This document shows, piece after piece, positions 1-38,319 of a DNA stretch of 38,319 nt (positions are counted from its first letter, which is position 1; every line of letters begins with the position of its first letter). The stretch is from Verrucomicrobiota bacterium. Lineage in GTDB: Bacteria > Verrucomicrobiota > Verrucomicrobiia > Verrucomicrobiales > DEV007. Both the position numbers and the translations under genes were made by a program. Below the pieces are notes generated by a model that was given only the letters and a program-made list of their open reading frames with translations, searched no databases and had not been told where the DNA came from. The stretch lies in contig JAHDID010000055.1 in assembly GCA_020630975.1 (NCBI GenBank), forward strand, positions 1 through 38,319. Direction: 5' to 3'.

Positions 1-3000
1 GCCTCAGGTTTCACCTCTTGTTTGCTGACCTTGCCATCTGGCCAGCGCACGGTCACCGTCACAGGCTCCGTCAGGCCATTAGGCACCGCAAAGATCGCAT
101 CGCTACCACTCTGTGCCAGGTAACCAGAGCCAGCCGTGATCTCCGTGGTTTGTAGAGCTAGATCGCCCGCGCGCACCGCCACTCGCGAGCCTATGCCCTG
201 TGCATTGCCCGGACCAAAGTCTAGCCGTACTCGCAGCGGATGAGTGTCGTTGCGATTCGCCGTATCATTCACGAATACCTGAGGAGCCGCATCATTCACT
301 CCGACTACGAAGTCCTCTCTGCCATCTAGGTTCAGATCTACTGCTGCCAGGCTCTTGGCATCGCCCGGTACCTCGAGGCCACTCTCCCCCGGCCAGACCG
401 GCTCAAAGAGGCGCTCTGGGTCTCCGGTACCTCGCAGCAGCTGGCTCAGCCCACTACCCATGATGCCCAACTCCTCGGTAGGGTGAAAATGGTTGTGTAC
501 CACATAGCAATCCGTAAGCCCATCGAGATCGACATCGCGCAGTACGACACCGTAGCCCGGCGAGATCTGGGCTAGGCGAGGCAGCGGCTTCACATCAAAA
601 ATGCCGCCCCCCTGATTGAGCAGAATGCTGCTCTCCATATTGTTCACCAGATAGCGACTGGCCTGAGCGATCTTTTCGCTCGGGTAGATCTGACTGAGCC
701 TCGAGCTGGCATACTGGTGATGAGTCTGCTGCTCGCGTAGGACAAAACGCATCGCGCCCCCTGCCTGCGCCAGTGTCGCGCGCGGGTAGCAGACGCGCTG
801 CCCATTTTCGACTTTGAAGTAAGCCTCCACAATATGCTTTTTGCCCGAGCCATCGTAATCGCCAAAGAAAATGATCTCTGGGCTCTGCAGTGCCGCGCGG
901 CGGTAGGTATTGGTACCCATATTGGTCACCACATAGTCGATATCGCCATCGTTATCGATATCGCGCCCATCGATACCAGACCACCAGCCATTGCGAGCTA
1001 GGCCTTCGCCTACTAGCAGAGCCTCGCGGGTCACTTCGGAAAAACTCCCCTGCTCATTGAGGAAAAACCGGATCGGTCCCCAGTCGGTGGTTACTAGTAG
1101 ATCCTGCCAGCCATCGTTGTTGGCATCGCTCCAGATCGCTCCAGTCACCATACCTGCTTTCACCATCGCCGGGGCGACTCGCGGTGCTACCGATACAAAT
1201 TTGCCACCATCATTGCGCAGCAAATGACTGATGGGCGACTCTGGGTAGCCTCCTGGGATCGAGCGCGAGCCCACAAACAAATCGAGATCGCCGTCGCGAT
1301 CATAATCAGCCGCTGTCACCACCCCGCCACTCTCGTGAAACTCTGGCAACTCGCCGCGCTGCCAGTCACCCTCATTATTTAGATAAAGTCGATCCTGCAG
1401 AATCTCCGAGCCCGGCATAGCCTCTACCCCGCCACTGACCACATAGAGATCGAGATCACCATCGCTATCGGCGTCGAAAAACAGACTACCCATATCCTCG
1501 TGCCCTGCATCCTCGCCAAACACCTCCACCTCGACTGTGGAAAATAGTACCTCATTTGACCCCGGTGTGGTTTGATTGAGGAACAACTGCCCTGGCTGAC
1601 CTGCCGCACCACTCAGATAGAGATCCAGATCATCATCGCCATCGATATCGCCCCAAGCCTGCCCGGGCCCTAGCTGGGATAGCTTTAGGCTCATCAGTGG
1701 CTGGCGATCGAAGTCATCAAACTCGGTCTCACGATGGCTAAAACCATCCAGTGAAGGGATCTGGGTAAACCACGTGTCGGTAGGCCGGCGCGAGCGCACA
1801 GGCTCCGACTTGGCTGGCGCCTCACTGCTAGGCTCCGTCACAGTGTAGCGGCGGTTCACCGGGATATCTGTAAAGCTCTGCACCTGTCCGCTGGGCCACT
1901 CGATCTTTAGCTCGGCTATCGCCTCTTGCTCACCGACTCCAAAGTGCATGATCGGCTCATCCGCATCAAGAAAGCCTCCATAGGGAAACAACTGACGGAT
2001 CTGACGCTGGCCATCTGCAGTAGTGACCGTACCGACACAGCCGATGCCATGTAGATTTGACTGTGTCCCTTTTAGCTCCACCACGATGCGATTACCAGTG
2101 GTCGATTTATTCCAGTAGATAGATAGTGGGTCATCGAGATTCGACACCAGTAGATCGATCCGGCCATCGGCATCCAGATCGGCCAGCGATGCTCCGTAGG
2201 ACATGCTCATGTGGTCTAGCCCCCATTCGGCTGACACATCGAGAAACTCAAAATCCCCACCATTGCGGAAAGCTAGATTCTGCTCGCGGCGCTCTGGGGT
2301 ATTCGCATAGTGGTCCCACTGAGTCTTACCGACTAGGTTGTTGTGATTGATCTCAGGTAAGTCCGAGTGATTGAACTGCCTGGGTACGCCATTGCAGAAA
2401 AACAAATCCGACAGCCCATCATTATCAAAGTCCGCACTACGGATCGCCCAAGTCCACTCGGTGTCGGCGACATTGGCCAACCACGCGCCTTCGAGGAATC
2501 GGTCGGTCCCCGTATTGATATGCATGGTATTGCGCATCATCTGCTTAGCGCCGCCCATGAACTCCAAATTATCTAGTCGCTCGGACATGGAAGCCATCGA
2601 TGCCTTCTGCATGTAATGAGTCCGAGGTAGCATGTCCGCGAGTACAAAGTCGATTAAGCCATCGTTATTGAAATCGCTCTGCACCGCTCCCATGGAAAAC
2701 CAAGTGGTATGCCGCACCAGCCCCTCAGACACTTCATCGAAGGTACCATCACCATTGTTGCGATAGAGAAAGTCTGGACTGCGAAAGTCGTTGCCCACAT
2801 ACAGATCCGGCCAGCCATCGTGATTGTAGTCCCACCAGGTGGCAGAGTTACCCCAGTGCACCTCCTTAGTGATGCCCACCTCCTCAGTCACCTCCACATA
2901 GCCTGCCTCGCCATCATTTCGGAATAGAAAGTCAGGACGACCACATTCGGAATACATGATCTCTCCGTTCTTACCCTTCTCATTCTCATTCACCCGATAC

Positions 3001-3731
3001 CAGCGCCGCAGATGATCGGCGACCTCCAGTCCGCCACCAGGCTTATCGACCAGAGGGATCGGCTCGAAGGGGCGGCCACCCTCGCGGTACACCTGGTGAG
3101 TGAGGATGTAGAGATCCAGATCGCCATCCCGGTCATAGTCGGCAAAGGCTGAGACCACGCTGCCATCATTCAAGTCGAGACCGTAATCCGGAGCCATATC
3201 GACAAACCGGAGCGGACCATCGCTACGCTTGCCATCGACGATGGTTTGGTTTACGAAAAGCTGATTCGGGTAGTCGTAGTTGCAGACATAAGCATCGAGA
3301 TCCCCATCATTATCAAAATCGACCAACGAGATCCCCACAGCCCAGGCCATGTCCTCGCCCGCCACCCCTGCCGCTGCCGCGACATCGGTAAATGTCATCT
3401 TTTCCTGCTGCAGAAACAGACCATTCGGCCCCGGGCCACTGCCGGCAAAGATATCCGGCCGACCATCGAGATCCAGATCCCCCACGGCTACAGCAGAGCA
3501 AGCCGAGCTGGAGTGATAGGCACGAGCCAATGGATGCTCCGCATCGATCGGCACGGTAAAGTCGACCCCAGACTGCTCAGGAGGGACTTTGTAGAACAGG
3601 GTTTCTCCTGGGTTAGCCTCCGATGGCTGAAATGGCACCGATGTCAGCCCCTCTGGCTCAGCCTGCGTGTAGCAGACCAGAAAAAGCCCACAAAGTACCA
3701 AAGTCTCGAGTCGTATTGTGCGTCGTGCCAT
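1..3731 (-). CDS. Giant secreted FG-GAP/VCBS-repeat protein with ASPIC/UnbV domains (CRTAC1-like), 3' end outside window
   Basis: The reading frame is open from the ATG at 3731 to the window edge, giving 1243 residues without a stop, so the C-terminus is missing. An N-terminal hydrophobic stretch (LVLCGLFLVCYTQA, about residues 10-23) looks like a signal peptide. The rest is dominated by FG-GAP/VCBS calcium-loop motifs of the form DxDxDGxxD, such as GDLDLDGRPDIF near residue 95 and VDFDNDGDLDAYV near 140; these build beta-propellers in secreted or surface proteins. An ASPIC/UnbV segment lies at about residues 545-630 (FGVGE and WPSGQ motifs). A second, similar segment occupies the visible end (about 1160-1243, with WPDGK). 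Ordinary CRTAC1-like proteins have one propeller set and one terminal UnbV domain, so this looks like a tandem duplication of that unit. The substrate is unknown; surface adhesion or carbohydrate binding is inference. There is no Shine-Dalgarno, and a perfect inverted repeat sits just before the start. Confidence 0.9.
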   Translation of the reverse strand, partial: MARRTIRLETLVLCGLFLVCYTQAEPEGLTSVPFQPSEANPGETLFYKVPPEQSGVDFTVPIDAEHPLARAYHSSSACSAVAVGDLDLDGRPDIFAGSGPGPNGLFLQQEKMTFTDVAAAAGVAGEDMAWAVGISLVDFDNDGDLDAYVCNYDYPNQLFVNQTIVDGKRSDGPLRFVDMAPDYGLDLNDGSVVSAFADYDRDGDLDLYILTHQVYREGGRPFEPIPLVDKPGGGLEVADHLRRWYRVNENEKGKNGEIMYSECGRPDFLFRNDGEAGYVEVTEEVGITKEVHWGNSATWWDYNHDGWPDLYVGNDFRSPDFLYRNNGDGTFDEVSEGLVRHTTWFSMGAVQSDFNNDGLIDFVLADMLPRTHYMQKASMASMSERLDNLEFMGGAKQMMRNTMHINTGTDRFLEGAWLANVADTEWTWAIRSADFDNDGLSDLFFCNGVPRQFNHSDLPEINHNNLVGKTQWDHYANTPERREQNLAFRNGGDFEFLDVSAEWGLDHMSMSYGASLADLDADGRIDLLVSNLDDPLSIYWNKSTTGNRIVVELKGTQSNLHGIGCVGTVTTADGQRQIRQLFPYGGFLDADEPIMHFGVGEQEAIAELKIEWPSGQVQSFTDIPVNRRYTVTEPSSEAPAKSEPVRSRRPTDTWFTQIPSLDGFSHRETEFDDFDRQPLMSLKLSQLGPGQAWGDIDGDDDLDLYLSGAAGQPGQLFLNQTTPGSNEVLFSTVEVEVFGEDAGHEDMGSLFFDADSDGDLDLYVVSGGVEAMPGSEILQDRLYLNNEGDWQRGELPEFHESGGVVTAADYDRDGDLDLFVGSRSIPGGYPESPISHLLRNDGGKFVSVAPRVAPAMVKAGMVTGAIWSDANNDGWQDLLVTTDWGPIRFFLNEQGSFSEVTREALLVGEGLARNGWWSGIDGRDIDNDGDIDYVVTNMGTNTYRRAALQSPEIIFFGDYDGSGKKHIVEAYFKVENGQRVCYPRATLAQAGGAMRFVLREQQTHHQYASSRLSQIYPSEKIAQASRYLVNNMESSILLNQGGGIFDVKPLPRLAQISPGYGVVLRDVDLDGLTDCYVVHNHFHPTEELGIMGSGLSQLLRGTGDPERLFEPVWPGESGLEVPGDAKSLAAVDLNLDGREDFVVGVNDAAPQVFVNDTANRNDTHPLRVRLDFGPGNAQGIGSRVAVRAGDLALQTTEITAGSGYLAQSGSDAIFAVPNGLTEPVTVTVRWPDGKVSKQEVKPE

Positions 3732-3734
3732 GTT

Positions 3735-3769
3735 GAGATGATTAGCGTCTTAACTAATCATCTCTTTTT
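3735..3769 (+). terminator. Perfect 11-bp inverted repeat followed by T5 (terminator-like on + strand, or operator)
   Basis: GAGATGATTAG (3735-3745), an 8-nt loop and CTAATCATCTC (3754-3764) form a perfect stem, followed on the + strand by TTTTT (3765-3769). In shape it is an intrinsic terminator for + strand transcription, yet no + strand gene ends here. In the sense of the minus-strand VCBS gene it sits 3 nt upstream of the start codon, so it could instead be an operator or a structure that controls translation. Confidence 0.6.
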
Positions 3770-3813
3770 ACGATTCTCAAGCACGTGACATAGGGCCCGA
3801 TACTCGCCACCGC

Positions 3814-5985
3814 CTACAGAGTCGGCGGTTGTAGCAAACCAGGCTCGACATTGGCTGGGCGTACCTCCTCGAGCGTGTGCTCACGCACGGCTTTGAACAT
3901 CTGCTGGGCAGCCTTGCCCACCTCGCGCTGCTGCTGAGCCGCATCTAGCTCGATAGCAGCCCGCTTTTCGGCTTGGCGGGCCAGAGCCACCTCATGGGCA
4001 CTGGCAGCACCGCTAGAGTCGTGCAGACGCTGCATCTCATCAGCGCGATCTGCAGCCAGCTGGTGACGTGCCTGCTTAGCCATCAGCTCCCCCTCATTCG
4101 CCATCGCCTTGGCCGCGAGGTGATCCAGCATCGTGCTGAGAGTCTCAGGCTTTAGCTCCGCGATCGAGCGTAACACACCTCTATCACCGAAATGATCGAT
4201 ACCGATCTGCGCGACGATGCTGGAGCTCTGCCTAGCGAGGATCTGCTCGATCTCGCTTTTCAGCTGCTCGCCCTGCGCCTCGCGCAGAAACAGACTCGAG
4301 CGAGTCGCCTCAAATTCGAAAGCACTGCCCTTTCGGTAGAGCTGGACTAGCTTGCTGTAGACGTGCTCGCGATGATCACTGATGGAGTTGAGATTCTCGC
4401 TTTGGAGACGAGCCAGATTTTCGCGTTTCTTGGCGATATCGAGACTGCGCTGCATCATCGCCGGAGAGATCCCGTAGACCAGCTGATCGGCGGTGCGATC
4501 CTGCACCTGCTTGTGGATACGCGACCACTGGCGCAGCTCGAGAAATTTCTGATGCATCAGCTCGACCGCCTCCTGCTGAGCAGCTCGCGTAGCCTGTAGC
4601 AGATAGGTGGCCTCCTTTAGCTCAGACTCTCTCACAAATTTGGCACCAGCCAGACGCTTCTGGATCGACTCGCGGTAATCGACCTCGATAGCAGCTACTT
4701 TCACCTCTGCCTGAGCTTTGATCAGATCGATGTAACTACTCGCCGCACCACAGAAAGCAGTGGGCGATACACGGCAATCGAGCACGAAGTTGGGGATGGC
4801 CAGCTCCCAGATATAATCAGCCGGATCGACCGCCTGCGAATCGATCGAAGCCACATCGATCCCGCACACATCGCAAAGCAGCTGCAGCTCGGCTTTGGCG
4901 ATATCCTGCTCCTGCTCTGCTATGGTGAGCGCCCGACGAGCTATAGACAGATCTCTCGCCGCTCGACGCACGGACACCTCGCTAGCCGAGCCCCTATTGT
5001 AGAGAGCTTTCTGCGACTTCAGGCGCTGCTGCGCCATCGCTAGATTCGCCCGATGCAATTCGCGAGCCCCAGTGCCCTGCGCCTTGGCGATAGCTAGAGG
5101 TAACGCCTCCTTCAGCACCTCTGCCTCGAGAGGCACGCCGACCTGCCAGCCAGAGCCCAGTCCGGCGATAGAGGTCGTCAGCCACGGCAACCTCACCTCG
5201 CCATCGACATGCTCAGCCCGCTGATGTGCCAGCTCGATACGGCTCAAATCCCGGCTCAATTGATTGTAAGCGATCCGGTTCTTTTCGATCTGGTAGGCTG
5301 CCTCGAAAATCTTACCATTAAGAAGCCCGACATCGGTATCGCGCAACTGCTTCACCCGGCGAAGCTTTTCAGCAAACTCGCGCGCCTCGGCCAATTGCCC
5401 CTTTGCCTTGCGCAGCTCGACACTCTGCTCCTGCAGTGCTTTCAGGTAATGACTCGCCGCATCCAGCACTTCTGGGGATAGCTGTGCCTCGGCACCGAAT
5501 AGGAGATGCCCTCCCATAGAGAACGACACTCCAGGCACTTCTACCACATTCGGGACATCCACAGGCTCTGCGACCGTGCGGCCCCAGACTCGCCAGACTG
5601 GCTCCAGAGACTCCTCAAAGAAACCAAACGCAGTCTCTAACGTCTCCGCATACAGCTCTGCCTGAGCCGCTTGCTTCTCGATCGCTCGCACACTCTGAGG
5701 CGAGGTATGTCCGCGCTTCAGCAGAGCGTTGTACTCATTCAAGCGCAGTCGAGCCGAGCTCGCGATCGCTCGCGATCGCAGTAGGTCGAGCTCGACTGTG
5801 CGGAAAAGATCGAAAGAGTCAGCAGCGAGCATCGATAGCTCTTCTGCTCTCCAGGTCTGCGGGGTTACATCATCCGCAGTCTCCTTAGGACTGGCGGGCA
5901 GGGGGGCTGCGCTAGCAACAATTGTTGCCAGACTTAATAGTCCGCAGCAAAAGCAGCCTTTTGCACGGGTGGTGGTGGATAGCAT
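3814..5985 (-). CDS. Secreted coiled-coil protein with repeated HlyD/TolC-like helical hairpins
   Basis: I chose the ATG at 5985 (723 aa) over the longer frame starting at 6060 because it puts a signal peptide at the N-terminus: a basic start, the hydrophobic run GLLSLATIVASAA, and a likely cleavage near residue 27. The mature protein is almost wholly helical and charged. A hairpin-like unit recurs, of the pattern L-x-x-x-G-x-x-S-x-x-E/S-V followed by a helix with Ala/Leu spacing. Copies lie at about residues 88-117 (KRGHTSPQSV), 328-357 (NRGSASEVSV), 444-476, 502-530, 549-580 (RKGSAFEFEA) and 654-684 (SGAASAHEVA). This is the tip signature seen in HlyD-type adaptor and TolC-type outer-membrane efflux helices, but no beta-barrel or lipoyl halves are evident. 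Likely periplasmic or envelope-associated. It is divergent from the Fur-family gene across about 400 bp, which allows co-regulation. I do not recognise a named family. Confidence 0.8.
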   Translation of the reverse strand: MLSTTTRAKGCFCCGLLSLATIVASAAPLPASPKETADDVTPQTWRAEELSMLAADSFDLFRTVELDLLRSRAIASSARLRLNEYNALLKRGHTSPQSVRAIEKQAAQAELYAETLETAFGFFEESLEPVWRVWGRTVAEPVDVPNVVEVPGVSFSMGGHLLFGAEAQLSPEVLDAASHYLKALQEQSVELRKAKGQLAEAREFAEKLRRVKQLRDTDVGLLNGKIFEAAYQIEKNRIAYNQLSRDLSRIELAHQRAEHVDGEVRLPWLTTSIAGLGSGWQVGVPLEAEVLKEALPLAIAKAQGTGARELHRANLAMAQQRLKSQKALYNRGSASEVSVRRAARDLSIARRALTIAEQEQDIAKAELQLLCDVCGIDVASIDSQAVDPADYIWELAIPNFVLDCRVSPTAFCGAASSYIDLIKAQAEVKVAAIEVDYRESIQKRLAGAKFVRESELKEATYLLQATRAAQQEAVELMHQKFLELRQWSRIHKQVQDRTADQLVYGISPAMMQRSLDIAKKRENLARLQSENLNSISDHREHVYSKLVQLYRKGSAFEFEATRSSLFLREAQGEQLKSEIEQILARQSSSIVAQIGIDHFGDRGVLRSIAELKPETLSTMLDHLAAKAMANEGELMAKQARHQLAADRADEMQRLHDSSGAASAHEVALARQAEKRAAIELDAAQQQREVGKAAQQMFKAVREHTLEEVRPANVEPGLLQPPTL

Positions 5986-6077
5986 TTTAGTTGGTTTGCT
6001 TGGTTGTTGAGACGGGCTCGGAATTTTCTTGTCCGGACACCTGCAGTTCCGGATAAGCAAATTTCATGCCTGTTGAA

Positions 6078-6097
6078 TATAACGCGATCACGTTATA
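6078..6097. promoter_or_regulatory. Inverted repeat TATAACG-N6-CGTTATA, candidate Fur-family operator
   Basis: A perfect 7-bp inverted repeat lies between two divergent genes, one of which encodes a Fur/Zur-type repressor. Fur-family operators are AT-rich dyads of about this size, so autoregulation and control of the divergent secreted protein are plausible. The half-site order is the reverse of the classical gamma-proteobacterial Zur box, so metal specificity cannot be read from it. Confidence 0.45.
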
Positions 6098-6102
6098 GAC
6101 GC

Positions 6103-6123
6103 AAATCTTAATAATCAAGATTT
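6103..6123. promoter_or_regulatory. Inverted repeat AAATCTT-N7-AAGATTT, second candidate operator
   Basis: A second perfect 7-bp dyad begins 6 bp after the first one. Two closely spaced dyads in the same divergent promoter region suggest cooperative repressor binding, although this is inferred only from symmetry and position. Confidence 0.4.
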
Positions 6124-6381
6124 CCTAAACGACGTTCCTGATCAGAGAAAAATTAGAGTCTACTTTTTCTTTTGTATCGAGAGTGAAAGACGTGACTTCT
6201 GAAGTCCCCTAGACGCACCTAGTTAGGACATCCAGTAAGTCTAACAGTTCAAAGTTTTGGGGATTTTTTAAAAAATTTCTCAGTGGATTCCATTCGACCG
6301 AACCTATTGAAAGTGCAAAAGTATGGCTTGGACGAATCGACCCATAGTTGCTGTATATCCCACAGTGAGAGCCACTCGATC

Positions 6382-6390
6382 AAGGAGGAG
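6382..6390 (+). promoter_or_regulatory. Strong Shine-Dalgarno (AAGGAGGAG) before the Fur-family gene
   Basis: This purine run matches the anti-Shine-Dalgarno sequence and ends 12 nt before the ATG at 6403. That spacing is a little long. It is nevertheless the best ribosome binding site in the window, where most genes have none, and it decides the start over the GTG at 6283. Confidence 0.6.
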
Positions 6391-6402
6391 ATCATCTCTG
6401 AG

Positions 6403-6798
6403 ATGCGCAAGAGTGGCATGCGTAAAAGCGATGCCCTGGATGCACTGCTGGAAGCGATGTTGTCGACGCATAAACCGTTTCTCCTAGCTGAGCTGGCAGA
6501 GCTACCGAGCCTGAAGGGCCGAGATCAAGCAACCATCTACCGCCTGGTCACCAAGCTGCGCGAGGCAGGACTGGTACGACAGCTTAACTTCGGCGATCGG
6601 GGCAATTACTTTCAGCTCAATGTCGCCGACCATCATCACGACTACCTGCTCTGTCAGGATTGTGGAGAACTCTCCGAGGTCCCCTTCCCCTGCGTGGTGA
6701 ATGCTGTCGAAGAACGGCTGCGCCAAGAGATCGGCTGGAGTGACCTGAGCCACTCTCTAGCCTTTCATGGCAGATGCCCAGACTGTCAGGATTCGTAA
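6403..6798 (+). CDS. Fur-family metal-responsive transcriptional regulator
   Basis: The product of 131 aa has the size of Fur/Zur/PerR proteins. An N-terminal winged-helix region ends in the recognition-helix signature DQATIYRLVTKLREAGLV, the counterpart of the family's ATVYRTLxxLxexGLV. The dimerisation half carries the histidine cluster DHHHDYLLCQDCGE, with the first CxxC of the structural zinc site. A second CxxC (GRCPDCQ) lies at the extreme C-terminus and is preceded by a conserved His (SLAFHG). Both zinc-site cysteine pairs are present, so the protein should be functional. Which metal or stress it senses cannot be told; the compact form and CxxC pairs would suit Zur or PerR as well as Fur. 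The start at 6403 is supported by a strong ribosome binding site. It ends 19 bp from the convergent LysM gene and probably regulates its own divergent promoter region. Confidence 0.9.
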   Translation: MRKSGMRKSDALDALLEAMLSTHKPFLLAELAELPSLKGRDQATIYRLVTKLREAGLVRQLNFGDRGNYFQLNVADHHHDYLLCQDCGELSEVPFPCVVNAVEERLRQEIGWSDLSHSLAFHGRCPDCQDS

Positions 6799-6817
6799 CC
6801 ACTGATTGGAACGACCT

Positions 6818-8080
6818 TTATTTGATCAGGCAGTTGTCTACCGGCACGATGATCATCTCGCCTCGCTTCACTTTACTACGACCATTGAGCTCGATCAGCT
6901 CCGCCTCAGTCGTAGCGTGAGAGTTCGCGATTTTATTCAGATTGTCGAGCATCTGCACCCGATAAGCGATGGCATGGTTATACTTATCCAGCGGATTATC
7001 AGGGCTAGGACCTGCAGTTGGATCGTCGGGCCCACCAGCACCTGGCAGGTCAGGACGCGGCATCGATGCCACAGGATCTTCACCACCTCCATTAGGGTCG
7101 TTTGGGAATAGCTGTGGATCACGATAGATAGGATCATCGCCACCTCCAGGGTAGTTCGGATATGTCGGGTTCACGATCGACGGATGATTCGGATCCTGCG
7201 GGCGCACCACTCGCGGATTCGGACTGACGCCATTAGGCCCTCCAGGGTAGCCTCCTGCACCTGGACCGCCAGGATAGTTTCCCGCACCTGGATAGCCTCC
7301 ACCTATGCCAGCACCAGGACCGCCAATACCAGGCACCCCGGCGCGCTGAATCTCTGCGGTAGCTCCGCCGGTATCCACCACACCAGGCAGACGAATCGTC
7401 TGGCCTACCATGATGGGATCTTCGGTCTTGATACCACTAGCTTGGGCGATTTCATAAGGTGTCGTCCGATTTGCTCGCGCAATGCCATATAGTGTATCAC
7501 CAGGCTGTACCTCATAGGTACTAGGAGCTGGCCGCACAGACTGAGGCCCCTCCGCTGCACCCGGACTAGCGGGAGCTGTGATACGCTCTGCAGAGGCCGA
7601 AGTGTTAGCGACTTTTTCCACCGGCTTCAGCGCAGCAGACTTCTTTACAGCCGGGACTGGCTTTGATTTTGCAACGGGAATTTGCTCACTAGCTCTTGTC
7701 GATGCTAGAGTGACGCCGCTATCATTGGGCTGAGCAGGCACCAGATCACCTCCGAGAGACGCCAGCGTCTCGTCGACACTCTTCAGCTCGTCCAGAGGCA
7801 ATTTTCCTTCCTGCTCCGCATCAACCAAAGACTCAGCATCTATCTCTCCCCAATCACCTTCAGGGACTTCCCCCTGGATACCGACCGGGATCGCATCGGT
7901 CTGGGCAAACTTCGACCAATCATCGCCACCTTTTTTGCCCGAGGTACCAAAGAGCCCTAAAATCGGGATCATCAAAAACCCTGCCAGAGCGAGCCCAGCT
8001 AGAGTCAAGGGCAACCAAGCGACTCCGCGATCGCGATCGTCTTCCTCTTCTTCGTCTAAAAATGAAAATGGTTCACTCAT
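6818..8080 (-). CDS. Membrane-anchored protein with two LysM domains and a Gly/Pro-rich linker
   Basis: The ATG at 8080 gives 420 aa and is preferred to the frame opening at 8266, whose first 62 residues precede an obvious N-terminus. Layout: a very acidic cytoplasmic head (residues 1-19), one transmembrane helix (about 21-45), a low-complexity linker, a canonical LysM domain (about 189-233: YEVQPGDTLYGIARANRTTP to GQTIRLPG), a Gly/Pro/Asn-rich segment (about 245-365), and a weaker second LysM (about 372-414: YRVQMLDNLNKIA to GEMIIVP). LysM domains bind N-acetylglucosamine-containing glycans such as peptidoglycan, so the protein probably tethers the inner membrane to the wall. There is no catalytic domain. 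It is convergent with the Fur-family gene and followed upstream by about 630 bp without a gene. Confidence 0.88.
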   Translation of the reverse strand: MSEPFSFLDEEEEDDRDRGVAWLPLTLAGLALAGFLMIPILGLFGTSGKKGGDDWSKFAQTDAIPVGIQGEVPEGDWGEIDAESLVDAEQEGKLPLDELKSVDETLASLGGDLVPAQPNDSGVTLASTRASEQIPVAKSKPVPAVKKSAALKPVEKVANTSASAERITAPASPGAAEGPQSVRPAPSTYEVQPGDTLYGIARANRTTPYEIAQASGIKTEDPIMVGQTIRLPGVVDTGGATAEIQRAGVPGIGGPGAGIGGGYPGAGNYPGGPGAGGYPGGPNGVSPNPRVVRPQDPNHPSIVNPTYPNYPGGGDDPIYRDPQLFPNDPNGGGEDPVASMPRPDLPGAGGPDDPTAGPSPDNPLDKYNHAIAYRVQMLDNLNKIANSHATTEAELIELNGRSKVKRGEMIIVPVDNCLIK

Positions 8081-8711
8081 AATTAATGATTTATAAAATA
8101 AACTAACCCGAATATTTAATAAATCTAAAATAAATTCACAGATGGGATAAAATTTTATTTCAGCAACTCTCCAGTCCTGCCCCTGGGCGACCTCAGTAAC
8201 TTCAGTTTTATTAAAAAATATCTTCCACCTTTGATCATTCCTCTGCAGGCGATCACCACGATCCAACGATCGATTACCAAACCCCAGTTGAGAGTGACCT
8301 CCCGCCCCTACAAACGCCCCTCACTCATACACACATCAACCAAGCATAAGTCGCTCACGCAAGGCGATATAAAAGGATCATTCCGCGCAAAACTGACCGA
8401 AAAGACATTCGGCTGGCCACTCTATAACTCCATTTAGCGCCTCCAGATTGAGACTCGCAAGGGGGAATCCTCGCAAGATTAGACCGGGTAATCCCCCCTT
8501 TACTTCTATGAATTTGCCCAAAAACAAAGCATTCCAACTCTAAAATCACAGGTAAACCACCATAGAACTGAACCTCTTTCACAATAAACCGGATTATTTT
8601 AAAAAACTAAATAGTTAAGATATTTTAAATAAATGCTCGAAAGTTTTTAAAATCATGCGAACGTTTGGAGAAGTTTTAAAAATACCGCTAAAAAATCACC
8701 CAAGCTTATCA
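8081..8711. other. Long divergent intergenic region
   Basis: This 631-bp AT-rich gap lies between the LysM gene and the lipoprotein gene. Short frames inside it show no family resemblance. The only clear structure is a G5/C6 inverted repeat at 8459-8500. The last 100 bp before the lipoprotein start are extremely AT-rich and probably hold its promoter. Confidence 0.5.
8459..8500. repeat. G-tract/C-tract hairpin
   Basis: AAGGGGGA (8459-8466) pairs with TCCCCCCTT (8492-8500) with a single bulged C, and a competing inner stem GATTA/TAATC lies at 8477-8493. It could be a terminator-like or regulatory RNA structure. I could not match it to any riboswitch class. Confidence 0.4.
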
Positions 8712-9548
8712 ATGAATCCAAAGCTCAAAACCACTCTACTCGTTCTTCCAGTAGCTTTAGCATTGCCCAGCTGCCAAAGCATCCAGCCGGGCTCTCAGCT
8801 AAAGTCTAAAACAGGAGGATTCGCAAAACTCTTTAATGTGGCCGGCGTCAAAGAGAAGACCATCTCTGCCAAGTCGGTGACTGCCAAGCCGACTTCACGT
8901 CTCGCTAAAGCGAAGCCCGCTACGAGTACTCAATATGCCAGTGCCAACTACGACTACGGCTCTGCACTCTCCAATGCCTCTGTCTCTACCACCACGCCAC
9001 ATCAGGCGGAGCCAACCATGGTCGCTGAAACTCGCAACGATGATCTACCACCAATGGAGCCGATCAGAGACGTGAGAACGCCTAAGGAAACGCCTTCTGT
9101 GCTAGTCACCGAGGCCGCCGACACACCACCGCAAATTGCTCCGACACCGCCAACTATCATCGCAGAGGCGAGTCCAGTGACAGCTCCTGCTCCTATCAAA
9201 GAAGAAGGTGGCGCGAAGGATCCGATCGATATCGATGCGACCAACGGAGAAAAAATCCTACTAGCCGAGAATCAGGACATCACCATTCGTGGCTCGAAAG
9301 GAGTCGTCATGATCAGTGGCCAGTGTAAGACTCTCGAAATCCTAGGTAGCAACCTAGAGATCTACTGCGATGTGGCCGACATGGTCGAGGTGAAGGGCGA
9401 TAGCAACAAACTCGTGATCGGTAGCATCGGTGCAGGTGATCTGACTGGTAATGAAAACTCTCTGAGCTGGGAAAAAAGTACCCAAGAGGAGACTCCAGAG
9501 ATCAAGTCATCTGGCAATAGTAACGATATCGCTAAGAGCGATTTCTAA
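8712..9548 (+). CDS. Lipoprotein with C-terminal DUF3060-like domain
   Basis: I chose the ATG at 8712 (278 aa) because it gives a clean lipoprotein signal: MNPKLKTTLLVLPVALALPS followed by Cys21, a type II signal peptide with a lipobox-like LPSC. A Ser/Thr/Pro/Ala-rich, probably disordered region follows (about residues 25-170). The C-terminal part (about 175-255) has short beta-strand repeats with the N/D and G spacing of DUF3060, for example QDITIRGSKGVVMISG, GSNLEIYC, GDSNKLVIG and NENSLSW; these resemble a small beta-helix. The function of that family is unknown. The protein should be anchored to a membrane leaflet in the envelope. It is monocistronic, and its 3' end faces the long convergent operon across a repeat-containing gap. 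Confidence 0.82.
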   Translation: MNPKLKTTLLVLPVALALPSCQSIQPGSQLKSKTGGFAKLFNVAGVKEKTISAKSVTAKPTSRLAKAKPATSTQYASANYDYGSALSNASVSTTTPHQAEPTMVAETRNDDLPPMEPIRDVRTPKETPSVLVTEAADTPPQIAPTPPTIIAEASPVTAPAPIKEEGGAKDPIDIDATNGEKILLAENQDITIRGSKGVVMISGQCKTLEILGSNLEIYCDVADMVEVKGDSNKLVIGSIGAGDLTGNENSLSWEKSTQEETPEIKSSGNSNDIAKSDF

Positions 9549-9575
9549 AACGCCAAGTCGATTGATGTCCCAAAT

Positions 9576-9602
9576 CCCTATTGGATACGAAATTCAATAG
9601 GG
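9576..9602. repeat. Inverted repeat CCCTATTG...CAATAGGG
   Basis: CCCTATTG (9576-9583) is the exact reverse complement of CAATAGGG (9595-9602). The right arm belongs to the first unit of the 21-bp repeat array, and the left arm may be an inverted partial copy. Lying between two convergent genes, it could act as a bidirectional stem-loop. Confidence 0.5.
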
Positions 9603-9629
9603 TACAATTTTCAGTCAATAGGGTACAAT
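9594..9629 (+). repeat. Two-copy array of the 21-bp-phased AATAGGGTACA repeat (locus 1 of 3)
   Basis: TCAATAGGGTACAAT occurs at 9594-9608 and again at 9615-9629, exactly 21 bp apart. The same core recurs at 26144-26177 and 36916-36970 with the same period. Here it lies between the 3' ends of two convergent genes. Confidence 0.85.
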
Positions 9630-9636
9630 CTGCCTA

Positions 9637-10593
9637 CTACCCTGCTTCTGCAGCCAAGACTTCGCTCCTACCATTTCCGATGGTAATGGCGAAGTCGAAC
9701 TGCGTATCATGGATCTGCTTCAGCAGCTTTAGCCAGCTCATCGCGCAGCTGCGGTTGACCTCTTTCACTCGATTCAGCAGGTGCACCTGCACTTTGATCA
9801 CCTCAAAGTCAGGGAACTGACCTTGCCACAGCTCTACCCCCGCGCCCTCCAGCCATAGCTCGGGTAGCTCGGGATCGATATCCGTGCACTCATGCTGCAG
9901 ATGGCGAGTCGCCTGGCCGACCACTCTTTGATATTCGGACAACAATAGACCGTGGTTATAAAACTGGAGCAGACAATCCTGGGTGATGTCTCGCCACTCC
10001 GCTAGGAACCTAGGCCGCTTAAACTGCCAGCCGATGTGGTGCTGGATCGGCTCATCCAGCCGATCGTAGAGCTCGATCAATCGCGACGAGGTGCGAAAGC
10101 TTTCGTAAAGGATGTCGCGGGTGTCATGCGAGCCGAAGTGGATGTGCGGGTAGAGCGGGTCGGCCTCGATACCGGTATTATCGCAGAACTGCTGGATCTC
10201 CTCAAAGTACTGTGTCGCTCGCGCTGTCTCGGTGGCGACTCTAGGTGCGACCGCAGCTATCTTGTGGTAATCCAGCCCTAGCCACCTGCAGACCCTTTCC
10301 GTCGCTAGCACCGGTCCATACTTGCGAGCCAGTGCGACTGCCTCTGGCGGGATAAATCCGATACCGACGCGATGCAGGAGATACTCCAAATATTTCTGCC
10401 GCGCGTCGGGCAGCATACCTTCCTCGATCGGGATCTCTTCGCCATCGCCCTCCGGCGCGCCGAAGAAGTCCTGCTTTTCATATTTTTTCTCGATCGAGCG
10501 GATGCGTTTCCACTGCTTTTTCTGCAGCTTCCGCACCTGCTTAGCATGGCGCCTTTCGCGCTTTTCTCGAGATCGCTCTAGTATCGACATCAC
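9637..10593 (-). CDS. Hypothetical protein, last gene of the SEDS/PBP/PP2C operon
   Basis: The product of about 318 aa begins with GTG then ATG; the GTG overlaps the TGA of the preceding gene, so translation is probably coupled. The first 45 residues are very basic and helical (REKRERRHAKQVRKLQKKQW), suggesting RNA, nucleoid or membrane-surface contact, or a coiled coil. The rest is a soluble helical domain rich in Trp, His and acidic residues, including HIHFGSHDTRDILYESF and a long helical tail. I see no signal peptide, membrane span or known catalytic motif, and I do not recognise the family. Position as the terminal cistron of a tightly packed seven-gene operon suggests a cytoplasmic accessory role. 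The 21-bp repeat array follows its stop codon. Confidence 0.75.
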   Translation of the reverse strand: MMSILERSREKRERRHAKQVRKLQKKQWKRIRSIEKKYEKQDFFGAPEGDGEEIPIEEGMLPDARQKYLEYLLHRVGIGFIPPEAVALARKYGPVLATERVCRWLGLDYHKIAAVAPRVATETARATQYFEEIQQFCDNTGIEADPLYPHIHFGSHDTRDILYESFRTSSRLIELYDRLDEPIQHHIGWQFKRPRFLAEWRDITQDCLLQFYNHGLLLSEYQRVVGQATRHLQHECTDIDPELPELWLEGAGVELWQGQFPDFEVIKVQVHLLNRVKEVNRSCAMSWLKLLKQIHDTQFDFAITIGNGRSEVLAAEAG

Positions 10594-11249
10594 GGTGCAG
10601 TGGCTTCGGGACGCTCATCACGAGATCGGTCACGGGTCGAAAATAGCTGAAACTCGATCCGCCGCCGCTTGGCATCCCCCTGCCCAGTAGGCCGGGTATC
10701 TAGACTGTAGTCAGTCCTCACCATCGACCCTGCAGACATCGGCACGAAATATTCTATATTCTGAAACAAAGTCCCCTGACGCTTCAGCTCCTGGAAAAAC
10801 TGGGTCACCACGACCGCACGCACCATGCCCAGCTCTGCATTCGATACTGTATCGTTGGCCAATCGCGAGGCTGCTTGGGCATAATTCGTCTGCCGCCCGG
10901 TGATGGTGCTGGTATTGCCATCTAGGTAACCGGCCAAGGCCTTATCCAAATCGTAGCCCCAGCGCCCGTATGTGCGTGTGATACGGGCCGTGTCAGCGTG
11001 GCCAATGATCTCCAGCCCATCGAACTTATGGTCACGAGACTTTTCGTCGATCGATCTCGCGATCTCCATCAGCTCGAGCTGCAACTCCTCAGAGATCTTT
11101 GCTGTCTTTGAGCCAAAGCTCTCATTGATATTGATCGATAGAGCGGCATCCACATAGCGAGGCCGGTTCAGGGTGAAGGCCAAGATAAAGACAATCAGCA
11201 GAATGAGGAATATCTCATTCTCTGGGCGAATCCCACGAGCCAAATTCAT
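10590..11249 (-). CDS. Single-span membrane protein with OmpA/MotB-like periplasmic domain
   Basis: The product of 219 aa has one transmembrane helix (about residues 12-28: EIFLILLIVFILAFTL), then a periplasmic domain that follows the OmpA-C/MotB plan. That plan includes a helical lead-in, the GHAD signature (83-86, within LEIIGHADTARI), a helix SNAELGMVRAVVV at 136-148 that matches the family's N-x-x-LS-x-x-RA, and RRRIEF near 195-200, which matches the final NRRVE strand. OmpA-C domains bind peptidoglycan. Unlike MotB, ZorB and ExbD, the membrane helix has no central Asp, so proton-driven motor function is doubtful. An insertion of about 30 residues lies between GHAD and the second helix. 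Two bases separate it from the MotA-like gene upstream, which suggests a stator-like pair. Confidence 0.78.
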   Translation of the reverse strand: MNLARGIRPENEIFLILLIVFILAFTLNRPRYVDAALSININESFGSKTAKISEELQLELMEIARSIDEKSRDHKFDGLEIIGHADTARITRTYGRWGYDLDKALAGYLDGNTSTITGRQTNYAQAASRLANDTVSNAELGMVRAVVVTQFFQELKRQGTLFQNIEYFVPMSAGSMVRTDYSLDTRPTGQGDAKRRRIEFQLFSTRDRSRDERPEATAP

Positions 11250-11251
11250 CG

Positions 11252-11917
11252 CTACTGCATGCCCCCTTTGATACTGGTCAACTGCTGTAGCACCTCATCG
11301 CGATGCGATTCTTCCACCTCTCGGCGGCTGGCATCTTCATTGACGAACTTGCGCACCTCTTCCAGCAAGAGATTGGTTTTCTCGAGTAAAGCATGATGCT
11401 CGGCTATCTCGCTCTCGACCTGCTGCAGCCGCTCCCGCGAGGTGCCGAGGATCTGTGCTGTCGCCTGTAGCTCTTCATTGAGCTGAGCTGTCAGCTGTGG
11501 GTCCAGAGCTAGAGATATATTATCCCCAGACACATAGGGCGAATCATCTCGCTCGATCAGCCCGCCGAAAAACCAACCCACCAGACTACTCAATAGTGCG
11601 CCACCAGCTCCTGAAAAGATGGCCGCTGCATCTCTATCGATCGACTCGATCGCGAGGATCAATCCGGTCAGGGTGTACAAGTAGCCGGTTAGTTTTACTA
11701 GGTTACTCGCCTGGGGTCTACCCATCGACTCCACCGATCGTATACCGATGATGCCGGCGATAGCCGTATGGATCATCGCCCACGTGCGGAAGATGAGCTG
11801 ATTGGCTGCGGCGTCGACAGAAGTCAGCACCCCGCTCAAAAACAAAATCGAAGAGGCACCCACCAGCATGTAAGAAATCCATGCCACTCGGTGCATACTA
11901 AAGGTTGTCAACTTCAT
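11252..11917 (-). CDS. MotA/ExbB-like four-helix membrane protein with coiled-coil tail
   Basis: The product of 221 aa has four predicted transmembrane helices (about residues 11-31, 44-60, 74-91 and 100-121), then a coiled coil (about 140-215) that should lie in the cytoplasm. Helices 3 and 4 (LTGYLYTLTGLILAI and GAGGALLSSLVGWFFGGLI) resemble the paired channel helices of MotA/TolQ/ExbB proteins in their GxxxTxxGLI and ALxSSxxG patterns. The match is distant and is made by eye. The ATG overlaps the stop of the PP2C-like gene (ATGA), and the OmpA/MotB-like gene follows by 2 bp. Gene order therefore supports a two-component membrane complex. It could instead be an unrelated four-helix scaffold. 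Confidence 0.6.
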   Translation of the reverse strand: MKLTTFSMHRVAWISYMLVGASSILFLSGVLTSVDAAANQLIFRTWAMIHTAIAGIIGIRSVESMGRPQASNLVKLTGYLYTLTGLILAIESIDRDAAAIFSGAGGALLSSLVGWFFGGLIERDDSPYVSGDNISLALDPQLTAQLNEELQATAQILGTSRERLQQVESEIAEHHALLEKTNLLLEEVRKFVNEDASRREVEESHRDEVLQQLTSIKGGMQ

Positions 11918-12909
11918 CTCGTGTTATTCAATAATTCTTGTTTGAAGGTGATCCACTCATAGACAAACCACGTCCCTAATGCCGACACCTGAAGCATGAT
12001 GATCAGCAGCATCAAAAACAATATCCAGAACCCAGCACGACCTGGCTTTTTCGGCGGCTTTTCTTTCTTGCCCTTGGCCTTCACTTCTGGCTCTGGTGCT
12101 GCCCCCCCTGCTGCTGCACTCGAGGATTCCATCTCTGTGGCTTTCGACTTTCTCGGTGGGTACTTGATCGCTTTGGGAGCCAACTCTGGTGGCATCGGAA
12201 TCACGGTGAAACAGATGTCGTCCCGCAGAGCATCAGTATCTTTGGGGATCTCTCGGTTTACCCGTTTAAACACTTCGTCCGGTGTACGCCCGATCAGATC
12301 CAAATAAAAATCCGGAATATGCTTGGTCAAGCCATCGGAAAACATATAGATATTCAGCGAGGGATCGCTATCAAACTGATACACACTCTCGGCACGGTAT
12401 GGCTCGGGTAGATCACCTAGTCGGGCATCGGCCGTCAGCCCCATCAGCTCGGCAGGTGCTACGGTAAACTCATCGACACCCTCGGGGCGCGGCTCATCAG
12501 CTCCGTCGTGGCAAAACCGAAGGGCACCCCGCTCATTGCTCAGCGCTATCGTGCAGTCCCCCACGCCGCCGACGTAGAGTACCTTATCGTAGATAAAGAT
12601 CACCGAACAACACAGCACACCATTCTCCAGCTTCTTGCCTTTCAGCTGCCGATCGATATCATTCAGTATCTCGGCTACCAGTTCCTTGGGATGCTCTCGG
12701 ACTCCGGATATCTCGAGCTTTTGCACCGCGAACTGCACCACATTCTTTGCGATCTGAGTCACTTCTTTGTCCACAGGCGCAGGTGCATCGGCGACCAGCC
12801 CGATCATAGCAGGCGAGGAAGCCTGCACGAGGTACGCTTTGCAGATGTCACCGAACGGCTCATTATACAGAGCGTAGAAGCTGTTTTCTTTAGTGACTAA
12901 ATCGATCAT
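11914..12909 (-). CDS. PP2C-like protein phosphatase, degenerate, with C-terminal membrane anchor
   Basis: The product of 331 aa follows the PP2C/PPM fold in motif order: GLVADAPAP at 37-45, VGDCTIAL at 116-123 (family GDSRxxL), MFSDGLTK at 189-196 (family xxSDGL), and LRDDICFTVI at 228-237 (family DDxTxxV). The first metal motif, normally DGxGG, keeps Asp41 but lacks the glycines, and the strict GDSR is GDCT. Metal binding may therefore be altered, and the protein may be a weak phosphatase or a phospho-sensor. A Pro/Lys/Ala-rich linker (about 240-290) leads to one transmembrane helix (about 294-316), which holds the phosphatase domain on the cytoplasmic face. It lies 4 bp after the kinase-like gene, a typical kinase-phosphatase pairing. 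Confidence 0.8.
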   Translation of the reverse strand: MIDLVTKENSFYALYNEPFGDICKAYLVQASSPAMIGLVADAPAPVDKEVTQIAKNVVQFAVQKLEISGVREHPKELVAEILNDIDRQLKGKKLENGVLCCSVIFIYDKVLYVGGVGDCTIALSNERGALRFCHDGADEPRPEGVDEFTVAPAELMGLTADARLGDLPEPYRAESVYQFDSDPSLNIYMFSDGLTKHIPDFYLDLIGRTPDEVFKRVNREIPKDTDALRDDICFTVIPMPPELAPKAIKYPPRKSKATEMESSSAAAGGAAPEPEVKAKGKKEKPPKKPGRAGFWILFLMLLIIMLQVSALGTWFVYEWITFKQELLNNTR

Positions 12910-12913
12910 GATA

Positions 12914-15529
12914 TTAGCGGGTTATAGCGACGAAGTTGTATGGCCTATCGGCAAAGTTAAACAGAAAGGCTTCGTCCAACCTCTGCTTCACTTGGTTGCG
13001 ATAGACAGGATTCTGCGCCCACTCTCCGATCAGATCGTAGAGCGCAGCTGTCTGATCGCAGACGTATTGAAAGTATCGATCCGGAGCCATATAAAACTCC
13101 TCAGCCATACTAGGCCACTTGGGCACGGCACCCCTTCCCCAGATCCGAAACCTGAGTAGACCTAGATTATAGGCATGCAGCTGGTATTTCTCCTCCAAGG
13201 TAAATTCAGTCTTGCCCTGCTCGAGCTGAAACATCAGCCCTGGGTCGCGGTAGTCATCTTTACCTGGATTAGCCGTAGGCTGCCACTCGTGGATCGATTC
13301 ATACGATCCGTAGTCGGCCAGCCACATGGTAGAGTAGTCATCGCTGACCAGGATATCGTCGACTGAGCAATCGGAAAATGCCAGTCCCGCAGACAGCGCA
13401 CGACTGTAGAACTCGGTGACCGAAGCCACCAGACGATCGGTATCCTCCACTGAGAGAGACGCCCCCTTGGACTCGAGGATCTTTTGTAGCGATTGATACT
13501 CCTTCGACGTTAGAACCCAGCAGGCACTCTTCACCTCCTCGGTATCGCGCAGGGGCTTGTAGCTACCGCTCAGCAGATGCCGCTTCATGGTATCTGGCAG
13601 CAGGTTGTGCGCAGGGTTTGAGATGATCGGCCACGCGCGGCGCAGTGCCTCTCTCCGCTCGGACAGATCATCCCCATAGTAGATACGCACGTAGATCTTC
13701 GAATCATCTTTCTTATCCGCACCGATCAACAGATCGCCTTGGCGGATCTGTACCGGAGCACTGTCGAGATTTTTGATACCCAGCGATCGGCAGAAGGAAT
13801 TGATCATGGTATGCGACTGAGCGATGTCGCCATGAGTCGCGACACTCTGTGGCGAGTAACCATAGCGCGCACGCGATCCGGCCTGAATCGAAAATCCGAA
13901 GTATCCGACACTCTCGCCCCCCACGACGAGGAAGTAGTTCATATCACGGATCTCGACATTCGAGCCGATCTCTGCAGCACCCGCATTCTGCTCGATCAAG
14001 TCGGAGTGTTGGGTAGGCTCTACCCTGAAGGCGGAGTCGAGTGTGGAATTGAAAGTCCTGCCGGTCTTCGTGCCATGGGCATCCGATACCGACGAGAAAG
14101 GCGCCAGATAGAATCCGGCGTCCTCAGCCAGATTCCCTCCAAACAGGTGATACATATACTGCTCGCCCTGATCTTTAGACGGCGCAAAAATGATATTAAA
14201 TATACCCGTACGCAGCCCTGGCAGCTCAGTCGGCGAAAGATTGATCCACATCTCGCGCATGGTCGGGTTGGTACTGATAGCCAGACCGATCTGTGCCATC
14301 GGATTCGCCATGACCACACCAGACGTACCCGCACCGTCCTCCTGCTGGAACTGCGGGCAGAAGTTAACACTGGCCACATTAAGACGATCGCGCACCGGTG
14401 TATCGAGCAGCGTCCAGTCGGCCTTCCCTGGAGGGCGATAGGCCAGCAGCTCCACCTGGCCTTTCTGACCGCGGCCCTGCGTGCTGCGCCATTGTAGGAT
14501 ATCATTGGCATCCTCCTGGTAGTACTGGCAGCGCAACTTGCCACCAGTAGCATCTGACAAGTAGTTCATCAGTTTTTTCGGCGACACCGAGTTCTGCGGC
14601 AAGGTCTCGTGATAATAGACAAACACACGCTGCCCTTTACCCGCTGTCGTCGGATAGACATCGATCATTCGCAGCAACAGCTTGTCTGAAGGATAATTAC
14701 CTATGTGGAAACGATACCCCTCGGGGAAAGACATCCGTGACACCGTAGCGATCTGCCGTGAGAACTCACCAGCATCATTCTTCGTCCGAGTGATCGGAGT
14801 GTGCTGCTCGGTCCAGAGGTAGCCCTCGTGGTCATCGCTCATCGTCGATGAGTCTTTGATCAAAAAGTTACTCGAGTGACCGTGCTCGCGCTGGCGGATC
14901 TTGGATAGGTAATAGAACTCATCCTCACACAGTCCCCCGCCGATATCTTTCAACACCTGACACTGCACATAGAGACGCTTGGCGATATCGTCCTCCACGG
15001 TACGACTGAGTTTCTCGACGATGTATTCATCATCATCCTCATTGAGGATCGTCACACCACGAGCGACCAGCTCTTTGATGATCGCACTGGAGATCAACAG
15101 ACCAAACTCCTGACAAAGATTGGCATCAAAATCGTCATACCACTTACGAAATGACTTAAGCGTCTGTGGCTGCAGAGCGATCAAAATCTCGAACACCGCT
15201 CCATCTCGCAACAGCAAGCGCAGAATCTGATTAGTCTTTGGCAGTGTCACCAGATGCGTGGCGACTGCTTGAGCGAATTTTTTCTGAACATCAGAGAGCC
15301 GGTCTTCGGAACCCGGCGGCGAATCAAATTGCTTCAGTAGCTCTCTGGGAAAATGATAATTCTCAGGGTGGCCATTCTCGTCCAAAACTTCGCCCACATT
15401 CCACGCGCGGAATGTATCCATGAGCATTTTCGAGGCTTCGTCGAAGCTATCGTCTTTCTTTACCTTAGCGCGAGTGTGGTCGTCTGGTCCGAATAGCCAG
15501 TCTTTGAGCTTGTCAGTCAGTGATGCCAT
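12914..15529 (-). CDS. Large cytoplasmic protein with C-terminal pseudokinase-like domain
   Basis: The product of 871 aa has no signal peptide or membrane span. Residues 1-230 are helical and charged; about 230-560 form a mixed region I do not recognise. The C-terminal 280 residues follow a protein-kinase plan by eye. KIYVRIYYGD (611-620) would be the N-lobe Lys strand. AFSDCSVDDILVSDD (717-731) aligns with the HRDLKxxNILL catalytic loop, LADYGSY (737-743) with the DFG segment, and YRDPGL (760-765) with the APE region. A helix at 778-797 (LEEKYQLHAYNLGLLRFRIW) aligns with helix F. The catalytic-loop His-Arg is replaced by Phe-Ser, so I call it a pseudokinase or a very divergent kinase. It sits between a transpeptidase and a PP2C-like gene, and probably senses or relays wall-synthesis status. 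Confidence 0.65.
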   Translation of the reverse strand: MASLTDKLKDWLFGPDDHTRAKVKKDDSFDEASKMLMDTFRAWNVGEVLDENGHPENYHFPRELLKQFDSPPGSEDRLSDVQKKFAQAVATHLVTLPKTNQILRLLLRDGAVFEILIALQPQTLKSFRKWYDDFDANLCQEFGLLISSAIIKELVARGVTILNEDDDEYIVEKLSRTVEDDIAKRLYVQCQVLKDIGGGLCEDEFYYLSKIRQREHGHSSNFLIKDSSTMSDDHEGYLWTEQHTPITRTKNDAGEFSRQIATVSRMSFPEGYRFHIGNYPSDKLLLRMIDVYPTTAGKGQRVFVYYHETLPQNSVSPKKLMNYLSDATGGKLRCQYYQEDANDILQWRSTQGRGQKGQVELLAYRPPGKADWTLLDTPVRDRLNVASVNFCPQFQQEDGAGTSGVVMANPMAQIGLAISTNPTMREMWINLSPTELPGLRTGIFNIIFAPSKDQGEQYMYHLFGGNLAEDAGFYLAPFSSVSDAHGTKTGRTFNSTLDSAFRVEPTQHSDLIEQNAGAAEIGSNVEIRDMNYFLVVGGESVGYFGFSIQAGSRARYGYSPQSVATHGDIAQSHTMINSFCRSLGIKNLDSAPVQIRQGDLLIGADKKDDSKIYVRIYYGDDLSERREALRRAWPIISNPAHNLLPDTMKRHLLSGSYKPLRDTEEVKSACWVLTSKEYQSLQKILESKGASLSVEDTDRLVASVTEFYSRALSAGLAFSDCSVDDILVSDDYSTMWLADYGSYESIHEWQPTANPGKDDYRDPGLMFQLEQGKTEFTLEEKYQLHAYNLGLLRFRIWGRGAVPKWPSMAEEFYMAPDRYFQYVCDQTAALYDLIGEWAQNPVYRNQVKQRLDEAFLFNFADRPYNFVAITR

Positions 15530-15571
15530 TTGTTGAGAAGTGAGAAAATAGTCAGTCAGTGGTTGTTTGTT

Positions 15572-18196
15572 TTACCTACCCTCGATGTAGCCAGTCATCG
15601 TAGTGACCAAGCCACTATCGATTACCCGTTTCCACAAGCCGCCGTTGAAGCCCTCCGTGGGTGAGTTGACCGAAACGACTGCGCACAAGCCCCTTTGGCC
15701 GCTGGCATTGGGCTCGCCGTCTTTGCCGTTTTCTGGCTCGAGGTAAAAGGTGATCATGTTGTAGTTCCCTCGCCGTGCGGAGGGGATATTGATGCGGAAA
15801 GTTCCTGTCTTTGAGTACAACCGATACTCCTCTGGTGTGCTGCGCCTCAGATGCCCTGCTGTGCCTCTCGATGGTGCCTGTAGCCGCTCACGGATCCACT
15901 CATGGTTTTCATCGCTCAGCACCAAGTCTGGCCACTCAGCGGGAGCTGGCATCCTACCCGCTTCAGGGGTGCGGACTAGGGTCGACTCCACGGCCTTGCC
16001 TGTCACTAGGCGAGTCATACAGCGTGCCATATCCAGATTCGTCCAGCGACCAAAGTTGGCCCCACCGATCACGATGTAGAGAAAGTCGTGGCCGATACGC
16101 ATATTGTCGGAAAAGATCAGTCGGCTGTGCTCTGGTGCACTACCCGCTAGAAATGGCACCAGATCTTCTTTAGATAGATCCAACTGGGCAAAGAAATCAA
16201 TCAACTCACCATAAGCCTCGTCGACATTGGCATGGCTAAACGCGCCATCCCCGAGGCTCACCTGTATGCTGAATAGCGAATTGAGCGCCTGCACAAAACG
16301 CGAATCAATCATACCACTGAGCACGTTTTTATCGGTATGCTGAAATCGCGACAGATCTGGAGCCTGATAGAGCACCTTATCGCCCACCTGATAGGCTGCC
16401 TTGCGCTCGCTCGTGGTGGGCAGCTCCCCATCGCCCTCGGAGGCGAGTGCAGATAGCAGATGTGCCATGAAAAAGGCATTCGAAGAACGGGCAAATGCCT
16501 CATCTGCCTGAGCGCCAAAATCGCTACGCTTCGACGCGCCTCCAGGGAAGACACCACTGGTGTGTAGAGACGGGATGGTGCTCTTCGGCAGGCTGTAGCC
16601 GAGGATAGAGCCCATCGTCTGCCCCTTTCTCGGGACGACAAAGCTGCGCAGATCTGAATTGGCATGGATACCCGCTGCATACAGGTAGGGCTTTCCGGAG
16701 CTACCTACCGGATGCTCCCAAAAGTTCCGATTCAGTCGATACCGCGGCCGAGTCGATAGGAAGTCCGCACCACCTGTGCCCGGAAAGACGGAATCCGCAA
16801 CAGCCAGCACTTCGCCAGTCTCATTCATGATCGTCACTGCGATCTCCAGATAGCTACTTCCCCTAGCCGAGGACACCACATTCTCCAGCTGCGACTGCAG
16901 TAGCGGATCGATGGTCAGGATGAAGTCCTGCTTTTTCAGTGTATTCGATACCTCTTTGGCATTGCGCTCCTGGTCGAGATAGATCTGTGCGATCGAGTCA
17001 TCGAGCGTTTTGAGAAACTCCAGACTATGTGGCAGATCATTATTCATCCGCACCCGGCGGGCCACGCCATCGTGGAAGTGGGAGAAAGAGAACGCATCCT
17101 GCGAGCTAGACGTCGGCTGCCAGTAGTAGGGATTTTCTCGAGCTTCCTCAGCTGTGAACACCTTGAAATACAGCGGTCTCGCCCGCTCCCCCAGTGACGC
17201 GCCACGTCGATACAGTAGCTCTGGCACACGGTCGCCACCGATGGGTGCCGTATAGATCACCGTACCTGCCGGGCCGGCATTCTCCGTCCAGCCGTGCTCA
17301 TCCCGGATCGTGAAGTACGAAGAGCTACCGGGTATCAATAGATTCAACAACAGCAGTCCATCCTCCTCCTCAGTGAGAAATACTTCGAGTATATTCGGCG
17401 GAGTATCACCCGGCTGCTTCGGCCTACCATTGAAGCGATAGCCAAAGTGCGGCTTCTGCCCGTGGAATGGATCGCCAAACTCGGTATACCCCCAGTCAGC
17501 AGCCTTGGGATAGCCATCAGAGACATTCAGAGACTGCGCCATCTGCTCCTCGCCATCAAAGATCACCCGCAGCTCGAGAGCAGCAGGTTTCTCCTCACCC
17601 TCCTCATCCTTTCGGCTCGGGCGATCTGAGCGATACAGGAGCTTACCAGTCCAGCTATGGCCACGATAGAACGGCGTACCTATCTTGCGGCGATTGCGAT
17701 CGATATGCAGACGGTCGCGACGCACATTCCAGCCAAAGGTACTTTGCTCCGCGCCCTGCAGAAGCCGGATGATGTCGTCTTTCAGCGGACTGCGCTGGTA
17801 AAACAAACGATTGCGCCCCGACATGAGCGACGATTCATCGATACCATAGGCACTCAGACTCTCAAATGCCCCTGCACCACCCTCGACCGGATTTTTAGCC
17901 GCTGTGGCTAGAGCCACGAGATCGATCTCGCCATCCTCTACCAGATCGGCGACCTTTTCATAATAGGGATCGTGATCTAGCCGAGCGGGGCGTATCCTGC
18001 GCCCATCTTCGTACAGCCCCTGCTCCTTTTCCCAAGCATCCAGCGCAGCAAAAGTCATCACAGCAGCACCGCCGAGTAATAGCAATACACCGCCAAACCG
18101 ATCGAAGGGGTAGCGCGAGCGCTGCGCAGCGGCACTGCGGCGGATCTTACCACCACGCCCCAGCTTCCGGCGCCATCTATTGATCTCTCGCATCAT
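15572..18196 (-). CDS. Penicillin-binding-protein-like transpeptidase, membrane anchored
   Basis: The product of 874 aa has a basic cytoplasmic N-terminus (1-33) and one transmembrane helix (about 34-52). A large periplasmic region of about 360 residues follows that does not resemble the usual PBP dimerisation domain. The transpeptidase domain starts at LTIDPLLQSQLE (427-438), the family's tTiD-x-x-lQ entry. All three catalytic motifs are present: SxxK as SSGK (499-502, in HPVGSSGKPYLYA), SxN as SSN (571-573) and KTG (796-798, in YSKTGTFR). The spacing between SxN and KTG, about 220 residues, is longer than usual. The role should be crosslinking of peptidoglycan or a related polymer made by the adjacent SEDS protein; SEDS-PBP pairs are an established unit. 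The ATG overlaps the upstream stop (ATGA), indicating coupled translation. Confidence 0.85.
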   Translation of the reverse strand: MMREINRWRRKLGRGGKIRRSAAAQRSRYPFDRFGGVLLLLGGAAVMTFAALDAWEKEQGLYEDGRRIRPARLDHDPYYEKVADLVEDGEIDLVALATAAKNPVEGGAGAFESLSAYGIDESSLMSGRNRLFYQRSPLKDDIIRLLQGAEQSTFGWNVRRDRLHIDRNRRKIGTPFYRGHSWTGKLLYRSDRPSRKDEEGEEKPAALELRVIFDGEEQMAQSLNVSDGYPKAADWGYTEFGDPFHGQKPHFGYRFNGRPKQPGDTPPNILEVFLTEEEDGLLLLNLLIPGSSSYFTIRDEHGWTENAGPAGTVIYTAPIGGDRVPELLYRRGASLGERARPLYFKVFTAEEARENPYYWQPTSSSQDAFSFSHFHDGVARRVRMNNDLPHSLEFLKTLDDSIAQIYLDQERNAKEVSNTLKKQDFILTIDPLLQSQLENVVSSARGSSYLEIAVTIMNETGEVLAVADSVFPGTGGADFLSTRPRYRLNRNFWEHPVGSSGKPYLYAAGIHANSDLRSFVVPRKGQTMGSILGYSLPKSTIPSLHTSGVFPGGASKRSDFGAQADEAFARSSNAFFMAHLLSALASEGDGELPTTSERKAAYQVGDKVLYQAPDLSRFQHTDKNVLSGMIDSRFVQALNSLFSIQVSLGDGAFSHANVDEAYGELIDFFAQLDLSKEDLVPFLAGSAPEHSRLIFSDNMRIGHDFLYIVIGGANFGRWTNLDMARCMTRLVTGKAVESTLVRTPEAGRMPAPAEWPDLVLSDENHEWIRERLQAPSRGTAGHLRRSTPEEYRLYSKTGTFRINIPSARRGNYNMITFYLEPENGKDGEPNASGQRGLCAVVSVNSPTEGFNGGLWKRVIDSGLVTTMTGYIEGR

Positions 18197-21100
18197 GCCT
18201 GTATCGATTTCCTTTCATTTTGCACACTGATCGCAGCCGCGCTGATCAGGCAGATGAGTAGCGATGTCTCGAGCACATCAGAGGAGCTATTGAGACCCAG
18301 TAGAAAGACATTCTTACCCGTCAGAGGCGCATAGCGGAAGCCGAGGTTACTGATGACCATGTAGATCGAGATACAGCCGATCACCCAGCAGGTCAGCTTG
18401 CCCGCCGCCTCCCAAAATCCCAGTCGCGCTGTGACCTGCGATCGACCAGATAGGCGCGGTATCGTGAGCCGCGCGGAAAAGTAGAGTAACGCAAGCTGCC
18501 ACACCGCAATCGCCAGCACCCCGGTCAACCCAAACTGCCCTCGCACAAAGGTGCTGATCAGGTAGTCGTTCAGAAAGTTATAGCGCGAGCGATCGAATGG
18601 CAGCGTGCCAAATCCATCGCCAAACCAACCGCCCATGGCATACACATCGACGATTTTCTGCTCCTCACTGATCTCCATCGCCCGCTGAGTGCCCTCGGAG
18701 TTGAGGAAATCCCGATCGACTGAGCGAAAGCGCAGATACTGACTGTAGAGCGATTCTTTGCGACTCTCCGTCTTTGGCACCACCACTTTTCGGGCGATCG
18801 CATTCACCGGGATGAACTGCACCGCTATCGCCATGAATAGACTCAGTCCCAGGATCGGTAACCCAATGCGTCTGGCCGTCTGGTTCGGCAGTGCCCGTAG
18901 CACCAGCAGGGTACTGAAGACAATAATCGCCGCCAGCACTGCCTTGATCCCACGTACGTGAGGAATGATCTCGAATGGGTAGTCATCGTGATGGATCGCC
19001 TGCAGGAAATTGCCAATAAAGCGGACACTCCACATCACCGCTAGGCCCGCCAAAAGCCAGAGCATGCCCCGCCAGATCCAACTGGACTGAGACGACGCGT
19101 AGCAGAGAAATAGCCATGTCGCTGGTAGCAATACCAAGATCGCTCCCAAGTCCTGGCGGAATACCGCAAACATCCCATGGATCGCCGCCAACAGCAAAAA
19201 CAACGCGGCAAACACGGGCCAGCATCGCTCGGTGAGAGCTCTCGAGTCGGCACTGCGCGCTCCACCCACGCCGACGATCCAGCTAGTCGCTAGGATGATG
19301 ATCGGTAGGTAAAATGCCGACTTCTGCACAGGACCGATTCGCTCACCAGATCCCGCCAGCCAGACGAGTGACAACGTGATAAACAACACCAGTAAACCCA
19401 GCAAAAAGCCAAACCACTTGCGCAAGCGCAGCTTGCTGACCAGCCGGTTGCCGAGAGAATCCTGCAGCCCGATCACGATCGCCGGCACGATCAATCCCGA
19501 TAGCAAGATCGGTGCGAGCACTGCTATAGCGGTAGTATTCTCTACCAGCCAGTTCGACGATGCGAGCGGGGTCGGGTTCCACAGATTCACATTGTCTGGA
19601 AAGACATGGTCGGCAGACAGCGCCAGCACCAGGCGAGTCAGCACCAGCCCTAGCACCGCTACCAGAAAAGCACCGTGCAGATTGCCCAGCTTGGCCACGG
19701 CCAGTGCCGTGATCAGCATAGCGATGACCACGAGCAGGATCATCAGCGGCGTCGGTCCGAGCACATCGGTATGGATCACCGCAGCCCCTCCCGAGGCAGT
19801 CGGCAGCTCCCAGCTATGGCTATCTGGAGCTTTCAGCGGTGTCGTGGCGAGTAGCGCGGGCTTATCGCTACGGATCTCGATACGGGTGCCGGAGCCACTG
19901 GCCTCGGCTGGTAGGTAGGGCAGCGTCAGATACGACGGCAGACCAGAGGTGAGTGGCAATCGCACCGACTCCTGACGAGTCGGGATCACCTCGCCCTCAC
20001 TCACCGCTTTCATCTCGCTCAGGGTGAGAAACTCGACCTTCTGTCGCTTCAGATTATTGATGATCTCCGGTAGCGTGCGCATCGTGCGGGTATTGATGTC
20101 ATGCATCAGCACCACCGCACCATCATGGATATTACCCACCACATGGCGGATCACTTCATCATCATTCGCCGTCTTGCGAAACTCCTGCGGATCGATCGAC
20201 CAAAAGATGGTCTCCATGTTGTATTTATCCGCGATCTGCTGGGCCAGCCACTTTCGGCTTTTGCCCATAGCCCCGTATGGCGGGCGAAAGAATCGAGGCA
20301 GAGGGCCCGACTCCGCGATCACTTGGTTCGACTTGGTGATCTGGTCGTCTGCTTTCAGGTACCACGATGGCGAGTGATCCCACGAGTGATTGCCGATCTC
20401 ATGGCCCTCCTCACGGATACGCTGCATCAGCTCAGGGTTGCGCTTGGCATTGTCGCCTTTCACAAAGAATGTCGCTGCGATCTGGTGGCGGCGTAGGGTG
20501 TCCAGCACCTTGGGCGTGATCTTATCGACTGGCCCATCGTCGAAGGTCAGGGCCACCTGAGTGCCAGGGCGAGCCGAAGTATTGTACTTCGAGATACGAT
20601 CCCCCACCGCAGGCTCGAAGTCGCCCATATACCCACCCGAGCTACCGCTACCCAGCTCCGATGGCGATGGATTGGGATTCCGATACAGCCAGTCCGATAC
20701 CAGAAAGTGCACCGTATCCTCGCGGCGGAGAAACTCCATAGGCAGTCGCAACCGATCAAATCTCGCCACATCGACTAATTTCCCCTCCACCTGGTTGCGC
20801 AGGAAAGTCAGCTCAAACACATGCGTCTGAAAGCGCTTCCGCACGGTATTCCAGCGCGTCACTCTCAGATAGTTCGGATCCGACTTGCTGGTAAAAGTCG
20901 ACTCTGGAGCGAAGCTACTGCCACCGACGACTAGCCCTCCAGTGGGGAGATCGGGATCGAGTGCCAGCAGATGGAGCTTTTCGCCCCGATCTCGGCCTAG
21001 CTGAGTCAAAAACAAGCCGGAGCGATTGATGTCTTTTCTACCCTTTGAGCGATCGGGGAATTGCCACGCCTTCGGGTAGCGGAGCGAGGCCTTCTCGACG

Positions 21101-21651
21101 ATGTCCGTGGCACCGCTGGGATGAGTCACCACCAGCCGGCCTGCTTTCTCGCCATTGGCCCCGTCTCGCCAGGCAATGCGATAAGTCTGCCCACGCCACT
21201 CGATGTCGCTGCTCCCCTCGATAGGGGTGGTCACGGTCTCGAGGTCTAGCTTGCGCCCAGGGCTAGATGGGTAGTCGACTATCAACTGGCCTTTGCCCCG
21301 CACCGTCTGCCGAGCCACCAGCTGGCGCTTCTGGCTAGCGCCGCCCTTGCCACTGATCTCGATAGCTGCCCCGGATGTCCGAGGTAGCGCCCAAGCGATC
21401 GGGCTCCACGCATCGCCATCGGCTGTGGCGGCCAGATTAGCCCGAAACCCCGTCTGATAGATCTCCACCTTGGGCTCGCCGAGCAGTCCGTAGACGATCA
21501 GCGTGCCAGCCGTTCCTCCCGAGATCACCGTCAGAGCGACCAGTACATACCTCAGTACCCGCAGTCGGCGAAAGGTAGCACCGAGCAGCAGGGCGAGCGC
21601 CCCGCACACTAGAGGAGCGGCGAATAAGATGCTTTGATACAGTGGCGGCAT
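18193..21651 (-). CDS. NodB polysaccharide deacetylase fused to SEDS (RodA/FtsW-like) polymerase
   Basis: The product of 1152 aa starts with two hydrophobic helices (about residues 5-25 and 35-56), then an extracytoplasmic beta-rich region. A NodB domain (about 364-550) has TFDDGP (369-374), the HSWDH metal motif (422-426), RPPYG (456-460), WSIDP (484-488) and LMHD (515-518), so the catalytic and zinc ligands look intact. About ten further transmembrane helices (635-1143) resemble SEDS glycosyltransferases: FRQDLGAILVLLP (831-843) recalls the family's QPDLG segment, MGGWFGDGFGTLP (1006-1018) the GSGGLxGKG segment, FVRGQFGLTGVL (1035-1046) the EELGFxG segment, and PLTGKNVFLLGLNSSS (1109-1124) the PxTGxxxPFxSxGGSS segment. 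Residues differ from canonical RodA at several of these. The protein would polymerise and deacetylate a glycan strand. It is the first gene of a seven-gene operon. Confidence 0.85.
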   Translation of the reverse strand: MPPLYQSILFAAPLVCGALALLLGATFRRLRVLRYVLVALTVISGGTAGTLIVYGLLGEPKVEIYQTGFRANLAATADGDAWSPIAWALPRTSGAAIEISGKGGASQKRQLVARQTVRGKGQLIVDYPSSPGRKLDLETVTTPIEGSSDIEWRGQTYRIAWRDGANGEKAGRLVVTHPSGATDIVEKASLRYPKAWQFPDRSKGRKDINRSGLFLTQLGRDRGEKLHLLALDPDLPTGGLVVGGSSFAPESTFTSKSDPNYLRVTRWNTVRKRFQTHVFELTFLRNQVEGKLVDVARFDRLRLPMEFLRREDTVHFLVSDWLYRNPNPSPSELGSGSSGGYMGDFEPAVGDRISKYNTSARPGTQVALTFDDGPVDKITPKVLDTLRRHQIAATFFVKGDNAKRNPELMQRIREEGHEIGNHSWDHSPSWYLKADDQITKSNQVIAESGPLPRFFRPPYGAMGKSRKWLAQQIADKYNMETIFWSIDPQEFRKTANDDEVIRHVVGNIHDGAVVLMHDINTRTMRTLPEIINNLKRQKVEFLTLSEMKAVSEGEVIPTRQESVRLPLTSGLPSYLTLPYLPAEASGSGTRIEIRSDKPALLATTPLKAPDSHSWELPTASGGAAVIHTDVLGPTPLMILLVVIAMLITALAVAKLGNLHGAFLVAVLGLVLTRLVLALSADHVFPDNVNLWNPTPLASSNWLVENTTAIAVLAPILLSGLIVPAIVIGLQDSLGNRLVSKLRLRKWFGFLLGLLVLFITLSLVWLAGSGERIGPVQKSAFYLPIIILATSWIVGVGGARSADSRALTERCWPVFAALFLLLAAIHGMFAVFRQDLGAILVLLPATWLFLCYASSQSSWIWRGMLWLLAGLAVMWSVRFIGNFLQAIHHDDYPFEIIPHVRGIKAVLAAIIVFSTLLVLRALPNQTARRIGLPILGLSLFMAIAVQFIPVNAIARKVVVPKTESRKESLYSQYLRFRSVDRDFLNSEGTQRAMEISEEQKIVDVYAMGGWFGDGFGTLPFDRSRYNFLNDYLISTFVRGQFGLTGVLAIAVWQLALLYFSARLTIPRLSGRSQVTARLGFWEAAGKLTCWVIGCISIYMVISNLGFRYAPLTGKNVFLLGLNSSSDVLETSLLICLISAAAISVQNERKSIQA

Positions 21652-22065
21652 CGAGATTGGCAGGTCGATGAGTGAGTGAAGGTGAAAATGAGTCAGATCA
21701 AATCAGGTCATCCATACACCGAAAACAAGCCCGATGATGTTGGCGCGGTCTGGCCTCGGCTCGCTTGCAGATGGCTGTCTGCATAGCGAACCCAGCTATC
21801 TCCGATGAGAATTCTGGTACACATGAAGGATTCTGACAAATTGGCAGGAGATCAGCAGTCTCAGTTTGGTGGGTCTATGACCAAACAGAGGGGTCGCCAC
21901 TGCTTCAACTTCTTTTTTCGACCTTATAGGGAGACAGATGTTCAGCATTCCTTAAATAAATCGTCACCGAAACCCTGCTAAATCCCATCCTATAGGGCGT
22001 ATATGCCTCATAGGTCCTATAGCAGTGCGAACAAAATTCAGACCACGAAGACTCAAGCCCACGGC
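21652..22065. other. Intergenic region upstream of the SEDS/PBP operon
   Basis: This 414-bp gap has no convincing gene. It should contain the promoter of the seven-gene minus-strand operon. Around 21989-22022 there are CCTATAGG and ATAGGTCCTAT palindromes, placed where they could terminate the minus-strand DUF2200 gene. I cannot assign a function to them. Confidence 0.4.
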
Positions 22066-22437
22066 CTAAGCCGCTCGAAGAATCTTCTCCATCGCTTTCC
22101 CCTTCGCCAGTTCATCTACCAGCTTATCCAGATACCGGCACTGCTGCACGAGAGGATCCTCCAACTCCTCGACCCGATATCCGCAGATCACACCGGTAAT
22201 CAGTTTTGCATTGGGGTTCAGCGTGGCCCCTTCGAAAAACTCAGCGTAGGTCACATCCCCTGCGACCACCTCTCCCAAGGCAGCCTCATCATAGCCGGTC
22301 AGCCATTCGATCACCTGATCTAGCTCAGACTTCGTCCGTCCCTTTTTCTCGACCTTGGCTAAAAGCATCGGGTATACCGCCGAAAAGCTCATTTTCGCAA
22401 TCTTCTCTGCGGTTCCTGCGGGTGGTTGTTTCATCAA
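22066..22437 (-). CDS. DUF2200 family protein
   Basis: The product of 123 aa matches DUF2200 along its length. The conserved features I recognise are KIAKMSFSAVYPMLLAKVEK near the N-terminus, KKGRTKSELDQVIEWLTGY in the middle, LITGVICGYRVEELEDPLVQ, and the C-terminal RYLDKLVDELAKGKAMEKIL. The family is small, soluble and of unknown biochemical function, and is scattered among bacteria. The length is standard for it. The gene is alone on this strand between the big operon and a divergent outer-membrane protein. Confidence 0.88.
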   Translation of the reverse strand: MMKQPPAGTAEKIAKMSFSAVYPMLLAKVEKKGRTKSELDQVIEWLTGYDEAALGEVVAGDVTYAEFFEGATLNPNAKLITGVICGYRVEELEDPLVQQCRYLDKLVDELAKGKAMEKILRAA

Positions 22438-22579
22438 TCTAGCCTATCCCAGAGGGCAGACTTGTCCACCTTACTCACGACCCACAAACCTTACCAAAAA
22501 ATTTGTAAGCCCATCCCAAACCCTAACGTCAGCTTAAAGGTTGAACTCATCACAATCTTTTCATAGTTTTTGATCGGAC

Positions 22580-22636
22580 GTTAAAAAACGTTTGACGACG
22601 CCTCTTGTTTTTGATTTTTTAACAACCGTTAAAAAA
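22580..22636. promoter_or_regulatory. Three GTTAAAAAA boxes upstream of the outer-membrane protein gene
   Basis: GTTAAAAAAC occurs directly at 22580-22589 and 22628-22637. An inverted copy at 22615-22623 forms a perfect 9-bp dyad (TTTTTTAAC, 4 nt, GTTAAAAAA) ending 25 bp before the ATG. It could be an operator, or a 5' UTR hairpin controlling the porin-like gene or the divergent DUF2200 gene. Confidence 0.45.
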
Positions 22637-22661
22637 CTCCCGTCACCTAATCAAAAACAAG

Positions 22662-23339
22662 ATGAAAAGAATAAACATGCTACTGGGAGCCCTAGCTTTA
22701 GGGTTCGGACTGTCTTCCGCTTCAGCCGGCGATCACTACGCTGCGCCTGTATCAGACTCGGGTACCTTTTACGCATTTGGCTTTGGAGGAGCGACTTTCA
22801 TGGATGAAATGTCGGGCTATGTGTCTGGCATAGCTGGGAATCCGGCTCTGATCCTAGATACAGACGATGGCTACACCGTAGGTGGTGGACTCGGAGTCCG
22901 CTCGCAGCTGCTCGGCGGCTCTCGCCTAGAGATCGAGGGCTTCTACACCGAGAATGATGTGAACGGTGGCAGCCTAGGAGGCAATGCCTTTCCTGCAGCA
23001 TCCGGGACCTTCGAGACCGCTGGCTTCCACTTCAATGTGATCAAAGAATTCGACATGGGAGCTATCCGCCCCTACGCCGGTGTCGGCCTGGGCTACGCCT
23101 CTGTGTCGGCAGAAAACGTCGCCTATGGGCCGATCAACTTTTCCGATAGCGATGGCGCCTTCTCATGGCAGGTCATCGTGGGACTGGAGGCAGACCTCAC
23201 CGAGGCGGCAGCCTTGTTCATCGAGTACAACTACAACCAAGTCGGCGACATCTCGCTACAACGCTCCGCCACGACTGTAGCCAACTTCGAAGACATCGAT
23301 TTCCACAACCTACAAGCTGGCATTCGGATCTCATTCTAG
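22662..23339 (+). CDS. Outer-membrane beta-barrel protein (OmpA-like / opacity-type barrel)
   Basis: The product of 225 aa begins with a clear signal peptide (MKRINMLLGALALGFGLSSASA). Alternating hydrophobic strands with Gly and aromatic residues follow, such as GTFYAFGFGGATF, TVGGGLGVRSQL, RLEIEGFYTEND, IRPYAGVGLGYASVSAE, FSWQVIVGLEADL and AALFIEYNYNQVGDI. It ends NLQAGIRISF; a terminal Phe is the usual outer-membrane insertion signal. Eight strands fit the length. Its function is not readable; small barrels of this type are structural, adhesive or minor porins. A bulged-stem terminator follows, so it is monocistronic. Upstream AT-rich boxes may regulate it. Confidence 0.88.
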   Translation: MKRINMLLGALALGFGLSSASAGDHYAAPVSDSGTFYAFGFGGATFMDEMSGYVSGIAGNPALILDTDDGYTVGGGLGVRSQLLGGSRLEIEGFYTENDVNGGSLGGNAFPAASGTFETAGFHFNVIKEFDMGAIRPYAGVGLGYASVSAENVAYGPINFSDSDGAFSWQVIVGLEADLTEAAALFIEYNYNQVGDISLQRSATTVANFEDIDFHNLQAGIRISF

Positions 23340-23378
23340 ACCGAGCCCTGCTTTATCTTATCGACCCCAAAAGACATT

Positions 23379-23414
23379 AGCCACCCCCTCTCATTGTAAG
23401 AGGGCGGTGGCTTT
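23379..23414 (+). terminator. Intrinsic terminator of the outer-membrane protein gene
   Basis: AGCCACC-CCCTCT (23379-23391) pairs with AGAGGG-C-GGTGGCT (23399-23412) around a 7-nt loop, with one bulged base, and is followed by a short T run. It lies 40 bp after the stop codon. Confidence 0.8.
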
Positions 23415-23495
23415 GTCGTCTCTATCAGACGCGTCCGTCCCACCGAATAACAACTTGCTTATCATTATTATTAGCCCATGAATCTATGGAGATTA

Positions 23496-24068
23496 ATGCC
23501 GGTCGGTCGCCCAAAGAAATTCGACGAAGAGGAAATCCTAGAACAAGCCATGTGCTTATTTTGGGAGGAAGGCTACCACCAAGTCAGTATTCGCGATATC
23601 GAGAAGGCGACGAAAACCAAGAGCCAGAGTCTGTATAATCACTTCGGCGATAAAGAGCGCCTATTCATAGGAGCGGTAGAGCACTACATCGCCTCTCGCC
23701 TGACAGGGCTGATCACGCTAGCGGGCCAACAAAGCGAGCCTCAGGCAGCTATCACGCTGATTCTCGAGCACTTCCGCGGCAGCGCGAAAAAGAAAACCCT
23801 GTCGGGCTGTTTTCTGGCTAATGCCATCATCGACATGGGCTCAAACAAGACCGTGAAGTCACTGTTTGATCAGGGCTTCGGCCTACTCACCGAGACTCTA
23901 GCAGAGCGTCTCAAAGAGATCCCAGGGTTTTCCAAGGAGCTAGCAGAGACCAGAGCCGCCACCATCACCAATTCCATCATTGGACTGGCCGTATCGTCAC
24001 GCAGCCAACCAAGCTCTGCCCATGTCGATCAAGTCTTCTCGGGCATCATGGAATTGACCCGCCCCTAG
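23496..24068 (+). CDS. TetR/AcrR-family transcriptional regulator
   Basis: The product is 190 aa from the ATG at 23496, chosen because GGAG lies 4 nt upstream and because the family usually starts (V)GRPRxFDxxxxL; an ATG at 23478 would add six residues. The helix-turn-helix is typical: FDEEEILEQAMCLFWEEGY, then VSIRDIEKATKTKSQSLYNHFGDKERLFIGAVEHY. The C-terminal ligand domain has the GSAKKKTLSGCFLANAIIDMG region seen in the TetR group that includes regulators of quinone or aldehyde detoxification genes. The neighbouring VOC-fold gene is convergent, so the target is uncertain; autoregulation is likely. There is no truncation. Confidence 0.9.
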   Translation: MPVGRPKKFDEEEILEQAMCLFWEEGYHQVSIRDIEKATKTKSQSLYNHFGDKERLFIGAVEHYIASRLTGLITLAGQQSEPQAAITLILEHFRGSAKKKTLSGCFLANAIIDMGSNKTVKSLFDQGFGLLTETLAERLKEIPGFSKELAETRAATITNSIIGLAVSSRSQPSSAHVDQVFSGIMELTRP

Positions 24069-24095
24069 GCACCAGCCTCCTCTCTTGATCACTCC

Positions 24096-24470
24096 TTAGT
24101 CCTCGATCCGTTCACCGAAGAATATCAGCAAGCCATCTTCATCGGTCACGTGGAACTCTCGTTGTCCATAGGGCTGATCAAAAGGCACCTTCACCCGACC
24201 CTCTGGCAAGCCGTCCAGCCCTGCCTTCATCTCCTGATAAAGATCGTCTATGCCATCCACACAGACGTAGCAGGACTGGCTACTCGCCTCACTTCCGCCA
24301 TCCGTGTCTGCGATCAAGCGAATCGAGATATCATCGCGCACGATAAAAGCGTAATCGTCCAACTTGATACCGGCCTCAAAGCCAAGAATTCCGGTATAAA
24401 ACTCCAAAGCCTTATCTAGGCTTTTCACAAAAACCATCGGCGTGATGTGCGTGCACTTCCCTTTACTCAT
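24096..24470 (-). CDS. VOC-fold (glyoxalase/bleomycin-resistance/dioxygenase) protein
   Basis: The product of 124 aa has the single-subunit VOC layout of two beta-alpha-beta-beta-beta modules. The first is THITPMVFVKSLDKALEFYTGILGFEAGIKLDDYAFI; the second is SQSCYVCVDGIDDLYQEMKAG and ends with REFHVTDEDGLLIFFGE. The His of the first strand (H8) and the terminal Glu region fit a metal-binding or ligand-binding pocket. Exact chemistry varies widely in this family, and I cannot tell enzyme from sequestering resistance protein. It may be expressed with the membrane protein gene 21 bp upstream. Confidence 0.88.
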   Translation of the reverse strand: MSKGKCTHITPMVFVKSLDKALEFYTGILGFEAGIKLDDYAFIVRDDISIRLIADTDGGSEASSQSCYVCVDGIDDLYQEMKAGLDGLPEGRVKVPFDQPYGQREFHVTDEDGLLIFFGERIED

Positions 24471-24491
24471 GACTTAGCAAAGTAAAAAACC

Positions 24492-24845
24492 CTACCGACT
24501 ACGAAACGGAAACCAAAACGAAATCGCACCACCTAGAGCCGCCATCACATGCGTGAGCGGCTTTAGTGTTGCCAGCTCTCCGATAAAGTAAAACAACGAC
24601 TTATCCTTAACGAATGGGAAATAGTGCCACTCCGTCAGATAAACTGCTACGACACCTAACAAACCGAATACAATCGGCAAAACAATCGAGCGATGTCCTT
24701 TCCCGAGCAAAGCCCCAAACCCTAACAACGCACCAGGTAATAAGACGGAATACAAACCCTGGCGAGCCAACCAGCCTGTCCCGAAAAAACCTAAAGTGAC
24801 ACCTATCGCGGCTCCGATGATTGCTAATAACTTTTTCATTCTCAT
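24492..24845 (-). CDS. Small integral membrane protein of unknown function
   Basis: I chose the ATG at 24845 (117 aa); the frame extends to a TTG at 24866 that would overlap the upstream stop, and an ATG at 24839 is another candidate. Four hydrophobic helices are visible: LLAIIGAAIGVTLGFFGTG, YSVLLPGALLGFGALLG, SIVLPIVFGLLGVVAVYLTEW and LTHVMAALGGAISFWFPF. A charged loop (FPFVKDKSLFYFI) lies between the last two. I do not recognise a named family. It begins 17 bp after the zinc-ribbon gene and probably forms a short transcription unit with it and the VOC gene. Confidence 0.75.
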   Translation of the reverse strand: MRMKKLLAIIGAAIGVTLGFFGTGWLARQGLYSVLLPGALLGFGALLGKGHRSIVLPIVFGLLGVVAVYLTEWHYFPFVKDKSLFYFIGELATLKPLTHVMAALGGAISFWFPFRSR

Positions 24846-24862
24846 GCCTATGCAAGACCGAT

Positions 24863-25426
24863 TCAACTTCGCTTACGCCACTTCTTCAATCGCTTCTGAA
24901 TCACCTTATCAATTTTCTTAAATGAGTCCCATGTATCAGGGACGTGATATGAAGAGGGCAATTTCTTACAGAGGGTTTTATCGTAGTCTGCAATATATTT
25001 CGCATCTTCTGCAAAATAATATTCTAAAGCAAAAGCATTCCCTTCACTATCCAAATCCTCTTCTGTAAATTTTTCATCACAAGCTTCAATCAGCCATGCA
25101 CCAGGGGTAATCTCCCGATTCCGAAGAAGATCAAGATACTTTGACAACTCCCTCAAATGTAACGACCCAGCCATACCAGCGAGGACACAGGATGCAACAA
25201 ACATTCCTATATGAGTAGCTCCTGAAGAATCTGGCAATTCGGAAGGAAAATCTCCGCCATAGTGCCATTTGGCATCATCATATTTACCGGTAAAAACCTG
25301 ATCCAACGGCGGGCTATCTGCGGCCTTAGCTCGCATCTTACACTGCCCACACAAACCATCATTATGCTTCGCAGTTACCTCTAATATCTGATTATCACAA
25401 GTAATGCATTTTATACGCTCACCCAT
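24863..25426 (-). CDS. Zinc-ribbon protein with DUF7832-like domain
   Basis: The product of 187 aa opens with a four-Cys zinc ribbon (CITC at about residues 8-11 and CGQC at 26-29). The central part has the signature AKWHYGGDFPSELPDSSGATHIGMFVAS (residues about 52-79), which I recognise from DUF7832-type proteins of unknown function; they sometimes occur beside SMI1-like immunity genes. The C-terminus is basic (QKRLKKWRKRS). The gene is noticeably more AT-rich than its neighbours, which fits horizontal acquisition. It starts 58 bp from the hisH stop and is not obviously part of the his genes. Confidence 0.65.
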   Translation of the reverse strand: MGERIKCITCDNQILEVTAKHNDGLCGQCKMRAKAADSPPLDQVFTGKYDDAKWHYGGDFPSELPDSSGATHIGMFVASCVLAGMAGSLHLRELSKYLDLLRNREITPGAWLIEACDEKFTEEDLDSEGNAFALEYYFAEDAKYIADYDKTLCKKLPSSYHVPDTWDSFKKIDKVIQKRLKKWRKRS

Positions 25427-25484
25427 ATAGTTAAAAAATGACTCCAGTTCTATTCTCTAAAATTGCATACCCTTATTCAGAATC

Positions 25485-26102
25485 CTACGCCAAGAAATTT
25501 CGAATCAACTGAAGCCCCGCATCCTGACTTCTCTCAGGGTGAAACTGACCCGCGAAGACATTGCCACTAGCGACGCTGGATGTGAAATCGCTGCCGTAAT
25601 TCGTCAGCGAGTGGACGATGCTCTTGTCGGCTGGCTGGGGATAAAAAGAGTGCACGAAGTAAAGATACAAAGGATCGACCACATCGGCCCAGATCGGGTG
25701 ACTGCGGTCGGCCGGCTTCACCTCATTCCACCCCATGTGCGGCACCTTCAGTCCACTACCAGCGGGAAAGCGAACGACCTCGCCCTCGAAAAAGCCAAGC
25801 CCCTTAGTCCCTGGTGACTCGGCCGATTGCTCGAAGAGCACCTGATAGCCGAGACAGATCCCAAAGAAAGGTCGATCCGCGCGCAACCACTCCAGAATCG
25901 GCTCGCGCAGACGCTGCGCATCGATGTGCTCGATGCAGTCGCCAAATGAACCCACACCAGGAAAGATAAGCCGATCGATGCCATCCAGATCACCGGGCTG
26001 CGAGACCAGCTCGCCTGTGGTGCCGATGTGGCTCAGGGTGTTTAGGACATTCTGCAGATTGCCACCGCCGTAGTCGATCACTCCGATTCGCTCTGTGCTC
26101 AT
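25485..26102 (-). CDS. hisH: Imidazole glycerol phosphate synthase, glutaminase subunit HisH
   Basis: HisH hydrolyses glutamine and channels ammonia to HisF in histidine biosynthesis. The ATG at 26102 gives 205 aa, the normal length, and starts directly with the family's first strand (IGVIDYGGGNLQNVLN). The class I glutaminase triad is visible: the nucleophile Cys83 in GICLGYQ, and His188 and Glu190 in GQFHPERSQ. The oxyanion segment PGVGSFGDC (48-56) is also present. An upstream in-frame extension to 26288 covers repeat DNA and is rejected. hisB lies upstream on the same strand but is separated by about 490 bp of repeats. No hisF or hisA is next to it here. Confidence 0.96.
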   Translation of the reverse strand: MSTERIGVIDYGGGNLQNVLNTLSHIGTTGELVSQPGDLDGIDRLIFPGVGSFGDCIEHIDAQRLREPILEWLRADRPFFGICLGYQVLFEQSAESPGTKGLGFFEGEVVRFPAGSGLKVPHMGWNEVKPADRSHPIWADVVDPLYLYFVHSFYPQPADKSIVHSLTNYGSDFTSSVASGNVFAGQFHPERSQDAGLQLIRNFLA

Positions 26103-26143
26103 AGTAGGTTGGTAGGATTGGTAAAATTCAGTTTGGCGGGACT

Positions 26144-26177
26144 GTACCCTATTCAATGAAAATTGTACCCTATTGAA
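26144..26177 (-). repeat. Two-copy array of the 21-bp-phased repeat upstream of hisH (locus 2 of 3)
   Basis: GTACCCTATTCAA (26144-26156) and GTACCCTATTGAA (26165-26177) are spaced exactly 21 bp apart. Read on the minus strand they give the same TTGAATAGGGTAC core as loci 1 and 3. They lie about 40 bp before the hisH start and could affect its expression. Confidence 0.85.
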
Positions 26178-26230
26178 TCGGGAAATTTTTGCGTGAAACG
26201 GAGCTCGAAAGCAGGCTCGTAGCACCATCT

Positions 26231-26515
26231 CGTAGCTGAATTCCCCAGAATTCAGCCCGCAGAGCCTCACGAGATCTCCCCACGCCAATGCCTTGCCCCA
26301 TCAGGCTCCGAATTGGGATCTTCCGCTACGCTTCGCCTCTCACCCCGTAGCTGAATTCCCCAGAATTCAAACCACAGAGCCTCCCGGATCCACCCACGCC
26401 AATGCCTTGCCCCCCTCAAGCTTCGAAACTCGGAAGATTGGGATCTTCCGCTACGCTTCACTTCTCACCCCGTAGCTGAATTCCCCAGAATTCAGACCAC
26501 AGAGCCTCACGAGAT
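26231..26515. repeat. Tandem REP-like repeat, two full units and a partial third
   Basis: A unit starting CGTAGCTGAATTCCCCAGAA begins at 26231, 26346 and 26471, so the periods are 115 and 125 bp. Each unit opens with a perfect 8-bp palindrome (CTGAATTC, CCCA, GAATTCAG; one arm base differs in copy 2). It then contains CACGCCAATGCCTTGCCCC and TTGGGATCTTCCGCTACGCTTC. The 10-bp length difference in unit 2 creates a further perfect hairpin, CGGAAGAT-TGGG-ATCTTCCG (26431-26450). The third copy stops after about 45 bp. The look is of intergenic repetitive palindromic elements, not a gene. Confidence 0.85.
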
Positions 26516-26595
26516 ACTCCAGTCTCTCCCTGCCCTTCGGGAAGAGCTGATTGATGATTACCGATTAGTGAGTTTTGATTTTTGAATAAGCTCCA

Positions 26596-27192
26596 CTACA
26601 GCACTTCCTTCGTACTCGGAATCTGATCGGCGATACGAGGATCGATCTGAGTCGCGGTATCCACGCACCGCGCCAGCCCCTTAAATAACCCCTCAGCCAT
26701 GTGATGCGGATCTCGTCCACGGATGATCTCGGCATGCAGATTGATCAGTGCATTAAAGGCGAAAGCCCGTAGAAACTCCTCGACCAGAGTAAAATTGAAG
26801 TGGCCACCGATATTGGGCACACCCTCGGGCCCAATGTACTCGATGAATGGACGCCCGCTGAAATCCAACGCCACACTCACCAAGGTCTCATCCATAGGAA
26901 ACTGACCGGAACCATAGCGATAGATCCCTTTCTTATCGCCTAGAGCCCCTTTAAAAGCCTGCCCTAGAGCTATGCCGACATCTTCCACTGTGTGGTGACA
27001 ATCGACCTCCAGATCGCCCTTGCAGCGCACCTTCAGATCGAACCGACCATGCCTGGCAAACAGCGTCAGCATGTGGTCAAAAAAGCCGACACCGGTATCG
27101 ATATCTGCACTTCCCTGACCATCCACGGTCAGAGAAAGCTCGATCTGGGTCTCGGCGGTGTCACGCTGGATGTCAAAGGCTCTGGTTTTCAT
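26596..27192 (-). CDS. hisB: Imidazoleglycerol-phosphate dehydratase HisB
   Basis: HisB dehydrates imidazole glycerol phosphate to imidazole acetol phosphate in histidine biosynthesis. The 198-aa product is the monofunctional form, without the phosphatase domain found in enterobacteria. Family motifs are all present: DTGVGFFDHMLTLFARHGRF, the metal-binding DCHHTVEDVGIALG, MDETLVSVALDFSGRP, and the second metal motif GRDPHHMAEGLFKGLARC. The manganese-ligand histidines and glutamates look intact. The gene precedes hisH on the same strand with a repeat-filled gap. It is divergent from the pseudokinase-Sel1 gene, and the region between them contains a long inverted repeat. Confidence 0.97.
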   Translation of the reverse strand: MKTRAFDIQRDTAETQIELSLTVDGQGSADIDTGVGFFDHMLTLFARHGRFDLKVRCKGDLEVDCHHTVEDVGIALGQAFKGALGDKKGIYRYGSGQFPMDETLVSVALDFSGRPFIEYIGPEGVPNIGGHFNFTLVEEFLRAFAFNALINLHAEIIRGRDPHHMAEGLFKGLARCVDTATQIDPRIADQIPSTKEVL

Positions 27193-27285
27193 AAAATTAC
27201 GCCGAAATAGGCTGATCTGATTTTTCTGACTTTCGGCCAGATTTTATCTCTGGTACATTACCGTGGTTAGGCGTTTAGAAAAGGT

Positions 27286-27358
27286 CTAGCCCGCATTTCT
27301 CAAACAAAATCTACTACGACTTGCTGTGCTCGGTTTTGTATGAGAAATGCGGTTCTAG
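27286..27358. repeat. Long inverted repeat (hairpin) between hisB and the pseudokinase-Sel1 gene
   Basis: CCGCATTTCTCA (27291-27302) is the exact reverse complement of TGAGAAATGCGG (27341-27352). After one mismatched base the arms continue with ACAAAA and TTTTGT, so 18 of 19 positions pair around a 24-nt loop. CTAG flanks both sides (27286-27289 and 27355-27358). It ends about 70 bp before the chosen start of the next gene. Confidence 0.85.
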
Positions 27359-27429
27359 CCCTGCCATTTTTTCGCCCTCCCACATTCAGACCTTTTACCC
27401 ACTCACTCTCAGACCACTTGCCACACTAT

Positions 27430-30400
27430 ATGAGCGACATGAAAATCGCTGACTTCGATCGATTTCGATTCTTCCGCGATGCAGACCACAACGTCGTATC
27501 CCTGGATGCACAGGCCTCGCGCGAGCTATTGATCCCAGTCTACGACTGCACGACACTACGCATCGCCAGGCTCCACTTATTCGAGGGAACCGCTTCCGAC
27601 GAGGCCTGCAAAGAGGCATTCGAGACAGAGATGGAGCTACTCTCCAGCGATACCCACCGCTGTATCTCCAAACCGACAGCCCATGGCGAGGACGATAATG
27701 AACTCTACTACGTGAACGCACTGCTAGACGGCGAGCCCCTGCGCGACTACATCTCCCGCGTCGGCGCCATGTCGCCTCCTGCAGCTGCCCAGCTGATGCT
27801 GCCACTCATCGACCTCATCCAGACCTCCAGCGTCGAGCTACCTCTCAGCGTCCTCCGGCTAAACACTCGCAGCCTCCAAGTGGTGCGCGACTCGCAGTCG
27901 AATCTACCCGGCCTAGTGGTCACCGAGTTCTCCGCCTGGACACGCCCCGAGGCTCCCAGTGTGGAGCATGGGCCCGAGTACTTTCTAGCGCAGATCTACC
28001 TCTGTCTGCTCGGTGGTATCCCCGAACGCGATTTCACCACCGAGAATCTGCCTCGCCAGACCGAGGGTATGGATGAGTCGCTGATCTCTGCCCTCACCCA
28101 GACATTCGATGCGGCTCCCGGCGACGCCGAGGATGATTTCTTCGACCAGCTCCACGCCCAGGCAGAGCTCTATACTGACGAGAAAAAGCCCATCCAGCTG
28201 CCACAGTCGACCATCCAGAAATACTTCCTCCGCGAGATCGAGCGCCTCCCCGATCCCGAGGCCTACGCCCCACTCAGCGATGAGGTGCAGCAGCGCCCCG
28301 CTCTGAGCTACGGTGTAGAAAGCCACCACGACGATCTGCCTAGCACGATCCACTATGTGCCCGGCGAGGCATCGATCCCACGCGAAGCCTGGCTACTGCA
28401 GCACTGGCAGGCGATCGATCGCGCCCCGCAGAATCTACCCAACCAGCTAGCAGTCTACGAGCACAGCGCACACCCTGCGCTGGCCGTGGTCGAGGAGGAG
28501 CGACCCTCTGGCGTCCACCTCCGCCGCCTGATTCACGAGACCGGCACACTCGACACCCAGCACTCGCTGAAACTCGCCAACCGCCTCCAGACCAGCCTAG
28601 AAGGCCTCGAGAGCCGCACCGGTGCGCCTCCTGTCTGGTGGGTACCTGTGCAGAATATTTATCTAAACTTCGGTAGCACCGACATCGACATCTATCGCAA
28701 AGCTGTCGCCGATGAGGGCCCCGACTTCTGGAGCCGACTGCCAGTGCGCATGCGCCTGCACCAGACCATGCAGAATCTGCTCGAGGGCTTTGACCTACCA
28801 GAGTCGATCCGCAGCCTAGCCATCGAGCAGGACAATAAAAATCCCCACATCCGCCGCGCCGCAGTCATCCTGCCGGCCTTAGGCCTGTGCCTGACCGGTA
28901 AAAAATTTCACTGGGACCAGCCATTCTCTTTAGAGGGTGTGCAGAGCGATCTGGGTAAAACCATCGACCGGCTCAGACTGCACGTCGTAGAGTCGCCCGA
29001 CAAACTGCCTCACGATTTTCTCACCGATTTCGACCAATTCACCTCCATCGACGAAGCGACCACCGAGGAGCCAAACGACGCCAAGGAATCCGCCGAGAAA
29101 ACACCAGCTACCCAGCCAGAACCAAAACAGGAAGAGCCAGCCCCTGCTCCAGAAGCACCCCAAACCAATCCGATAGCAGCAGCCGCAGCAGCCACGCAGT
29201 CAGCTCCGAAACAAAAGGCAGAGGCAGAGCCAAACCAACCAGCGGAGCCTGAGACTGCAAAAGTCGAAGAGAAAACCACCGACGAAAAAGCCAACGAAGA
29301 AACTGCCCAAGAGGAAACCACCTCTAGCAAAGACAAGACAAAGCAAAACACAGAGGAGAAAGACCCCAACTACTCTTTCCTCGATCCTCGACATGAGGGA
29401 CGAGACTTTCAGGATACGACTGGCGACGATGAGGTGACGGCTGATGAAAAGACCATCACAGAGGAGTCCAAAGCCTATCAGCCCGGCATCACCCACAATC
29501 CCATAGCCGTCGGTGTGGCCAAAGATGCACACGCCGAGAAAAAAGCCGAGCGCCAGGCCGCGAAAGAGAAGATCGAGCAAGAAAAGGAAGCCAAGCGCCA
29601 ACAGGTACGCGAGCGAATCGGCCTAGATCGGCCACGCAAACCCAAGCCCGTGGAGATCCGCCCGAAGCACAGTAAGCTACCCTGGGTGCTAGTCACCTTC
29701 TCCGCCATCATCGTCGCCTGTGGCGTGGGCTACCATTTCATCAACAATGCCAAGCACGCCGGTATCTACGAGATGGATGCTGGCTTTGAGCTGCCCGAGA
29801 CCCGATACGATACCATCGCCCCGCTGGTGAACCCTTTCACCAACTCGATCGAATCCAATCGTCCGAGCAAACCGGTGAGCCGTCCCAAAGATGCCAATGC
29901 CGTAGACACCGCATCAAGTCTGGCTCTAGCCAAAGAACGCCTCCTCCAGGACCGCTACTCCGAGGCAGTCGACCTAACCCTATGGGCCATCCAGCTCGAC
30001 GATAGCTCGGCCGATGCAGCAGCACTGCTAGAGAGCAGTCTGGTGAAATGGATCGAGTCCGGAAAGGCAGCCCCCTCTCGCACCGACGACACCTCCGCTG
30101 CGAGTGTACTGTCGGAGTACTACATCGCCGATCAGAGCAACCAAACCTCGCAAGGCCTCTACCTGCTGATGAAGTCCGTCGGCAAAGGCAATGTCGAAGC
30201 GATGCGTACACTCGGTCTCCTCTTTGGCCAGGGACGCCTCGTCCCAAAATCCAGCCTACTGGCAGAAAAATGGCTGAAATCCGCTGCTGATCGCGGCGAT
30301 CTCGACGCACATTTCTACTACGGCGAGAGCGCGACCTTTGGCACCCTAGTCGAGACCGGCCCCGCTGGCATGGACTACATCGAAAAAGCCGCCGCAGCTG

Positions 30401-30780
30401 GCCACGCCCGCTCCCTCTGCCTGCGGGGCTATTGTAGGCTCACTGGTAAGTACACTGATAAGAACGTGCAGTCTGGCTACGAAGACGTGGCCGCAGCAGC
30501 CGACAAAGGCTCTCTCATAGCCCTCCACCAGATGGGCCTCTGCCGAGGCAATGGCCTCGGCACCACCACCAATGCCAAAGCCGCCGCCAGCGCCTTCAAG
30601 ATGGCCGCCGAGCTCGGCCACGTGCCTGCGATGTATCGCTACGCGCAGTGCCGGATCTATGGAGTCGGCACTGAGAGAGTCTATGCCGACGGCGTGGCAT
30701 CGATGAAGCAAGCCGCCGAAGCCGGAGTGGAAGAAGCCAAAATCTGGTGCCGCGAGCAAGGTGTGGAGTTCGATGGATAA
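27430..30780 (+). CDS. Membrane protein with two pseudokinase-like domains and C-terminal Sel1-like repeats
   Basis: The ATG at 27430 gives 1116 aa; the frame from 27340 starts inside the inverted repeat and is rejected. Residues 1-250 read like a protein kinase without its catalytic residues: FETEMELLSSDTHRCI (64-79) as helix C, YYVNALLDGEPLRDYI (93-108) as the hinge, LSVLRLNTRSLQVV (139-152) in place of HRDLKxxNILL, and VVTEFSAW (163-170) in place of DFG. A second, similar domain spans about 300-455 (NLPNQLAVYEH, PSGVHLRRLI, VWWVPVQNIYLNFG). A Glu/Ala/Pro-rich segment (545-745) precedes a transmembrane helix (about 750-770). Outside the membrane are a TPR-like part and four or so Sel1-like repeats (about 915-1105, AxxxLGxxxxxG pattern). 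Signal relay or scaffolding is inferred. It is convergent with the next gene at 4 bp. Confidence 0.78.
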   Translation: MSDMKIADFDRFRFFRDADHNVVSLDAQASRELLIPVYDCTTLRIARLHLFEGTASDEACKEAFETEMELLSSDTHRCISKPTAHGEDDNELYYVNALLDGEPLRDYISRVGAMSPPAAAQLMLPLIDLIQTSSVELPLSVLRLNTRSLQVVRDSQSNLPGLVVTEFSAWTRPEAPSVEHGPEYFLAQIYLCLLGGIPERDFTTENLPRQTEGMDESLISALTQTFDAAPGDAEDDFFDQLHAQAELYTDEKKPIQLPQSTIQKYFLREIERLPDPEAYAPLSDEVQQRPALSYGVESHHDDLPSTIHYVPGEASIPREAWLLQHWQAIDRAPQNLPNQLAVYEHSAHPALAVVEEERPSGVHLRRLIHETGTLDTQHSLKLANRLQTSLEGLESRTGAPPVWWVPVQNIYLNFGSTDIDIYRKAVADEGPDFWSRLPVRMRLHQTMQNLLEGFDLPESIRSLAIEQDNKNPHIRRAAVILPALGLCLTGKKFHWDQPFSLEGVQSDLGKTIDRLRLHVVESPDKLPHDFLTDFDQFTSIDEATTEEPNDAKESAEKTPATQPEPKQEEPAPAPEAPQTNPIAAAAAATQSAPKQKAEAEPNQPAEPETAKVEEKTTDEKANEETAQEETTSSKDKTKQNTEEKDPNYSFLDPRHEGRDFQDTTGDDEVTADEKTITEESKAYQPGITHNPIAVGVAKDAHAEKKAERQAAKEKIEQEKEAKRQQVRERIGLDRPRKPKPVEIRPKHSKLPWVLVTFSAIIVACGVGYHFINNAKHAGIYEMDAGFELPETRYDTIAPLVNPFTNSIESNRPSKPVSRPKDANAVDTASSLALAKERLLQDRYSEAVDLTLWAIQLDDSSADAAALLESSLVKWIESGKAAPSRTDDTSAASVLSEYYIADQSNQTSQGLYLLMKSVGKGNVEAMRTLGLLFGQGRLVPKSSLLAEKWLKSAADRGDLDAHFYYGESATFGTLVETGPAGMDYIEKAAAAGHARSLCLRGYCRLTGKYTDKNVQSGYEDVAAAADKGSLIALHQMGLCRGNGLGTTTNAKAAASAFKMAAELGHVPAMYRYAQCRIYGVGTERVYADGVASMKQAAEAGVEEAKIWCREQGVEFDG

Positions 30781-30784
30781 GCGG

Positions 30785-31531
30785 CTACGATTTCACATCG
30801 TCCGGGGTGCCATCGATACCATCAGGCCCAGCGCTCCAGATAATGATGGAGTCGCCGTAAGTATCGGCCGCCCCCATACGGATGCGATAAGGCTTTCCCC
30901 ACGGATCCCAGAGAGTGATCGTAGGTGTGATGGTCATGGAATTGCGGGTGATCCCATTGGAGAAACCCTTTAGCGAAATGTGCGGACGAGCCCGCTTGGC
31001 CTCGAAAAACACAATATCCCTGGAGTTGACCTTGGTATAGGTCGACACCCCAGTCTCCTCCCCCATCAGGATAGCCATGATCGGCCCCCGAGTCAGCAGG
31101 CGATGCCCAGCTAGGCCCTCTTTGGGATAAGGAAAGTCCTCATAGGTCCGGTAGAATTCTCCAATCGCCTCCTCCAGCCGCAGGCTCATATCGCGAGCTG
31201 CCTCTTGGCGACCCGTAGCTAGCGACTCACCGACCTTTGGCACTAGCAGACTAATCCCGCCGAGGGTAGCCACCACCAGCACCGCCCACACCACACTCAG
31301 CCACCCCAGCACGATACCGATTTTGGCCAGTGTCACACCATTGTAGCGCGTGCTCGATTTGCGGATCCGAGCCAAGGTCCGATGCCCGACGATAATCGCA
31401 GGTATCCCTGCCAAAATCGAAAGTGGCAGCGTGCAGAGCCCCAAAACAAACGCGACATAAGCCGACCCTGTCGTAATAGCTGGAGGCGGAGCTTCTTTGA
31501 GCGGCGCGGGGAGATTCTGGGAATCAGTCAT
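30785..31531 (-). CDS. DUF4190 membrane domain fused to a pseudopilin/GspG-like C-terminal domain
   Basis: The product of 248 aa has a short Pro-rich N-terminus, then a DUF4190 domain (about 20-95): AYVAFVLGLCTLPLSILAGI, GHRTLARIRKS, and a second helix pair VTLAKIGIVLGWLSVVWAVL and VVATLGGISLLV. The C-terminal half (about 105-248) looks like the globular part of a type II secretion major pseudopilin. It has a helix with LEEAIGEFYRTYEDFP, LWDPWGKPYRIR, and the calcium-site ending SAGPDGIDGTPDD. Such fusions are common in Verrucomicrobia and Planctomycetes; function is unknown, and the protein should sit in the inner membrane with the pseudopilin part outside. Its 3' end lies 4 bp from that of the pseudokinase-Sel1 gene. 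Confidence 0.8.
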   Translation of the reverse strand: MTDSQNLPAPLKEAPPPAITTGSAYVAFVLGLCTLPLSILAGIPAIIVGHRTLARIRKSSTRYNGVTLAKIGIVLGWLSVVWAVLVVATLGGISLLVPKVGESLATGRQEAARDMSLRLEEAIGEFYRTYEDFPYPKEGLAGHRLLTRGPIMAILMGEETGVSTYTKVNSRDIVFFEAKRARPHISLKGFSNGITRNSMTITPTITLWDPWGKPYRIRMGAADTYGDSIIIWSAGPDGIDGTPDDVKS

Positions 31532-31634
31532 CGGTGAGATCTATCTTAGTCGATACTCGCCGATCTGGGCAACGACAAACCGACCAGTAGAACAGGCGAT
31601 TTGCTTATCACTGAATTTACCCATAGGTTACTTC

Positions 31635-31829
31635 ATGACGACGTTGTCTCCCAAACAACTCAAAGATCTGAACTTAAGGATTCAGAGTTTAACCGAAAGG
31701 GTAGCTAGCGGGAAAGATCCCGAACTCGCTCGGACAGTTGTCGAATCTATCGAGGATCGCGTTCTTCTGGAGCCCGCTCCTCAAAAAGGCTTTCCTGCCC
31801 CGGTGCTTGATGATGAGCCCAGCAAGTAA
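31635..31829 (+). CDS. Small protein, candidate antitoxin
   Basis: The product is 64 aa from the ATG at 31635. It is mostly one charged helix (LSPKQLKDLNLRIQSLTERV) followed by an acidic, probably flexible tail (LLEPAPQKGFPAPVLDDEPS). No DNA-binding motif is visible. Its last 17 bases overlap the start of the next gene, an ADP-ribosyltransferase-like protein, and this size, order and overlap are typical of an antitoxin preceding its toxin. The same frame runs back to 31497, but those residues do not continue the helix and cross a likely promoter. Confidence 0.6.
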   Translation: MTTLSPKQLKDLNLRIQSLTERVASGKDPELARTVVESIEDRVLLEPAPQKGFPAPVLDDEPSK

Positions 31830-32403
31830 TCTCTCTTATGTGCTAGGATACCACGGTTGTGACAAAGCGACTGCTGACTTTGTACTTTCTGGCGAGGGCC
31901 ATTTGTTGGCGAGTGAGAACGATTACGATTGGCTTGGCCATGGAATTTATTTTTGGGAAGATAACCCAACTAGGGCCAAGCAATGGGCAATCGAAAGAAT
32001 CAATATGCCCGGCTCTAAGATAAAAACGCCAGCCGTAGTCGGCGCTGTCATAGACTTAGGTTTTTGCTTTAGCTTGATGCGATCCGATCACTTAGAGGCA
32101 CTGAAATCGACTTTCACATTTTTGAGTGAATCCATACACACAAGAGGAGAGTCAATGCCTAAAAACCGTGGTGGCGAAGACTCCTTTCTTAGGGAGCTCG
32201 ATTGCGCAGTTATTCAGGCGCTTCACTCCGTTCTAAAAATAGAAGGCTTCACACCCATCGATTCCGTACGAGGAATGTTTCAAGAAGGACAAAAACTTTT
32301 TCCTGGCAGCTCGTTTCGCGAATCTAATCACATTCAAATCTGCGTTCGCAACCATGAATGCATCAAGGGTTATTTCAGACCAACCGATTTGGAAATAGAT
32401 TAG
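31813..32403 (+). CDS. ADP-ribosyltransferase (PARP-like)-fold protein, candidate toxin
   Basis: The product is 196 aa from the ATG at 31813 (another ATG lies one codon earlier). The N-terminal half has the signature YVLGYHGCDKATADFVLSG (H at about residue 14) and DYDWLGHGIYFWEDNPTRAK. These resemble the H and Y elements of PARP-type ADP-ribosyltransferases (LxHGT, then GxGIYFA). A later segment ESNHIQICVRN could supply the final catalytic acidic residue. I recognise this as a widespread uncharacterised family; no signal peptide or membrane span is present, so it acts in the cytoplasm. Overlap with the preceding 64-aa gene suggests translational coupling and a toxin-antitoxin arrangement. The pair is more AT-rich than its neighbours, as mobile modules often are. 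The function is inferred, not shown. Confidence 0.65.
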   Translation: MSPASNLSYVLGYHGCDKATADFVLSGEGHLLASENDYDWLGHGIYFWEDNPTRAKQWAIERINMPGSKIKTPAVVGAVIDLGFCFSLMRSDHLEALKSTFTFLSESIHTRGESMPKNRGGEDSFLRELDCAVIQALHSVLKIEGFTPIDSVRGMFQEGQKLFPGSSFRESNHIQICVRNHECIKGYFRPTDLEID

Positions 32404-32468
32404 TTAGATTAAGGAAGACTACAGCGGCAACACACAGTGCGCTCTAAACCTCAAACGAGCCCCTAGGC

Positions 32469-33908
32469 CTAAGTAATCACATCCTGCACCACATGCCCAT
32501 GCACATCGGTCAGACGAAACTGCCTGCCTTGATACCTAAAGGTCAGGCGCTCGTGATCGATGCCTAGCAGATGCATAATGGTCGCGTTGAAATCGTGGAT
32601 ATGTACCGGCTTATCTGCTGCGCTGTAGCCTAGCTCATCGCTGGATCCATAGCTGTGACCGCCCTTCACGCCGCCGCCGGCCATCCATACGGTGTAGGCT
32701 TCTTTGTGGTGGTCGCGTCCGGCGCTGCTGAGCTTTTCGCCAGTGCCGCTACTGCCCTGGGCCATCGGGGTGCGGCCAAACTCGGCTCCCCAGACTACTA
32801 GCGTTTTGTCTAGCAGCCCCCGCTCTTTGAGATCTTTGATCAGTGCGGCGATCGGCTGATCAACCTGCTGGGTCTTCCTCGGCAGCGCATTGAACACCCC
32901 ATTGTGGTGGTCCCACCCCTGGTCAAAGAGCTGCACAAAGCGAACACCTTTTTCCACCATCCGACGGGCTAGTAGGCAATTATTGGCAAAGCTCGCTGCC
33001 CCCGGCTCGGAGCCGTAGCGCTCGTGGGTGGCGGCGGATTCCCTGGAGGTATCCATCAGCTCTGGTACCGAGCTCTGCATGCGGTAAGCCATCTCGTATT
33101 GGCTGATGCGGGTGGCGATCTCGGGGTCGCCTATGCTGTCTAGCTGCAAGCTGTTCAGCTTATTCACCGAGTCGACCACGCTCTTGCGCTCGCGATCGCT
33201 CATACCATCGGGATTCGATAGGAATAGCACCGGATCGCCCTTGCTGCGAAACTCGATACCCTGGTGCACGGTGGGCAGGAATCCACTGCCCCAGGCACTA
33301 TTACCCGCGCCTAGGATCTGACCGCTATTCAGCACGACGAAGTCGGGCAGATTGCGATTGTGACTACCGATACCATAGCTGACCCACGAGCCGATACTCG
33401 GCCGCCCAAAGCGCTCAAATCCCGTCAGCGAAAACAACTGCGCTGGAGCGTGGTTGAATTGCTCGGTATGTAGAGATTTGATAAAGCACAACTCATCGGC
33501 CACGCCCTGTAGGTGAGGCATGAGATTCGATATCTGGTGTCCCGATTGACCACAGTGTTTGAAGGCATACTTATCATCTTTGGGCGTCCCCATCAGGTTG
33601 GGTTGCTCGCGGATGAAGGCCAATTGTTTACCGGCGAAAAACTCATCGGGACACAGCTGGCCGGAGCGTTTCTGTAGCTCGGGCTTGTAGTCAAATAGAT
33701 CGAGATGCGACGGTGCACCCACCATATGGATGTAGATGATGTGCTCGGCCTTTGGCTGGTGGTGTAGCCCACGCTTCTGCAGTGGATCTGCCGAGGCCGC
33801 CTGCGACTCGCGGTCGAATACCGATGCCAGCGCAGCGCCACCCAGCCCGAAGCCAGTGTGCTGAAAGAAAAGTCGGCGACTCAGGTAGTTTTTGTACTGT
33901 GGGCTCAT
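32469..33908 (-). CDS. DUF1501 family protein (sulfatase-like fold, Tat-type leader)
   Basis: The ATG at 33908 gives 479 aa and overlaps the stop of the DUF1549 gene (ATGA). The N-terminus [22 protein letters not shown] is a twin-arginine-like export signal. The body carries DUF1501 hallmarks: [104 protein letters not shown] and the terminal [26 protein letters not shown]. These proteins are related to alkaline phosphatase/sulfatase-fold enzymes and are expanded in Planctomycetes and Verrucomicrobia, nearly always next to a DUF1549/DUF1553 cytochrome, and are thought to work on complex polysaccharides. The specific reaction is unknown. Confidence 0.93.
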
Positions 33909-36900
33909 GACTTGGTGACCATCTCGTCGAGGTTTAGCAAAATATTCCCTATGTAGAACCACGCCGCCAGCTCGGCAGGATCGCTGTGCTGTGCCTGGTA
34001 CACCCGAGAAGCACCAGCGATGGTTTTCTGGGCTGCTGTGGGGTCTTTGGTAAAATGCTCGACTCGCTCGGCGACCACCTCGCTCAGGTGCTCGATCTCG
34101 GCTGGCAATGCCTCGCGAGAGAAAGCGATGCGGTAGGCAGTATGCAATCGCGCTGCCACCGATGGGCTATCGCTCTCGGTGAGGATACGATCGGCGAAAG
34201 CCAGCGCCATCTCGACGTAGGCCGGATCATTCAGCATGGTCAGCGCCTGTAGTGGCGTATTGGTACGTGGGCGCTCTACCGTGCAGGCACCACGATCTGG
34301 TGCGTCGAAATTCACCATACTCGGGTAGGGAGCCGCTCGCCGGTAGACGATGTAGATGCCTCGCCGCCAGCGATTTTCATCCTTGGCCTCGATCCACTTG
34401 GGCTCATTGCGGCCGACCTGGCGCCAGATATTGTCTGGCTGATAGGGCATGATCGGGCGGCCATGCATCTTGGTCGATAGTAGGCCGCTCACCGCTAGCG
34501 CATTGTCTCGGATGCGCTCGGCCTCTAGGCGAAAGCGTGGTGCACGGGCGAGGAAGTGATTCGGCGGGTCTACCTGGCTATCCACGACTCGCGAGTCCTG
34601 GCGATAGGTCTCGGATAGAAAGATATGGCGCAGCACATGCTTCATATCCCAGCCCGACTCGACCAACTCGATCGCCAGCCAGTCGAGCAACTCCGGATGC
34701 GTCGGTGGCTCCGACTGGGTGCCAAAGTCCTCTAGCGTCGCGACGATGCCACGGCCAAATATCTCTGCCCACCAGCGGTTCACCGCGACACGGGCGACCA
34801 GTGGATTCTCGCCATTCACCAGCCACTGGGCTAGGCCTAGTCGATTGGCTGGCAGCTCGGGGTCTATCGCGGGTAGCACAGCTGGGGTGCCAGCCTGCAC
34901 TTCGTCACCCTGGTCGAGGTAGTTGCCGCGCTTCATGATGCGAGTCATCCGCCCCTCATCCATCTCCTGCATCACCAGTGTCTGGTCAGGCTTCAGCGCT
35001 TTCTGCTTTTTATCGAGCTGCGCCTCTTTTTTTACCATCGCCGCTAGGGCCGGGCTGCTCTTTTCGTAGGCAGCACGGAGTTTTTTCTGCTCGGACTTAC
35101 TCGGCTTTTGCTTCTTTAGTATAGAAAGTAGCTCTGCATCCATATCGCTACTTTTCGGTATACCATCAAGCACAGACACGCGGAATCGACCGATGGTGCG
35201 CCCACCTTTGTAGGCATGACGCAGCACGACTTGCAGCTGCGAGTCTTTGCTCAGCTCCACCGGCTCCGTTAGCTGAAAGGTTGCCCAGTGATCTTTGCGA
35301 TACTCTGGCGCGATCGCCCAGCCACTGCTGATATCGCCATCGATCAGGCCCGATACATCATACTTATTCTGCGAAAAGCTCGCCTTGGCATCGACCAGCT
35401 CGACCGGCTGCCCATCGATCTCCAGCTCCAGCTCATTCAGCACAAAGTTCGTCCGCGTCTCGTCCCCCCGCCCTGGCCCCTGCCCAGGGAGTTGGTCGTG
35501 GGTGAGCACCTCTAGGCGGATCGCACGTGCTAGCTGCGGAGTCTCCACGGTCATCGTGGCCCGATAGTCGGTGATGGCGGAGAACTTGCCTTTCATCAAT
35601 ACCGACTGATCGGCCAGCACCTCACTGGTCTCCCCTCCTGTCGACTCGAATGCCTGCACCTGACAGGTCTGCCACTCTGGCTCGGCGCGCATCTGCTGCT
35701 GCCACTCGGTGTAGGCGGACTTGGTGTCGAGCTTCTTCTTTTCTGCCCGTACCGCCTTCAGCTCTGCAGCGATCTGCTCGCGCTGGGCGACCAACTCGGG
35801 GCTCTGCGGTAGATCCATAAATGGACCGACAAAGTCGTGCGACACATCGGTCTTACCCGATGGCACGCTCACCTCCACCGGCGTGTTGTTGAAATAGGCG
35901 AACATCTGGTAATACTCGCGCATGGTGAATGGATCGTACTTGTGGTCGTGGCACTGGGCGCACTCCATGGTCACCCCGAGCCAGACGGTGCCGGTGGTAT
36001 TGACCCGGTCGACCACCTGATTGGTGCGGTTTTGCTCGACGTGCACACCGGCCTCGACATTGCAGGTGACCGTGCGGTGAAAGCCGGTGGCGATCTTTTG
36101 CTCCAGCGTGGCATCGGGCAACAAGTCGCCTGCCAGCTGCTCGATGGTGAACCGGTCGTAGGGCATGTTGTCATTGAGAGCATCGATCACCCAGTCGCGA
36201 TAAGCCCAAGAGTCGCGCAACTGATCGGCCTGAAAGCCATTTGAGTCGGCGTAGCGGGCTAAGTCCAGCCACTGTCGAGCCCAGCGTTCACCGAAGCGGG
36301 GCGAAGCCAGCAAGCGATCGACCAAACTGGCGTAGGCAGCCTCGGCATCCTGACTGTAGGCCAGTAGAAAGTCGTCTAGCTCCTCTGGAGTCGGAGGCAG
36401 ACCGATGATATCCAGCGACGCACGCCGGATCTGCGCAGAAGCCTTTGCCCGCTCAGCTAGGGTCAGCTGCCGAGCATCAGCCTGCTTCTGGATGAAATGA
36501 TCGATCGTATGGCCCGCCTCACGCTCCGGCGCGACAAAGGCCCAGTGCTCCTGATACTCTCCGCCCGACTCGATCCAGCGCCGGACCAGGTCTTTTTGCT
36601 CAGCCGTCAGAGCGCGCTTCGAGTCGGCAGGCGGCATCAGCTCGTCATCGTCCGCATCCAGCATGATCCGATACCACATCTCGCTAGACTCCAGATCGTG
36701 TGGCACCAGCGCCTGGTAGCCCCCCAGATCCTCCATTGCGCCCGCCTGCGTATCCAGCCGCAGCCCCGCATCCCGAGTCTCCGGATCCGGCCCATGGCAG
36801 TGCACGCAGTTTTCCGAGATGATCGGGCGGATATCGCGATTAAAGTCGATCGCCTTCTCATCCTCGGCGGCCGCATCCAGCGCCGAGCTGAGACAAACTG

Positions 36901-36928
36901 CCCAAAACAGCGATTGTACCCTATTCAA
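33905..36928 (-). CDS. PSCyt1–DUF1549–DUF1553 c-type cytochrome protein
   Basis: Domains in order: a signal peptide, a PSCyt1 cytochrome segment with the single haem motif CVHCH (about residues 41-45 from the chosen start) and a possible Met axial ligand in ELMPP, DUF1549 ([50 protein letters not shown]), a central carbohydrate-binding-like region, and DUF1553 ([81 protein letters not shown]). There is no in-frame ATG near the N-terminus. The TTG at 36928 gives [21 protein letters not shown], a good signal peptide, so I prefer it over the TTG at 37024. That start codon and its first residues lie inside a 21-bp repeat copy. The partner is the overlapping DUF1501 gene. Confidence 0.92.
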
Positions 36929-36970
36929 AAATTTGTGTACCCTATTCAAAATATTCCGTACCCTATTCAA
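36916..36970 (-). repeat. Three-copy array of the 21-bp-phased repeat at the DUF1549 gene start (locus 3 of 3)
   Basis: GTACCCTATTCAA occurs identically at 36916-36928, 36937-36949 and 36958-36970, exactly 21 bp apart. Spacers of 8 bp differ. On the minus strand each copy reads TTG AAT AGG GTA in frame with the downstream gene. The last copy probably supplies the start codon. Confidence 0.9.
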
Positions 36971-37050
36971 TCGCTCTTCTTGTGACAAGATCCCGAAATG
37001 AGGGATGGCGGGGATCAGGGGCAAAGAATCGAAAAACGCTGCTAAGATGT

Positions 37051-37083
37051 TTCACCCAAACTAGTGGTTAGCCCTTGGGTGAA
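37051..37083. repeat. Inverted repeat spanning the phosphatase remnant's stop codon
   Basis: TTCACCCAA (37051-37059) and TTGGGTGAA (37075-37083) form a perfect 9-bp stem with a 15-nt loop. It may be a terminator of the minus-strand remnant, but no T run follows in that direction. Confidence 0.5.
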
Positions 37084-37490
37084 CGGAGGAGTCCATTTCT
37101 GATTTCTCGATCCTCATTGGTTTGTATGTACTCCCGGGTATCCACATTTAAGGCTGTTAGCCAGCCGCCTTTACCGTAAACGTAAGTATCGATACAGATG
37201 GCATGTCCAACGCTAATAGGGTGACCGGTTTTCTGGGAGGTATGACCACAGATCATCGTTTTCCCAGATATGTGAGGCTCAGGAGAATCGAAGAACTCCC
37301 AATACAGGTCCCATGTGGACTGTTCTGGCATTGCTAGATTGGGCTCCAAGCCCGCATTGACAAAAATTTCATTTTCTGTCTCGTAATAGGGGCGCAACAA
37401 TTCGTCTAGGTTGCGGCCTGCCACTCCCCCGAAGATACACCCGATTTGGGCATCTTCGAAACTCACGCACGAGGCATAGCCATGTTTCAG
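37068..37490 (-). pseudogene. C-terminal remnant of a Ser/Thr protein phosphatase (PPP/metallophosphoesterase family)
   Basis: The readable frame matches only the C-terminal half of bacterial PPP-type phosphatases: ENEIFVNAGLEPNLAMPEQS (family iFVHAGlxP), KTMICGHTSQKTGHPISVGH (the GHT metal motif), and AICIDTYVYGKGGWLTALNV. The N-terminal metal motifs GDxHG, GDxxDRG and GNHE are absent, and the frame is closed by a TAG at 37491-37493. The usual His in FVHAG is Asn here. The first in-frame start, a GTG at 37466, would give 132 aa that could not bind both metals. I therefore call it a truncated, inactive remnant, left by deletion or by insertion of the AT-rich DNA upstream. Confidence 0.75.
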
Positions 37491-37760
37491 CTATCTCCGC
37501 AAGTCTAGGCGGCCAAAGCCGCGCAGACGAACAGCGAGAGAATTGGCACAGACGTCCCTGAACGATCCGCGCCTATGAGCTTAGAGATTCTGCCGCTCAG
37601 TATAGCTAAACATCACCAGAGAAAAGCGGACTATGCAAACCGGAATTCTTACGCAAAGTCGCGCAAGAGCCTGAGAACCCTACTCCAGAATGTTCAACAC
37701 CCAACCAAAGACAATAAATCAACCATATAATATACAGCATGCCTCATTTACTACTTACAG
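37491..37760. other. AT-rich non-coding stretch
   Basis: There is no N-terminal phosphatase sequence and no recognisable gene here. Composition changes from GC-balanced near 37500 to strongly AT-rich after 37690, as in the adjoining membrane-protein gene. This looks like a junction between resident and acquired DNA. Confidence 0.4.
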
Positions 37761-38243
37761 TCAACCAATAGGATTGAACATGCGATTCATAAAACTAACG
37801 ACACATAAAACACATAAAAAAACACCGTACAGGATAACAAAACCGTGCAACCCCAACCAATATTTAGTATTATTTGGCCTAACAACCCAACTAAACCTAT
37901 CCTGATAGTCACTTTCCACCTCTGCCCTTCGCTGAAAACCATCCACAGCCCTATAGACCTCACCTGAAGAACGCTCTAACACCTTTCTTGAAACAGAAAG
38001 GTGGTAACTTATTCGAAATCCGTATTTCATAGAAAAAACAAGCCCGAAAAAACCTAGCACTATAATAAATAAAGATAAAGGTATATCGATTAATGTTAGA
38101 CTTCGATCTAATGAAATAATACCACTAACCCCTGCGGTGATAATTAATATCAAATTTGACATAGTCGTTCGCTGGGACTCATGATGCCGAGCATGTTCTC
38201 TATTATCAATGTATACATCCCTGTAAGAAATCTCCTCACTCAT
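37761..38243 (-). CDS. Membrane protein of unknown function, AT-rich, probably acquired
   Basis: The product of 160 aa has a charged N-terminus (SYRDVYIDNREHARHHESQ), two closely spaced transmembrane helices (LILIITAGVSGIISL and LSLFIIVLGFFGLVFSM), and a basic cytoplasmic region with a helix (YHLSVSRKVLERSSGEVYRAV). A third hydrophobic segment lies near the C-terminus (LHGFVILYGVFLCVLCVVSFM). The layout recalls small membrane partners found in defence or stress cassettes, but I cannot assign a family. The gene is far more AT-rich than the rest of the window and lies beside a broken phosphatase gene, both signs of transfer. No ribosome binding site is visible. Confidence 0.7.
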   Translation of the reverse strand: MSEEISYRDVYIDNREHARHHESQRTTMSNLILIITAGVSGIISLDRSLTLIDIPLSLFIIVLGFFGLVFSMKYGFRISYHLSVSRKVLERSSGEVYRAVDGFQRRAEVESDYQDRFSWVVRPNNTKYWLGLHGFVILYGVFLCVLCVVSFMNRMFNPIG

Positions 38244-38319
38244 TTCAAAAAAACACTTATTAATAACGGCTCTCTAGGAAAATCTGTGGGTGAATTCAGG
38301 CTCTGGCAAGCGGCCTAGC
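38244..38319. other. Window end, upstream of the membrane-protein gene
   Basis: These last 76 bases hold an AT-rich segment that is probably the promoter of the minus-strand membrane-protein gene. I see nothing else supportable. Confidence 0.3.

Follow-up and report, generated by a model that had tools for sequence, protein, structure and literature searches.

The seven genes g1 to g7 of a Verrucomicrobiota bacterium (Verrucomicrobiales; DEV007) are best read, with moderate confidence, as an accessory phospho-regulated peptidoglycan synthase, in which a NodB domain probably de-N-acetylates the product and two membrane proteins, g5 and g6, may provide a wall-sensing or anchoring input. We prefer this reading because SEDS-PBP pairs of the same branch repeatedly lie beside kinase-like, PP2C-like or true Ser/Thr kinase genes. 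The window, by which we mean the whole stretch of DNA analysed, comprises 38,319 nt of contig JAHDID010000055.1 (assembly GCA_020630975.1). The minus strand carries all seven genes, between positions 9637 and 21651. In transcription order, g1 and g2 overlap by 4 bp, g2 and g3 are separated by 42 bp and g3 and g4 by 4 bp, g4 and g5 overlap by 4 bp, g5 and g6 are 2 bp apart, and g6 and g7 again overlap by 4 bp. These coordinates and junction lengths match the preliminary description of seven same-strand genes with tight spacing. Simple scans of positions 9400-22600 gave no excess of terminator-like sites (10, where shuffled sequences averaged 8.1) or promoter-like sites (6, where they averaged 8.2), and the cluster is not distinct in GC content.

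The protein encoded by g1 (18193..21651; 1152 aa) begins with two membrane segments, followed by a NodB domain at about residues 362-550 and a SEDS-like domain at about 635-1152. The NodB domain is recognized by Pfam (4.9e-30), and its best NCBIfam matches are PdaB, PgdA and NodB, all under the curated cut-offs. Its metal motifs TFDDGP (369), GNHSWDH (420) and HDI (517) are intact in the window and in the relative L009. The Pfam SEDS model (PF01098) matched none of the five members scanned, from a family of eight. By comparison, an eight-row profile of this domain aligned with FtsW/RodA (hhalign) at a score of 44.4 (probability 63.7, E 6.7e-5), above five unrelated proteins (12.8-23.6) and five shuffles (13.5-23.0). 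Both halves of the NodB-SEDS fusion first described are borne out, and judged by profile kinship the C-terminal part of g1 is a far branch of the SEDS family that the Pfam model misses. The AlphaFold model of the SEDS part, built from a two-row alignment (window and L010), has a mean pLDDT of 39.2, too low to be informative.

Residue D1029 falls under D297 of FtsW in all three alignment modes, and an Asp occupies this place in 12 of 12 rows. In FtsW, D297 lies in the large periplasmic loop. One study describes it as a putative catalytic residue and reports that the FtsW substitutions Y379A and G380A did not complement (PMC8765783). The FtsW motif of the last extracellular loop, ISYGG, is replaced by LGLNS in all eight members. 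Given this replacement and the lack of a Pfam SEDS match, the substrate could differ from that of FtsW and RodA.

It is possible, if unlikely, that the SEDS-like domain polymerises or transfers some other lipid-linked glycan (a capsule, spore-like coat or surface polymer), which the NodB and PBP-like parts would modify and attach to the wall. The LGLNS motif, which differs from FtsW/RodA, is consistent with this, as are the two ordinary SEDS genes that the genome already has elsewhere and the absence of any canonical SEDS match at E 0.001 when a seven-row profile was run against 33 genomes of the genus. However, besides the catalytic Asp place, the D-L/V-G, G-x-G and P-x-TG patterns are kept in all seven rows of the SEDS branch, a PBP whose catalytic motifs are intact is its partner in every one of the eight loci, and the neighbouring genes encode peptidoglycan-binding domains and a D-Ala-D-Ala dipeptidase, all of which tell against this alternative.

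This partner, g2 (15572..18196; 874 aa), is a class B PBP-like transpeptidase that has a single membrane segment, at its N-terminus. The motifs SxxK (499/502), SSN (571-573) and KTG (796-798) are kept in all eight members including the window, which upholds the original PBP assignment. The model pbp2_mrdA reaches 2.6e-5, under its cut-off, and PF00905 does not reach its cut-off in the window, L010, L009, L037, L038 or L039, and exceeds it in the relatives L015 (29.2 bits) and L040 (52.7 bits). In a profile search of solved structures, g2 matched PBPs weakly (best E 0.022), and the SEDS part, g3 and g4 matched nothing usable. In each of the eight loci read, a SEDS gene of the g1 branch adjoins the PBP gene or lies within 4 kb of it; these loci were entered via PBP or g3 matches, which makes the PBP a given and the SEDS neighbour the finding.

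Kinase-like and PP2C-like genes stand beside the SEDS-PBP pair in five of the eight loci (G000, G410, G217, G412 and G497). A ninth genome, G546, has both genes as well, with a PBP fragment on another contig. True Ser/Thr kinases are encoded nearby in G412, G476, G488, G497 and G546. Two of these kinases carry PG_binding_1 domains, and G476 also has an FHA protein nearby. No g3- or g4-like gene was found in the 32 kb read of G476, and in the 29 kb read of G461, which holds a SEDS-PBP pair, neither a kinase gene nor a kinase-like or PP2C-like one was found.

The kinase-like protein g3 (12914..15529; 871 aa) consists of an N-terminal part of about 600 aa with no assignment and a kinase-like C-terminal part. 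In alignment with kinases, R615 pairs with the ATP lysine, D720 with Asp, D725 with Asn and D739 (in D739-YGSY) with Asp. The three aspartates are invariant in the six members, whereas the ATP-lysine place holds Lys in four and Arg in two, the window and L010 only. In all six members the His-Arg of HRD is missing, and Asp takes the place of the catalytic-loop Asn. A six-row profile scored 49.5 against five kinases, with ten shuffles at 9.8-18.0; a four-row profile scored 37.5 against four kinases and 32.3 against five, and a three-row profile reached only E 0.076 and 0.49 against two single kinases. Pfam kinase models gave no match at 0.1 in any of the six members, the best PADLOC match is PD-T4-6 at 0.0039, and the AlphaFold model (again from the window and L010) has a mean pLDDT of 29.7. 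By profile comparison g3 is kinase-like. The degenerate kinase first proposed survives as a kinase-like protein that keeps its catalytic aspartates. A dead kinase is not supported: with the ATP lysine replaced in the window and L010 only, and the His-Arg and catalytic-loop Asn missing in all six members, g3 could be active or inactive.

Downstream, g4 (11914..12909; 331 aa) encodes a PP2C-like phosphatase that has a membrane segment at its C-terminus. The aspartates at the usual motif places, D41, D118, D192, D230 and D231, are invariant in the six members and presumably include the metal ligands; Ala replaces the Gly that follows the first of them. An additional D21 was found in one alignment only. 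A six-row profile scored 43.9 against two PP2Cs, one picked by eye and one by Pfam (the latter alone gave 42.7), and ten shuffles scored 8.7-22.2. PF13672 matched four of the six members at 0.1 (best 6.2e-5), the window protein not being among them. On these comparisons g4 is PP2C-like, as originally suggested, but the altered metal motifs once ascribed to it reduce to a single Gly-to-Ala change, with the aspartates kept.

The last three genes encode a membrane protein, its OmpA-like partner and a protein with no known domain. The first, g5 (11252..11917; 221 aa), has a helical tail and, in the window, three hydrophobic segments; L009 has four, the number of membrane helices typical of MotA/TolQ/ExbB. 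Its similarity to the protein preceding OmpA in Rhizobium/Sinorhizobium plasmids is weak (26.9; 20 shuffles 9.0-17.9) and near the score of an unrelated control, E. coli FtsW (22.8). A TolQ/ExbB/MotA profile gave no link (17.9, with shuffles up to 18.2), and none of the 13 PF01618 matches in its genome is g5. A kinase-PP2C-MotA-OmpA row in Rhizobium plasmids, in the order of the window, was considered as a counterpart and dropped, since its first two genes gave no Pfam match to either a kinase or a PP2C. The second, g6 (10590..11249; 219 aa), starts with a single membrane segment, in which Glu12 is invariant, and continues with an OmpA-like domain. Although the Pfam OmpA match (0.0039) is under its cut-off, the g6 profile scored 95.8 against three OmpA-like proteins (probability 98.1; 20 shuffles up to 21.2). 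It is weakly similar to E. coli Pal (22.9) and MotB (20.2). The OmpA-like domain probably binds peptidoglycan. The third, g7 (9637..10593; 318 aa), shows neither a membrane segment in its hydropathy nor a known domain in Pfam or NCBIfam, and has no match among nine other unassigned proteins; it is present in the three seven-gene loci. Of the MotA/OmpA-like pair in the preliminary description, the OmpA-like member stands, and the MotA/ExbB kinship of g5 is unsupported by the calibrated tests. The wider proposal of a signal-controlled wall apparatus is retained as our best reading, phospho-signalling neighbours being recurrent; the coupling to membrane energy that went with it would be conjecture.

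Zorya systems consist of ZorA, ZorB and an effector gene (ZorC/D or ZorE). The g5-g6 pair resembles motors of this kind in that g6 combines one membrane segment bearing an acidic residue with an OmpA-like domain, and g5 is encoded just before it. Unlike in those motors, the acidic residue is Glu rather than Asp, and g5 has no measurable kinship to TolQ, ExbB or MotA. ZorA-ZorB, MotAB and ExbBD are described as 5:2 motors (PMC11890865). A further likeness is offered by the genome G268, where a vWA-PP2C-kinase row, the make-up of a TerY-P triad, is followed by a coiled-coil and an OmpA/ZorB-like protein, the latter related to g6 (score 73.3). By contrast, Pfam finds no vWA gene among g1-g7, and g3 and g4 are divergent.

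From these likenesses one could suppose that g3-g6 are mainly a wall-stress or defence-type sensor akin to Zorya or TerY-P rows, with the SEDS-PBP pair as an effector that seals or hardens the wall after attack. We consider this improbable. The row in G268 and the sporadic occurrence of the cluster (in three of the 386 genomes sampled in the order) would fit, but g1-g7 have no strong match to any PADLOC defence model (none better than that of g3), g6 matches ZorB at 0.074 only, and no match to ZorA or a Zorya effector was found among the seven. Moreover, G412 and G497 have kinase-like and PP2C-like genes with SEDS-PBP and no OmpA pair was found there. The TerY-P and Zorya labels were considered and not adopted.

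The complete seven-gene set is rare and was seen in two genomes besides that of the window. In the genus-mate L010 the proteins are 57-78% identical to those of the window, with g1 cut by a contig end. In G217, of another family in the same order, identity is 25-36% and the order is kept with g7 inverted; confinement of the order to close relatives had been set beforehand as grounds for refutation, and G217 is the one genome beyond them that has it. Between the window and L010, pN/pS is 0.16-0.37 across the seven genes, with synonymous sites saturated and g1 compared over 833 codons only. These values and the recurrence indicate that the seven genes are held together under purifying selection and recur beyond chance. 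Of the eight loci read, the three with all seven genes are the only ones with the NodB fusion and with the OmpA-like pair and g7.

Counts vary with the query, and the phylum and order samples were drawn from larger groups. The g3 protein found 2 of 387 genomes in the phylum, and in the order its profile found 3 out of 386; with the g6 profile, 3 out of 387 genomes from the phylum matched, among them G268 with its different row. A four-row SEDS profile found 2 of 337 genomes in the phylum, and within the genus the seven-row profile found 3 of 33. All these whole-genome counts come from within the phylum. The PBP protein found 4 of 56 relatives, and in the family of G217 the PBP profile matched 8 of 68 genomes (matches left unread being G522 and G536, both fragments, and the PBP contig of G546) and the four-row kinase-like profile 3 of 68. 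A scan of a genome-contig collection with a g3 peptide pattern found one locus, and a plasmid search found no match for g3 or the SEDS part. Where an empty site was sought with one flanking gene, relatives matched this LysM protein mostly over the LysM stretch.

SEDS-PBP pairs serve division, elongation and sporulation. Like FtsW-FtsI, RodA-PBP2 and SpoVE-SpoVD, the window has adjoining polymerase-like and transpeptidase-like genes with the catalytic Asp place and all PBP motifs. It differs from them in the missing Pfam SEDS match, LGLNS for ISYGG, a long N-terminal part, a NodB fusion in three loci, and perhaps the number of helices, since simple hydropathy counts 13 hydrophobic segments from residue 635 onwards where SEDS proteins have ten helices. 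That the cluster is an ordinary lineage-specific duplicate of the synthase for division (FtsW/FtsI) or elongation (RodA/PBP2), its neighbours merely hitch-hiking, is very unlikely, for while SEDS-PBP pairs are near-universal wall synthases (PMC8406291), the genome has two canonical SEDS genes elsewhere, the g1 branch is distant from them by profile comparison, and the seven genes are kept together across two families.

Actinobacteria have a rodA-pbpA-pknA/B-pstP cluster, in which, as here, genes for a wall synthase, a Ser/Thr kinase and a PP2C lie together. In the window, by contrast, g3 has Arg for the ATP lysine, no His-Arg of HRD and no match to a PASTA model, and an OmpA-like pair and a deacetylase are added. 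The g1 deacetylase resembles PgdA and PdaB in TFDDGP, GNHSxxH and its best NCBIfam matches, and departs from them in its fusion to a SEDS-like polymerase and its scores under the curated cut-offs.

In the accessory peptidoglycan synthase that we favour, the divergent SEDS polymerase of g1 would make glycan strands from a lipid-linked precursor, presumably lipid II, and g2 would crosslink them. The NodB domain, predicted to face the periplasm, would strip N-acetyl groups off these strands as they form. On the cytoplasmic side, kinase-like g3 and PP2C-like g4, which is anchored in the membrane, may set the activity of g1 and g2, and the g5-g6 pair may grip or sense peptidoglycan and either relay its state to these regulators or hold the machine in place, with g7 as a possible cytoplasmic adaptor. 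The activities, the membrane topology and the direction of signalling are all predictions from sequence.

A bolder version, which we regard as doubtful, is a motor-coupled, phospho-gated synthase, in which an ion-driven g5-g6 complex gripping peptidoglycan would drive or gate a SEDS-PBP machine that both builds the wall and, within one protein, de-N-acetylates it. If true, a locally modified and perhaps lysozyme-resistant wall could be made on demand; no other wall synthase coupled to a motor of the MotAB type is known to us.

Full-text searches of open-access papers, which leave out most subscription papers and all preprints, showed none on such a cluster. The picture is one of a far SEDS branch that recurs with Ser/Thr phospho-signalling genes, to which three loci add a deacetylase fusion and an OmpA-like pair. 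The cluster may represent a little-known means for bacteria to turn a special kind of wall synthesis on or off. If our reading holds, polymerisation, crosslinking, glycan modification and wall sensing would be joined in one gene row, and the cluster would offer a few-part system for testing how phosphorylation controls wall synthesis.

Seven open reading frames occupy the minus strand at 9637-21651 of the window, and in transcription order (g1 to g7) they encode a NodB protein with a SEDS-like part, a PBP, a kinase-like protein, a PP2C-like protein, a membrane protein, an OmpA-like protein and a protein for which no known kin were found. The junctions measure -4, 42, 4, -4, 2 and -4 bp (minus values are overlaps), which confirms the common strand and spacing given in the preliminary description. 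Given this tight spacing, the genes are likely to form a single transcript; promoter-like or terminator-like signals showed no excess over chance in simple scans. The cluster is real, conserved and unusual, and we take the actinobacterial rodA-pbpA-pknA/B-pstP cluster as a comparison system. In the reading that we consider most likely, with confidence a little better than even, it would be an accessory wall synthase; a cycle of phosphorylation would set how active it is, and its product would be de-N-acetylated during synthesis. We infer all of these activities and the links between the parts.

The composition, order, conservation and motifs of the cluster are direct observations. Counterparts of all seven proteins occur in G217, a genome from another family of the same order, at 24.6-35.7% BLASTP identity over the aligned parts, with g7 the weakest match (66 residues, E 1.8e-5). 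Six of the genes have the same order and strand as in the window, and g7 adjoins g6 but is inverted; with that exception, the gene order is conserved beyond close relatives in this genome. The genus-mate locus L010, which its length and the position of the match equate with contig C98 of G410, contains the set from g1 (truncated at the contig end) through g7, at 57-78% identity and pN/pS of 0.16-0.37. The cluster is rare: among 386 genomes of the order the g3 profile matched 3, and among 33 genomes of the genus a SEDS profile matched 3, one of them the variant G412. The three carrier genomes measure 7.1 (the draft host genome, of which the window is one contig), 7.9 and 8.6 Mb. Genes beyond g7 differ: L010 has lpxA-like and lpxC/fabZ-like genes (judged by eye), whereas the window has a DUF3060 lipoprotein-like protein (8655-9548, plus strand) and a protein with LysM domains in two stretches (6818-8266, minus strand) beside g7.

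By its sequence, g1 certainly has a NodB domain, and its NodB motifs are intact. Given the placement of a basic stretch (RRLRVLR, read from the sequence) between the first two membrane segments, and the positive-inside rule, the NodB part is predicted to lie in the periplasm, where SEDS enzymes act. PF01098 did not match the C-terminal part of g1 in the window protein or the four relatives scanned. A SEDS profile of eight members scored 44.4 (probability 63.7, E 6.7e-5) against FtsW/RodA of E. coli and of the host, where five unrelated proteins gave 12.8-23.6 and five column shuffles 13.5-23.0; with fewer rows the probability was 39.3. Three alignment modes all placed D1029 of g1 opposite FtsW D297. 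According to PMC8765783, D297 is the putative catalytic residue (D297A is non-complementing and dominant-negative), and Y379 and G380 of the ISYGG motif are required. The g1 branch resembles FtsW at the D297 place and retains the D-L/V-G pattern, but has LGLNS instead of ISYGG in 8/8 members, and because of this replacement no substrate is fixed for the SEDS part. That the cluster acts on another glycan is a rival reading that we hold to be unlikely. In the wall synthase that we favor, g2 would be the transpeptidase: SxxK, SSN and KTG are present in all eight family members, window included, with the window protein under the Pfam cut-off and its relatives in L015 and L040 over it.

Against five kinases, a six-row profile of the g3 C-terminal part scored 49.5 (ten shuffles, 9.8-18.0), and the g4 family scored 43.9 against two PP2Cs (ten shuffles, 8.7-22.2). 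The Pfam kinase model at 0.1 matched no g3 member. All six members share the catalytic Asp, a subsequent Asp at the usual Asn place, and the DFG Asp together with GSY. When g3 was aligned by hhalign with a kinase confirmed by Pfam, D720, D725 and D739 fell on that kinase's Asp, Asn and Asp, and R615 fell on its ATP lysine. Lys occupies this last place in four of the six members, Arg in the other two (window and L010). No domain is assigned to the N-terminal 600 residues of g3. Since g4 keeps Asp at the usual PP2C places in 6/6, with roles presumably as in PP2C, phosphatase activity is plausible; the altered metal motifs earlier ascribed to g4 proved mostly wrong. A second degenerate kinase-like gene of the window (27340-30780, plus strand) has a product of 1146 aa whose N-part is weakly kinase-like (0.0025 with a PASTA-kinase model) and which carries Sel1 repeats (9e-10). 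On the same strand, a 110-aa ORF (31497-31829) overlaps a 221-aa ORF (31738-32403) that is ADP-ribosyltransferase-like by eye (YHGC...GHGIYFW) and had no Pfam match at 0.01; the two (31497-32403) are a possible toxin-antitoxin pair.

For g5 and g6, a MotA/OmpA-like pair had been proposed, and the OmpA half holds: g6 groups with OmpA-like proteins of the genome G268 and of Rhizobium/Sinorhizobium plasmids (95.8; 20 shuffles at most 21.2). Weakly, g5 resembles the protein encoded ahead of this OmpA in Rhizobium/Sinorhizobium, with a score of 26.9 (20 shuffles, 9.0-17.9; the unrelated membrane protein FtsW, 22.8). Its profile scores against TolQ, ExbB and MotA were not above shuffles, and "MotA-like" therefore describes position, topology and acidic partner only. 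In each of the three seven-gene clusters, Glu12 sits in the g6 membrane segment; the Rhizobium relatives likewise have Glu, where MotB and ZorB have Asp (both by eye), the ZorB residue being D24/D21 according to PMC11890865. We regard it as quite improbable that the cluster is a defense-type wall sensor. Conserved four-gene rows on a Sinorhizobium plasmid (L034, 8165-12510) and a Rhizobium plasmid (L035, 7853-12471) each encode two unassigned proteins (46% and 51% identity between plasmids) along with a coiled-coil membrane protein and an OmpA protein whose membrane segment contains Glu. In G268, locus L022 (contig C5, 2722-8276) has vWA, PP2C, kinase, coiled-coil membrane and OmpA/ZorB-like proteins in a row, with no SEDS or PBP among inspected ORFs of at least 200 aa. 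This is a row of what we take to be TerY-P type (vWA-PP2C-kinase) joined to a possible motor pair.

The SEDS branch and its PBP are adjacent or within 4 kb in each of the eight loci inspected: those of G000 (the window), G410, G217, G412, G497, G476, G461 and G488. Genes like g3 and g4 adjoin them in five, namely the first three, G412 (divergently) and G497; single-sequence support is E 0.003 and 4.6e-6 for the G412 pair and modest (E 4e-4, 0.001) for that of G497. With the G497 protein added, a profile matched G546 at E 3.8e-132; two kinases follow the g3/g4-like pair there, and a PBP fragment lies on a separate contig. G412 also has a PEGA kinase and a D-Ala-D-Ala dipeptidase. In G488 a kinase-FGE gene separates SEDS from PBP, and in G476 three kinase-like genes (Pfam run on two) and an FHA protein lie upstream. 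Searches of 29 kb in G461 found no g3-/g4-like, kinase or FHA gene. Outside the three seven-gene loci, no counterpart of NodB, g5-g6 or g7 was found, the G488 SEDS gene being truncated at a contig end and its N-part absent from the NodB comparison. Ser/Thr-type kinases with C-terminal PG_binding_1 occur in the G476 (L066) and G546 (L061) loci; given these, and the restriction of the OmpA-like pair to seven-gene loci, gene content suggests that the pair may be an alternative wall-sensing or anchoring input. Another G476 kinase has a ribosomal L12-type C-terminal domain. Small unassigned gene families lie upstream of the SEDS gene in L015 (3565-5238), L037 (1707-2786) and L040 (1382-2467), and are common to L015 and L037 (E 4e-14) and to L015 and L040 (E 4e-11).

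As an explanation of the cluster, an ordinary duplicate of the pair used in division or elongation is very improbable; a genome-wide family search found two ordinary SEDS genes elsewhere, and g1 was not among the matches. PMC8406291 surveys SEDS and PBPs across phyla, PVC included, and PMC6952346 describes ftsW and ftsI as not essential in a planctomycete. Full-text searches of an open-access library for the gene combination found no paper on such a cluster. We suggest that the cluster would be a phospho-regulated SEDS-PBP synthase, whose SEDS branch is not recognized by the Pfam copy used.
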